Shown here: piece after piece, positions 1 through 64,000 of the stretch
Position numbering within the stretch: the stretch's first letter is position 1
How the letters are laid out: each line of letters opens with the position of its first letter
Assembly: GCA_034231615.1 (NCBI GenBank)
Contig: CM067316.1
Coordinates: forward strand, 32,614,009-32,678,008
Length of the DNA stretch: 64,000 bases
Source of the DNA: Meghimatium bilineatum
Taxonomy: Eukaryota; Mollusca; Gastropoda; Stylommatophora; Philomycidae
Reading direction: 5' to 3'
The notes under the pieces: generated by a model
Told to the model about the DNA's origin: nothing
What the model saw: the letters and a program-made list of their open reading frames with translations, nothing else
Database searches by the model: none
Made by a program: the position numbers and the translations under genes

Positions 1-376
1 ATAAAGATAATGCTATAACAACTGCATATGTATACATACAAATGTGTGGCCCAAAGTAATTGTGTGGATACATAGAACCATGTAAAACGAAATGCATATA
101 CAAATAACTATATATGTGTGGGCACCCATCGAAGAGACAACTGCAATAAAAACGAGGAAATCAAAATCTAAATATGTAAATGATTTAACAATAACAAAAT
201 GGCAGAGTACAAAATAATCACATATTGACATACACAAACGAAAGAAGACATAAAGGACTGATATAGAAGAACGGCAAACACAAAAATAATAATTATTCAC
301 GAAAGTGTACAAAGACAAATAATTACAAGAATCAGTGCAATACGGGAGTAGAGGGTATAAAGAAAAGGTAGGTAAC

Positions 377-937
377 TCAAACAAAACGGTGATTAATGTT
401 CATTCCGTTTGGTTGCAAGACTCCCATAAGACAAATGAGACGATATTCCAAGGACTGACGTTGCCGGTCACCGGTATAACAACGTAACAAACCGGTTACA
501 GAGACATCAGAGCTACCATGATGTGACGGGCTGTTAAAATGATTAGCCACTGGGGAGTCACGATGATTCGTGATATCTCTCAAATGTTCGGCGAATCTAT
601 CAGCTAAACGTCTACCAGTCTCACCAATATACTTCATATCACAACGCTTACATATGATAGAGTATATTAAGTTACGGGACACACAAGAAAAAGAATCATG
701 AATATCAAAGTGAGATTTAGGAAACTGTAAAATAGGAGTGAGAATAACAAAAGGGCAAGTCAAACAATTTCGATGACAAGGGACAGTTCCTAGTTGACCT
801 GCAGAAGTGCGCAGACGAGAATGAACTAAGAGATCCCGAAGGTTTCTGTCCCTCCGAAAAGCGACTAGTGGAAGAGAGGGAAATGCAGGACTGGAGATGG
901 GATCTAACTGGAGGATAGAGAAATGTCGTAATAGGAT
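377..937 (-). CDS. Penelope-like element ORF, C-terminal part with GIY-YIG endonuclease (left arm, partial)
   Basis: This is the mirror copy of 949-1509 and encodes the same residues. The reading frame is open from the palindrome centre to its stop. It begins with the linker typical of PLEs (VAFRRDRNLRDLLVHSRL, then Cys/His residues in PCHRNCLTCPF). A GIY-YIG nuclease domain follows, with IYSIICKRC and YIGETGRRLADRF, then NHFN, and the late Glu in SLEYRLI. In this family the domain nicks DNA to prime target-site reverse transcription. The upstream RT domain is missing, so the copy is 5'-truncated and dead alone, although no stop or frameshift is visible. Family assignment is confident; activity is not implied. 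Confidence 0.85.
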   Translation of the reverse strand: MLLRHFSILQLDPISSPAFPSLPLVAFRRDRNLRDLLVHSRLRTSAGQLGTVPCHRNCLTCPFVILTPILQFPKSHFDIHDSFSCVSRNLIYSIICKRCDMKYIGETGRRLADRFAEHLRDITNHRDSPVANHFNSPSHHGSSDVSVTGLLRCYTGDRQRQSLEYRLICLMGVLQPNGMNINHRFV

Positions 938-948
938 ACCATAATCGT

Positions 949-1509
949 ATCCTATTACGACATTTCTCTATCCTCCAGTTAGATCCCATCTCCAGTCCTG
1001 CATTTCCCTCTCTTCCACTAGTCGCTTTTCGGAGGGACAGAAACCTTCGGGATCTCTTAGTTCATTCTCGTCTGCGCACTTCTGCAGGTCAACTAGGAAC
1101 TGTCCCTTGTCATCGAAATTGTTTGACTTGCCCTTTTGTTATTCTCACTCCTATTTTACAGTTTCCTAAATCTCACTTTGATATTCATGATTCTTTTTCT
1201 TGTGTGTCCCGTAACTTAATATACTCTATCATATGTAAGCGTTGTGATATGAAGTATATTGGTGAGACTGGTAGACGTTTAGCTGATAGATTCGCCGAAC
1301 ATTTGAGAGATATCACGAATCATCGTGACTCCCCAGTGGCTAATCATTTTAACAGCCCGTCACATCATGGTAGCTCTGATGTCTCTGTAACCGGTTTGTT
1401 ACGTTGTTATACCGGTGACCGGCAACGTCAGTCCTTGGAATATCGTCTCATTTGTCTTATGGGAGTCTTGCAACCAAACGGAATGAACATTAATCACCGT
1501 TTTGTTTGA
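949..1509 (+). CDS. Penelope-like element ORF, C-terminal part with GIY-YIG endonuclease (right arm, partial)
   Basis: There are about 186 open codons from the palindrome centre to TGA at 1507-1509. An ATG-led start is not expected, because the true start lies upstream in the missing RT part. Order of domains: linker (LVAFRRDRNLRDLLVHSR), a Cys-rich stretch (CHRNCLTCPF), then GIY-YIG with IYSIICKRC, YIGETGRRLADRF and the acidic SLEYRLI near the end. The C-terminus GVLQPNGMNIN matches the usual PLE ending. PLEs encode RT plus GIY-YIG in one ORF and act as non-LTR-like retroelements. This copy retains only the C-terminal third. The identical arm at 377-937 faces away from it. Confidence 0.88.
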   Translation: MLLRHFSILQLDPISSPAFPSLPLVAFRRDRNLRDLLVHSRLRTSAGQLGTVPCHRNCLTCPFVILTPILQFPKSHFDIHDSFSCVSRNLIYSIICKRCDMKYIGETGRRLADRFAEHLRDITNHRDSPVANHFNSPSHHGSSDVSVTGLLRCYTGDRQRQSLEYRLICLMGVLQPNGMNINHRFV

Positions 1510-2870
1510 GTTACCTACCTTTTCTTTATACCCTCTACTCCCGTATTGCACTGATTCTTGTAATTATTTGTCTTTGTACACTTTCGTGAATAATTATTAT
1601 TTTTGTGTTTGCCGTTCTTCTATATCAGTCCTTTATGTCTTCTTTCGTTTGTGTATGTCAATATGTGATTATTTTGTACTCTGCCATTTTGTTATTGTTA
1701 AATCATTTACATATTTAGATTTTGATTTCCTCGTTTTTATTGCAGTTGTCTCTTCGATGGGTGCCCACACATATATAGTTATTTGTATATGCATTTCGTT
1801 TTACATGGTTCTATGTATCCACACAATTACTTTGGGCCACACATTTGTATGTATACATATGCAGTTGTTATAGCATTATCTTTATGTGAACGAACGTTTA
1901 TATTTACATTAATATATGTATATGTTTCTATGTGTATGAATGTTCATGTTATTATTTATACGAGAAAGTGTTTATGTGCATGAATGTTCATTTTGTGTAT
2001 ACATAATTATATGTATATTTATGTGAGCGCTTTTTTCTGTTAATGCACGTATCTCCATTCTGTGTCAATGTGTATACCTATTCTGGTGTGAGCCCTTTCC
2101 TGTGTGTGGATACATTTACATGCCTGTGCATTTTGTGTGGGTATCCTTCACACATCTGTGTCCATCTTGTTATGTGTTTATTTCTTGACTCTTGGTGTGT
2201 GTTTACATTTCTATGTATGTTTAGGTTTGGTTTTATATATATGTTTATGTCTATATTTGGTTTCACATTCATTCCATGCGTTTTCAAATGTTGATTCTTC
2301 TTCTATCCTTCCTTCCCCAAACCCACTCACCCCACAACCTCATCATTACTCATCTATCATTGTCATATGCCATTCTTGTTGGCGTAGGTGACCATGGTTC
2401 TCTGTTCACAGTATTGTTATCAGGATCGTTGTTTCCAAGCCTTGCTAGGTTGTCACATGAATATTTTCTCACGTCCCCATCTGTCTCTGTTCCCTTCAGT
2501 CGTGCCTGTTGTGACTATGTTCTTAAAACCTGCCTGTCTGATAGAGTGACAAAAGGGGTATTTTTCTTCTCTTTTTCTTTTATTATTCTTGCACTCATCT
2601 ATAGTGTCTCGAATTTCCTACTTTCGGTTTGTTTATAATGAATGCACGCATTTTCACTTTGACTAGATGCGTTGCCATCCCTGCGCTATTATGGAGACGA
2701 GGGCTTGATGAAATATAGACATCTATTTATTTTTTTATTTTGTCGTTTTCTGTTGTTTGTCTCTTGAAAAAGGTTCAATTTGAGCCGATACGTTGAGAAT
2801 TGTCCTGTTTAGTTTTATTGTATGTTTTTTTTCTTTAATATATTTTTTATTAATAGGCTAGGTAAGTGTT
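1510..2870 (+). mobile_element. 3' untranslated region of the first PLE
   Basis: T-rich sequence downstream of the GIY-YIG stop, with several short chance reading frames but no convincing gene. The first 375 bases belong to the palindrome arm; the rest appears once because the left arm leaves the window. A hammerhead-like core sits near the end at 2763-2795, followed by an A/T-rich stretch. The 3' limit near 2870 is estimated. Confidence 0.55.
2763..2795 (+). ncRNA. Degenerate hammerhead-ribozyme-like core of PLE 1
   Basis: The order CTTGAAAA, then a 5-bp stem II (GGTTC/GAGCC) closed by loop AATTT, then GATACGTTG mimics the hammerhead order CUGANGA, stem II, GAAA. Both conserved boxes carry substitutions (GATAC for GAAAC), so cleavage is doubtful. 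PLEs are known to carry hammerhead motifs in their terminal regions, which is why the site is listed. Confidence 0.4.
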
Positions 2871-3480
2871 TTAGTAACCTTTTTACATCATTTTGCATTA
2901 CTATTTGTTCATTAGGTTACTGCGGCACCATCCACTTTGTCGGACACCCTCTGGCCATTTGGTTATTTATATTTCACAAAAGGTAAGATTGAAGGCAACA
3001 GAAACAGAGAGCGACAACGTGAAAAATATTAGACATTTTAACACCCTAGCACGGCAGGGAAATAACAACGATCCTGATACATAATACTGGAGATAAAGAG
3101 ATGTGGAGAGCCAGGATCGCCTACGCCAGACAGCGTGACACCTGCAGATGTGGATACGATCTTAAGGTACCCAAAAATAACGATAGAAGGATTAGTGAAA
3201 TACCTCACTGAAAGCCTTTGAAATAGACCAAAATACATGGGAATATCATAAATAAAATAGAGCTATAATTGCGCTCTCACAGTAGCAATAAAAGTACAGC
3301 ATAATGTGGAAAATGGAGACATGCATCCTCTCAGAGAGTAGCTAGGAAGTCACCACTAGATAAAAAAAACAACCACAGTGATAATTCCGCTCAAGAACTG
3401 CAGAATGACATTCGCGATCAGAATATAACTTACTAACCATCTACGAACTCACAGTCAATGACATAATGTGTGTAACCTCC
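2871..3480. other. No recognisable gene
   Basis: Short frames only. The plus strand may hold the eroded upstream part of the LINE whose tail is at 3577-3823, but no motif secures this. Confidence 0.4.
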
Positions 3481-3483
3481 TTG

Positions 3484-3575
3484 GTGCAGTATATATTTGT
3501 ACCCTACTCAGTGCAGTATATATTTGTACCCTACTCAGTGCAGTATATATTTGTACCCAAACTCAGTGCAGTATA
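3484..3575. repeat. 27-bp minisatellite, left part
   Basis: GTGCAGTATATATTTG recurs at 3484, 3511 and 3538 with a 27-bp period, and once more at 3566. The unit continues after the LINE fragment at 3577-3823. Confidence 0.9.
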
Positions 3576-3576
3576 T

Positions 3577-3823
3577 ATTTGCAAGGGAAGAACTTGCGCA
3601 AAATAGATCTACATTGCGTTCTACAATCAAAAAGAGCGTATCATCTGGTGAAAAGAGGAGAAATGCAGCAGCTCAACAGCGGAGAACAGCTATAATCTCA
3701 CGGATAGACAAACATCCGTCTACAGTGGTCATTCCATGTCCAAACTGTCCAAGGACATTTACAGCTCGAATAGGGCTCATTAGCCATCTACGAACTCATA
3801 ATCAAGGACATCACTCTAATTGA
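3577..3823 (+). pseudogene. LINE C-terminal fragment with C2H2-type zinc finger
   Basis: The plus-strand frame reads a basic stretch (SGEKRRNAAAQQRR), then CPNCPRTFTARIGLISHLRTH, with spacing Cys-X2-Cys...His-X3-His, then a stop at 3821-3823. This finger after a basic region is the usual C-terminus of one endonuclease/RT LINE family in invertebrates. The RT and endonuclease are absent. It sits directly inside the 27-29 bp minisatellite, which flanks it on both sides. The fragment at 18188-18330 resembles the segment that lies just upstream in such LINEs. Not functional. Confidence 0.7.
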
Positions 3824-3889
3824 ATTTTCAAAAGTGGATGTAACAAATGGTCATCATCACTTGGGATGGACGAACAACAACGATATATG

Positions 3890-4340
3890 TGTACCCTACT
3901 CAGTACAGTATATATTTGTGCCATACCCAATGCAGTATATGTTTGTACCCTACTCAGTGCAGCATATGCTGTCTCATACTCAGTACAGTATTTTCTGTCT
4001 CATACACAGTACGGTATATGTGTTTTCTCCATACTTAGTTCCGTATATAATTGCCCCCTACTCAGTACAGTATATTCCTGTCTCCTTCGTAGTGTAGTAT
4101 ATGTGTGTCCCCTGCTCAGTGCAGTATATGTGTTTGTCCCCTGCTCAGTGCAGTATATGTGTTTGTCCCCTACTCAGTACAGTATATGTATTTGTCCCCT
4201 GCTTAGTGCAGTATATGTGTTTGTTCCCTGCTCAGTCCAGTATATGTGTTTGTCCCCTGCTCAGTGCAGTATATGTGTTTGTCCCCTACTCTGTGCAGTA
4301 CATGTTGCTCCCTCCTCAGTGCAGTAAATATTTGTCACTT
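3890..4340. repeat. 27-29 bp minisatellite, main part
   Basis: About 16 units carrying TCAGTGCAGTATATG. The period is 29 bp between 4111, 4140, 4169 and 4198. Units vary in the spacer (TTGTACCC versus TTTGTCCCC). Three more units follow the SINE at 4568-4660. Confidence 0.92.
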
Positions 4341-4347
4341 ACTCAAT

Positions 4348-4562
4348 GCCGACCGGCTTTGTGGCAAAATGGTGCAGAGTACGTCTGTGAAAGCCAAGGT
4401 ACCGAGTTCGATCTCGGACACAGGCATTTGAGTTTCCGGACCGTTAAGAAAGCAATGGCAAACTAGTGAACGTATTTATATTGCGTAGAAAATAACTACA
4501 GTCAAAATTCGTTGGGTTGATGGCTATGTCCTGAATAGGATACACCTCCAATTTTTTTTTCA
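4348..4562 (+). mobile_element. tRNA-type SINE inside the minisatellite
   Basis: A box A-like segment (TGGCAAAATGGTGCAGAG) is followed about 40 bases later by box B-like CGAGTTCGATCTCGG, both on the plus strand. The body ends in a T-run at about 4551-4560. The satellite word ACTCAAT occurs on both sides (4341-4347 and 4563-4569) and may be a 7-bp target duplication. The same satellite resumes immediately after it. Confidence 0.65.
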
Positions 4563-4567
4563 ACTCA

Positions 4568-4660
4568 ATATGTTTGTCCCCTACTCAGTGCAGTATATGT
4601 TTGTCCCATACTCAGTGCAGTATATGTTTGTCCCCTTTTCAGTGCAGTATATGTTTGTGT
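4568..4660. repeat. 27-29 bp minisatellite, right remnant
   Basis: Three units with CAGTGCAGTATATGTTTGTC continue the array after the SINE insertion. Confidence 0.9.
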
Positions 4661-5374
4661 CAAGAATGTATGCTTCATCAATTTGTATGCAGATATCCAA
4701 TTAGATCAAAGCCTGTAAATGTTTATTGGTATCGATGTTAGCCATTCTTAACCACAATATAATCGTGAATGCGTGTTTTTAATACGGCCATGCCATTTTA
4801 GTAACTCTGCGGTTGGCCAACATATGGATAGTATTTCAGGTTTGAGGAACGCACATCAAGATAAATCAATCCGTGAAAACCACAGGAAATCGATAACAAG
4901 TGAAGTGTGAGTCTCTGATGCTTACCTGCCTCTCATGTTTCACTTGTGTGGCTGGTATTTCTTCTTGTAATGATGAGTTTTTCACGTAACTAATCATACG
5001 AAGACATTCAGTGTTTGCAACAATCATTTGTGCGCTGGATTATTCAATAGCTCTAAAGCTCAACACTCTAACACTCATTAGACCCAGTTTTATAACTGGG
5101 TACATAACTCGTACGTTTCTGGAAGGGTATACACACCAAGGAATTTAGTGTCACTTGAGTATCACCAAAATCATACTACTTTTAAATACTCGTATAGTAC
5201 ACCTCACACCGTTAAATCATTATAGGGTTGTTTTAGTTGTACGTTAATGACTAATACATAATCCACATGCGCTAATATAGCGAACATGATTGTTTGTAAC
5301 ATATTAATGACTATTGCTCAATTTTCTGTTTCTGATCGTCAATAATAAGTACTCACTGCGCAAATCTGAAATAC
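4661..5374. other. No recognisable feature
   Basis: AT-rich single-copy-looking sequence; no open frame or repeat that I can assign. Confidence 0.4.
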
Positions 5375-5450
5375 AACAGGAAATGCTTGAAACGGGATAA
5401 TGAAGTTTTGCTAAAAAATTAAAACACATATAATAAAACACACACACACA

Positions 5451-5484
5451 AATCGACGTTTTGACCAATAAGCCTTTATCAAAG
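5451..5484 (-). ncRNA. Hammerhead-like core, left terminal repeat of PLE 2
   Basis: On the minus strand: TTGATAAAGGCTTATTGGTC, then AAAACGTCGATTTG. The layout matches CUGANGA, stem II, GAAAC of hammerheads, but with GATAA for GATGA and AAAAC for GAAAC. Confidence 0.4.
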
Positions 5485-5619
5485 TTACATACACGTACGT
5501 AAATATCTAAAAACAACATGCAGTGACGACACAACTGGCGTTCACATGTCAAGCGAGATTTGGGGGATTGGAAGGATAGAAATTAGTCAGAGGTAACAAA
5601 AACAGGAAATTTAACACAG

Positions 5620-5973
5620 ATGCATCACATGCCCCGGTCCATCACATACCCCAAGGCCACCGTCACCATTCAAGAGAGTTTCCCATGTGTGTCCTGCAAC
5701 GTCATCTATGCCACCATTTGCAAGCGCTGCACCACGACGTACATAGGTGAGACTGGCAGAAGGCTTACTGATCGATTATGCAAACACCTACTCAGCATAA
5801 AACATTATTCGGGTTATTCTGTCGACGTCCACTTTAATGGTACAGTCCATCTGTGTGCGCATGACATTCAAATGACAGCCATTAAGGCGTGCTTTTGTGA
5901 CTTTTGGACCCCTCTCGCGCTTGAGAACCGCTATATATATATATATACAAATTTGGCACTCTTAAACCTTTAG
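5620..5973 (+). pseudogene. PLE 2 GIY-YIG endonuclease, frameshifted by a (TA)n expansion
   Basis: The frame reads FPCVSCNVIYATICKRC, then TYIGETGRRLTDRLCKHL, then VHFNG and ALENRYIY, which is the GIY-YIG order with the catalytic Arg (GRR) and late Glu (LEN). At 5934-5946 a TA run follows the codons for YIY. After it, the expected ending KFGTLKPLGLNEL continues in another frame up to a stop near 5983. The RT part is absent. The same microsatellite position is expanded in the second copy at 50430. This is a dead 5'-truncated element. Confidence 0.75.
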
Positions 5974-6050
5974 GTCTCAATGAGCTCTAGACATATGCAT
6001 GACATCGGGTTGTTCCGTCATTATTTCTGCTTGTCTCGTTTTCACCTTTA

Positions 6051-6081
<31 letters not shown>

Positions 6082-6208
6082 CATTTTCTGTTTGTGTCAC
6101 CTCTGACCTAATTTCTATCCTTCCGGCCACCACTCACATCTCGCTAGACATGTAAACGCCAGGTGTGTCGTCCATGCTTATCGTTTTTAGATGTATGTGT
6201 ATGTAACC

Positions 6209-6242
6209 TTGATAAATGTCTTCTTGTCGAAACGACGATTTG
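6209..6242 (+). ncRNA. Hammerhead-like core, right terminal repeat of PLE 2
   Basis: TTGATAAATGTCTTCTTGTC is followed by GAAACGACGATTTG. GAAAC is intact; the first box is GATAA rather than GATGA. It is the mirror partner of 5451-5484. Confidence 0.4.
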
Positions 6243-6489
6243 CGTTTTTCGTTATGTATGTTTCAAGTTATTAGCAAAACTTCATTATCCCGTTTCAAGC
6301 TTTACCAGTTTCTGATAGTTCATGTCGTGATCTGTACATTATCACTGTGATCCTCTACTAAAAGAGATTAATCACGCTCACTCTCAACCCTTTCTAGTCA
6401 ACTATTAGGACATGTATGAGCAGCTACAGTATTATATATATTTAATCACCTCTGAGACACTAGTAACGTACGTGCGCCTTGTCATTTGA

Positions 6490-6790
6490 TAATGATCAGA
6501 GATAAAACAACAGACAGCAACTAACACGTGTGTCTGTGATAGTACATTTCATTATTGATAATTGACAACAGCACAGACACGAACCTGCGTTTACGTCTGT
6601 CCTTGTACCTTTGAATAAAAATACTTGACAACACAGCAGACAAGATCTAACGTGTACGTCTGTGATGGTACCTTTCAACACATTCGTATATGACAACACA
6701 TCAGACATAAACTAACGTGTATGTCTGTGATAAGTACCTGTCAATATTAATGCTTGACAACATAGCAGACATGAACTCAGCATCGACTTG
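6490..6790. repeat. ~64-bp tandem repeat, about 4 units
   Basis: The word GTCTGTGATAGTACCTTTC, with variants, recurs at about 6530, 6594, 6656 and 6720, each followed by a TTGACAACA...CAGACA segment. Confidence 0.8.
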
Positions 6791-6899
6791 TGGGTAACTC
6801 GATGGATAGTAATGGTGTTAATGTCCAGCTCTGAGATTTAGATCCTGGACATCAGAGATCAGAACTATAATTCGGGGATTGCCATAGGGATCACCACTA

Positions 6900-7520
6900 T
6901 CACCTGTACTCTGTAACGTCTACACATACAAAACATTCAGGAGTCTGCGCCAGGCAGAATACTAACATATGCGATGAAGAAAACCCTTGTCTATCATTAT
7001 CATATCCATATTCTTGCCACGACTTACATTTTTCATATTTGATGATTTTCATGGTGTTATACTTTGGTGTCGTGTAAGCTAAGTAATCTTCATGCGTTTT
7101 GCTTGTTGCCCATGTTTTATATTTGTGTTTTTTAATCTTTGCATTTTTCACTTCTTCTGTCCAGGAAGCTGTTATTTTTGGTTTTGTGCCTTTATGGTTT
7201 TTATATCCGCATATAATTTCTGTTGTTCGTACGATGACCTTTTTGAACTGTTTCCATTCTTCTTCTATGTGCTGGTTGTTTTCTGGTTGATGTGTGAATT
7301 CTTCGTTAACTTCCTTGATATATTTTACCTTGCATGTTTGATTCTTCCAATTTCTGTATAATTAGTTCCCCATGATGCTTTGTGATTTTCTTGTAGTGGT
7401 TATTGTTTTGCTCTGTTTGTTTTGACTGTTAGTATTACTACCTTATGGTCAGTGTCTGCATACGTTAGGTATTGCTCGTGCGTCTGTTATGTTTCGTCTA
7501 CTGCTTCTTTAGGGTAAGAG
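6900..7520 (-). pseudogene. LINE fragment: endonuclease to RT linker
   Basis: The minus strand reads QHIEEEWKQFKKVIVRTTE, then ICGYKNHKGTKPKITASWTE and EVKNAKIKKHKYKTW, in pieces interrupted by stops. Acidic EEW...FK followed by WW/SWTEEV and a Lys-rich run is the usual region between the apurinic endonuclease and RT of many LINEs. No catalytic motif is present. The copy is truncated at both ends. Clade assignment (RTE-like) is tentative. Confidence 0.6.
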
Positions 7521-8480
7521 ATATAAAGTGACTAAGAGAGAAAGCACATAAAGTATGAAGTGAATAAGTGAGAAAAGATATCACGATATAGGTGACTGAC
7601 TATAAGAGATGAGATAAAAAGATGGAAGTGACTAAATGAGAAGATGTATCAGTTACCAATGACTAAGAGATAAATATGTGATACAATAAAGAGGGAAGAG
7701 ATATCAGTGACTACAAGAGAGACGACCTGAGAACAAAAGTGACTAAGAGAAAAGATATATGAAGATATAGATGACTAAGAGAGAGAGAGAGAGAGAGAGA
7801 GAGAATAGATCAAAATAGAAGTGCTTAAGAGATAACAAGTATAAATATATAAGTGAGTGAGAGAGAAGAGATATGGATTTAAAAGTGACTAAGAGATATC
7901 AAGATAAAAATGATTAAGAGAGAAGATATATCAGATATAAATTATTAAGAGAGAAGATATATCAGATATAAATTATTAAGAGAGAAGCGATATCACGATA
8001 TACATGATTAAGATAGAAGCGATATCAAGATATAAATGATTAAGAGCAACGCGATATGAAGATATAAATGATTAATAGTGAAGAGACATCAAGATATAAA
8101 TGATTAAGATAGAAGCGATATCAAGATATAAATGACTAAGAGAGAAGCGATATCAAGATAAAAATGATTAAGAGAGAAGTGATATAAAGATATAAGCGTT
8201 TAAGAGAGGGAATATCAAGATAGAAGTGACAAAAACAGACGAGATACGTGATCGAACTAAGAGTGGCTAAGAGAGAGGAGACATCATGAAGACAGAATTG
8301 ACAATGAGGTACTAGGATAGACGTGACAAAAAGAGATCTAGGTAGAAGTGATTATTAATATAGAGGAGATAGAAGCTATTATGAGAAAAAGCATACAAGT
8401 AACTGAAAAAATAGATATTAAAAATAGAAGTTACTAATAGATACGAAGATAGGAGAGACGAAAAGATATATCACGTGATC
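7521..8480. repeat. GA-rich degenerate ~34-bp repeats
   Basis: Units such as AGAGAGAAGCGATATCAAGA followed by TATAAATGATTA repeat imperfectly, most regularly at 7890-8220. A (GA)n run lies at 7780-7804. The plus strand is strongly purine-rich throughout. Confidence 0.8.
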
Positions 8481-9135
8481 GATATGACAGTCATGACGCA
8501 TATAATACAGAGACAGTGACGCAAGAGTCGGTTCCAAAGTGTGAGAGCATTATTGTGTCTGAGAAGTATATTAAACAAAGGCAACGAATATCAAAACTAG
8601 AAAACTGAATAGTCTTTCGGTATTGACTTGTCAACAAAAAGTCACAAATTATTCAACGCGAAGGCTTGCTTGCAGGCGCTGTTTATAATTACGCAAGCCT
8701 TTGACAAGGAATAAGCCTATAAATAAATAGGCTATTACAGAGCATGAAAAGCAAATATCAGAGAGAGATGAAAACTGCTGTTTGTTCAGACCTGGCGATC
8801 ATTAAGTGTTATCTGCTGGTGCACGAGTAAGCCGTCTGCTGAATCAACACCTAGTGCTTCATTTGGTTATGTCAATACAGCGACCATTTATTACTTGAAA
8901 TTGATGTGGAAACTAGGGAAAGTAGAACTTGCAATTATCAATTCTAATGTAAGTTGTTTCTCTTACCATGTCTGTAACAGCATACCAACACGGACGTATG
9001 TGTGTGACGGGTGATGCAAAAATAATTTAAATGTTCTATCATCTTTGTAGCATTTCTGAAGTCTGCTAAACACAGTATAGGAAAGTGTGCTGCAAATAGT
9101 TTCGTGATGCATCTGGTTTCCAGCAGAGCCATGAT
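8481..9135. other. No recognisable feature
   Basis: No gene, RNA or repeat assigned. Confidence 0.4.
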
Positions 9136-9139
9136 AAAT

Positions 9140-10045
9140 ATGTGAGTATGACAAGGTTGTACAAGATACCAACCAGCAATACACGCATTGATAGAGTGTG
9201 ACAAGGTTGTACAAGATACCAACCAGCAATAAGCGTATTTATAGAGTGTGACAACGTTGTACAAGATGCCAACCAGCAATACACGCATTGATAGAGTGTG
9301 ACATGGATGTACAAGATACCAACCAGCAATACACGCATTGATAGAGTGTGACAAGGTTGTACAAGATGCCAACCAGCAATACACGCATTGATAGAGTGTG
9401 ACATGGATGTACAAGATACCAACCAGCAATACACGCATTGATAGAGTGTGACAAGGTTGTACAAGATACCAACCAGCAATACGCGCATTGATAGAGTGTG
9501 ACAAGGTTGTACAAGATACCAACCAGCAATAAGCGCACTGATAGAATGTGACAAGGTTGTACAAGATACCAACCAGCAATACACGCATTGATAGAGTGTG
9601 ACATGGATGTACAAGATACCAACCAGCAATACACGCATTGATAGAGTGTGACATGGATGTACAAGATACCAACCAGCAATACACGCATTGATAGAGTGTG
9701 ACAAGGTTGTACAAGATACCAACCAGCAATACGCGCATTGATAGAGTGTGACAAGGTTGTACAAGATACCAACCAGCAATAAGCGCACTGATAGAATGTG
9801 ACAAGGTTGTACAAGATACCAACCAGCAATACACGCATTGATAGAGTTTGACATGGATGTACAAGATACAAACCAGTAATAAGTGCATTGATAGAGTGTG
9901 ACATGGATGTACAAGATACCAACCAGCAATACACGCATTGATAGAGTGTGACATGGATGTACAAGATACCAACCAGCAATACACGCATTGATAGAGTGTG
10001 ACATGGATGTACAAGATACAAACCAGTAATAAGTGCATTGATATC
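9140..10045. repeat. 50-bp minisatellite, about 18 units
   Basis: ATAGAGTGTGACA recurs every 50 bp (9191, 9241, 9291 and onward). A five-unit higher-order period is visible: AAGCGCACTG occurs at 9531 and 9781, 250 bp apart. Units alternate between GACAAGGTTGTACAAG and GACATGGATGTACAAG. On the minus strand all three frames stay open for 260-368 codons because the unit contains no stop in any minus frame. With a period not divisible by three this reads as a repeat artefact, not a gene. Confidence 0.97.
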
Positions 10046-10279
10046 ATCAACGTGTGTACAGAAACATATCAGTAAATTATTATCCTTATTACAACGTTTA
10101 ATCTTATGTTGAATAATGTTCTATGTCAATGATTGAGGTAATTAACATTATGCTAAAGTGCCACGTTGTCATAACCATGTCAGTCACCTTTATATAATTA
10201 CCATAACGACAAAGAAGATCCAACACTAATGGTATATGCCTTATTGTCACAAATACCAAAGTAATTATAGTGACAATTT

Positions 10280-10395
10280 AAATATTCGTTACAAATACTA
10301 GGTACTCCCAATACAAATACCCACCAGTTCTAATAAAATAACTACTAGTACTAATATAAATACCTCCACTACTAATACAAATAGAAAGTACAGAG
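10280..10395. repeat. 22-bp minisatellite, left outlier block
   Basis: Degenerate units of ACAAATACC...AGTACTAAT, the same unit as at 11645-12125. A LINE remnant lies between the two blocks. Confidence 0.8.
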
Positions 10396-10519
10396 ATATT
10401 TCACTTCTAATCCACATTGGAGATATTTTCCACAGAATTCTATAAAGAAGATTACGAGCATTAATCAAACAATTCTCAAATAGTATTCCGTAAGAATAGG
10501 AGTGGTACAGGTGTAAATT

Positions 10520-11640
10520 TTACACTCATTCAGTTGGCAGAAACACAAACGAAAACAACCAAGAATTGTGTATCGCGTTTGTTGACCAGGAAAACGCCTT
10601 CTACAGAGTAGACTTGGAAAATACTATCAAAATAAGGGGTTACACAACATCTAATCTACATGTTTGGAAGTAGATACACTCAAGGTGCAGTTAGAAAAGT
10701 GTTTGGTTATCAGGAAAATTCCACATACACATTTGCTTGCGAGAAGGATGTGTTCTATCTACCTTGTTATTCATCACATATTTCAATTATACACGTAAAA
10801 TTGTCAACACTATAGAAGTAGACAACTTAAAAAACAACCACCTGAGCGAACTTATTTTTGCAGACGATGAAGCAATAATATCAACAATAAAAGAAGAACT
10901 ACAACAACATATAGAATCGACACAAATTGTAGGGACTTTAGCTTGAAGATAAACACAGAAAAAAACTAATCTAATGTCAGTCACAATAACAGCAAGAAAC
11001 GCCACTATTCTAATCGATAACCAACGACTAAAACAGGTGAAATAATTCATTTATCTGGAAGAATAATATCATTGAATGGGAAAAACACCAAAGAAATCAA
11101 ACATAGATGCAACATTTCGTACCGGAACTTGAGGATGATGTCGTCTATTTTTAAAAGAAAATATGTGAGCATGAACACCAAAACTGCACTATATAATACG
11201 ATCATCATACCATCACTATGCTGTCAATGTCAAACGTGGACACTAACAAACGAATTTAAAAAAACAACAAAAACAAATATGTTATAACAAAAATGACTTA
11301 TCTACGTAGAATCCTCGAAGTAACAATAGGAGACAGAATCATAAACGAAAACATCAGATAACTAACAACCGCAATGTCAATCTTGGATTACATCAGAAGA
11401 CAACAGATTAAGTGGTTTTCTCATGCTTCTAGGCTACCATCAAACCGTGCCTCTCAAAAAAGCATTAATGTGCAGACATGATGGACACAAAGCCATTTGC
11501 AGCCCTTGCACACAATGGATTACATAAATAGAAGGGTCAACGAAGGAAACATATATGAAACACATAAAAAAGAAATATCCCGAGGAACTCTTCTACCCCT
11601 CATGCTGCAAGGCATAAAGGGGTATAAAGCGAAAAGAAAT
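10520..11640 (+). pseudogene. Degraded LINE reverse transcriptase, RT to C-terminus
   Basis: Scattered plus-strand motifs in several frames: VFVDQEKAFYRVDLEN (RT domain 3), REGCVLSTLLFITYF for the usual GVRQGCxLSPxLFNxY, then LSELIFADDEAIIS (the YADD box as FADD). Further on are PSLCCQCQTWTLTN, YLRRILE and IRRQQIKWFSHASRLP. These are the ordered landmarks of an RTE-like LINE C-terminus, similar to 32180-33200 and 49820-50320. Multiple stops and frameshifts make it dead. It lies between two blocks of the same 22-bp minisatellite. Confidence 0.8.
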
Positions 11641-11644
11641 ACAT

Positions 11645-12125
11645 GAAAGACTAACGCAAATACCTACCAGTACTAATACAAATACCTGCCAGTACTAATA
11701 CAAATACCTGCCAGTACTAATACAAATACCTATCAGTACTAATACAAATACCTATCAGTACTAATACAAATACCTGTCAGTATTAATACAAATACCTGTC
11801 AGTATTAATACAAATACCTGCCAGTACTAATACAAATACCTGCCAGTACTAATACAAATACCTATCAGTACTAATACAAATATCTGCCAGTACTAATACA
11901 AATACCTGTCAGTACTTATACAAATACCTGCCAGTACTAATACATATACCTACCAGTACTAATACAAATACCTGCCAGCACTAATACAAATACCTACCAG
12001 TATTAATACAAATACCTGCTAGTACTAATACAAATACCTGCCAGTACTAATACAAATATCTACCACTACTGATTCCAATGCCTACCACTACAAATACAAA
12101 TACCTACCAATATTAATACAAATAT
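11645..12125. repeat. 22-bp minisatellite, about 22 units
   Basis: Unit ACAAATACCTGCCAGTACTAAT with few variants (TATCAG, TACCAG, TGTCAG). Related block at 10280-10395. Confidence 0.95.
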
Positions 12126-12129
12126 AACA

Positions 12130-13690
12130 ATAACAAATTATTATAAAATGAATAAGGGATGTGCATAAATTACGTCAACAATATTTTTCAAAAGTTTGAC
12201 TCCCTCCTTGCCAACAACTGTCAAGAATTCAGTTCTTCTTTTTCTTCTTCTTTCGTTCGCTAATAATGTTTATATCTTCATTGTTGTTTCTTGCATACAT
12301 TGAACGGTGTTTTCATTTCTTGTTTTGTACCATATACTTTAAGATTCATATGTGTATCAGTAGGCCAGCCGTTTCTCTTAATGAGTAAACGCAATGCTTA
12401 ACAGCCCACTGTCTCAGTGTGATCCAGCCTTACAACCTGAAAACACATCTGCCTTTCTCTTAGTATTGTAGCTTGCCTCATTCCCCAACTTCATATCAAC
12501 ATGCACTGTCTCTTTGGTGTTTCATTTGTACTACTATTGTTTGTACAATATTGTTTTGATGTTCAATATATGTAATTTGCCATATGTATATCTCGTCTCT
12601 TGCTCTCACCATAGTTTTCGCCAAATCTGTGCATTTCACTCTATCTTTGCAATAGAGGTGTATCAGCTTATACAACAATACTAGTGTATATGTTTGAACT
12701 TGCAAACTATAATAACATTAATGTGATATTGTAGAAATGGGCAAGAAAGAGTATGGCAATATAAACAAGAATGTGGAGGTTTCATGACCAAGAGGGTTTT
12801 CGAAGACTATGCAGAAATGCGACTATGCGTACAAATAATACGTTTAAAATGGGTGGGGTGCGGGGGAGGGGATGCACAGAGAGGAGAAAGACGAGATATA
12901 CATATGGGAAAGTGTATTCGAAGCAACATCACAATGCACAGGAGCACAACACAGTGAAAGACAATATTGATATAAATGTAGAACGAGGAATCATGCCAGA
13001 AAATTACGAAAAACAGTATAGCTGTTCAGGGCATGAGGTTTGATCACACCGAGGTGGTATATCAAACGACCCTCAAGGGACAAATTCTGGTGGTCAAAAG
13101 CTGGTATATATGTATATATACATACATATGTATATACACACACATACACACACAGACATATTTTTGTTGTTAAAAATTCTTTTACGTTATATATGTTATA
13201 TATGTTATATATGTCGCATAGATGAAGCCTTGGTATATTTCCTAAGTCGTGTGGCTGCATTGTATGAATTGTCTTGGTCGTTCGTTTTTGATATAGTTAT
13301 TTCCGTAGACTTTTGTTTACAGTATAGTTGTTGATGTCTCAGCCTTGTGTTTCTGAAGTGGATGTTGTTGTGGGTTATTATTATGAGGTTGTATTTATTA
13401 TGGTGCATATATTTGTCTATAAATAAAATAGTGCATTTTTGGCGGAGATAGTGTCCTATTCTATTTTCTCTTGTGTCTATGGTTAGATCTAGGTGTCTTG
13501 TCTTAGTCTTCTACATAGCTACATAGTGCAGAATTTCTTTATGATGCGCAAACGTTAGTCTTGCATTCATAGGACAAATTCCGTGCCTTTCGCTAGGCCT
13601 TTGCGAGGACTTTTTCTATTTATTTATTTTTTAAATGTATTTTAAAATTAACTTATTTTCATTGTATTGTTAGTTACTTTCTTATTACAC
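12130..13690. other. No gene; simple repeats only
   Basis: Contains TA/CA-rich microsatellites at 13107-13160 and a three-fold TATATGTTA repeat at 13188-13213. No coding motif recognised. Confidence 0.45.
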
Positions 13691-13696
13691 GTTTAT

Positions 13697-13731
13697 TCAG
13701 TCAATGATCAAAAATCGAAACGTCAACTGTT
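13697..13731 (+). ncRNA. Hammerhead-like core, isolated
   Basis: GTCAATGATCAAAAATCGAAACGTCAAC has an intact GAAAC after a short GAT/ATC stem. No adjacent PLE coding sequence is recognisable, so this would be a solo PLE end if real. Confidence 0.25.
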
Positions 13732-14099
13732 TTTTTACTTATTTATTGTATTATATTTTTTTCACTATCTTTACATTAAGTAGTTGTAGGTACTTGTAAC
13801 ACGTTTCTACTTATTCACTATAATTAATCCATGCTAAATTAATCCTTTACGAACCTTTAGTAATACATGATCACAGGGGCTGAAAGTATGTTTGGGTTGT
13901 TAGTGGATTCAAGGGAGAGCATAGGAAATTATTCGTAAACTATAGACATAAATCAGGCGCAACTATTATACGCATACTATTCATCTGATTATCTATTGTC
14001 TATTCCCAGGTGAATGATTATACGAATACCCACGCATGCGTTTAAGCATAGGGGCAGTGACTGGGAGCTTTATATGTCTATCCAATGCCAGATGTTTTG

Positions 14100-14470
14100 C
14101 CGTGGTTGTGTGAATCCGTAATTGTTCAGTGCTGTCTTGATGTTATCTATCCATCTTGTTCTAGGTCTTCCTCTGGCCTTGTCTCCCGATCTTCTTATGT
14201 TATATTTTCTTGTTGGTAGTTTGCTATGGTTCATTCTCATAAGATGTCCAAACTATTTTATATGTTGTTTCTTAATGTATTCTGTACATGGTCCTATACC
14301 CATTCTTCTCCTGATTTTATCATTTCCCATGGTGTCTAGTTTGGTTACTCTTGCGGCTTTCCTATGGAATTTCATCTCACATGGTGTACGCTTTCTCTGC
14401 TGGGCTGCTGTCAACGCTCATGTCTGGCATTGGTATCAGAGTCTTGGCACAATTCATCTTGTATAAAGCG
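14100..14470 (-). pseudogene. LINE C-terminal fragment
   Basis: The minus strand encodes RSGDKARGRPRTRWIDNIK with flanking KLPTRKYNI. The RGRPRTRWxDNI motif is the hallmark near the C-terminus of several LINE families. Upstream codons are interrupted by stops. No RT motifs remain. Confidence 0.7.
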
Positions 14471-14690
14471 AATAGTTAGAGCACTAAACACTTCTCATAA
14501 TGGGAAGTGTGAATAACACCGTTACATTATTTAACTGAGATTACGACAATATATCTACATACGGATATAGAGACTACGGATGATTCAACAAATTCCTAAC
14601 AGAATTAGGCAATGATCAGTGTATGCACGGTGGGTACATGTTATTAGATCTATTGTAACAACAATTACTTGACATACTTTCACATCCTAC

Positions 14691-14819
14691 CTTAAGAGTT
14701 TCGTAAAGTCGTATTATATTTGGATGACGTAATTGTCCAAGAATTCTGGCCTCACGTTGGACATTATTCTTTTGATATTCCTCCTTGAGCTTCCTTGTGT
14801 CAATTATTTTAATAGCCAC
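14691..14819 (-). CDS. Ser/Thr protein kinase, one internal exon (kinase N-lobe)
   Basis: Forty-three codons run in phase 0 on both sides: VAIKIIDTRKLKEEYQ, then QREARILGQLRHPNIIRLYE and TLK. VAIK holds the ATP-anchoring Lys of strand beta 3. REARIL supplies the helix C Glu. HPNIIRLYE is the start of beta 4. The 5' edge follows a polypyrimidine tract and acceptor (TTTTCAACAG), and the 3' edge is AAG followed by donor GTAGGATG. The sequence most resembles CAMK/AMPK-related kinases (HUNK, SIK, NIM1 or SNRK type), but I cannot name the subfamily. The glycine loop exon and the catalytic HRD/DFG exons are not visible in the window, so flanking introns must be long. No stop or frameshift; probably a real host exon. 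Confidence 0.85.
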
Positions 14820-15009
14820 CTGTTGAAAACATAAATGGACATTCAAATATCGCGCAATTTTGCACAGGTGTGAGGAAAGATATTAATATTAACAATGTGT
14901 ATATTAACACTTCAGTTCTGCATGAGAACGCTTTACATTTGTGTATTAACACTTCATTACAATATGATAAACTTGCACATATGTGTATTAGCATTTGAAA
15001 GAGCATTTT

Positions 15010-15235
15010 TTTTGCTCTCGGCGGACCCAGGTCAACACATAACCAAGATTCTAAAAGTAGCTTCCAGTGGTGCATACTAGAAAGGGAAAGACAGCTGGTC
15101 TTTTTCTCTTTCTATTTAACATCTTTAAATTCATATCGTGGTTGTGAAGGAAGTTGATGGAATGAGAATTACCTGCAATGGGACAAGCAATATCTCTGAG
15201 ACCTCTACACCCGTTACTGTCGACACACAGTAACG
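15010..15235 (+). mobile_element. Short SINE-like family B, eroded copy
   Basis: GGCGGACCCAGG...ATAACCAAGAT...AAAAGTA matches the leading strand of the 240-bp segment shared with 40005-40255, 54868-55085 and the ends of the two 1.33-kb elements. The second half (GCAATATCTCTGAGACCTCTAC) matches the 40-kb copy in reverse complement. Confidence 0.65.
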
Positions 15236-15239
15236 TAAT

Positions 15240-16020
15240 GAATCTATACATTCCGTCTCGGTCACCCAAGAATGCAGACACATTGGAGGGTCGGCCAATG
15301 CCAATGTCCCTATGTGGGTAGATCATAAGATATGGTTATCCTATGAGTACACATTGAACCTGGACAAAGCAACAAGTGCTAGACGGCAGAGTTGTGTACG
15401 AGAATGGATATAGTGACGACGAAGCTATATTTATACATATGTACATATTCAGAGAATGGTATAAATGGGAGAGACTAGAAGTGATGGGAGAAATTGCTCC
15501 CTCTCAGGAAAGATCAGAAGAACGCGTAATCCAATCAAAACTGAGCTTATACATTTTTAGATGGCTAACGGAATGACTAGCAGACATTATATGGGAATGC
15601 ATCAAGTACTGTGACGCTTGTTCCTAATCAAGAATCAAGTGACAACAAAGCTTCAACTGTACAGCACGAGAGCAACTATCCGAGGTGCTCAAGCTCGAGA
15701 ACACATGGTTTTGAATCATGATTTTGGTATTGGTTACGCCAACTTGAACATGCACTCCTAGGTACGAAAAAAAACCAACTTTGAATACAGCTCCCAATTG
15801 CATACAGTAGGAGGGGTTTTGAACAGATAACGTGGAGCTATCGGGGAGCTGACCAATTTATACTTTAGTCAGTCTGATTATAATACTGTATAAATTCGCT
15901 CGTGTACTGAGAAAATAATTCTTGGAATTGCAAGTGAATAAAGATAAGGAAAACTTGCTAGTCAGATCTTACATGAAATATATTCAATGCGGCCTCCGGA
16001 CGCAAATCATTTGCACAATG
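15240..16020. other. No recognisable feature
   Basis: No gene or repeat family assigned. Confidence 0.4.
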
Positions 16021-16040
16021 CATCTCTAATCAATCGGCAA

Positions 16041-16150
16041 CACAACATGTGTATACTCGCATGCCTTGATGCTGTACTTGTAACACTACATGTGTATACT
16101 CGCATGCCTTGATGCTGTACTTGTAACACTGCATGTGTATACTCGCATGT
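16041..16150. repeat. 43-bp tandem repeat, about 2.5 units
   Basis: CATGTGTATACTCGCATG starts at 16046, 16089 and 16132. Confidence 0.9.
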
Positions 16151-16514
16151 AATAATATGAAGGTAATCTTTTTCGTCCCAAATTGCACAATAACTCAACC
16201 AATTACCTGTGAACATCTAACACTGACATTAAGGAAAAGAAATAATGTAGACAGTTATTCAACCACTTTCATAAATACATTATCGTGGGTGGATGAGATA
16301 TAGAGAGGAAGAGAAACTGGTGGAAATAGAACATCCAAACATTTATCAAGCAGAAAACAAAAGATAGAAACTGGCACAGAAACTGGCACAGTTTTATAAA
16401 AACTGCGATTTTAAGAACTGAAAAAACAATAAAGAATGAAACAAAGACCCCAAAAAAACCAATCAAATATTTGACGATGGTTTTAAGGAAGTATTTTCCA
16501 AAAACTAATATGAC

Positions 16515-16705
16515 ATGTATGTGACAATTTTTATAGAAACTATCATACAAATAATACTATAAAATGTACGTGACAATTATTATAGAAATTGTCATACAGC
16601 TAATACTATATCATGTAAGTGACAATTCTTATATACATTATCATACAAATAATAATATAACATGTACTTGACAGTATTTATAGAAACTATCATACAGAAA
16701 ATTAT
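16515..16705. repeat. 49-bp tandem repeat, about 4 units
   Basis: GTGACAATT followed by TATAGAAAyTaTCATACA begins at 16521, 16570 and 16619, with a diverged unit after that. Confidence 0.85.
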
Positions 16706-16740
16706 AAATATATCTCATTCTTCAAATATATTCTATCAGC

Positions 16741-17400
16741 AAATGAGCATTCACATGTGATTCTTGATATGACATATGAGCATTCACATGTGATTCCTGA
16801 TATGACAGATGCGTATTTACATGTGATTCTTGACGCGACAGATGAGCATTCACATGTGATTCTTGATATGACAGATGAGCATTCACATGTGATTCTTGAC
16901 GCGACAGATGAGCATTCACATGTGATTCTTGATATAACAAATGAGCATTCACATGTGATTATTGATAGACATATTATCATTCACATGTGATTATTGATAG
17001 ACATATTAACATTCACATGTGATTCTTGACGCGACAGATGAGCATTCACATGTGATTCTTGACGCGACAGATGAACATTCACATGTTATTCTTGACGCGA
17101 CAGATGAACATTCACATGTGATTCTTGACGCGACAGATGAACATTCACATGTGATTCTTGATATGACAAATGAGCATTCACATGTGATTATTGATAGACA
17201 TATTATCATTCACATGTGATTATTGATAGACATATTAACATTCACATGTGATTCTTGACGCGACAGATGAGCATTCACATGTGATTCTTGACGCGACAGA
17301 TGAACATTCACATGTGATTCTTGACGCGACAGATGAACATTCACATGTGATTCTTGACGCGACAGATGAACATTCACATGTGATTCTTGATATGACATGA
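16741..17400. repeat. 33-bp minisatellite with a palindromic core, about 20 units
   Basis: Each unit holds TTCACATGTGATTCTTGA plus GCGACAGATGA or a variant. The 10-bp core TCACATGTGA is a perfect palindrome containing a CANNTG box. A longer unit with ATTGATAGACATATTA marks a higher-order boundary at about 16965-17010 and 17195-17240. Both strands stay open in one frame because 33 is divisible by three; no gene is implied. Confidence 0.95.
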
Positions 17401-17794
17401 CACAATTACCAGAATGTTGTCTACAATGATGACTACGAAATTGACAGAAATAGTAGTTCACTTGTGTCACATTCTAATCTTCTCATCAATAGTTATGTCT
17501 GCTGAGTCATCCTGATCTTCTCTATATCGGAGATTGTGTACATGAAATATCACTTTGTTTCTGGTGATATTTATCTTTTTTATATGTACATGGTAATATC
17601 TAGTTTTGTCTTGTACGTTTGCCTAATATAAATCATGTTACCGTATTTTGTGGTTTGTTTGGTATGGGTTGACACATGAAAACAATCCACATCTAAAATC
17701 CTATTAAAGGAGCAAAGAAGAACTTCAGCCAAACTGTTCACCTAATTGGGCAGCACTCTCACAAACCGTAAACATCTACACCGAGGTAACCAAC

Positions 17795-18015
17795 AGAAAA
17801 GGGAAATATAAGACTACATTAGGAAGATTGCACACAATGTGTGCGACCGAAAGGGAAATATAGTTCGTTATTAAAAAGATTGCACACAAATGTGTGAAAC
17901 AATAAACGGAAATATAGTGCTACATTTGGAAGATTGCACACAGATATGTGGGACAAAAAAGTAATATAGTGCCACAATTCGGAAAATTGACACAAATGTG
18001 TGGGACAAAACGGGA
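17795..18015. repeat. ~53-bp tandem repeat, about 4 units
   Basis: GGAAATATAGTGCTACATT, then AAGATTGCACACA and TGTGTGGGACAAAA, repeated with drift. Confidence 0.8.
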
Positions 18016-18187
18016 ATAATAACTACCACCAAACTCAGTCTACTAGGCAGCAATAATATCATCACAACTTCATGTCTGTGAAGCATGCGATAGTCAAGCT
18101 ATAAGACTCAACCATTATTACCGAAACTGCTTACGTCCGATAATTAACATCTATTGGTGGGATTAAATATCAGACAGTGAAGTACTC

Positions 18188-18330
18188 ATGAAGGTTACAT
18201 CTGCAAGCATGCACACAATTTTGATGAAGGTGCAGACACGGTATGCGAGACACATGGTCCGCATAAAAGTACTTCGCCTACCAAAAACGTTTATATATGG
18301 AGAACTTCAGACTGGCTCCCGTTTGTCCCG
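18188..18330 (+). pseudogene. LINE C-terminal fragment
   Basis: The plus strand reads ILMKVQTRYARHMVRIKVLR, then LPKTFIYGELQTGSR, close to the LINE motif QLRWAGHVxRMxDxRLPKxLxYGEL. This normally precedes the C2H2 tail seen at 3577-3823. Only about 45 codons remain before the frame decays. Confidence 0.7.
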
Positions 18331-18479
18331 GTTGATTACCTCTCATCACTGGCTCCGGTCTGACGCTATCTGACATACACACAATACACACTCCAGTACA
18401 CATGTGTCAGACTTTATCGTTGCAAACGCATTGAGTATCATTGATATAAGCGAGGATATCTAAATACAAGTTATCTTCT

Positions 18480-19240
18480 TCTTGCGGTCCATGCCATGTG
18501 ACGTTGGTTAGAAGGTCCTGCTATTTCGTGTTTTTCACAGCCTCCTATTGCGAGTACCGTCAATAATTTCCGATACCGATGTTCTCCCATGCCCCAATGC
18601 TAGGTTGTCAAGCATTTTGTCTCTTGGTCTTCCCCTTCCCCTCTTGCTCTTCATCTTGTCTGTTGTTCTAATGGGTTCCATCTTTCCTCTTGTGATTATG
18701 TATCCAAACAATGTGGACTGTCTGTTTCTGATGCGGATAAGCAACTATTGTTTAATTGATTTCTTTCAAATTATATTCATTATGCTTTTTATCTGATCTT
18801 AATGTTCTTAAAAGTTATATAAAACATCGTCTCTGCTGCCTGAATATAATTTTTCACTATTCTGCTGTCCACGATTAACTTCCATACATAACAATTGGTG
18901 CTATACAGCTTCTAAGAACTCTCTTACATTAATTGACAAAGATTTATTACATCGGATGTACTTCATCTTGTGAAATGTTGCATTTACCTGGGCGATTCTG
19001 CGTGTGATTTCTCTAAAACATCTTTCATCTTTGTATTAGTGGACATAATTATTTAAATATCTTGACTTGCTTCAGACTGATCCTATCTACTTTGATATTG
19101 CATTCTGGAATACATATATTATTTCATATTACCATTAGTAAGTTGTTCTGCTATTCTGACTAAGCCTTTTGTTTTGACTTCGAAACAAGGATATTATACA
19201 GAATTTGCCAGCTCACCGTTACAGATGCCTGAACATTGCT
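18480..19240 (-). pseudogene. LINE RT C-terminal remnant
   Basis: Minus-strand pieces in order: RVLRSCIAPIVMYGS, WTAE, then FGYIITRGKMEPI, KMKSKRGRGRPRDKMLDNL and EIIDGTRNRRL. These correspond to the xxVLLYGCESWT, FGHVxR and GRGRPRxxxLDxL landmarks of LINE C-termini. Frames are broken by stops and indels. The tail resembles the fragment at 51830-52260. Confidence 0.75.
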
Positions 19241-19799
19241 AGGCGCTATCTTCATCTTCTTATTTGATTCGCCTTTTCTTCAGTGGCCTAATGTCCTCTC
19301 CTCTTCTCATTAACAACAGGTTGTCCTCCATGATTAGAATCACTCCGTACATACTCATTAGCGTCATACCCACCCTCCTAATTTACTTCACTCCGACTCT
19401 CAACTCGGTCCCAACTACATTATTACTCATTGGATTTAAACAAATACGTCCGCAATGATCATATAATACATATATAATGTGTACACAGTAGATGGGAAAT
19501 CCATATTGGACCCAGATCGTTACAAACGTAAATAAAGTCTTCTATGGAACGCTTCAATAAGAGCTATCAGATTTAGTCCCCTAGGCTGTGTTAGTACGGT
19601 ACAGAGTACATCACTTGATAGGGCAAATGGTGGTGAGTTTTTGTTCAGTTCGGACGAAAAATTTAGCCATAAGCAGAAATGTAATTACATTCTGGGTTAA
19701 ACAGAGTGGCAACGCTGATTTGACAAGAATGACATTCAATATTACGTCAATAAGGGCAAACTAATGCGTGGTAGTATACACGGCGATATGGCATATTAT

Positions 19800-19803
19800 C
19801 TTG

Positions 19804-19861
<58 letters not shown>
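19800..19861. repeat. (AT)n microsatellite
   Basis: About 28 uninterrupted TA dinucleotides. Confidence 0.98.
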
Positions 19862-19865
<4 letters not shown>

Positions 19866-19919
19866 TCCTCAATGTTTGATAATTAATATATGTGCTTATA
19901 CCAAATGTATATTAATAGA

Positions 19920-20045
19920 GAAGGCATGTCAATGAACCTAAACAACACGCAACAATTGAAAGACCTGGCAACACACAGACATAAATGGAAGGCTATGGTT
20001 TCTGCCCTATGCGCCGCCTATGGCCCTGGAGGGACATAACATAAC
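19920..20045 (+). pseudogene. LINE 3'-terminal coding fragment
   Basis: Plus-strand MNLNNTQQLKDLATHRHKWK, then AMVSALCAAYGPGGT and a stop, resembles the final residues (DRxxWRxMVxxLC) of LINE ORFs. It is too short for a firm family call. Confidence 0.45.
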
Positions 20046-20049
20046 ATAC

Positions 20050-21220
20050 CAAATGTGACGTATCGTGTCCTATCAAAACAGGATGGTTGCACATTTACTT
20101 GCTTTGCATGTTGCACGACTCGACAGAATGGTTGAAAAAATATATCCTGTTTTGTTTTGTTCTCGACAGAGCAGATATCATCAACAAATCTGATAATTTG
20201 CATAATTTATCAGAAAGTGCCATGAGAGTCGATCATGGATATCCACCGGTCGTTGTCATTAGTGTTGGCTATCAGCCACACCACCGAATCTATCGCATGC
20301 AAAATCTTCGAATTATGCATAATCATTTCTCTCTGCCTTCCCCAAGTGTAAGATTCAGTTTATTAAAATAACCGTTTCAATGTATCAGACAAAGCCAGTT
20401 TAAATATGTATAACATATCTATAAAAAATATGTATAAACTGTAAATATTTTAAATACTAGAAGGAATGCTCGGCGTTGCCGGGCAAGAATAAAACAAAAA
20501 CGAAAAATATAATAGATGCCAATATTTTTATTATAATGTAGCAATGACTTTGTTATGTTTCAGTTTCTACATATTAACACCAGTAATTAAAAAAAAAATA
20601 TCTCAGGGAAACCCACGGGCTTTACTTCGCGTATATACTTTTATAGAACCCTTCCATAATATACTTCGCGCTCGTACGTCGCTCTGGAATGAATTCTGGA
20701 CACACTATACACGGTATAACATGTTAGATTTGTAAAAGTTGCATACTCTAATGTGTGTCATGTGAGGTTTCTTTCCAGAACGTAGTGATCTCAATGTTTG
20801 CCGGAGAATTGAACGCCCTATCGATTAGAATGTAAGAATACAACAGAAACACAGATATAAACAGTATTAAGCGATTCGCTCACATACAGAAATATACACG
20901 GCATCAGCAAAGGGAAAAAAGGAAGGAATATTTAGCCTGTAAAATTTGATCACAATGAATACTAATATTTTTTAGACCTATGGATTTGCTTACAGTCTTT
21001 TGACATTTGTACACCTCTCAGAGGTAAAACGTTAACCAATCATATCATTATAGTCAGCTTTACCGGAACAGAGAAGAACATTTTAGAGTTTCTACGAGCG
21101 CCACCAGTTGGCAAATGAGCCAAACTATAAAGGAGGAAAATATGGATTTTGTTTGCGCGATGTGTTCGAGAAGCCTATACATAACACCAAGAGTACAGCG
21201 CTACGGAAATAGACATTTAT
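20050..21220. other. No gene recognised
   Basis: Contains the GC-rich words CTCGGCGTTGCCGGGC (about 20469) and CCACGGGCTTTACTTCGCG (about 20613), which look like eroded ends of a dispersed repeat. I cannot assign a family. Confidence 0.35.
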
Positions 21221-21250
21221 ACACACACACACGCGCGCACACACACACAC

Positions 21251-21327
<77 letters not shown>
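21221..21327. repeat. (AC)n then (TA)n compound microsatellite
   Basis: ACACACACGCGC tract followed by about 38 TA units. Confidence 0.97.
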
Positions 21328-21329
<2 letters not shown>

Positions 21330-21330
<1 letters not shown>

Positions 21331-22250
21331 TCTTAATATTATAAAATGCGTGCAGACGTTATAACCAACATCATGGTCTATCAGATTTTAAAATTGTTTG
21401 ACGTACACGAGAACTATCGATACACGATACGGATTATACGGTTTCATAGCAGCTGATCGTGTTTCTGTATACATTAGTTATTCATGAGGAACATATGACT
21501 TCCGCTGTTTGTTATTCTCCGCTGTCCTAAACTGTCATTTCTGCCAACATATTTCAAGTCAAACTTTCATTATCATTATTTGTGTATATATCAAAGCAGC
21601 TAAGTCGCACTGAGCTGAAATTTTAAACAAGGACAGTTGTGAAATCCAAAAATGGCAACTATATCCAAGCTAAATATATTTCGGTGCTCGAAATCATCTG
21701 TGGAACAATATCTATGTCCTTTAGCAAAGATACTTTAAATCTGAATTTGTACATTCATTTTTGTATTCATCAGGCACAGCTTTCTTTTAAATTAATACAT
21801 TTTACAGTTTCACGGCAACTACATGTTAACATAATACATCTCACTGTTCCATGGCAACTGTCTGTTAACTGAATATATTTTACTGGTCCACGGCAGCTGC
21901 CTGTTACCTTAATATATCTCACTGGTCTATGGCATAGACGATGTTTCCGAAGTAAAGATACAAATTAATAACAGAAGATATATGTTATAAAGCTGTTCTT
22001 TTCATCTTTTAGGCGGTCATTAAGCAAAATAAAAACAAAGAATCGCTCTCATAAATGGACATTCTATGCCATTACGTTAGTAGCAGAACATTTGGTTTCC
22101 TATTTTACATCCTTCCAATTTATATTTCCCATAAACCACACATTCCCCGTGTGTATAACTTGTTTCCAGGCAGTGATTGCATCGGTCAGTGCGTCCACAT
22201 TATTAGGGTCGATAGAGACATATTTTCTGACGTTTTATAGATATATGTGT
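21330..22250. other. No gene recognised
   Basis: Holds a loose repeat of CACTGTTCCATGGCAACTG-like units at 21800-21935; nothing else assigned. Confidence 0.4.
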
Positions 22251-22540
22251 ACCAAATACGTCACCTAATTCGTCACCAAAAATGTCACCAAATACGTCAC
22301 CTAATACGAACCACTTACCAATTTAAGAACATTCATCACATAGTGGTTACTTAGGATTGCAAAATTTTGACATCCTGCGCACATATAATCGTAGTTATGA
22401 CATTATTATTACACATATGACCTTATTCATGGCATCGTTATCACACATATAACTTTAGTCATGCCGTTTTTATCACACATATAACCGTAGTCATGGTATC
22501 GTTATCACACATATAACTTTAGTCATGCCGTTGTTATCAC
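22250..22540. repeat. Two short tandem blocks
   Basis: 22255-22310: CACCAAATACGTCACCTAAT units. 22395-22535: units of TTATCACACATATAACTTTA with GTCATGCCGT, about 35-40 bp each. Confidence 0.75.
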
Positions 22541-22679
22541 TGTTTATTGTGTATTTCCTGTGTAAATGGTAACTGAGTACGATTTAGTATGTCAGGATTT
22601 CTAACCTTGTATTGCTGAAAAAAAGGGATGACAATTATCATAGAAAATTAAATATCGATACAGTTATATAGTTAGTCCA

Positions 22680-22850
22680 GCCGAAGACGGATGTGTCGGG
22701 CCATTGGCGCAAATAAAATGGCGACACAACGCATTTCCATTCTCTGCACTACATCCTGCTGGCAATATAGTAGGACAATGATCCTTCTATAAGGGAGATC
22801 CAGTGGGAGTTTGAGAATGAGCGCTGAAGAAGAAGAAGAAGAATATAGTG
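22680..22850 (+). mobile_element. SINE family A, partial copy
   Basis: Shares GATGTGTC, GCGACACAACGCATTTCC, ACTACATCCTG and GTTTGAGAATGAGCGCTGAA with 23545-23850, and ends in a (GAA)n tail. Confidence 0.6.
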
Positions 22851-22902
22851 AGCGCACCTCCCTCTTCATAGAAGGCTACATTAACAGGCATTCAATCAAT
22901 CA

Positions 22903-23275
22903 ATGAATAAACCCATAAACCTTCAGGGTCGTAGGGGTACCACATTGGATGCTTCAGCACGCAGAGTCCTCCAGCGAATTCTATCCTCAGCGATGCGGAT
23001 GAGTGTGGAAATATCTAGCCCTGTCCATTCCTTGATGTTGCTGTCCATGTCTTTATTTGGCCTCCTCTGCTTCTTCCACCCTCGACAGTTCCCTGCAGTA
23101 TTGTTTTTGACAAGGAATACATGTCCGAACAATGCTAGTTTTCGTCGTTTCACCATTGAAAGCAATGGCTCCTGGACACCTGCACACATCTCTACTTTAT
23201 TTCTTACGTACACATTGACATCAAATAATAGGCATTGCACAAATTCGAAAGCTGAGATCTCCTGGGTATGATAGA
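22903..23275 (-). pseudogene. LINE C-terminal fragment (family with VKRRKLxxFGHV)
   Basis: The minus strand reads LLSMVKRRKLALFGHVF, then NCRGWKKQRRPNKD, NIKEWTGLDISTLIRIAEDR and IRWRTLRAEASNVVP. This matches the well-known LINE C-terminus VKRRKLSWFGHV...GRRRRGRPRKSW...NIKEWTGxxxxxLLRIAxDR...AExSxxVP. The 3' end (about 22920) continues as GGTACCCCTACGACC, also seen at about 45750 and 59400. Same family as 44985-45800, 47525-48118 and 59390-59860. RT is missing. Confidence 0.8.
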
Positions 23276-23544
23276 AAGCTCAGAGAAACCACCCCACTTC
23301 ACATAGGAAGTAAGAGCAAGTTTCTCGCAATTCTTGGGGACAACAAACAAAGAAAAAAAGTCAAATAGATAATGACATTCGTACAATTTGCTCATGGAAT
23401 AGCTGAAAAGTTGTTGTATAATTCAAATTAGATTTTATCTAGTAAGTCGTAAAACCATCATCTTGTTACTCCGGACATGTCCGTAAGTGCTCCGATCTCA
23501 TCTTCAGTATCTCCTTGAGCATGTGGTAACTAACTGTTCCGGTT

Positions 23545-23850
23545 CTCAGTTGGTTGATCGCCCGTGTGTTGCCGGGGACCGACAGAGGAGCAAATAATAG
23601 CAACACTGTTTACCTTCCACGCATTGTCGTAAAAGGCGACTAAGGAGGTTATGGGATGGAGTTGGCTGTCCCATCCCATATAGGGTCAGTGACCTAAAGC
23701 CATGCTTAAGTCTGATGTGTCAGACCGAAAGGCGCAGATATCGCAGCAATGATGTTAACCATGATACAACGCATTCCGTTCTCCGGACTACATCCTGATA
23801 ATCTGCAGGAGTTTGAGAATGAACGCAGAAGAAGAAAAAGTTGGTTGATA
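23545..23850 (+). mobile_element. SINE family A, best copy
   Basis: GAGCAAATAATAGCAACACT, CATTGTCGTAAAAGGCGACT and GGTTATGGGATGGAGTTGGC are followed by CGCATTCCGTTCTCCGGACT, CAGGAGTTTGAGAATGAACG and an AGAAGAAGAAAAA tail. The same order appears at 39090-39380 and, in part, at 22680-22850 and 57485-57669. No ORF. The tail matches the LINE end at 39710-39890. Confidence 0.75.
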
Positions 23851-24059
23851 ATTCGTATATTGATTAGTATATGTTTCTGGTTTATTGCAATACCACGTGT
23901 CACTCTCGGGTCGATCCCGCATTCCAAATATGAACACAGAATAGGAAGTATATCTTACAACTTACAATTGTCCAAATTCTTGATTTCACGCCATCACAGT
24001 CAATTAACCTACAACTAGTCACAGCAACATCACAGATGAAAACTCTATGTCAAGGAGCA

Positions 24060-24508
24060 AACAGTAAAACAAATTTATAACTACAAAGAAGCTACATCTT
24101 TCCGCTGGCAACATACGGTTGTGAGACGTGAGCAATGATATCGATAATGGAAAAGAAATTATCTGGATTCGAAATTAAATGCTATGGGAAGGTCTTAAGA
24201 ATATCATGGACAGAAACAAAAAGAACTAAAGCAGATGTCGGCAAAGATCTGAACATAGAAGAAGACTGGCTCCTAAAAACTATCAAAAACGCAAACCTAC
24301 ATATTTCGGACATTAAATGACACAATTATTTGGAAACATAATCATGCAGAGGAAAGCATCAGAAAAGAGAACAAGATGCAGACCAAAACTACAATGAACA
24401 CATGATATCGACGACCTTCTCAACACGACAACGGAAGAAGCTGGGCAGCTCGCACAGAACCGTGAGCTTACAGAATGACAGTGAGGACAACGACTGCAAA
24501 GGACACGT

Positions 24509-24510
<2 letters not shown>
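24060..24510 (+). pseudogene. LINE C-terminal fragment (family with RISWTE)
   Basis: Plus-strand pieces: TYGCET, AMISIMEKKLSGFEIKCYGK, VLRISWTETKRTKADV and LNIEEDWLLKTIKN, then an interrupted tail with RTRCRP and MTVRTTTAK. This follows the LINE order YGCExWxx...FEMKCYRKxLRISWTxKxTN...xLLxxI. Frameshifted and 5'-truncated. Confidence 0.8.

Positions 24511-24542
<32 letters not shown>
24511..24542. repeat. (GA)n microsatellite
   Basis: About 16 GA units at the tail of the LINE fragment. Confidence 0.97.
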
Positions 24543-24546
<4 letters not shown>

Positions 24547-24559
24547 CAGTGTCACAACA

Positions 24560-25190
24560 AGCCATTCAACTACAACTAGTCACAATACGGTCCTTTCGCA
24601 TACAACAAGCTACTGTACGCACTATTCAACTATAACTATCCATATCACACACCATTCCACTATACCTAGTCACAGAACACTTCATTCAACTATATCTAGT
24701 CACAGAACACTTCATTCAACTATATCTAGTCACAGAACACTTCATTCAACTATACCTAGTCACAGAACACTTCATTCAACTATATCTAGTCACAGAACAC
24801 TTCATTCAACTATATCTAGTCACAGAACACTTCATTCAACTAATTAGCCCAGACCATAGGGTCACACTTAGATAAAAGGCATCTTGGCCAAAAATAAATA
24901 TCAACTCCACCTAGCAATATAGATAATTTACAGCAATAGCACGCACGGCTTTTCAAACACCCAGACCATTAGGTCACATTTAGATAAAAGCAAATACGGC
25001 CTGATAGAACCAAAATAGACTTCTGTCTTAGATTGAAAGAATCGTGCCTCAGCTAAGAGGCTTTAACCCCCATTTAACAAACAAACTATTCATTCAACTA
25101 TACCTAGTCACAGAACATTTCATTCAACTATACATATCCACATTACACTCTATACAACTACAACTACGCATATCACACTTCGTTAAAATA
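24560..25190. repeat. 30-bp satellite, left subfamily, interrupted
   Basis: Units TTCATTCAACTATATCTAGT plus CACAGAACAC repeat exactly at 30 bp from about 24670 to 24845 and resume at about 25086. The insert at 24846-25085 separates the two parts. Confidence 0.93.
24846..25085 (+). mobile_element. Unclassified SINE-like insertion in the 30-bp satellite
   Basis: About 240 bp with two internal copies of CCAGACCATxxGGTCACA..TTAGATAAAAG (about 24848 and 24960). It ends with CATTTAACAAACAAAC, an A-rich tail. Satellite units resume on both sides. Confidence 0.5.
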
Positions 25191-25194
25191 GTAT

Positions 25195-25350
25195 TCACGG
25201 CATATTGAATTCACAGCATATTGAATTCATAGTATATTGAATTCACAGCATATTGAATTCATAGTATATTGAATTCACAGCATATTGAATTCATAGTATA
25301 TTGAATTCACAACATATTGAATTCATAGTATATTGAATTCACAACATATT
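25195..25350. repeat. 16-bp tandem repeat
   Basis: TATTGAATTC starts at 25203, 25219, 25235 and 25251. Units alternate ACAGCA and ATAGTA endings, giving a 32-bp dimer, each with an EcoRI-type GAATTC. Confidence 0.95.
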
Positions 25351-25379
25351 CCACACAATCCATTGAATTACAACTATTC

Positions 25380-25570
25380 ACAGGACGGTTCATTTAACTG
25401 CAGCTAGTCACACCCGTATCTATTCAACTGCAGCTAGTCACACCCGTATCTATTCAACTGCACCTAGTCACACCCGTATCTATTCAACTGCACCTAGTCA
25501 CATCCGTATCTATTCAACTGCAACTAGTCACATCCGTATCTATTCAACTGCAGGTAGTAACATCACGCAC
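25380..25570. repeat. 30-bp satellite, GCAGCTAGTCACACCCGTATC subfamily
   Basis: About six near-identical 30-bp units sharing ATTCAACTGCA and CTAGTCAC with the main array. Confidence 0.93.
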
Positions 25571-28500
25571 AATTTAATTATAACTAATCATAGCAAATTT
25601 CACGTAACTAAAATTAGTCACAGAAAGGTCTATTCAAGGATAACTAATCATAACAAAAGCAGCTCACTACACTCAACTAAAAGTAGCAACAGCATATTCC
25701 ATACACACATAACTGGTCACATCACTATCCATACAATTATATCTTGTCACAGCACAATTCATTCAACTACAACTAGTAAAAGCCCACTACATTCGCTACA
25801 ACTAATAAATGTACGTTCCATTCAACTAGAACTAGTGACAGTATACTCCATTCAACTATTGCTAGTCACAACACACTCAAACCAATTATAGTTATTCACA
25901 ACACACTCCATCCAACTATAGCTAGTCACAACACCCTCCATCCAAATATAACTAGTCACAACACACTCCATTCAACTATAGCTTGTCACAACACAGTCCA
26001 TACAACTATAACTATTCACAATACACTTCATCCAACTATAGCTAGTCACAACACACTTCATCCCACTATAGCTAGTCACAACACAGTTCTTTCAATTATA
26101 GCTAGTCACAAAACACTTCATCCAACTATATCTAGTCACATCATAGTCCTTTCAGCTATAGCTAGTCACAACACAGTCCATTCAACTATAGCTAGTCAGA
26201 AATCACTTCATCTAACTATAGCTAGTAACAACACACTTCATCCCACTATAACTAGTCACAACACACTTCATCCAACTATAGCTAGTCGCAATACACTTCA
26301 CCCAACTATAGCTAGTCACAACACACTTCATTCAACTATAGCTAGTCAAAACGCACTCCATCCAACTATTGCTAGTCACAACACACTTCAGCCAACTATA
26401 GCTAGTCACAACACACTCCATCCAACTATAGCTAGTCACAACACACTCCATCCAACTATAGCTAGTCACAACACACTCCAATCAACTATAGCTAGTCACA
26501 ACACACTCCATCCAACTATAGCTAGTCACAACACACTCCATCCAACTATAGCTAGTCACAACACAGTCCATTTAACTATAACTATTCACAACACACTCCA
26601 TCCAACTGTAGTTAGTCACAACACACTTCATCCAACTATAGCCAGTCACATCATAGTCCTTTCAACTATAGCTAGTCACAGCACAGTCCATTCAACTATA
26701 GCTAGTCACAACACACTTCATCAAACTATAGCTAGTCACAACACACTTTATCCAACGAAAGCTAGTCACATCACACTCCATCCAACTATAGCTAGTCACA
26801 ACACACTCCATCCAACTATAGCTAGTCACAACACACTCCATCCAACTATAGCTAGTCACAACACACTCCATCCAACTATAGCTAGTCACAACACACTTCA
26901 TCCAACTATAGCTAGTCACAACACACTTTATCCAACGAAAGCTAGTCACAACACACTCCATCCAACTATAGCTAGTCACAAAACAGTCCATTTAACTATA
27001 ATTAGTCACAACACAGTCCATTCAACTATAGCTAGTCACAACACACTTCATCCAACTATAGCTAGTCACAAAACAGTCCATTTAACTATAATTAGTCACA
27101 ACACAGTTCTTTCAATTATAGCTAGTCACAAAACACTTCATCCAACTATATCTAGTCACATCATAGTCCTTTCAGCTATAGCTAGTCACAACACAGTCCA
27201 TTCAACTATAGCTAGTCAGAAATCACTTCATCTAACTATAGCTAGTAACAACACACTTCATCCCACTATAACTAGTCACAACACACTTCATCCAACTATA
27301 GCTAGTCGCAATACACTTCACCCAACTATAGCTAGTCACAACACACTTCATTCAACTATAGCTAGTCAAAACGCACTCCATCCAACTATAGCTAGTCACA
27401 ACACACTTCAGCCAACTATAGCTAGTCACAACACACTCCATCCAACTATAGCTAGTCACAACACACTCCATCCAACTATAGCTAGTCACAACACACTCCA
27501 TCCAACTATTGCTAGTCACAACACACTCCATCCAACTATAGCTAGTCACAACACACTTCATCCAACTATAGCTAGTCGCAATACACTTCACCCAACTATA
27601 GCTAGTCACAACACACTTCATTCAACTATAGCTAGTCAAAACGCACTCCATCCAACTATAGCTAGTCACAACACACTTCAGCCAACTATAGCTAGTCACA
27701 ACACACTCCATCCAACTATAGCTAGTCACAACACACTCCATCCAACTATAGCTAGTCACAACACACTCCATCCAACTATTGCTAGTCACAACACACTCCA
27801 TCCAACTATAGCTAGTCACAACACACTTCATCCAACTATAGCTAGTCGCAATACACTTCACCCAACTATAGCTAGTCACAACACACTTCATTCAACTATA
27901 GCTAGTCAAAACGCACTCCATCCAACTATTGCTAGTCACAACACACTTCAGCCAACTATAGCTAGTCACAACACACTCCATCCAACTATAGCTAGTCACA
28001 ACACACTCCATCCAACTATAGCTAGTCACAACACACTCCATCCAACTATTGCTAGTCACAACACACTCCATCCAACTATAGCTAGTCACAACACACTTCA
28101 TCCAACTATAGCTAGTCGCAATACACTTCACCCAACTATAGCTAGTCACAACACACTTCATTCAACTATAGCTAGTCAAAACGCACTCCATCCAACTATT
28201 GCTAGTCACAACACACTTCAGCCAACTATAGCTAGTCACAACACACTCCATCCAACTATAGCTAGTCACAACACACTCCATCCAACTATAGCTAGTCACA
28301 ACACACTCCAATCAACTATAGCTAGTCACAACACACTCCATCCAACTATAGCTAGTCACAACACACTCCATCCAACTATAGCTAGTCACAACACAGTCCA
28401 TTTAACTATAACTATTCACAACACACTCCATCCAACTGTAGTTAGTCACAACACACTTCATCCAACTATAGCCAGTCACATCATAGTCCTTTCAACTATA

Positions 28501-29844
28501 GCTAGTCACAGCAAAGTCCATTCAACTATAGCTAGTCACAACACACTTCATCAAACTATAGCTAGTCACAACACACTCCATCCAACTATAGCTAGTCACA
28601 ACACACTCCATCCAACTATAGCTAGTCACAACACACTCCATCCAACTATAGCTAGTCACAACACACTTCATCCAACTATAGCTAGTCACAACACACTTTA
28701 TCCAACGAAAGCTAGTCACAACACACTCCATCCAACTATAGCTAGTCACAAAACAGTCCATTTAACTATAATTAGTCACAACACAGTCCATTCAACTATA
28801 GCTAGTCACAACACACTTCATCCAACTATAGCTAGTCACAAAACAGTCCATTTAACTATAATTAGTCACAACACACTCCATTCAACTATAGCTAGTCACA
28901 ACACACTTCATCCAACTATAGCTAGTCACAAATCAGTCCATTTAACTATAATTAGTCACAACACAGTCCATTCAACTATAGCTAGTCACAACACACTTCA
29001 TCCAACTATAGCCAGTCACATCATAGTCCTTTCAACTATAGCTAGTCACAGCAAAGTCCATTCAACTATAGCTAGTCACAACACACTCCATCCAACTATA
29101 GCTAGTCACAACACACTCCATCCAACTATAGCTAGTCACAACACACTCCATCCAACTATAGCTAGTCACAACACACTCCATCCAACTATAGCTAGTCACA
29201 ACACACTTCATCCAACTATAGCTAGTCACAACACACTTTATCCAACGAAAGCTAGTCACAACACACTCCATCCAACTATAGCTAGTCACAAAACAGTCCA
29301 TTTAACTATAATTAGTCACAACACAGTCCATTCAACTATAGCTAGTCACAACACACTTCATCCAACTATAGCTAGTCACAAAACAGTCCATTTAACTATA
29401 ATTAGTCACAACACACTCCATTCAACTATAGCTAGTCACAACACACTTCATCCAACTATAGCTAGTCACAAATCAGTCCATTTAACTATAATTAGTCACA
29501 ACACAGTCCATTCAACTATAGCTAGTCACAACACACTTCATCCAACTATAGCTAGTCACAAAACAGTCCATTTAACTATAATTAGTCACAACACAGTCCA
29601 TTCAACTATAGCTAGTCACAACACACTTCATCCAACTATAGCTAGTCACAAAACAGTCCATTTAACTATAATTAGTCACAACACAGTCCATTCAACTATA
29701 GCTAGTCACAAAACACTTCATCCAACTATAGCTAGTCACAACACAGTCCATTTAACTATAAATAATCACAACACACTCCATCAAACTATAGCTAGTCACA
29801 ACACAATCCATCAAACTATAGCTAGTCACAACACAGTCCTTTCT
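25571..29844. repeat. 30-bp satellite main array with higher-order repeats
   Basis: Units GCTAGTCACAACACACTCCA plus TCCAACTATA fill this stretch. From about 25861 to 29821 they keep an exact 30-bp register (over 130 units) with no net indel. Higher-order periods: 270 bp (GTCAAAACGCACTCC at 27367, 27637, 27907 and 28177), 540 bp (CACAGCAAAGTCC near 28506 and 29046), 1020 bp (26101 to 27121) and 1830 bp (26481 to 28311). One minus frame is often open, reading WMECVVTSYS repeats, but TTTAACTATA variants create stops, so it is not a gene. Confidence 0.98.
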
Positions 29845-31594
29845 TGATTCTTGATTGGAAACTGGCGTCACAGCACGCTGAACATTCCCATAAGTGCTCC
29901 ACCCTCCGCTCCAGCAGCCATCCTAGTGTATGTAGACTCATAGTTCCGGTCAGGTGTTGATTTTGTGATCTTTGGGTCTTTCCAAAAAATTTACTTTTCC
30001 TCCCCTCACCTCTGAATACTCCCATTTCTAACATTCTCTGTATGTGTACGTTCTCAACCTCATTGACGTCATCTGCATCTCGAAATGAATTTATTACTGC
30101 CTTTATTAAATCTGCTTTATCTCTTCTCAGTAATGTGCCGTCTATCGCCGCATTGCCTGCCAGTAAGTCGGCTCTCTCGTTTCCTCTGACCCCAGTATGA
30201 CCAGGGCAGAATATCCATGTAATGCTTTGGACAACTGAGTTGTTCAATAAATCCCACCATTCTTTTCTTAGCATTTTCTTTTCTATCTTGCGCAACATGC
30301 TTTGAGAGTCTGTGAGTATTACCGCGTGTGTTGATGTATCAGTTATCAACCAATTAAGAGCTGCTGTAACTCCCTCTATCTCCATACTCATGCTCGATGT
30401 GACAGTAGAATATGCTGAAGATTTCTCAACCAACTTCACGCCATTTCTGTAGGCAACAAAACCCCAACCGCTTTTATTTGTGTTTCTGCTAACAGATCCA
30501 TCTGTGTATATAATTATGTCTTGTGGTTTCGAGTGTAGTTGGGCGAGTTCTTGCACTGTATCCTGAGCCCTGACTGCCGTCAATTTTCGACACGCTTTAT
30601 CTAGTTGTATTATTACTTTAGTCAGTGATTTCTTCTCAGTGTCTACCTCCACCCATTCACTGCCCTTTCCTATTTCTTCCAATTCACATACTATTCGCAG
30701 TGTGTCTTCTGCCTCTGCCATCCATGATCTGCCACGCTTAATACGTTTTCCCTTTGACTCATCTAGACGATGGTGTAATGGGTGGTGGTTGTATTCTGTC
30801 ACTTTAAGGTACGACTTAACTTGTGCTACTTGATGTCGCACTCTAAAGCTGGGGAGATCAAGCAGAAATCTCATAGCAGATATGGGTGTATATCTAGTAC
30901 ACCCCAGTACCGCTCTCATTGCCTCATTTTGAACTTTTTCCAATCTATCGACTTGTGTCTGTGACAAAGTTAGTAAGCCGAGGCCATAATCTATTACAGA
31001 TAGCACGACCACTTGCAGGAGCAGAAAAAGTACGCATTGCTGCATGTCGAAGGTCGCCATAACCTTGATAACACTGATCCCTCTTCTAGCCTTCTGAATC
31101 ATATTTGTGACATGTTTGTTGAATGAGAGACTTCTATCAAAGATTATCCCAAGATATTTAAGGTCCTGTTCTCTTTCAATGAATGAGCCCATGCAACTAA
31201 CAACATTAACCAGATTATTATTTAAGGAGTACCAGACGACCTTTGCTTTCGAGGGATTGATCACAGCGTTGTATGCTCTGCACCATATCGACAATTGATC
31301 TAGTCCATTCTGTACACTGTCAGCGATATCTCTTCTGTTCCTGCCCATGTTGTATAGTAGGATATCGTCAGCATATGTTAGAACTCTACAATTGCTGGGA
31401 GTTTGCAATTGAGCAATTCTCAATGTATACACATTAAACAGTACTGGGGACAGAGGAGATCCTTGTGGCAGACCAGGTGCTATTGTTCTGATCTCAGATG
31501 TCCAGGATCCACACCTCAGAGCGACTTTTCTACAGATTATCACATTTGCTATCCAGCGTATGATCCAGGGGTGGATATCTTGTTCCCTTAGCAT
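29822..31594 (-). CDS. LINE ORF2-type protein: reverse transcriptase plus RNase H (5'-truncated)
   Basis: 590 codons. RT motifs: GLPQGSPLSPVLFNVY at residues 41-56 and LTYADDILLY at 72-81. RNase H from about residue 360: YTDGS (363-367), MEIEG (about 404-408), TDS (428-430) and GHTGVRGNERAD (465-476), so all acidic residues are present. Near the C-terminus is HLWECSACC. The frame has no natural stop: it runs through the tail and ends on a TAG supplied by the satellite. Upstream, one frameshift near 31750 separates it from earlier RT motifs (KILERIVARR; AAIDLEDAYNRVS). It resembles I/R1-group elements with RNase H, named by features only. It is the youngest LINE in the window. Confidence 0.92.
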   Translation of the reverse strand: MLREQDIHPWIIRWIANVIICRKVALRCGSWTSEIRTIAPGLPQGSPLSPVLFNVYTLRIAQLQTPSNCRVLTYADDILLYNMGRNRRDIADSVQNGLDQLSIWCRAYNAVINPSKAKVVWYSLNNNLVNVVSCMGSFIEREQDLKYLGIIFDRSLSFNKHVTNMIQKARRGISVIKVMATFDMQQCVLFLLLQVVVLSVIDYGLGLLTLSQTQVDRLEKVQNEAMRAVLGCTRYTPISAMRFLLDLPSFRVRHQVAQVKSYLKVTEYNHHPLHHRLDESKGKRIKRGRSWMAEAEDTLRIVCELEEIGKGSEWVEVDTEKKSLTKVIIQLDKACRKLTAVRAQDTVQELAQLHSKPQDIIIYTDGSVSRNTNKSGWGFVAYRNGVKLVEKSSAYSTVTSSMSMEIEGVTAALNWLITDTSTHAVILTDSQSMLRKIEKKMLRKEWWDLLNNSVVQSITWIFCPGHTGVRGNERADLLAGNAAIDGTLLRRDKADLIKAVINSFRDADDVNEVENVHIQRMLEMGVFRGEGRKSKFFGKTQRSQNQHLTGTMSLHTLGWLLERRVEHLWECSACCDASFQSRIKKGLCCD

Positions 31595-31858
31595 ATCGAT
31601 GAGATGGGTGTAGCTAACTCTATTGTATGCATCTTCCAGGTCTATCGCTGCAACTGCAGATTCTTCTTTGTTCTGAAAACCTTCATAAACTTCATATGCA
31701 AGAACTGCTGCATTTGTGACTGTGTCTCGTCTAGGTCTGTATGCCCTCTAGGTTATTTGGGAGAACGCCTTTTATCTCTAGATCCCTGGTTATGCGTCTA
31801 GCCACAATTCGTTCCAGAATCTTACCATATAAATTCTGCAGTATGGCTACTACAGTTC
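29841..31858 (-). mobile_element. 5'-truncated LINE inserted in the 30-bp satellite
   Basis: Satellite units abut both ends. CAGTCCTTTC on the left (about 29835) and CAGTTCTTTC on the right (about 31852) may be a 10-bp target duplication with one mismatch. The minus-strand 3' end is AATCAAGAATCAAGAA, a short tandem tail instead of poly(A). The 5' end lies within the RT domain. Confidence 0.85.
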
Positions 31859-32175
31859 TTTCAACTATATTTAGTCACAACACACTTCATCCAACTATAG
31901 CAAGTCACAACACACTCCATCCAACTATAGCTGGTCACAACACAGTCCATTTAACTATAACTAGTCACAACACACTCCATCCAACTATAGCTAGTCACAA
32001 CATAGTCCTTTCAACTATAGATAGTCACAGCACATTCCATTCAACTATAACTAGTCACAGAACAGCCCATTCAACAAATTCAACAGCCACTACTCACAGC
32101 ACTTGTCCATTCAACAAATTCAACAGCCACTACTCACAGCACTTGTTCCTTCAATTACAACTATTCACTATCTAT
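31859..32175. repeat. 30-bp satellite, segment right of the LINE
   Basis: About seven standard units, then a diverged 48-bp duplication (CCATTCAACAAATTCAACAG at about 32068 and 32107). Confidence 0.93.
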
Positions 32176-32179
32176 TCGC

Positions 32180-33200
32180 TAAACCCTGTATTGCCTTTCA
32201 TCGTAAGGGGTAGAAGAGATGGTGATGACCCTCGTGTATGCTGAGTATATTTTGGCATTTGTCGACTCTTTTATTTCGGCGGTCCATCGGTGGATTGCTT
32301 CTAGGTCTGCCTTCACTGTATTTGTGTAGCATAGCTTACTGTGGTATGCTGTCTGATGGTTGTCTGTTGATGTGTGCAAACCATGTGATCTGCTGGTTTT
32401 TAATAAATTCCAAGATTGGGGCTGTGCCGGTAATTTGTTTAATGTCTTCATTTCTCACTCTGTCTCTTAGCGATATTCCTAGAATTCTGTGTAAGCATGC
32501 CATTTCAGCTGTCACAAGTTTACGTTTGTCTTGTGCTGTCGTTGTCCATGTTTTGCTTTGGTAGCACAGAGTTGGCATAATAATAGTTTTGAATAGTGTT
32601 ATTTTGGTGTTTAAATCTACATTGTTGTTTCTGAAGGTTGGTGTAATTTGCCCTAGGGCTTGGTATGCTTTACTACCTCTATTGTATATTTCTTTACTGC
32701 TCTTGCCGTCTGTTGTTATATTTCTTCCTAGGTATGTGAATTGTGTCACTTAAGTCTGTTGTTTCCAATATATATATATATATATATTTGTTTCTTTCTG
32801 TTCTTCCTATAGTCATTACTTTGGTCTTTTCTATCTTTATCCTCATGTTAAAGGTTTGGCATGAATGATGTAATATGTATATTTGTCTGTGTAGTTGCTC
32901 TACTGATGATGCTACTAGTGCTTGGTCGTCTGCATATAGCAATTCGTTTAAGTTACCCTTCGGATTGTTTTCTTACGTTCTCTTTGCTACTTTGCAGATG
33001 TGATCTATGTATGTTCTAAACAATAGGGGGGGGGGGATATTACACATCCCTTCTCACTCCCGAGTGTATTTAAAATTATCGTGTGTGCCTGTGCTCGTTC
33101 TTACTGCGCATTTACTATTGATGTATATGCTGGGACATAAGTTTATCAGATGTTGTGGAACTCCATATGTCTGTAATGTCATCCATAACTGTTCACAACA
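32180..33200 (-). pseudogene. Degraded RTE-like LINE, RT to C-terminus
   Basis: Minus-strand order: LQTYGVPQHLINLC and CVISPP (RT motif with GC/ISP), MLYADDQALVASS (YADD box), FNMRIKIEKTKVM and MTQFTYLGRNITTDGKSS. Then LFKTIIMPTLCYQSKTWTTT, LVTAEMACLHRILGISLRDR and FIKNQQITWFAHI. A G-run at 33028-33037 disrupts the RT frame, and more stops lie between the open pieces. It has the same architecture as 10520-11640 and 49820-50320. It lies between blocks of the 30-bp satellite, a second LINE in the same array. Confidence 0.85.
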
Positions 33201-33357
33201 TTGTCGATTAAACTACACAGCTACCACTAGTCACGCCACTGTCCAGTCAACTGCAACTAGTCACGCCACGGTCCAGTCAACTGCAACTAGTCACGCCAAG
33301 GTCCAGTCAACTATAACTAATCACGCCACGGTCCAGTCAACTGCAACTAGTCACTGA
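33201..33357. repeat. 30-bp satellite, CACGCCACGGTCCAGTCAAC subfamily
   Basis: About five units with AACTGCAACTAGTCACGCC. Confidence 0.93.
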
Positions 33358-33544
33358 GACTAAGCTTCACGTCTGCTGTTATTTCCCCATAACACGCGCA
33401 TGTTCAAGTTCAAAGTTGAAGGTAACTCTCTGAAGCATATATGTCATCAATGATTCTAACCACAGACGGCAGAGATCCCTTTACTGAACTGAAATATACT
33501 CATATATGACAGTCAGAAAGTAGACACCCCATATTCCTCTTAGC

Positions 33545-33790
33545 CTCCAGTCATATTATTTCCATGGACACCGCCATCGTCATACTATTATTGTGTGTAT
33601 AAAAGACACCATTTTCTACTCGAATGCACTTTCCCTTGCACCGAGCTGTGAATTCCCAAGCACTGGGCAAATCCCGAAGCACGGATCCATCAGTGTAAAC
33701 AATAATATCTCCGTCTGAGAGATTCTCACTGATCAGAGCCTGGACATCTCGGTCTAAATGCACGGGAATATCATTGAATGAATAGGAAAT
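33545..33790 (-). pseudogene. LINE RNase H domain fragment
   Basis: The minus strand reads LSDGDIIVYTDGSVLRDLPS, then WEFTARCKGK, FYTHNNSMTMAVSMEII. YTDGS gives the first catalytic Asp and MEI the Glu, as in the RNase H of 29822-31594, but the sequence is clearly different. The domain stops before the DS and HxGxxGN motifs. Confidence 0.75.
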
Positions 33791-33884
33791 ACCACAGTAA
33801 AACCGTATACCATTTAAGTAGATAATTATATAATAAATATATAAGAAAATGAATAGGTATTACAGAACCTACAGCTGAATAAAT

Positions 33885-33925
33885 CAATGTTTCGACCAAA
33901 AAATCTTTATCATGATAAGGATAAA
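33885..33925 (-). ncRNA. Hammerhead-like core
   Basis: Minus strand: ATGATAAAGATTTTTTGGTC then GAAACATTGATTT. GAAAC is intact and a weak GAT...GGTC stem is possible. No PLE coding sequence found nearby. Confidence 0.35.
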
Positions 33926-35204
33926 CAAAGGAAACGCACCAATATGGAACGGGGATACATATCGTTAGAAATTCTTAAATAATCCAACATAAATGAAAAA
34001 TGAGCACGGTACGTAACGAAAAAACAACAACACAAGAATGAGGAGCTACATTAAAAGAAGTTACTGCAAATAACAGAAAAGTTAATTCACATGCTTTATA
34101 ATATTATTAATAATGACATCGGTATGTTGACAATTAGTGATCAGTTTTCTATCCTTATCACGTGGAATATCATTGTCACAATTTCTGAATAAAGGTCGCA
34201 TCAAATAACATCAATATTAAACTGCTGTAAAGAGTGAGAGTACAAATGGCGCCGTATGAATTTGAAAGACGCAAGCTAAAAAAAAAGAGCAAAGAAAGCA
34301 ATTGTAAGTTATTCAGGTGGGGGTACTTCCAAATGATTCAAAGAATAAATTCTTGAAGGAAAAATATGAAATGAGCTGAAAAGATATGAGATAACAGAAC
34401 CACTTTGTTGTACAAATATTAATGATTAATAACATGGTTGTCTACTGTTGAGAGTAATTACTAGCACAGTGATGATGACATAAGTTGTTTTTAGCTGTGA
34501 GCAGGTAGCTCTTGACAGCCTTAGCCTGTCGAACAAAAACATATGTCCTCCTCAGGTTGGTAACCAAGGTCTTACATTGACTGTATACGAATGATTAGTT
34601 TCAAAGACATGTTTAGGCCACGGGGTTTTATGCGTGACAATCGATGGACGGTACTATAAGACCTCAATAGAAAGTACACATGACTTGAACGGTTGAACTT
34701 TTATAATTTTCGTGAATTTCGTTGGTCTACTTTAGCCTTTTTTTGGCATGAGATTCCAAGTATATAAATAGTCTATTAAAAAAATAGTGACCACCGAAAA
34801 TCACAATAAACAACAACGTTGCGAGTGTAGTAGTATCTACTTTCTGTTCAGAGGTCTATACTGGACCCCATGCATCGTTTATTAGTGCTTGTTTAACCCC
34901 GGTAAAGAGGAATTACAGTGGAGCAGTATCCTAGGAAAATGCCTTCCTGCCAGGAGTCTAGCATACACTTCTGGGCAAACTATTTCATCAATCTTCTGTA
35001 AGATCTGTTGATCCATCAGTGTGATGGTACTCCAAGCACTCTCAACCACTAGGAGTCTGTCACAAAAAACCAAAGTATAATGTTAGTGGGCTTGCATCTC
35101 TTCGATATCCATGGGGAATCATGTGAGAGAAGATAAAAGTAGAACATCCAAACAAGACAAGATGACCACAGATAAGATACCGTGTCATACTAGTAAATTG
35201 TTAT
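33926..35204. other. No gene recognised
   Basis: A minus-strand open stretch at 34882-35073 reads SAWSTITLMDQQILQKIDEI, then VCPEVYARLL. It looks protein-like but I do not recognise it. The rest is AT-rich with no assigned family. Confidence 0.4.
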
Positions 35205-35255
35205 GTTATAGCTTGTCACAACACAGTCCATTCAACTATAACTAGTCATACAAGC
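35205..35255. repeat. Outlying remnant of the 30-bp satellite
   Basis: TATAGCTTGTCACAACACAG, then TCCATTCAACTATAACTAGTC: about 1.5 units, about 1.9 kb beyond the last block. Confidence 0.85.
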
Positions 35256-35489
35256 ATGTCATACAAGCAGAGTGGGTATCCACTCCTCCCCAGGATCAAT
35301 CTATTTAAAGTTACACACGTGTGAATTTGACACATACTACTCTCATGTCGAGTTTCGAGACCGATATTATGTACTCAGTAAAGTAAAAAGGGAAATCCGG
35401 TAGACATAGCTTGGAACATCAATTATATAGATTATTGTGTTTCCAGTAATTAACAAATGGTCACCACAATTTTCCAAGATTTGCCTGTT

Positions 35490-35745
35490 GTATATCAAGT
35501 TTGACTATGATGACAATGATTACGTGTGACACATACTGCTGTCATGTCAAGTTTGACTATGAATACAAGCAATATTTGACACATGATACTGCCATGTCAA
35601 GTTTGACTATGAATACAAGCAATATTTGACACATGATACTGCCATGTCAAGTTTGACTATGATTACAACCCATATGTTATACTTACTACTAACATATCAA
35701 GTCTGATAATGATTACAGGTCATATTTGACAGCCAACTTTCTTAT
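35490..35745. repeat. ~62-bp tandem repeat, left block
   Basis: Units with CATGTCAAGTTTGACTATGA, ACAAGCAATATTTGACACAT and GATACTGC, about four copies. The last unit has GATAATGATTACAGGTCATA, as in the block at 37735. Confidence 0.9.
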
Positions 35746-35749
35746 CCGT

Positions 35750-37185
35750 TCCCAGGGGTTGCGAGCTTTCACTCGTTTTTCCCTGTGCTATGAGGTGGTA
35801 AGTGCATGTCTTCTTCAGCTGTGTTCTGTCTATGTAAAGGGTGTTAGTGATAAAGGGGTTTGGTGGTAGCAGTAGTTTACGTACATCATTCGATAAGGTG
35901 GTGTTTTACTGTTTCCTCCTCCTGTCTGTCGCAACGGTCGTAGTATGATATGTTTGGTCTGCGGTAATCCTTTGTAGGTGTTTGTTAAGTTGTACATGTG
36001 TTATTGGCATCCCAAATATTTTGGTTTGATCTTTGCGGTGTAGTCTATGTATGCTGTCGTGTGGGTTTCATTGGGACATATCTTCTTATAGCACTTTTCC
36101 TTTTGAGCCAGTGGCCCAGCAATTCATCCATTGTTATTTACAGTCGTTGTGGATACTTAAGCTGTTCTAAAGTTTGTGAAAATTCCTGGTTAGGGCATAC
36201 TTGCTCCCTATTATACCAATTTATCAGAACTGTCATTTCCGTTGATATCTGGCCGGCCTATTATCCACTGTAGTTCAGTAATGATGCCATAGAGTGTAAG
36301 TATGTTTATTACTTTAAGTATACTGATTATGGTTTTTTCCTGCTTTTGGATTCCAGTTTTCAAGGTCTTGTAGAGAAGACAGATAATACTCGTATGTAAA
36401 TATTACTAGTTTATTTGGGCGTGTTGCATCATTATTGTATTTGATGGTGGTGTATGAGAGTGTTTCTGATATTCCTTTCACCTCTGCATCGTGGTTGCCG
36501 CAGAACTCTCCACAGTGAACAGATAATTATATTGATGTTTTGTTAGGGAGGACTATGAGAGAGTCATATCCTGCATTGATGGTGACTTTGAAGGCTCACC
36601 CATTTGTGTATACTTGAATCCAGTCCTTGGGGTATGAGTCGATAGTCTATAGTGCAATGGACTTAATAGTGTTTTGGTTTGTTACCTTGGTTACTGAATT
36701 GTCAATAATTGTACTTATTATTTGGAGGAGTATACGGGATGCAATTGGTGGGATAAATGATACTCTTTCAGATTACTCTCTATATTCAGGAAAGTGATGT
36801 TTCCTGTTTAGTTCTTTTGCTAGCTGGAATGAGGATATTTGTTATAGTCTTGTTTTGTATGTCATTTGTTGACTAGTTTCATTGTTAGGATGGTGGTTTT
36901 ATGGGAGTTGTTTGTATCTTTTCACAGCTTCTATAGTTACCGTTTCTCTTCTAATGTCTAGTGGCTCTATGTTTGCATCGATTTCACAGACCACTGTTGG
37001 TGTTAATCACATGCCATTACAAATGAAACGGAGAGCCTTGCTTTGTACTCTTTCCAAAGGTATGTAAGAGCTTTCGGATAATTTGGCCTGTAAGAAGAGA
37101 TTTAATCTAATATGGATCTGAATTAGCCTAGGTATGCATGCCTAGGTGTTGTCTTGTAGACTCTCCATTTTATTTTAAAATGCAA
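35750..37185 (-). pseudogene. Degraded LINE with RNase H and C-terminal region
   Basis: Minus-strand landmarks, several frames: KVQ..AL.F...M....TNS.L...CKHRATRH (RT thumb, as in KxQNKALRxICGGMxSTPTxA), then YPKDWIQVYTNG (RNase H start, YTDG-like). These are followed by CGEFCGNHDAEVKGISETLS, YEYYLSSLQDL, LQWIIGRPDINGNDSSDKLV (degraded HxGxxGNxxAD) and YDRCDRQEETVKHHLIE, a Cys/His C-terminus. Many stops. It separates two blocks of one tandem repeat (35490-35745 and 37735-37925). Confidence 0.7.
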
Positions 37186-37734
37186 AACTTCACTAGCATC
37201 ATATCTTTACAGTTATATGTTTTTCAGTTATACAGTTATAATTTGTTTAATAAAATTTTATTTATATGTTTTTATGTCGTAATTTCCTATTGTCAATTAT
37301 GCCCCCCCCCCTAGTAGAAGGCCGCCAAACTCGTGGCATTGCACTGCGTCATAGAACATTGGTCTTGTGACCCGGACTGTCAAGATCTCATTGGTTTGAT
37401 GTTGTATATCGAACTGACATCCAGAAACAAACTGAAGGAAGGGGAAACCTGAGGTGAAACCATCCAGCTCAGGACTTGACGTTCCTACATGTCTTTCCAA
37501 ATTTGGCAGACATGGCACACGTCTTGTATGCCTGCAGACTGTAGGTGACGGGGAAAGGAGACTGGTGAAGCACGCCTCGGATCCACTACTCATAGATGGA
37601 AGTCTGGGAAGAGCCAAGTCGAAGCAGCATTATTCCAGTTAGAAAATTGTATTCATATTCCCAGGCTCTTCTTTGTTGGATCGGACCTCTGGGTTTAACA
37701 GCAATCACCAGAAAATATAACTTCAACATGAGAG
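37186..37734. other. Unassigned segment with one open stretch
   Basis: Minus-strand 37297-37617 is open for 106 codons (for example SSGSEACFTSLLSPSPTVC) and starts from a C-run. No motif recognised. It may be the 5' part of the inserted LINE or a separate insertion. Confidence 0.35.
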
Positions 37735-37925
37735 TGCTAACATTTACATATGAAGTTTGATAATGATTACAGGCCATATATGACAGCTAGCTTTGACATA
37801 CGAAGTTTGATAATGATTACATGCCATATATGACAGCTAGCTTTGACATATCAATTTTGATAATGATTACATGCCATATATGACAGCCAATATTGATATA
37901 TCAATTCTGACTATTATTAGATATA
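37735..37925. repeat. ~60-bp tandem repeat, right block
   Basis: Three units of TTTGATAATGATTACATGCC, then ATATATGACAGCTAGCTTTGACATA; clearly related to the unit at 35700-35745. Confidence 0.9.
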
Positions 37926-38289
37926 GTCAATGTGAAAAGTTAATAGCACTTCACAATCGGAAATATATACAACATAAATAACTATACAACGTGATTTCCA
38001 TTGATTGAATAAATCAGTTTTTATCAGTATCGACCCCGAATATAGCTTTTTTTTCTGTCGGTGCCTCCACCGTCTGGAGCACGTTTCGCGACTTTGCAAG
38101 CACAGACTCCGCGGAGATTAGAGACTTGGAAAGACTCAGACATTTCGACTTGTCTATCACTTTTTCGCATCGTTCTTACTGACCTTCTCTTGCTTACAAA
38201 GGTCATATTACGTATTTTATCAGTTTTTACGTATAAAAACTGACCTTCGAATCAGGTTTTTTTAAAAAATGCGTTCTCGATAATACGCA

Positions 38290-38985
38290 TGCTGAATACC
38301 CATGCTTTTATTCTAGAAGCATGATATGGCAGTATATCTGGGAATACCTACGAAATGATGGAAGCATCATATAATGTTATATCTGCGAACATTACACTAT
38401 ACTGGAAGCATGATATGGTGGTATATCTGGGAACAGTACACTATACTGGAAGCATGATATGGTGGTATATCTGAGAACAGTATATATACTGGAAACATGA
38501 TATGGTGGTATATCTGAGAACATTACGCTATACTGGAAGCATGATATGGCGGTATATATAGGAACATCACGCTATACTGGAAGCATAATATGGCGGTATA
38601 TCTGGGAACATTACGCTATACTGGAAGCATGATATGGTGGTATATCTGGGAACATTACGCTATACTGGAAGCATGATATGGTGGTATATCTGAGAACAGT
38701 AAACTATACTGGAAGCATGATATGGTGGTATATCTGAGAACAGTATATATACTGGAAACATGATATGGTGGTATATCTGAGAACATTACGCTATACTGGA
38801 AGCATGATATGGCGGTATATATAGGAACATCACGCTATACTGGAAGCATGATATGGTGGTATATCTGGGAACATTACGCTATACTGGAAGCATGATATGG
38901 TGGTATATCTGGGAACATTACGCTATACTGGAAGCATGATATGGTGGTATATCTGGGAACATTACGCTATGATATGATGGCAGCA
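38290..38985. repeat. 44-bp minisatellite, about 15 units
   Basis: Unit GGAAGCATGATATGGTGGTA, TATCTGGGAACATTACGCTA, TACT. A multi-unit block containing ATATATACTGGAAACATGAT occurs twice (about 38480 and 38745), so there is a higher-order period. Confidence 0.96.
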
Positions 38986-39089
38986 TGTAAGGGTGGTACT
39001 TGTGTAAACATTTTTGCAGACATTGTTATCGTGAACTTGTATCTGACCAGATACAATAGTAACATTAGATTCTGTGACATGTTAGACAG

Positions 39090-39380
39090 TTAGCTTCGAC
39101 CTTTTATTGGCGGGCTCCAAAAGGGAGTAAACAATAGCAACACTATTTACATTATATACATGTCGTAAGAGGTGAATAAGTAGGTTGTGGGGTGGAATTG
39201 ACTGCCCTATCTCACGTAACGTCAAAGTGATCCAGGCCTCTTGGTTAAATCGGATGTGTAAGGTTGAAAGTTTCAACTATCATAGCTAAGCTGTAAACCA
39301 TGATAAACCGCATTCAATTTTCCCAACAACAGCCAGCCAATCTTCAGGAGTTTGTGAATGAACACAGAAGAATAATACAT
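39090..39380 (+). mobile_element. SINE family A
   Basis: AACAATAGCAACACTATTTA, TGTCGTAAGAGGTGAATAAG and GGTTGTGGGGTGGAATTGAC, then CAGGAGTTTGTGAATGAAC and ACAGAAGAATAA. Same order as 23545-23850. Confidence 0.7.
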
Positions 39381-39709
39381 GATACTATTTACCTCTATAA
39401 GAGTTTTCTGAAATTAGTATACTGGTGGGGTATTTTTGGGTTTACTTACATAGCGAATGGGTATGTTTCTGTTTTAGTGGCTGTGTATAGAGATAACGTG
39501 TTAAACTAAGAACAGATAAGAACATCTAATGTTGAAATGCATGGATAAATACAGAAGACAAAACCTAGAAGATAAATAAACAATGAAGATAAATAGAAAA
39601 ATGGACAATGAACAAAAAACTGAAAGACAGAATAAATGTCAATGAGCTGTGGATATAAATAAGAATAGGGAGAATTTCGTGGAAAGAGAAGAAAACGAAA
39701 AAGAAGTTT

Positions 39710-39890
39710 GATCTTCTTCTTCTTCTGCGTTCAGCATGTGGTCATACTATACCGTCAGACCTGTCATCAAGACGAAGTCCACTGTCTTCTCCAGGTCAGA
39801 GCGGCTGCCCTATAGCTTTTGCCTCAAGTCTGTATCCTCTGGCCAGGTCTGCTGTCTTTGCTCTTTTGTATGTTGGAGAAGTTTTATAAC
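39710..39890 (-). pseudogene. LINE 3'-terminal fragment
   Basis: Minus strand ends CATGCTGAACGCAGAAGAAG, with upstream codons resembling LEKTVDFVL and DRSDG. The GAACGCAGAAGAAGAA end is shared with SINE family A. Confidence 0.4.
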
Positions 39891-40004
39891 ACTTTCTATA
39901 AAAAATAACTATTAAAGGAAATAAAACTCCAGGGCCTTGCCGTGCTGGGCGGCAGTTAGGCGACACCAATCAAAATACATTTGCATTTTCTGCTGTACAA
40001 GACT

Positions 40005-40255
40005 CAGTGCACAGATGCTGTTGGGTGCGTTGTCGTAGAGGTCTCGGAGATATTGCTTGTCTCTGTGCGGACAATTCTCATTTCATCCATATCTTCCACA
40101 TCCACAGACACGATCACAAAAGTGTTAGCCAGGAATACAGCAAGAACAGCTGTATTTCTGTTTCCAGGGAGTACTACGAGGGGGTACTTTTAGGATCGTG
40201 GTTATCTGCTAACCCTTGGTCCACACGAGAACAACGTGAGACCCTTTGCATCCAC
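40005..40255 (-). mobile_element. Short SINE-like family B
   Basis: In plus-strand order: GTAGAGGTCTCGGAGATATT, CACGATCACAAAAGTGTTAG, ACAGCTGTATTTCTGTTTCC, GTTATCTGCTAACCCTTGGT and GACCCTTTGCATCCA. The right end matches the terminal TTTGCACCCC of the 1.33-kb elements, so the element reads on the minus strand. No ORF is conserved between copies. Confidence 0.75.
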
Positions 40256-40329
40256 CTGCTTGATATAAAAGTAATATGCACGAGCTGCCACATATTGTCT
40301 TCCTCTCTAGGTTGAGATAAAAGTAATAT

Positions 40330-40450
40330 GCGCACCTATTAGAGCCACTCGAACCAGCGCCACACCTATCAGAGCCACCACGTACCAGACCACTGTTATC
40401 AGTCACCCCGTACCAGCGCCACCGCTATCAGAGCCACCATCAACGCCACC
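40330..40450. repeat. CAGAGCCACC-type short repeats
   Basis: CTATTAGAGCCACTCGAACC, CTATCAGAGCCACCACGTAC and GCTATCAGAGCCACCATCAA: about 24-30 bp imperfect units. Confidence 0.75.
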
Positions 40451-40454
40451 TGAT

Positions 40455-41110
40455 ATTCAGAAAACACTACTTGAGGCTCCAGTGGATTAAAATAAAATTA
40501 TTGACCCCCATCCTCAAGCAGTATTTCAATCCGGCCCTCACACATAAAATGGTTGCACGGCTGTGGTTTAGGGCGAAAGGACAGATATATTATTATATAC
40601 ATGAGACGTTGGTAATAAAATAGTGTTAATCTATTGTCGCATCTAAGTTACAGGTCTTATCCTCAACACAGAAACAAACACGAAGAGGTGTACACACACA
40701 TCGATGACGTAATTTAAGTATAAAAAATAGAATATAGATATCATGTAAACAGTGTCAGAAAAGAAACAGAAATCTAGATGTGCACAAATCAGATCTTATC
40801 CTAAACTTGTTACGGTGTCGTCCTCCCTGGCGGCGTTAAGAAACAACCGGCCCAGAGATTACCAGCTTGTGACAAGGCTTCCCAACGCGGCGCCTCAATC
40901 GATGAAAGTATTGACCATTTGGACGCGAGCAAACCTTTAACCAGGCCACGGGATGTCTGTGGAACGGAGGTGAGAGTGGGATGTTATAAGAAATTGGTAA
41001 CACAAAGACGGGATGTGAAGACAGAGGATGTGCAGAATCAGGAAGATGCTGCAGACACGGTCTTATTATTAAAGTGCAGAGGAATAAGACAAAATCCGAA
41101 GATGTTGTTA
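40455..41110. other. No gene recognised
   Basis: Short frames on both strands only. CAATCCGGCCCTCACA at about 40529 resembles interior words of some hAT elements, but no paired ends were found. Confidence 0.35.
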
Positions 41111-41272
41111 TAACATAGTGCACGTATACACATCTACAAAGCGATGTTGTTGTGACGTGGTGCACGTATACACATCTACAAAGCGATGTTGTTGTGACGT
41201 AGTGCACGTATACACATCTACAAAACAATGTTGTTGTGACGTAGTGCACGTATACACATCTACAAAACTAGT
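41111..41272. repeat. 42-bp tandem repeat, about 4 units
   Basis: GTGACGTAGTGCACGTATAC, ACATCTACAAA, then GATGTTGTT. Each unit holds TGACGT next to a GTGCAC palindrome. Confidence 0.93.
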
Positions 41273-41424
41273 CTAAAGTAACGTCATAACTTGAGTTGCA
41301 TCAGCGAGAAATATGTAGATTTAAAAAAATGGTTTCGATCCACAGAAATTAGGAGTGTTTAGCTCTTACTTCCTATGTCCAATGAAGTGGTTTCTCCAGA
41401 TTTGTATTTCATACTCGGAAGACT

Positions 41425-41872
41425 CCACCACACAGCAGTGTGTAACGGATGACTCCACCACACCACACCACACCACACATCACTATGTAATGGAAGACTC
41501 CACCACATTACACAGCAGTGTGTAACGGATGACTCCACCACACAGCACTATGTAACGGAAGACTCCACCACACCACACAGCAGTGTGTAAAGGAAGACTC
41601 CACCACACAGCAGTGTGTAAAGGAAGACACCACCACACATCAGTGTGTAACAGAAGATTCCACCACAGAGCAGTGTGTAACAGAAGACTCCACCACAGAG
41701 CAGTGTGTAACAGAAGTTTCCACTACAAAGCAATGTGTAACAGAAAATTCCACCACAGAGCAGTGTGTAACAGAAGATTACACCACAGAGCAGTGTGTAA
41801 CAGAAGATTCCACCACAGAGCAGTGTGTAACAGAAGATTCCACCACAGAGCAGTGTGTAAAGCATTGAAAAG
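41425..41872. repeat. 30-bp minisatellite, about 14 units
   Basis: CAGTGTGTAACAGAAGATTC plus CACCACAGAG. Left units vary (CACCACACCACAC expansions); right units are near-identical. Unrelated to the 24.5-35 kb satellite. Confidence 0.95.
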
Positions 41873-43190
41873 ATTTCTCCTATTCACAAAGTGTACATTT
41901 TAGAATTTCTGTGGATTTTCTACCTTTCCGAAACATCCAGAGTTTGTCTGAGCTTCGGTTACCATGTCAAGCATCCTTTTCAGTCAGTGGTGTCCATAGA
42001 AACCCAACTCTGTGTCATGGTCACCAGGAGGGATGGGTTAGTTAGCTTACGCATTCCCCACTATCCAATGGGGTTTCTCAAATTATGTAGTGCTATGATT
42101 TTAAAAAAAATAATTCGGCTCTCCAGGGAAATTGTCACAGTCTGCACAGAGTTACTTGTCACTACACTTCATATGCCATTTGTTCATAATCTGGTGACCA
42201 CGTACACGTTAACATCTAGGATCATGTCCAATGCCGATACATCTTTGACTCCCCAAATGTGATGTGCAATGTTGGGTTTCTGAATGCTGCACCACCAAGG
42301 GAAACGTTATTTTACATATGAAATGTCGTGTAGCTTCCACAAGTGGAAGGGCTCACTATATGAGCTTGTCATCTATTAAGAGTTCATTTTTTTCATAATC
42401 CTTGGTGTGGTAAACAAATACTGACACATTTAGACTACTTTCGCATGTGAATGTATGTATAAAACACTGCAATCCTGCACACGGCCAACTTCTAACATTA
42501 TCCTCTTCACTTAGTCACAAAAAACGCAAATTATGACGTGTTCAGAGAATGTAAACCAGTCTGTTCTAAAAGGATGGACTGCACCATGACCTCTCAGGGG
42601 GTCAAGAAAAAGATGGACTACATCATGACCTCTCACAGGGTCAAGAACAAGACACAGACACAAGTTACAATATAGAGATGTATGCATTTCATCAATAATG
42701 CATTATCTATTACTTAACATCTTATAAATATTGATGGAAGATTTAATCACATGGAGAACAAAACTGCAAAGATGTACTAACACATTTGATAATTCAGTAT
42801 TGTCAAGAGAATAGTAAGGAATTCTCGGACATATGGGAGCAACAGTTCAGACAAGAAATGCTTCCTTACATCGTATATTTTCAACATCAGATGCAATCAA
42901 TCAAGGATTGCTAGATTTAACCACAAGAAGGTTTATTCCACTCCTGCAAGATCAACTTATTTATTTCTTCTGTTCGCAGGAATAAATCTTTGTGTATATA
43001 TAATTTATAAACCATTTCAGAGCATGTACAATAATAATGATGAAACGTTTATTTATGAAAAGATCAATTGCTACTGAACGAACCGTATAGATTGCTGTAA
43101 ATGATCAAAATTATGATTTATATCAAAATTGCACACAATTATTGATGATTCCCTGCTGTTTACATGCTATGTTTATTGATGATCTGTGTG
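41873..43190. other. No gene recognised
   Basis: Contains a 44-bp duplication at 42571-42655 (GGATGGACT...CATGACCTCTCA...GGGTCAAGAA twice). Nothing else assigned. Confidence 0.4.
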
Positions 43191-44590
43191 ATACTTATAT
43201 AACACTATCTCTCTTGTTTTCTCTCACTCTCTCCATACTTATATAACACTATCTCTCTTGTTTTCTCTCACTCTCTCCATACTTATATAACACTATCTCT
43301 CTTGTTTTCTCTCGCTCTCTCCATACTTATATAACACTATCTCTCTTGTTTTCTCTCTCGCTCTCTCCATACTTATATAACACTATCTCTCTTGTTCTCT
43401 CTCGCTCTCTCCATACTTATATAACACTATCTCTCTTGTTTTCTCTCGCTCTCTCCATACTTATATAACACTATCTCTCTTGTTTTCTCTCACTCTCTCC
43501 ATACTTATATAACACTATCTCTCTTGTTCTCTCTCCCTCTCTCCATACTTATATAACACTATCTCTCTTGTGTTTTTTCTCTCCCTCTCTCCATACTTAT
43601 ATAACACTATCTCTCTTGTGTTATCTCTCTCGCTCTCTCCATACTTATATAACACTATCTCTCTTGTTTTCTCTCATTCTCTCCATACTTATATAACACT
43701 ATCTCTCTTGTTCTCTCTCCCTCTCTCCATACTTATATAACACTATCTCTCTTGTGTTTTTTCTCTCCCTCTCTCCATACTTATATAACACCATCTCTCT
43801 TGTGTTTTCTCTCTCGCTCTCTCCATACTTATATAACACTATCTCTCTTGTTTTCTCTCTCCTCTCTCCATACTTATATAACACTATCTCTCTTGTTTTT
43901 TCTCTCGCTCTCTCCATACTTATATAACACTATCTCTCTTGTTTTCTCTCTCCCTCTCTCCATACTTATATAACACTATCTCTCTTGTGTTTTTTCTCTC
44001 CCTCTCTCCATACTTATATAACACTATCTCTCTTGTGTTATCTCTCTCGCTCTCTCCATACTTATATAACACTATCTCTCTTGTTTTCTCTCATTCTCTC
44101 CATACTTATATAACACTATCTCTCTTGTTCTCTCTCCCTCTCTCCATACTTATATAACACTATCTCTCTTGTGTTTTTTCTCTCGCTCTCTCCATACTTA
44201 TATAACACTATCTCTATTATTTTCTCTCTCCCTCTCTCCATACTTATATAACACTATCTCTCTTGTTTTTTCTCTCGCTCTCTCCATACTTATATAACAC
44301 TATCTCTCTTGTTTTCTCTCTCCCTCTCTCCATACTTATATAATACTCTCTCTATCTCTCTCTTATTTTTTCTCTCGCTCTCTCCATACTTATATAACAC
44401 TATCTCATTATTTTCTCTCTCTCTCTCTCCATACTTATATAACATTATCTCTCTTGTTTTTTCACTCGCTCACTCCATACTTATATAACACTATCTCTCT
44501 TGTTTTCTCTCTCCCTCTCTCCATACTTATATAACACTATCTCTCTCGTGTTTTCTCTCTCCCTCTCTCCATACTTATATTGATACACCT
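43191..44590. repeat. 46-52 bp pyrimidine-rich minisatellite, about 29 units
   Basis: Unit CTCCATACTTATATAACACT, ATCTCTCTTGTTTTCTCTC, with a CT-rich linker of variable length. Every unit carries TATATAA. The linker length varies because of CT slippage. Confidence 0.97.
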
Positions 44591-44647
44591 TTATAACATA
44601 TTTTGTTTTGTTACTACGCCATACATTATCTAATGTTTACTATTTAA

Positions 44648-44905
44648 CGCAGTGGTTAGCGCACTGATTTTGTATATTAGTTGTCCAAGGTTCATTCCCC
44701 GGAAGAGGCGAAATGGTTTTAAGATCGCAGCCTCTCCCTGGGAGAGCAAGCCTTAATTGGGTACCGTGAAGTTATTACGGGTAATCCGTGAAGTAAATAC
44801 TGTGAGCGAGAGGAGATGGCTACCGCCCTCATGAAACAGGGTCACTGAAATGTGAGATTGCTAACATTTAAAACCCCTACGGCATTAAAAATTGTTAACT
44901 TTACT
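44648..44905 (+). mobile_element. tRNA-type SINE
   Basis: Box A-like CAGTGGTTAGCGCACTG and box B-like AGGTTCATTCCCC about 35 bases later, then a body with GGGAGAGCAAGCC and ATTACGGGTAATCCGTGAAG and a 3' CGGCATTAAAAATTG. A free tRNA is unlikely: no 7-bp acceptor stem closes it. Confidence 0.65.
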
Positions 44906-44984
44906 TGACTTTACTGTTACACACGGAATAAAATACTCTAGTGTTTACTATTACGCATCGCACAAATTATCCAATTTTTACTAA

Positions 44985-45800
44985 GACACCCAGACAGATG
45001 GAGAGAAGATGGGCACCGCTGGCTAAACCTTTTGTCCACTTACAGTGGATAATCGCCCACAGAAAATACAGCATACAGAAGACACTACTTTGGTTACAAC
45101 ACGTCTACATCGATTGGAGGTCGCCCTATTGCAACTTGCGTTTAGCTGATGATATTGATCTTATAGCTTGTTCAGAACAATAATTGCAATAGTTAAAAGC
45201 AAAGTTGGAAAAAGTTACTAGCTAATGTACAGAACGGAAATAAAAAAAGAAAAGAGAAAGATCTTAGTTAACAGCTTGAGACACAGAAGAACAAACCAAC
45301 ATCATGACGAATACTTGGATACAAATAGAGGAGACGAATACTTTCCAATACCTAAATCCACCATATGCAGCGATGGAAAATGCAAAGCAGAATTAAAAAT
45401 AAGGATGGAGATGCCCTTAGCTTATATGTCAAGGCTAACTTTGATTTGAAAAATCAGTATCAATGTTGGAGTGAAAATCAAACTGTATAAGTGCTGGTGC
45501 TTTCTGTGAGAGTTGGACACTCATTGCGGACATGAAGAGACGTTTACAGGGTTTCGAGTACAAATGCTACAGACCAACTCTACGAATTTTCTATAGAGAA
45601 TATAAGACAAATTTGTACGTTAAGAAATAATATACAGATGGTTTCAGGTGTACAATAACCATTGCTTAGTAAAACTACGTTTTGGCAAGACAAGATTTTT
45701 CCTCACTCATCCGCTTCGTTGAATATAGCATTAACTGGATGACTCTGTGTGGTACCTCTACGACCCTGGCGGGTTACGGGTTTATAGATACATAGATGCC
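44985..45800 (+). pseudogene. Degraded LINE, RT core to 3' end
   Basis: Plus-strand landmarks in order: YSIQKTLLWLQHVYI and CNLRLADDIDLIACS (YADD-type box), KILVNSLRHR, then pieces of CGHEETFTGFRVQMLQTNST, which correspond to a Trp-rich thumb. It ends with GGTACCTCTACGACC at about 45750, followed by GGGTTACGGGTTTATAGATAC, the shared 3' end of this family. Same family as 47525-48118. Many stops. Confidence 0.75.
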
Positions 45801-45957
45801 ACCCAGCATAAATAATCTAATTTTTAAAATTACACCTTGACATAAACATTCTGTTTACTTTTACACCCAACATAAATTATCTCATATTTACTCTAATATT
45901 CTCTTACATTCTCTAAACCCGACATATAACATATCTAATGTTTATTATTGCATACAT

Positions 45958-46430
45958 CAGGGGTCGGCAACCTTTTGCTACCTGTGTGCCAACTTAAGGT
46001 TTAAAATTATTCAGAGTGCAAACATCACATATAATTTTATACAAGTCGAGGCCAGTATTCTTATTTTACCATATATTTTATTTTTATATTTTAATTAATT
46101 AATATATAGTGATATTCAATAATATGTAAACAACATTAAAAGAAATAGAGTTTCTTGAAAGATTAAAAAAATCCCTTTTATATTATCAATGGGAGCCTTG
46201 TCCTTGCATGGTCTTGGCCAGTTGCTCAATATCGACAACATACTTTGTCACTTTGAGTTTGACACAACTTTCTGAATGTTCAGGCGTTAGGTGAGTGCCG
46301 AAATGAGCGAGGAAATCCCGCTAATCGATTTATAATCAACTTTAGACAGGGAGCTCTAAGAGTCTGCGTGCCATTTGAAATTTCTTGGCGTGCCAAGTGT
46401 GGCACGCGTGCCATAGGTTGCCGACCGCTG
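45958..46430. mobile_element. Non-autonomous hAT element, complete, 473 bp
   Basis: Ends CAGGGGTCGGCAACCT and AGGTTGCCGACCGCTG are inverted repeats with one central mismatch. The 8 bp GCATACAT stand on both sides (45950-45957 and 46431-46438), the target duplication expected for hAT transposons. On the minus strand inside, AHFGTHLTPEHSESCVKLKV resembles the C-terminal dimerisation end of hAT transposases, so it looks like an internal deletion derivative. It sits within a unit of the exploded minisatellite. Confidence 0.9.
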
Positions 46431-46499
46431 GCATACATCATTCTATAATGTTGTATATTATACCTGCATACATTCTCTAATCGTTTCTATTGTTGACGC

Positions 46500-46690
46500 T
46501 TATCATGTGCAGGAAATGGCTATTCAACTATTGTTGATTTTTGACGTGCCACTGACACATCCAGTCGTATATACAGTCCATTAGCGATGGTTGGTGTTCG
46601 AACCACCTAGTTCTACTAATTGCGTTTGCAAGGCAAGATCACTATGAATTGTGCTACCGCTCTGAAGTTGTCGTATAATCTATACCAGGC
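46500..46690 (-). mobile_element. Possible tRNA-type SINE
   Basis: Minus-strand GAGCGGTAGCACAATTC (box A-like) precedes GGTGGTTCGAACACCAACC (box B-like) by about 45 bases. Limits are uncertain. Confidence 0.4.
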
Positions 46691-46984
46691 ATACATTCTT
46701 TACATGGTATTTATCAGTCCCACTATTTAATGTCCTCATCAGGACAGACCAGACCCCAGGTCATTCCCTCAGTCCCAACCAGGGCAACACCCAGGTCATT
46801 TGACCGCCAGATACGCCCCGATATAGCCAAAGAAATTTATTGGAAAGACAAATCCAGTACTAAACAAACAACAAATTGTATCTATCATACCTGACATAAA
46901 TTATATAATGTTATCTATTGTAATGATAATGGTATCTATAATGATAATGATATATTATAGGAGATAAAAGTATAAAATGTTAAT

Positions 46985-47130
46985 GGTATAAGATATAAGG
47001 GTATAAGATATAATGGTATAAGATATAATGGTATAAGATATAATGGTATAAGATATAATGGTATACGATATAATGGTATAAGATATAATGGTATAAGATA
47101 TAATGGTATAAGATATAATTGTATAAGATA
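46985..47130. repeat. 15-bp tandem repeat
   Basis: TATAATGGTATAAGA, about nine units. Confidence 0.95.
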
Positions 47131-47524
47131 TGCTATAAGATAATGAGATAATAGTATAAGAGAGAATGGTATATATTTTAGCTATAATGGTATCTATCGC
47201 ACATTACATAAATTCTATAATGTTGTCTATTATAAATTGCACACATTCTCGAACGGTGTCTATGATACTTATGTAAAACACAAACTTGATAAGATTTACA
47301 TTGAGCATACTGACTATCAGACTATAGGATATTAGTACGAAAACAGACAAACAACAGTATACAAGGCATTTTCTAGGTTTTTACCTTGTTTTATTTCAAG
47401 AAAATGCAAGACACACAGTGAACAAACACTGACAACAGCACATATAATGGTACTATCTCAAACGCATTAGACGGCAGGCATTGAACAATAGAGAAGGTCA
47501 GGGTAATAACAAAGTCATGTATAA

Positions 47525-48118
47525 ATAATGTGTTTATAAATATTGACATTGGCGAATTTTTCAAGACGGAAATAGGAGTACGCAGGGTTGCATACTTTCC
47601 CCAATACTTTTTAACGTATCTTGAATATACAATGCAGAAAGCATTACACGATCTCCAGACATCAATAACTGTTGGCGGTAGAGCACATTGTAAATTGCGC
47701 TTTGCCGATGATATCGATATCTTGGCTGTTCCGAATCTGAACTCCAGGAACTCACCTGAAAGTTGGAAAACATCAGACGGAAATATGACATGGAAATTAT
47801 TACGATTAAAAAAAAGATATTGGTAACTATTAAAACCAATCAAAATCCCACGAATCAGTTTATCACAAACTTGAGGAAGTTACTATCTTAAAATATCCCT
47901 GGTCCCAAATATGTGACGATGTCAACTCGGAAAATGAGATTAAGCTAAGACTTGAGATGTCGATGGATGTCATGACAAGGTTGAATACGATATGAAAATG
48001 TAAACTAAGTATTACAGAAGAGATCAATCTATTCAGATCGCTGGTGTTAAGTATAATTACATACGGATGTGAATGTTGGACACTAATTTCAGAAACCTAA
48101 TGAAGAGTTCAGGCTTTT
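47525..48118 (+). pseudogene. LINE RT fragment, part 1 (interrupted by 48119-49446)
   Basis: The plus strand reads GEFFKTEIGVRRVAYFPQYF (GVRQGC region), LEYTMQKALHDLQTSITVGG, CKLRFADDIDILAV (YADD-type box), then in other frames KLSITEEINLFRSLVLSIIT, YGCECWTLISET and RVQAF. The coding order is standard for this LINE family (compare 44985-45800). It stops at the codons for VQAF, which are repeated as the target duplication of the 1.33-kb element, and resumes as VQAFKNKR at 49447. Confidence 0.85.
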
Positions 48119-49446
48119 GTTTGTTTTTCGTTCGCTCCATTGTAACCATCACGGATATCCGTGCGATTTCCGCCGGGAGCGTGATTACGTTGTGCCACCG
48201 TTATGCGCCTTGTAGGCCTAGCACATCCGATTTCGGCATGCCTTGACAATTCGGGTGGGCTACCCTTAGCCTGTGACAGCCTCTTTATCTGTCTCCAGGC
48301 ACGCGTAGTGGAGACTCTTCGCCCAGACGATTTTCTTGCTCTTAGTCTGACTCAAACGAGGTGTTCCACTGTCTATGAACTTGCCTCGTGTAATTGGACG
48401 TGCTGTGCCTGTGCCCATTGGGTACTGAACCGTTTCTCATCCGTGAGCCTGGTTCCTTAAGGGGAAGAACTCAACAGAGGAGTTGGACCCTGGCTCTTTC
48501 GCCCTCTTAGCCGAGGTGTCATTCACCGACATCGTGTACCCCTTGTCCAAGTTCGAGTCTCACACCACGCGTTCGAGAGCAAGGCGTTCTCGAGCTGAGC
48601 GTCCTTGTCCCAATAGCGCCTGAGCCCATCAGGTACTGAACCCTTTCTCTCTTCAAGTGTATTTCCGGTGTAGGAAAACCTGACAGTAGAGCTGGGCCAG
48701 GGCTAAATCGTTGTCCCTTTTGTGCCTGAGCGAATCGAGTACGGAACCCTTTCTCTCTGCAGGTGTACTTCCGGTATAGGAAACCTTGACAGTAGAGTTG
48801 GGCTAGGACTACCATCGTTGTCCCTGTCTTGCCTAAGCCCATTGGGTACAGAACCCTTTCTCTTCGCGAGCATATTTCCGGTTTAGGAAGGCTCGACATT
48901 AGAGTTGGGTTAGGTCTTCTTGCTTTACCAAACGCCAGTGGATGGGTCTGGGTCTCTGCCTGTAAGGAACTCAGGTAACTAGAAGCCCGTCTCGAGCTGA
49001 CGGAGCTTGTAGCTCCCCCTTTCCTAGGGACTTTTCACTTTCTATTTTCAGTTCGCGCTGCCCTCTAGCGCTGTTCTGCCCTTTCATAGTTTCATTGTAC
49101 TCGGTATGAAATCTATGTCTCTCGCCATGTATCTACCTTTACGTGCATTTTACATTGGCCGCCCCTCCAATGTTCGGACTGGACTGACTAGCTTCACTGT
49201 ATGTCGACAGTGTCGCTATATGTGGTGATGCTGGTGGTGTCGGAGATATGTCTGTCCGTGTGCAGGCAAATCTCTTTCCATCTGCTACCTCCACATTTTC
49301 GGACACGATCCCCAAATGATTTGGCCAGAATCAGCTCGAGCTGCTGTATTTCTGTTTCCAGGGTGCACCGCGTGGAGGTACATTTGGGATCTTGGTTATC
49401 TGCTAACCCTGGGTCCGCCTAGAGCAATGCGTTCCCTTTGCACCCC
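48119..49446 (-). mobile_element. Unclassified 1.33-kb retroelement, copy 1
   Basis: 1328 bp flanked by a perfect 12-bp duplication GTTCAGGCTTTT (48107-48118 and 49447-49458). It shares its full length with 57683-59016. Read on the minus strand it begins GGGGTGCAAAGGGAACG and ends in an A-rich CAAACAAAC-type tail, which fits retrotransposition by a LINE. Relatively GC-rich inside AT-rich DNA. ~107-bp internal repeats start at 48408, 48619, 48725 and 48832 (CCTGAGCCCATCAGGTACTG, then GAACCCTTTCTC). Minus-strand 48519-48899 is open for 126 codons across these repeats, but copy 2 does not clearly conserve it. Its leading ~240 bp occurs alone as family B. Confidence 0.85.
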
Positions 49447-49560
49447 GTTCAGGCTTTTAAAAACAAGAGAACAGGCACATTTATTTGTTAGGCAGGAAAT
49501 AAGCAAAGTTGCAGGTTAGCAATCACTTTTAGCAGTAATGAAACGGCGTAAACTTGTTTA
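49447..49560 (+). pseudogene. LINE RT fragment, part 2
   Basis: VQAFKNKRTG continues the ORF interrupted at 48118. Only a few further codons match before the frame decays. Confidence 0.6.
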
Positions 49561-49819
49561 ATGTGGACATAGGCCTATAACAAGATGGAACTCATTTTCT
49601 ACAATTATTTTTCAAGCAAAAGTCGAGAAGGTGAAGAAGGAGAGAAAATTCTGGATTCATAACGTTAAGGAATAGCCTGGGCGTGCTTATTGTACACTCT
49701 TTCGAATGAGTTTAGGATAGAGTTGGTTGTAGTGCTTTTTGTACGGATGTATTTAGTGTGGCATTCTTGACATTTTATATGTCATATTATTATATTATAT
49801 ACTGGGTAAATTATCCCCG

Positions 49820-50320
49820 TTATTGGAACACAAAATGCTACCAATGTCAACAAAGAAACATCTTATCTTCATTCCAACCCTGTGCTACCAATGTCAAACA
49901 TGGTCCTTAACAACAAAACATATGAGACAACTAGTTACAACAGAGATGAGATGTCTGAGAAAAGCCACAGGAGTGACCAGAAGACACAGAATTAGAAACG
50001 ATGTCTTAAGAGAAAGAGTGGGTGTCATATCAATTCTACAATACATACAAAACCAACAGATACAATGGTTTGGTCATCTGGAAAGATTGCTGTATGATTC
50101 ATTAATTTATGTTTTTATAAATATATATAAAGCATACATGAAGAGAGGAGAAGCAGAAAGAAGAGCCAGGGGTAGATCTAGAATACGCTGGATCGACAAC
50201 ATCAAAGAGACATTACAGGAACACCGAATAATATTATCTGAAGCTGCCAGAAAAGCGAGAACAAGAACAGTGTATCTCCCTCGACACCCGTGAAGGGTAA
50301 AAGAGGAAGGCAAGAAGAAG
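49820..50320 (+). pseudogene. RTE-like LINE C-terminal fragment, well preserved
   Basis: The frame 49823-50293 reads IFIPTLCYQCQTWSLTTKHM, RQLVTTEMRCLRKATGVTRR, HRIRNDVLRERVGVISILQY, QNQQIQWFGHLERLLYD, then RRARGRSRIRWIDNIKETLQ. All landmarks of this LINE C-terminus are in one frame. It ends with GAGGAAGGCAAGAAGAAGAA at about 50315, a purine-rich tail. RT and endonuclease are missing; 5'-truncated. Confidence 0.85.
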
Positions 50321-50429
50321 AAGATTATTATATTATACCGCACATAAATTCTCTAATGTTGTCTATTACATCTGAAATAAAATGTAATGTCTATTATATC
50401 TGACATAAATTTTCTAATTTTTAAGGTAT

Positions 50430-51325
50430 AATTGATGTCAGGTATATCCCCAATCTACACCTCTGTCTATGTCACATTCCCCAATCTACACCTCTGTCTA
50501 TGTCACACAGAACCGGTCTGTCACATTCCCCAAAGCCACCTTCATCTTCGAATAGTGTTTCAAATGGATATCCCACAACGGCATCTATGCAAGTGTTGCA
50601 CACCGATATATAGAGATGAGGCTGGAAGGAGGCTTGAAGACATATTCTGCGAACACTTGTACAGCATCAAAATCCATTTGGGTACTCCTGTTGACGACCA
50701 CTTCAATGGCACGGGCTTTCCGGAATCCATGACATTCAGGTGGCGGCTATTAAGGTGTGTTTCTCAGACGACCGAGATCATCACGTGCTTCAAAACTGCT
50801 ATGTATATATATATATATAGTATGTATGTATGTATGTAAGTATGTATGTATGTATATAAGTATGTATGTATGTATATAAGTATGTATGTATGTGTGTGTG
50901 TGTGCGTGTGTGTGCGTGTGTGTATGTATGTATGTATGAATTTGTCACGCTTAAACATTTCGGGATCAGTGAGTGCCAATCTTATGGATGAGTGACATCA
51001 TGTTCTTCCGTCATGACTGCATCTGTCTCGTCTCAGAGTTATATGTTTCAGGGGTATATGTTTCAGAGGTATATGTTTCAGAGGTATATGTTTTATATAT
51101 TTCCTGTTTGTATTATTTCAACTCTGACCTAGCTTCAACCGTACCTGGCTATCTCCACATCTTGCTGTGCCATGTGAACGTCATAGTACCTTTCAAGCTC
51201 GTCGTTCTGTGTTATTTAGTGTTTATAAAGGCCTTTTGGTAGAAACGGCGATTTCTGTGTGTTATTATGTGTGTTTCTAGTAATTAAGAAAGCTTCATTA
51301 CCCTGCTCCAGGTTTATTTATACAT
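50430..51325 (+). mobile_element. PLE family 2, second copy (degraded)
   Basis: The plus strand 50432-50839 reads CKCCTPIYRDEAGRRLEDIF, CEHLYSIKIHLGTPVDDHFN, GTG, then a shifted segment. YRDEAGRR stands for YIGETGRR, so the motif is damaged. A long TA/TATG microsatellite (50802-50937) follows the codons for MYIY and precedes FVTLKHFGISE, the expected C-terminus. The 3' region (51115-51320) matches 6040-6300. Dead element. Confidence 0.75.
51221..51256 (+). ncRNA. Hammerhead-like core of PLE 2, second copy
   Basis: TTTATAAAGGCCTTTTGGTA then GAAACGGCGATTTC. GAAAC is intact, with stem II GGCC/GGT and a T loop; first box degraded. Confidence 0.4.
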
Positions 51326-51829
51326 ATTCTAATATTGTCTACTTCAAGTGACATCAATTATTTAACGATGTCTAGTGTACCAGGCATACATTATCTAATG
51401 TTGTATACTTGGCACAAATGATCAAATGTTGTCTACTAAAATTGATAGACATTCTATAATGCCCGTATTACAAATACCGCAAACCCTCTAATGGTGTCTA
51501 TGTATTACACCAGACATAAATCATATATGTCTAATATTGCTATATAACTAATAGTGTCTATTACACCTGGAATAAATTTACTAATGTCGTCTGACATAAC
51601 ATCTGACATAAATTATCTAATTTTGCCTGTTACACTTGCCATCAATTCTCTAATTTTGCCTATTATACACGTTATAAATTATGTAATGATGTCTGTTCCA
51701 TTCATATTTAATGTTATCTGTTATCAATCAATAAATCAATCAAATTCTCCACAACTCTCTGCCCCTGTATTGGTGATGAGTTGTGACATATTTTAGTGAT
51801 ACAGTAACAACACAACAAAATATTTGGTT

Positions 51830-52260
51830 TTTTGTCTTCTGTCTCTTCTCCCCTTGATCTTTCCAGTGGTTACTAAATGTTCAAGATGTGCTTTTCTCAT
51901 CACATGCCTTAAAATAGTGTCTGTCAGCTATAATATTTTTGCTGTTTTATGATTTTTGCTATAATTTACATGTTTATACCAGTTTCTCTGAATATTTCTA
52001 AGTTAGTTCGCTTAACTGTCCATGCCCATCATTCTTCTAAAAAACAACATCACAGTTGCCTCCAAATTATCTCGAGTTTCTTGTGTTTACCGTCTATGCT
52101 TCGCCTCCATGTAGAAAGATTGGCTCAATATAACATCCAAGCACTCGATCTCGCGTATGCAGTGATACTACTCCATTGCATAGAATGTTTATCTTTTTTG
52201 AAATGCTGATTTGACCTTTGCTGTACTGCTCTTGATCTTATATGTAGCACCGTCTATCTG
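51830..52260 (-). pseudogene. LINE C-terminal fragment
   Basis: Minus-strand pieces: IRDRVLGCYIEPIFLHGGEA (for LxxxxEPxLLYGCEAWT), then RHVMRKAHLEHLVTTGKIKG and RRDRRQK. Same type as 18480-19240. A short (CAA)n lies beside it at 52286. Confidence 0.7.
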
Positions 52261-52639
52261 TTTTTAAAATGGTGCCAAGATACTTCAACAACAACAACAA
52301 CCTAGACAAGCACTACATTCTTGCATATCCATATTAAACAACAAATCTCTCTTTCGTTCTCTTTTGTTTCCTTGCACATTTATTTCTGCATAATACCGTT
52401 CTCGTTCTCTCATTACACATCACTCTCACTGTATCTTTATATGATGATTCCCCCTCTCTCCTTTCTGGCTAGTATCGATCGGTTTAGATTCTAAGTCTGG
52501 AACGTTGATATCACAAGGTCGAAGGTCAACTTAGAGGTTTCCTATTTGGAAACATTTATGTCGATACTGTGTGATCATATGCTAGAAAGCAGACACTGAA
52601 ATCACACCAGAGAACTGACGACATGTGCTTACAATTACA

Positions 52640-52865
52640 TAGTGTAGCTTGGTTGTGCGAGTTATGATCTGTGTGCTAGAGTTGATGTGCGAATTATTAT
52701 GTGTGCTAGAGTTGATGTGCGAATTATTATGTGTGCTAGAGTTGATGTGTGCATTATTATCTGTGTGCTAGAGTTGATGTGCGAATTATTATGTGTGCTA
52801 GAGTTGATGTGCGCATTAGTATCTGTGTGCTAGAGTTGATGTGCGAATTGTTATGTGTGTGCTAG
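52640..52865. repeat. 30-32 bp minisatellite, about 7 units
   Basis: AGAGTTGATGTGCGAATTAT, TATGTGTGCT. A variant with ATCTGTGTGCT is two bases longer. Confidence 0.93.
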
Positions 52866-52904
52866 AGTTGTGCCAATGATAGTTGTGCAAGATGATAGAG
52901 TTGT

Positions 52905-53345
52905 TCTGCTAACTATTAAGAGTTCACTAGCGGTGTTGTGTATAACGATTACCAGTTTACTAGCGTTGTTATACTATTACCAGTTTACTAGCTTGTTGTG
53001 CTGTCACCAGTTTACTAGCGTTATTGTGAAATTAGCAGTATACTAGCTTGTTGTGATGTCACCAGTTTACTAGCATTATTGTTCTATTATCAGTTTACTA
53101 GCTTGTTTTGCTAACTGTCACCAGTTCAGTAGCGTTATTGTGCTAACTATTACCAATTTACTAGCGGTGTTGTGCTAACTATTAGAGTTTTACTAGCGTT
53201 GTTGTGCTAACTATTACCAATTTACTAGTGTTGCTATACTAACTATTACCATTTTACTAGTGTTGCTATACTAACTATTACCATTTTACTAGTGTTGCTA
53301 TACTAACTATTACCAGTTTACTATCGTTGTTATACTAAGTATTTA
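52905..53345. repeat. ~29-bp degenerate minisatellite
   Basis: GTTGTGCTAACTATTACCAG, TTTACTAGC with unit-length changes; the most regular part is 53200-53330. Confidence 0.9.
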
Positions 53346-53739
53346 AATACTATAAGTATTATTTTTTATAACTGTGTTGTGTTAATGTATCTGTTTCCTA
53401 GTTTATGTGTGTGCTAACGTATCCGTTACCTAGGTTTGCTGTGTTAAATTATTTGCTACTAGTTTCGATCCGCACAATTTACAAACAGTAGAGGTCTTGT
53501 CTGCAATAAATAGTGTTATCCAGAGTTTTCTGAGACTGAAAACTAACTCTCAGCTATGTACAACATATTGAAATGGAAAAGAAAGTCTTCTTAGAGGAGG
53601 TAAATACAGAAAAATATAGAGTACTTACATAGGAAACAGGTAATGAAGTCTTACTGAACGATGACTAACACACTATCACTGTCGGATGCTCACGTGAAAT
53701 AATAATAATACACACAAGACTACACCTGATATAATCATA

Positions 53740-54800
53740 CAAATAATACACAGGATATAATCGACATTTTGACAAAAAGGCTTTTATCAAGAAAAGCCCA
53801 TAACATCAACAGACGACGAGTGGAAATGAAAACGACACACACACGTGTTTGAACGAAATGTGGGTGTGAGATGCCGCAAAGATAGGAACAGGAAGTACAT
53901 AAAATCGTAAATATATGTGAAACGAAGCGAACAAACAGATGGCGGAACAAAATGAATAAACACAAAGACCACACCAACCAAGAACTAGACAAAAGAGTGA
54001 TCGAAATTGAGTGAAAATGGCTTGACGGTACCGAACTCAAAGATAAGACGATTTTCTAGAGCGTGCCTAGATCTATCATCGGTGGTAGACAATCCCGTCT
54101 GATGGCAGTAACCTGAATATCAAGAAGACCACGGTGGTCATCACTGTTGATGTATGTGGCAACCAGAGTAGGTGTACTGTGCTTGATGGCATGAAGATTG
54201 TTACAAAAGCGGTCGCTCAATCTTAAGCCAGGTTCATCGATATACTGCGTTTACATATGATCACGTAAATTACATTACGGGATTCAAATGCAACGGTCTC
54301 ATCGATGGTGAAAGTGACCTTATGAAATAAAACGGAGCGCATCTGAACCACATAAGGACATGTGTAGAAACGACTGTGTATTGAACGAACTGTACCGAAA
54401 TTGTCAGGAACACTAGAACTAATGTGGCTGTGAACCAAGATGTCCTTAAGCTTTTTTTCGCGCCTATTGGCAATCAGAGGCAAGTCCTGGAAAGCGGCAC
54501 GTGTGTTCAGAGCAGACTGTAGAAAGGAATAATGAGTAAGCAGGGTGCGCCGGGCAGTGGAGTTATGGGGATGATAGGTAAGGACAAGTTTAAATCTTTC
54601 CGATGAGGAGGAAGAACGTTTTGAATTAATCAAGGTATCGATGGGAGATAACTGGCGTACACGGAGTCAAGCCAATGAAAGGATGCTGTCGGGCAACGAG
54701 CGTCTACGAAATAACTCAATCACCCCAGAGGACTTGTCGAGAAAGTCGTCGTCATCACTACATAAGCGACGTTATGTACATTATGTAGGTCTCTGGGAGT
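53740..54800 (-). mobile_element. PLE family 3, degraded (linker plus GIY-YIG)
   Basis: Minus-strand 54223-54640 reads SSSERFKLVLTYHPHN, PLIANRREKKLKDILVHSHI, then TCPYV and ESRNVIYVIICKR. This is the PLE region between RT and nuclease. After a frameshift, 53960-54230 gives QYIDEPGLRLSDRFCNNLHA, LLDIQVTAIRR and ENRLIFEFGT-like codons, so YIGET is damaged. A hammerhead-like core lies downstream (53757-53797). Upstream RT thumb codons fade near 54800. Not functional. Confidence 0.8.
53757..53797 (-). ncRNA. Hammerhead-like core of PLE 3
   Basis: Minus strand: CTTGATAAAAGCCTTTTTGTC then AAAATGTCGAT. Both boxes degraded. Confidence 0.35.
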
Positions 54801-54867
54801 ATGGCAGAGAGTTGAGACAAGCGGGAGGAAGAATGAGAAGAAGTGTAGAGCAGAAACCAGAAGGATG

Positions 54868-55085
54868 TAATGGCGTAGAGGTGTCTGAGATATTTCGTGT
54901 CTCTCTGCATGCAATTCTCATGCCACCTACAACAGTCATATCACGAATACGAGCCTAAAAGTGTTAGCCAGGAATACAGCAAAAGCAGCTGTATTTCTGT
55001 TTCCAGGGTGCACCACGAGGAGGTACTTTTAAGATATTGGTTATCTTCCAACCCTGGGTCCACAGGAGAGCAGTAAGAGACCCTG
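54868..55085 (-). mobile_element. Short SINE-like family B
   Basis: GCGTAGAGGTGTCTGAGATA, AAAAGTGTTAGCCAGGAATA, CAGCTGTATTTCTGTTTCC, GGGTGCACCACGAGGAGGTA and GACCCTGTGCACTCC in the same order as 40005-40255. Confidence 0.75.
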
Positions 55086-55089
55086 TGCA

Positions 55090-56945
55090 CTCCAAAACCA
55101 GCCTCTAATTATATATATAATTTGTTTAACTGATGCGACTATCCCGATAAATTAAAGAAGTCAAATAGGTGCACATAAAATCCGCACTATGTCTAATGGG
55201 AGAAACGGTTTGAATATCGCGGATACTAGCATTCAACAAATTTCTCTGTTCTTTCAGACTGTAATGGTGTTGAGACTGACCTTAAAACATCCCATTAATG
55301 ACTGATTCATTTCATTTATGACCAGAAAGCAAATACAACGAAAGCAAACAAATAATCAATGTCAATAATATTGGCAAATTCTCTGTAGACATTGCCTTTA
55401 CGGAAAAGTGAAAATTTCATAACTGAAGTTTATAGAGCAGTGAAATCTGGCATGTAAACAAAGCTATGTCCATGTGTAACGTTGTACTTGTATTATACAA
55501 ACATTATCTGGAATCTGCTGGTAACAGTAGTTACGTGTTCTATACTGACACGATTACATTGTCCAGAGAATCTGTAGTACTGTAGAAGAGATGAAACTAT
55601 TTCATTGTGTGCGCATTCTGCATGCATCTTCATAGACTGTGTAGTAGACAGGTAACTCAACAAATTGTCTTTAAACCTTATGAGACATGTTTTTGAGAGA
55701 TTGGCTTCAAAGCGCCATTACAACATAAGATTGCTGAAACACTTTATTTTCCGCCAAATTTGTAGCAGTGGTTTTTTTTTTCCAAGGGGGATGTCAAATT
55801 AGACAAAAATAAACAGATACAATTTGAGTTCGAGGTAAAGACACTAGAGTTCATTTGAATGAGAGTTCGAATCTCACGAGAGCTGATCTGAATGAGGCGC
55901 TACTTAATTCGTGCTTATTGAATAATTAAAAAATATTGTTTTGGCATCTGATGCTGTCCAAATTTAAACAATCTCATATAAGAGCTCATATTACTGGCAT
56001 AGCACATCCAACTTTGGTTGCTCTCCTACAGGAGATACTTCATTGATACATATATTTTACATCAACCACAGTTTGGAAGTGGTGAAAATGTCGTTCAAAC
56101 TGTGAGTAATTACATCAAGTTATGATGCTGAGAGAGGCTGCATGGTGTGTGTCTAGATGAGCATTATCAGAACAATGCACATGTGTTGCATTAGCGAGCA
56201 GTGACTTGAGGCAGTGGAGAGATCGAAGTTGGCATGTGGCACATTAATTTTCGCTCCTGGTTGCATGAGTTCTCAAGCATAAAGAAGCGCATCGGATGGC
56301 TTACAATGCTACTGTGTCCAGCGGTAGAGCAATGAATCGTGCGGGAACTTTTAACTTCTTATTTGCAACACCACAGACAAATGCAATTAATGAGGATGAT
56401 GATTCCGTTACTAATGTCCAGAATAAAAGAACTAGGCTTGAAATGTAGAATTTCCAGAAATGAATGCTTGTCGACCAACAAAGAACTGGCACTGTCAGTC
56501 ATCGTATAATGGTGCTGATCGGATCAATGCTTTGACGTGTTCGAAGTTCAATGATGACATACAAGACTAACACTGCGTGCTTGTGTGTATCTGAACATTC
56601 AAACAGACAAACAATGATCTATATAAAATAATATTGGGATGAACAAAGTAAACAGAATGAATATGTGCAGTCGTCATGGCTTGACAGGGAGGAGGAGGTT
56701 ATAAAACATGTCTCTGCATTGATGGTCATGGAGAAGAGTTGCAATGTAAGGCCTTCAAGTTTACAGATACCATTGACGTGATTTTGCCAATAACATTTCG
56801 ATCACTATATCAATAACTAATTGAAAAACGTGTAAGTTCCTAACGTTACGTTCCTGACTGACAAGCACACCCCGTGCAGACTAGTAGTTTCTCAGTCCCA
56901 ACTACACGCACATGCCGAAGTGAATGCATACTGAAAATTACCATC
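55090..56945. other. No gene recognised
   Basis: GAGAGTTCGAATCTCACG at about 55862 looks like a box B, without a convincing box A. A plus-strand open stretch near 56300-56450 (GRAMNRAGTFNFLFATPQ) is unrecognised. Confidence 0.35.
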
Positions 56946-56954
56946 GCTGAATGT

Positions 56955-57250
56955 TCGTGCACATAGGCAGCTGACTGTCACGTGAGTGTTCGTACATATA
57001 GGCAGCTGACCGTCACGTGAGTGTTCGTACATATAGACAGCTGACCGTCACGTGAGTATTCGTACATATAGACAGCTGACCGTCACGTGAGTTTTCGTAC
57101 ATATAGACAGCTGACCGTCACGTAAATGGTCGTGTATATAGACAGCTGACCGTCACGTGAGTGTTCGTGCATATAGGCAGCTGACCGACACGTGAGTGTT
57201 CGTGCATATAGACAGCTGGTCGTCACGTGAGTGTTCGTACATGTAATCTG
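56955..57250. repeat. 35-bp minisatellite, about 8 units
   Basis: GTGTTCGTACATATAGACAG, CTGACCGTCACGTGA. Each unit contains TCACGTGA, an 8-bp palindrome with a CACGTG E-box. Confidence 0.95.
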
Positions 57251-57484
57251 CTGACTGGCACATGATTGAATCAGATAATCTTCATTGAATATATCTTTTT
57301 GATCGGTTGATACAGTTCTTAAAAATCAACTCACCCATGTTATGCTAGAGCCCGAACGGCAATAAAGAATAGAATATCTGCAACATGTCACGTATGTTCT
57401 AAGAGACAATTAAGAATGTTTGTCTGCCGTATTGACGATATTAAATAGTTTGAACAAAACTAAAAGATATTATGTAATTAAACG

Positions 57485-57669
57485 TATCATGCGGCGCAGA
57501 TATCGCAATATTGCACACAAGATATAAACCATGACACAATGCACTCGGTTCTCTGGATTTATCGACAACCGAAAGAATGTTCGAGAACAAGCATAGAGTC
57601 TGAAGATTCAGGAAGATGTCTACTCTGAGAAACGCAGAAGATCAGTCCTGTCTACTCTGACAAGCGCAG
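57485..57669 (+). mobile_element. SINE family A, partial
   Basis: GCGGCGCAGATATCGCAATA, TAAACCATGACACAATGCAC and a duplicated end carrying CTACTCTGA and ACGCAGAAGA. It is the target into which copy 2 of the 1.33-kb element inserted. Confidence 0.6.
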
Positions 57670-57682
57670 AAGAAAACAATGT

Positions 57683-59016
57683 TTGTTTGTTTTACGTTCG
57701 CTGCATTGTAATCAGCACGGATATCCGTGCGATTTCCGCCGGGAGTGTGCTTACGTTGTGCCACCGTTATGCGCCTCTTAGGCCTAGCACATCCGATTTC
57801 GGCATGCCTTGACAATTCGGGTGGGCTACCCTAGCCTGTGACAGCCTCCCTATCTATCGCCAGGCACGCGTGTGTGTGGTGACTCATCGCCCAGACGATA
57901 TTTGCTCACGTCTGTCTCGCACGTGGTGTTCCACTGTCTATGAACTTGCCTCGTGTAATTGGACGTACTGTGCCTGTGTCCATTGAGTACTGAACCGTTT
58001 CTCATCCGTGAGCCTAGTTCCTTAAGAGGAAGAACTAAACAGAAGAGTTGGACCCTGGCTCTTTCGCCCTCTTAGCCGAGGTGTCATTCACTGACATCGT
58101 GAACCCCTCGCCCAAGTTCGAGTCTCACACCACGCATTTGAGAGTAAGGCGTTCTCGAGCTGAGCGACCTTGTCCCAATAGCGCCTGAGCCATTCAGGTA
58201 CTGAACCATTTCTCAATGCAAGTGTATTTCCGGTATAGGAAAACCTGACAGTAGAGTTGGGCCAGGGCTAAAATCGTTATCTCTTTTGTGCCTGAGCTCA
58301 TCGGGTACTGAACCCTTTCTCTCTGCAAGTGTATTTCCGGTATAGGAAAGCTTGACAGTAGAGTTGGGCCAGGACTGCCCTCTTTGTCCCTTTTTTACCT
58401 GAGCCTATCGGTTATGGCACCTATTCTCTTTGCGAGCATGTCTCCGGTATAGGAAGACTCGACATTAGAGTTTGGCCAGGTCCTTTTGCTTTGCTAGACG
58501 CTCATTATTGGGAATGGGTCTCTGCCTATAAGGAAATCAAGTAACTAGAAGCTCGTTACGAGCTAAGAGAGCTTGCAGTTCCTATTTCCGTAATCGTTTC
58601 CACTTTCTATTTGCAGTTGGCGCTGCCCTCTAGTGATGTTCTGTCCTTTCATTTTTTCCATTGTACTCAGTATGAAATCTGTCTGTCTTTCGCCATGCAT
58701 CCACCTTTTCATGTTTTTTTCATTGGCACCCCTCCAATGTTCGGACTAAACTAACTAGCTTCACTGTATGTCGACAGTGTCGCTGTATGTGGTGTTGCTG
58801 GTGGTGTCGAATATATTGTCTGTCTTTTAAGCATTCAAAATCTCTTTCCATCTGTTACCTCCACATTCTCGGACACGATCCCCAAATGATTTGGCCAGAA
58901 TCAGCTCGAGCTGCTGCATTTCTGTGTCCAGGGTGCACCGCGAGGAGGTACATTTGGGATCTTTGTTATCTGCTAACCCTGAGTCTGCCGAGAGCAATGC
59001 GTTCCCTTTGCACCCC
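57683..59016 (-). mobile_element. Unclassified 1.33-kb retroelement, copy 2
   Basis: 1334 bp flanked by a perfect 13-bp duplication AAGAAAACAATGT (57670-57682 and 59017-59029). It is alignable with 48119-49446 end to end, diverged by many scattered substitutions. The four internal repeat starts are at 57973, 58183, 58291 and 58398, the same spacing as in copy 1. The plus-strand right end TTTGCACCCC is identical to copy 1. No shared long ORF. Confidence 0.85.
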
Positions 59017-59389
59017 AAGAAAACAATGTGACTGACTTTCTGAGAAAATTCCTATAATGTAGATGATAGTATATAATGCACAAATGATTTTCTATAGTTT
59101 TTTATTTGTATCTATACATCTTTTTATTTGTGTGTTAGGGCGTACATAGTGCGTTGAAATAATTCCTATTGTCTTTGAAACAATGTTTTTATTGTATTCA
59201 ATCCACAAGTCTAGTAGGTTTGCGGACTTTATAGAAGGGTGGGATTGTCTGTGGTGTTTGTTTCCGAATGGATTTATTGAGGTTTGTGTTGGGATTATGC
59301 TCTATTAGCGTATTAGAATGAATAAATTGTTAGGATTAGAGAATACGCTAATAGAGAATATTAGAGAATAAGCTAATCATATCCTGTAA

Positions 59390-59860
59390 TCCCGTAACTC
59401 GCCAGGATCGTAGGAGTACCTCATTGGATGTTTTAACACACATTCCAGCCATTTATATCTTTGCAGATTGTCTATTGTCTTTCCGCAGGTGGTTTGTTAT
59501 CGACTCTTGCCGTTAAGCGTAGTGGTGATTGGAGCTCGAACTTGCGTTCTAAAGCCAGATGTGTGGCCTCGACTGTGATATAACCGTGTCTGTTCAGGAT
59601 GTTCTTGAACGATGCGGATGAGTGAAGAAAAATCTTGTCCTGTCTAGTCTTTGATGTTGTATGACGATGCTTTTCTCTGCCCATCTCTGCTTCTTCCCCC
59701 GTCTACCGTTCTTAGCAAAATTGATATGCTTAGAAATTTGGCGGAATACATGTCTAATCCATACAAGTTTTCGACGTTTCACTATTGAAAGCAATATTTC
59801 TTGTGGACCTGCATACATCTTTATTTATTCCTTAAAGTACACATTTGTCTTATGCTCTGT
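59390..59860 (-). pseudogene. LINE C-terminal fragment with internal insertion
   Basis: The minus strand reads PQEILLSIVKRRKLVWIRHV, FAKNGRRGKKQRW, then DRTRFFF, and at the 3' side CVLKHPMRYSYDPGE. Same family as 22903-23275. 59465-59600 does not fit the LINE and contains AACGCAAGTTCGAGCTCC, so a tRNA-type SINE may have inserted there. Confidence 0.7.
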
Positions 59861-59949
59861 ATAGAATATTTGTAGAATTAATTGAGCTAATAAGTTAATA
59901 GAGAATATTAGAGAATAAGAACAGATCCTTCTGACACATCTGCTATTGA

Positions 59950-60205
59950 TCGATCTGACACGTCTGATTTTTGATTGATAAGAAACATCAGACACGGATC
60001 GATAATGATACATCAGATACTGATCGATATGGTACATCAGATACTGATTGACATGGTACATCAGACACGGATCGATCTGATACATCCAACAATGATAGAT
60101 ATGGTACATCCGATACTGATCGATATGGTACATCAGACAATTATCGATATGGTACATCAGACACTGATCGATCTGATACATCAGACACTGATTGATCTGA
60201 TACAG
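59950..60205. repeat. 24-bp minisatellite, about 10 units
   Basis: GGTACATCAGACACTGATCG plus ATAT. Open on both strands because 24 is divisible by three; not a gene. Confidence 0.93.
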
Positions 60206-60209
60206 TTAA

Positions 60210-60960
60210 TGCGTTGAGTGATCTCGTAAGAGGAATTTTCAAAAGTTTGAATCGTAGTCACTCTTCAAGACTGCGTTAGATTGTTGTAAAGATCGGAACA
60301 GCCTGCAAAGATAAACATATAGATATACGAATAGGCTGATAAATTGTAACTGTCGGTCCATACAATGATGGATTTGTTCAGACAGTGATTTGAGCATATA
60401 TGGACATGTTCCGTGTGCGCTGATGATAACTTGCAGTAATACATCATAACGCAATAAACTTTTAGGATTATATTTAGGATTAGGCGGCATTAGGGGCAGA
60501 ATGCACTATAAGGGATAGGATTTCAGAATAAACTGTTGCTAAATTTGTAAGCATATACTCCTATAATATAACAAGAAATGTATAAATTTGTCCAATAACC
60601 TATGATATTTCAAGGCATGTAAATACATTCAGCTTACTGTGAGCAAAATTGATATTCTTGTTGAATATATTAATTAACAAAGTGTTCTCAATCTTTGTTT
60701 TGTCCTATGTGTATCGATATTTTCAACGGCAACATACTGTTCTGTCAAATACAAAACGTAACTTAAGAGTTACCTTTTGATTTGTCGGTTGCACTTAAAT
60801 AAGCAATTCCGAAGTTGCTAGGTGAAATAAATGCGAATTTAGAACTGAGAAATCAAAATTTGGAAAAATGATTTTTTTAAAGAAAGATATTTCTTGCGTG
60901 ATTCATGAACAATAAGATTTTATGAAATGGGTCAAGTCTTATTTCACTACATTTATTTTT
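60210..60960. other. No gene recognised
   Basis: AT-rich; nothing assigned. Confidence 0.4.
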
Positions 60961-60967
60961 AATAATG

Positions 60968-61010
60968 CATGGGTTCCCAACCAATGGGTCGCGACCCACA
61001 ACAAAGTCGA
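60968..61010 (+). mobile_element. Possible single hAT end
   Basis: CATGGGTTCCCAACCAATGG, then GTCGCGACCCAC resembles the CAGGGGTTCCCAACC ends of hAT families. No matching inverted end or 8-bp duplication found downstream. Confidence 0.3.
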
Positions 61011-61439
61011 GATACTTTCATGATTCTTGTTTTACTAATATTCGTAGTTTATTGTCATGACAATTTGTTTCCATGTCATGCCAGAGAGGTTCTGTCGTGG
61101 TTCAGAACCCGGTATTGCTTCTGCTGCCTGAATGAACTACACAGGCCGAGCAAAATGTCGAATTTTAAAATTGTGTTGTGCAAATATATTAACTAAGTAG
61201 GTTGCATGATGCCATGGTTGCCTAGTACATCTGACTTCAGCACCTGTACTTGCTGTGATCCTGCTCTTTTTACGAGATGTCCGAACAGTCTTAGTTTTCA
61301 GTTTGTGTTAGCTGGACTAAGCCCCCAATCTCCACTTTAAACTTAAAGTATCTCGCATCGATATGTTTACCTGAATAATATAGTCAAGAGGTACTAAGGA
61401 CAATCATTAACAGAAACATAATTTGAAGGCAGTAGTTGG

Positions 61440-61510
61440 GATTTGAACCTAGTCCGTTCAGCTGGCATCTACTCGCCTTGCAACTTGAATCAGCATGTGT
61501 GTCTATTCTA
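61440..61510 (-). mobile_element. Possible tRNA-type SINE head
   Basis: Minus-strand AAGTTGCAAGGCGAGTAG precedes GGTTCAAATCCC. No acceptor stem seen; limits unknown. Confidence 0.3.
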
Positions 61511-61734
61511 ACACATTAAAGAAACGTTGCAATATATCAGTACTAGTCTGTGGAAATAAGTAACAACACTAATTAGATACTATTTAGAACAGTATCGTTC
61601 TAATCAACGATATCAAGACTTGATCCTATACGTCACAGAAAAAGAATACTTAGAGTGTTTCGTACAGACTATCTCACACTTTTTCCTTGACATAATCTAT
61701 GACTGCCTTTTCCACAGATTAGTGCTGATATATT

Positions 61735-62010
61735 ACAACGTTGCTGAGAGACAGGACTGATAAACTTCAGCGTTGCTGAGAGACAGTATGATATAATACA
61801 ATGTTGCTGAGAGAGAGTATGATATAATACAATGTTGCTGAGAGACAGTATGATATAATACAATGTTGCTGAGAGACAGTATGATATAATACAATGTTGC
61901 TGAGAGACAGTATGATATAATACAATGTTGCTGAGAGAGAGTATGATATATTACAACGTTGCAGAGAAACATTTCTAATATATAACGACATTGCTGAGAG
62001 AGGAAGTGTT
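61735..62010. repeat. 31-bp minisatellite, about 8 units
   Basis: ACAATGTTGCTGAGAGACAG, TATGATATAAT. Confidence 0.95.
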
Positions 62011-62034
62011 GATATGTAACTGTAGTAATATGTG

Positions 62035-62380
62035 ACAATTCAATTATACGGATACGTTTCTGATATCTGACATTTATGCTGATACATTTCAGATATCTGA
62101 CATTTATGCTGATAAATTTCTGATATTTGGCACATTTACTACATTTTATACTGCTATTTGAATTTCTGCTATGTAACATGTCCTCTACATGACATACTAT
62201 GTGGCATTTACTATGTGATAACTTTGATACACTAATACACGATATACTTGTATATGACATTACTGCTATTTAACATTTCCTTCACGTGACATTTCTACTG
62301 TGTGACATTTCTGTTTGTGTGACATTTCTGCTGTTTGACATTTCTGCTATGTGACATTTCTGCGATATGACATTTCTACT
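62035..62380. repeat. Short repeats built on GACATTTCTGCTATGTGA
   Basis: TTTCTGATATCTGACATTTA units at 62055-62125 and 16-20 bp units at 62260-62375. The unit resembles that at 63430-63690. Confidence 0.85.
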
Positions 62381-62419
62381 TCTGGATCTCATGGTATAAA
62401 AACCATCACAATTAGTCAT

Positions 62420-63010
62420 TCATTTTTACAGACTCCATGTCAGTTTGAAAACTTGTCAACATACCGCATATGAAAATAAGATATTCTCCACATAGCAAGA
62501 GCAGCACTCTTATCTCCGCATATTCATAAGTGTGACCATGCAATGGATCCCTGAGCATAGGGATAGATCGGATTTCAGGAAAGGAATTAGCAGACAGACT
62601 TGCAAAAGGAGGCGCCTCAAAACAACAAAAGTGAAGATCTAGTAGTATAGAAACAGTCAAACAGTTTCTATGAAACAACACCAGGGAAATTTGGCTGAAC
62701 AGATGGGAAAATGGGTTGATTGGTCGAACTTTATTTAGTGAAATAACGCATCCAACGAACAATGACAATATAAAGATACTCTTCAGGAGAAAACAATCAC
62801 ATAGCTTTCATTTCCGATCAGGATATGTAGGAGTCAATAGCCATTTAAACTGTTAGAAACCCAATCAACTACCCATTTGTAGACACTGCTCTAATTCCAA
62901 TAAAACTGAGGAACACCTCCGTATCGACTGACCTTACCTTTCAACTGCCAGGAACAATCTTTTACATATACCCTTAACGGTGATGGGGTTACAGTCTAGC
63001 AGAGTGCCCC
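62420..63010 (+). pseudogene. LINE C-terminus: end of RNase H plus Cys/His tail
   Basis: Plus-strand landmarks: VTMQWIPEHRDRSDF (for the HxG motif), ELADRLAKGGAS-like codons, ETVKQFL.NNTREIWLNRWE, HSFHFRSGYVGVNSHLN, then CRHCSNSNKTEEHLRID. The CxxC...H tail is typical of I-type LINEs and related to the tail of 29822-31594. Frameshifts at several points. It lies between two blocks of similar minisatellite (62260-62375 and 63430-63690). Confidence 0.75.
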
Positions 63011-63164
63011 CTCAAGCCGAGAAACAGGAGATGTTGGAGGTCTGTTGCAGTCAACCTTCGTAGCGAAGACGGTATTTCATGATGATAAACAGTCGTGCTG
63101 ATAACTGTATAAATCACTTAGTCAACTTCAAAAGACCTGCACTTTTTAAAGAATGGCATTTTGC

Positions 63165-63385
63165 TGACAAAAGTAGAACTAATGAGCAATAATGTGCTGA
63201 CAAGAGTAGAACTACTCAGCAATATTGTGTTGACAAGAGTAGAACTACTCAGCAATATTGTGTTGACAAGAGTAGAACTACTCAGCAATATTGTGTTGAC
63301 AAGAGTAGAACTACTCAGCAATATTGTGTTGACAAGAGTAGAACTACTCAGCAATAATGTGCTGGTAATAATAAAACTACTCAGA
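63165..63385. repeat. 33-bp minisatellite, about 6 units
   Basis: GTGTTGACAAGAGTAGAACT, ACTCAGCAATATT. Confidence 0.96.
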
Positions 63386-63429
63386 TAACATATTTATCAT
63401 GTGCCATTTCTACTATGTGAGAGTAATGC

Positions 63430-63690
63430 TATTTGAAATTTATGCCACCTGACATTGTTGCTATGTGATATTTTTACTACGTGACATTGGTGCTATGTGA
63501 TATTTCTACTACGTGACATTGTTGCTATGTGATATGTCTACTACGTGTCATTGCTTTTATGTGATATTTCTACTACGTGACATTGCTGTTATGTGATATT
63601 TCTACTACGTGACATTGTTGCTATGTGATATTTCTACTACGTGACATTGCTGCTATGTGATATTTCTACTACGTGACATTGCTGCTAACA
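63430..63690. repeat. 32-bp minisatellite, about 8 units
   Basis: GTGACATTGTTGCTATGTGA, TATTTCTACTAC; starts at 63481 and 63513. Confidence 0.95.
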
Positions 63691-64000
63691 ATATTGCTGA
63701 CATTTATCATGACAGTACTGCTATATATTGTAATGTACTTACTGTGTTATAACATTCGTATTCAATGACAATAGTATGTAAGACCAACAAGTTAAGAATT
63801 CTCAATTATACTATATTGTTTCACAACATTACAACCATGTATCAGAAGTATGTTGTTACACGTGGTAATTCACAACTGTTATTTTCTCCTCACAAATTCT
63901 TTATTTTATTTTCGGTTAACATACAATTATTCTTGAATTTCGTTTCTTTGATTTGATTTTGCCTATCTTCAGAACAAAGAATTACCTGTCATGTGTGAGT

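Follow-up and report, generated by a model that had tools for sequence, protein, structure and literature searches.

The window, by which we mean the whole stretch of 64,000 nucleotides of Meghimatium bilineatum DNA that was analysed, contains two full-length, related elements of about 1.33 kb, called copy 1 and copy 2, both on the minus strand (Table 1). The two are 87.5% identical over 1341 columns in BLASTN, and their alignment stops at the element ends, except for 3 nt into one flank. A preliminary description, made from the letters alone, had stated that the copies end at the same bases and that each is framed by its own perfect duplication. Direct reading shows both statements to be right, the first to the base, and the duplications, of 12 bp for copy 1 and 13 bp for copy 2, are unlike each other. 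On its sense strand, copy 1 starts with GGGGTGCAAAGGG and ends with ...GAACGAAAAACAAAC.

Table 1. Positions of the elements, their parts and their older relatives in the window.
Feature	Position	Strand	Basis
Copy 1, full-length young-family element	48119..49446	minus (sense strand; 5' end = 49446)	direct reading, BLASTN, genome search, fetched loci
Copy 2, full-length relative of copy 1	57683..59016	minus	direct reading, BLASTN
Copy 1 target-site duplication, first unit GTTCAGGCTTTT	48107..48118		direct reading
Copy 1 target-site duplication, second unit GTTCAGGCTTTT	49447..49458		direct reading
Copy 2 target-site duplication, first unit AAGAAAACAATGT	57670..57682		direct reading
Copy 2 target-site duplication, second unit AAGAAAACAATGT	59017..59029		direct reading
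Predicted HDV-like ribozyme, copy 1	49311..49446	minus	Rfam scan, descriptor, covariation test
Predicted HDV-like ribozyme, copy 2	58881..59016	minus	Rfam scan, descriptor, covariation test
Internal tandem repeat, copy 1, 107-bp unit x 2.8	48618..48914	minus	
Internal tandem repeat, copy 2, 107-bp unit x 2.8	58183..58480	minus	
Copy 1 3' tail AAAAACAAAC; (CAAA)n at other loci	48119..48128	minus	
41-nt motif near 3' end, 80% identical to central part of 286-bp SINE-like repeat	48204..48244 (element nt 1203-1243)	minus	
o54, older copy of 5' head only; predicted ribozyme fold, P2 compensatory; sequence beyond the head unrelated	54863..55093	minus	
o40, decayed 5' head, 164 bp upstream of LINE 3' end (39712-39876)	40040..40253	minus	
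o15, decayed distant relative, 63% identical to element nt 20-389	15012..15389	plus	

The GC content is 0.49-0.54 within copy 1 and 0.45-0.52 within copy 2; the 500-base windows of 44000-62000 lying clear of both copies range over 0.28-0.46, so the elements are, as had been noted, richer in GC than their surroundings. The middle of the element is GC-rich and noncoding and carries the 107-bp repeats. A 171-aa frame of copy 1 gives no Pfam match; it is intact in 27 of 30 young loci fetched from the genome, broken in L006, L013 and L017, and missing from copy 2, with which copy 1 has no frame in common. Of 500 shuffled versions of the element, 25 have a frame that reaches this length, which is borderline. 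A protein-coding element is thus unsupported, and the earlier statement that there is no conserved open reading frame holds. Copy 1 had also been described as splitting a LINE coding sequence at VQAF. This is correct in so far as VQAF stands on both sides, being the duplication read twice, but the LINE coding sequence itself rests on a motif recognised by eye (ITYGCECWTL), and a tblastn search with an RTE protein (E <= 0.001) found nothing at that place.

Two further features of the window can be mentioned. Positions 1-942 and 944-1885 are perfect inverted copies of each other, 942 bp long and 1 nt apart, and represent either a palindrome of very recent date or an artefact of assembly; the arm that was tested has a weak GIY-YIG match, just under the Pfam cut-off. 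At 25817-29839, a 30-bp minisatellite of about 134 copies lies in one open frame of 1355 codons, which adjoins a LINE frame with reverse transcriptase (RT) and RNase H (29822-31747, minus strand).

The genome searched was the 1.61-Gb assembly of 32 contigs, window included. With copy 1 as the query, scoring covered the best 40 out of 5,018 first-look candidates, and among the matches listed 40 of 41, copy 1 counted, are full-length at 99-100% identity, the other one being a 54-bp fragment. The element is hence multi-copy, as proposed. Thirty loci, copy 1 among them, were fetched, and all of them start with GGGGTGCAAAGGG, a common 5' end that is partly a matter of selection, because the loci were picked by full-length similarity. 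They differ from their majority sequence at 2-12 of 1324 positions. A target-site duplication is present in 28 of the 30: 24 exact ones and three with one mismatch were found by a script that lets the border shift by one base, and the remaining one is that of L006 (see below). L003 and L021 have none. Duplications lying exactly at the element borders are not chance.

The preliminary description had itself named a longer transposon or a segmental duplication as the case that would speak against it. This case does not hold, since the flanks differ between loci and independent loci carry their own duplications; only L009-L012 represent one insertion that was multiplied together with its surroundings, the four copies lying at G000 C12:35304146-35314817 in a recent local tandem duplication. 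The retroelement nature of both copies of the window is well supported, and the family to which they belong was recently active.

The target motif was derived from 20 clean sites, leaving out L003, L006, L021, the duplicates L010-L012 and the ambiguous L015, L024, L028 and L030. There is a T at position -2 in 18 and an A at position +1 in 17 of these sites, and the duplications are 10-13 bp long (one base of slack). The tails of the fetched loci are (CAAA)n of variable length, in line with the A-rich CAAAC-type end described before. These T-rich|A sites and duplications point to a LINE-type nick with target-primed reverse transcription, and the element thus has the marks of a non-LTR retroelement, namely duplications at variable sites, an endonuclease-type site and a short-repeat 3' tail. 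A special case is L006, where at 1501-3366 a full-length element has two extra 3' ends of 254 bp arrayed in tandem behind it, with this entire multimer inside a single exact 11-bp duplication, ATAATGAATAT, whose second unit stands behind the extra 3' ends. Since the full copy and the two extra ends share one duplication, L006 is a single insertion event, and it is best explained by template jumping of the reverse transcriptase. The LINE-driven retrotransposition suggested earlier is in this way supported by the duplications, the target sites, the tail and the multimer.

It is important to point out that the 5' end of the element coincides with a predicted fold. The first 136 nt fit best to drz-agam-1 of Rfam (RF01787), and a nested double pseudoknot of the HDV type, P1-P4 with P1.1, can be drawn in which every helix fits in both copies. 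In copy 1, P1 pairs GGGGUGC (49446-49440) with GCACCCU (49366-49360), that is, element nt 1-7 with nt 81-87; it has seven pairs, with a G.U at the predicted cleavage position, and in both copies of the window P1 starts exactly at nt 1. P2 is formed by 49388-49380 and 49319-49311 (strands CCCAAAUG and CAUUUGGG), P3 by 49379-49377 and 49369-49367 (ACC/GGU), and P1.1 is CC/GG, with the GG at 49359-49358. L3 is UCCACGC, J1/2 between P1 and P2 has 51 nt, and J4/2 is UGGCCAAA (49327-49320) with the core GGCCAAA. J4/2 with its predicted catalytic C reads GGC-NAA in 11 of 13 heads compared, the deviants being the old copies L067 (GGA) and L074 (AGT). Active HDV-like ribozymes with large J1/2 domains are described in PMC4908430. 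The element RNA thus appears, on comparison with the Rfam family and its fold, to carry a self-cutting HDV-like ribozyme at its 5' front, which would explain the same starting base in the full-length copies examined.

The possibility has to be considered that this match is fortuitous and that the fixed 5' end is an ordinary promoter start. The drz-agam-1 scores are 24.2 bits for copy 1 (E 0.035, the sole match in its permissive scan), 24.5 bits for copy 2 (E 0.0063), 21.8 bits for the older relative L068 (E 0.032) and 17.3 bits for the o54 head at 54863-55093 (E 0.39), these E-values applying to chosen stretches of 261-1351 bases and being roughly 47 to 245 times larger for the whole window. 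All four heads, at 17.3-24.5 bits, are under the curated Rfam cut-off of 37, and the whole window gives no match at the gathering level, which would fit a chance resemblance. L068 also has a weak second match to an HDV family (RF02682, E 2.3) and two unrelated ones (E 0.53 and 2.7). For hammerheads there is no Rfam match in the window at the gathering level, nor in the element at E <= 5. Against chance, three diverged copies hit the same Rfam family at E <= 0.035 in the short scans. Moreover, the Rfam structure line of drz-agam-1 has no P1, so P1 constitutes an extra test, and it lands exactly on nt 1. When both strands of the window are searched with a descriptor composed of P1, P2, P3, P1.1 and J4/2, nothing but the two copies is matched, each at nt 1 and again one base further in. 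With the same parts but without the anchor at nt 1, there are two matches in three shuffled 64-kb strands, so the rarity of the unanchored descriptor alone proves little; anchored at nt 1, the descriptor, which was written after seeing the head, is met by none of 200,000 shuffled heads. Together with the covariation of P2 discussed below, this makes a chance match unlikely.

Another option is that the element is a very long pol III SINE, whose 5' precision would come from the pol III start without any ribozyme. It would be non-autonomous with a LINE-type tail, it has the 41-nt motif in common with a SINE-like repeat, it contains only one TTTT (nt 769), and there are A-box-like matches of 10/11 (nt 2, 21, 120) as well as a B-box-like match of 9/11 (nt 136). 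However, the box consensus is degenerate and is matched equally well or better elsewhere in the element (A box 10/11 at nt 1185-1299, B box 10/11 at nt 958), there is no tRNA in the window, and no 7SL, 5S or tRNA match to Rfam was found in window or element. A length of 1.33 kb is also long for a pol III transcript, and we regard this explanation as improbable.

The head of the element has a history of its own. Its first ~210 nt recur at about 75% identity in the window at 40040-40253 and 54880-55093. In a genome search with the o54 head, the best 40 of 4,980 candidates were scored, and the matches listed are the query itself and 39 others at 85-88%, ending at query position 236-238. In the eight older heads that were fetched (L067-L074), the 5' anchor is present in all eight, with 0-3 mismatches in 13, at the point where the upstream similarity ends. 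Two older relatives, L068+L075 and L069+L076, are 82% identical over 1403 bp and end with ...TTCTCAAACAA, and no frame longer than 112 aa exists within this aligned stretch; one of these two (C15) has a decayed duplication, AATGTGGAGACTACA / AATGCGGAGGCTGCA (by eye). There are thus older relatives of ~1.36 kb, likewise noncoding, with the same head. For o40, the combination of head and LINE 3' end at 39712-40253 is either a chimera or a nested insertion. The LINE 3' end at 39712-39876 is itself young, being 97-99% identical to 39 other scored matches over that part.

Covariation was evaluated over 12 heads; L041 was dropped for a deletion across P3, and o15 and the near-identical young loci were left aside. 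In P2, 99 of 108 cells are paired, compared with a shuffle mean of 93.0, and only 1 of 2000 shuffles reaches 99. When the partners are slid, the pairing falls to 0.33-0.69 from 0.92 in the true register, and exchanges of C-G to U-A and of U-A to A-U are seen between families. On the basis of this pairing and these exchanges, P2 seems to be conserved by structure across the families, albeit with double changes that stem from one lineage (c1, c2). In P1, 74 of 84 cells are paired, a value that 324 of 2000 shuffles reach, and this helix thus has no covariation beyond shuffles; P3 pairs in 35 of 36 cells, which all 2000 shuffles reach, and gives no information.

We have also considered the case where a LINE made the copies by retrocopying the RNA of a long noncoding gene of the host, since they are 5'-complete, noncoding and have duplications. 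However, the tail is (CAAA)n and not poly(A), there is no AATAAA or ATTAAA in L003, and the layered older families, with the same head on different bodies, behave like a transposon lineage. This scenario is very improbable.

The 3' end bears on the question of which LINE moves the element. An abundant 286-bp SINE-like repeat, present in the window at 23554-23836 with a duplication AGTTGGTTGAT at 23548-23558 and 23839-23849, and also in L008, L025 and L023, ends with GAACGCAGAAGAAGAAG. Considered as a further ribozyme carrier, it gave no Rfam match at E <= 5. A young LINE ends with CTGAACGCAGAAGAAGAAG in all seven loci fetched (L060-L066); by Pfam, L060 contains RNase H and L064 reverse transcriptase, and we read this LINE as putatively of the ingi/I-type clade. 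An old relative of the element in L019, which aligns to it from nt 435 only, ends with GAGCGAACGAAGAAGAAG and nearly matches the LINE and SINE-like end GAACGCAGAAGAAG. The 3' end of the element itself bears a resemblance to those of the LINE and the SINE-like repeat. The LINE with RT and RNase H and the end GAACGCAGAAGAAG is favoured as the partner because its end resembles those of the SINE-like repeat and of the L019 relative, and it is the best present candidate from these sequence comparisons.

Two RTE elements found no support in this role. The one topping the PF00078 search, with a 1026-aa frame, has a (GAT)n tail, and the stretch around its frame start (L040 800-1500) gave no ribozyme; for the second, with the tail GGAAGGAAAGAAGAAG, L045-L051 show no similarity to the element at E <= 1. 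The first of these is a very young RTE LINE (L040-L043), its 1026-aa frame being open in all four fetched copies, with the tail TGATGATGATGA and 99% identity over 3.2-3.4 kb. The drz-agam-1/drz-Agam-2 ribozymes sit in RTE elements.

The element could alternatively have originated as an internally deleted derivative of one LINE, with ribozyme and 3' end from a single parent and the middle filled later, an origin that is compatible with movement by a ribozyme and a LINE. The R2 SIDEs and NARTc are so described in PMC3414825 and PMC4035085, and the end GAACGCAGAAGAAG in seven of seven loci of the young RT and RNase H LINE, in the SINE-like repeat and, nearly, in the L019 relative would agree with it. 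What speaks against it is that the head is absent from L060-L066; the matches obtained there, of 52 bp (E 0.022) and of 23 bp (E 0.43), are both weak, and these are LINE copies without a proven complete 5' end. A LINE sharing both ends with the element was not found in this comparison, which covered such copies. Furthermore, the nearest pair of head and RT is 728 kb apart among the matches listed (best 40 head matches, 112 RT matches), and the older ~1.36-kb relatives are noncoding too. We consider such an origin quite possible, though we do not lean towards it.

Taken as a whole, the precise 5' end, the differing duplications, the T-rich|A sites, the (CAAA)n tail, the near-identical copies and the fold that starts at nt 1 point to a ~1.33-kb ribozyme-headed, non-autonomous non-LTR retroelement that is moved by a LINE and needs no protein of its own, and we believe that this is probably what it is. 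The element would be transcribed with flanking DNA, perhaps within a longer host transcript, and the HDV-like ribozyme would cut directly upstream of nt 1, yielding an RNA with a fixed 5' end. The reverse transcriptase/endonuclease of the LINE, acting in trans, would then recognise the 3' end of the element and nick a T-rich|A site, and target-primed reverse transcription of the element RNA would leave a duplication of about 10-13 bp. Template jumping by the enzyme would give the L006 multimer.

One can speculate further that the element belongs to a long-lived animal lineage, a 'ribozyme SINE', of noncoding, promoterless units of ~1.3-1.4 kb that would sit within any host transcript, be released by the ribozyme and be copied by an unrelated LINE. 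Across the young family, older type A and the L019 type, bodies and tails differ but the head is retained, and on this reading it would be the ribozyme, and not the LINE, that defines the lineage. We put this forward only tentatively, as somewhat doubtful.

Many retroelements face the problem of making an exact 5' RNA end from an arbitrary insertion site. If the proposal is correct, a dispersed, noncoding, self-cutting element provides a clean natural test, with many contexts, one ribozyme and one 3' end, and a direct route to asking which LINE serves it. HDV-like ribozymes would then extend beyond LINEs and their rRNA-bound derivatives to an abundant, free-living, non-autonomous animal family.

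The preliminary description knew of no family with this layout. This stands in the sense that no dispersed, HDV-ribozyme-headed 1.3-kb animal element appears among the papers listed by full-text searches of PMC, which were the scope of the search. It does not stand for the layout as such, since a 5' HDV-like ribozyme (predicted here), no open reading frame and a LINE-type 3' end form a known combination, which was missed because the ribozyme match is not visible from the letters alone. According to PMC3414825, the precise 5' end of R2 is made by a ribozyme and R2 makes template jumps, to be compared with the L006 multimer. The R2/R1 SIDEs described there share with our element the 5' HDV-like ribozyme, in our case predicted, the lack of an open reading frame, the LINE 3' end and, as we propose for ours, the movement in trans; they are, however, located in rRNA genes, rare and plainly derived from R2/R1, whereas the present element is dispersed, its loose first-look candidates number in the thousands, and no parent LINE was traced for it. 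In trypanosomatids, as described in PMC4035085, HDV-like ribozymes head L1Tc, NARTc and SIDER, some being active in vitro and some not. NARTc, RIME and SIDER are, like our element, short and non-autonomous with an HDV-like head (Pr77, active in some and inactive in others; predicted in our case), and the LINEs to which they are akin possess endonuclease, RT and RNase H. These are protist elements with a compact 77-nt head, while ours is an animal element with a predicted head of ~136 nt and a J1/2 of 51 nt.

The mosquito drz-agam-1/drz-Agam-2 ribozymes (RF01787; PMC4908430) and the predicted head are alike in the sequences of P3, L3, P1.1 and J4/2, and drz-Agam-2-1 has a large J1/2 domain as well, as reported in the same paper; the score of our element is below the Rfam cut-off, and its head is a prediction. 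Retrozymes of animals and plants are also non-autonomous retroelements with a self-cleaving ribozyme, as predicted here, but theirs is a hammerhead according to PMC7229834 and PMC4918200, whereas our element has a predicted HDV-like fold, is linear and has a LINE-type tail. The ribozyme-headed, non-autonomous non-LTR element is thus a kind already known, and what is new, as far as the searched papers go, is a young animal family of 1.3-kb elements that is dispersed and has an old lineage as its background.
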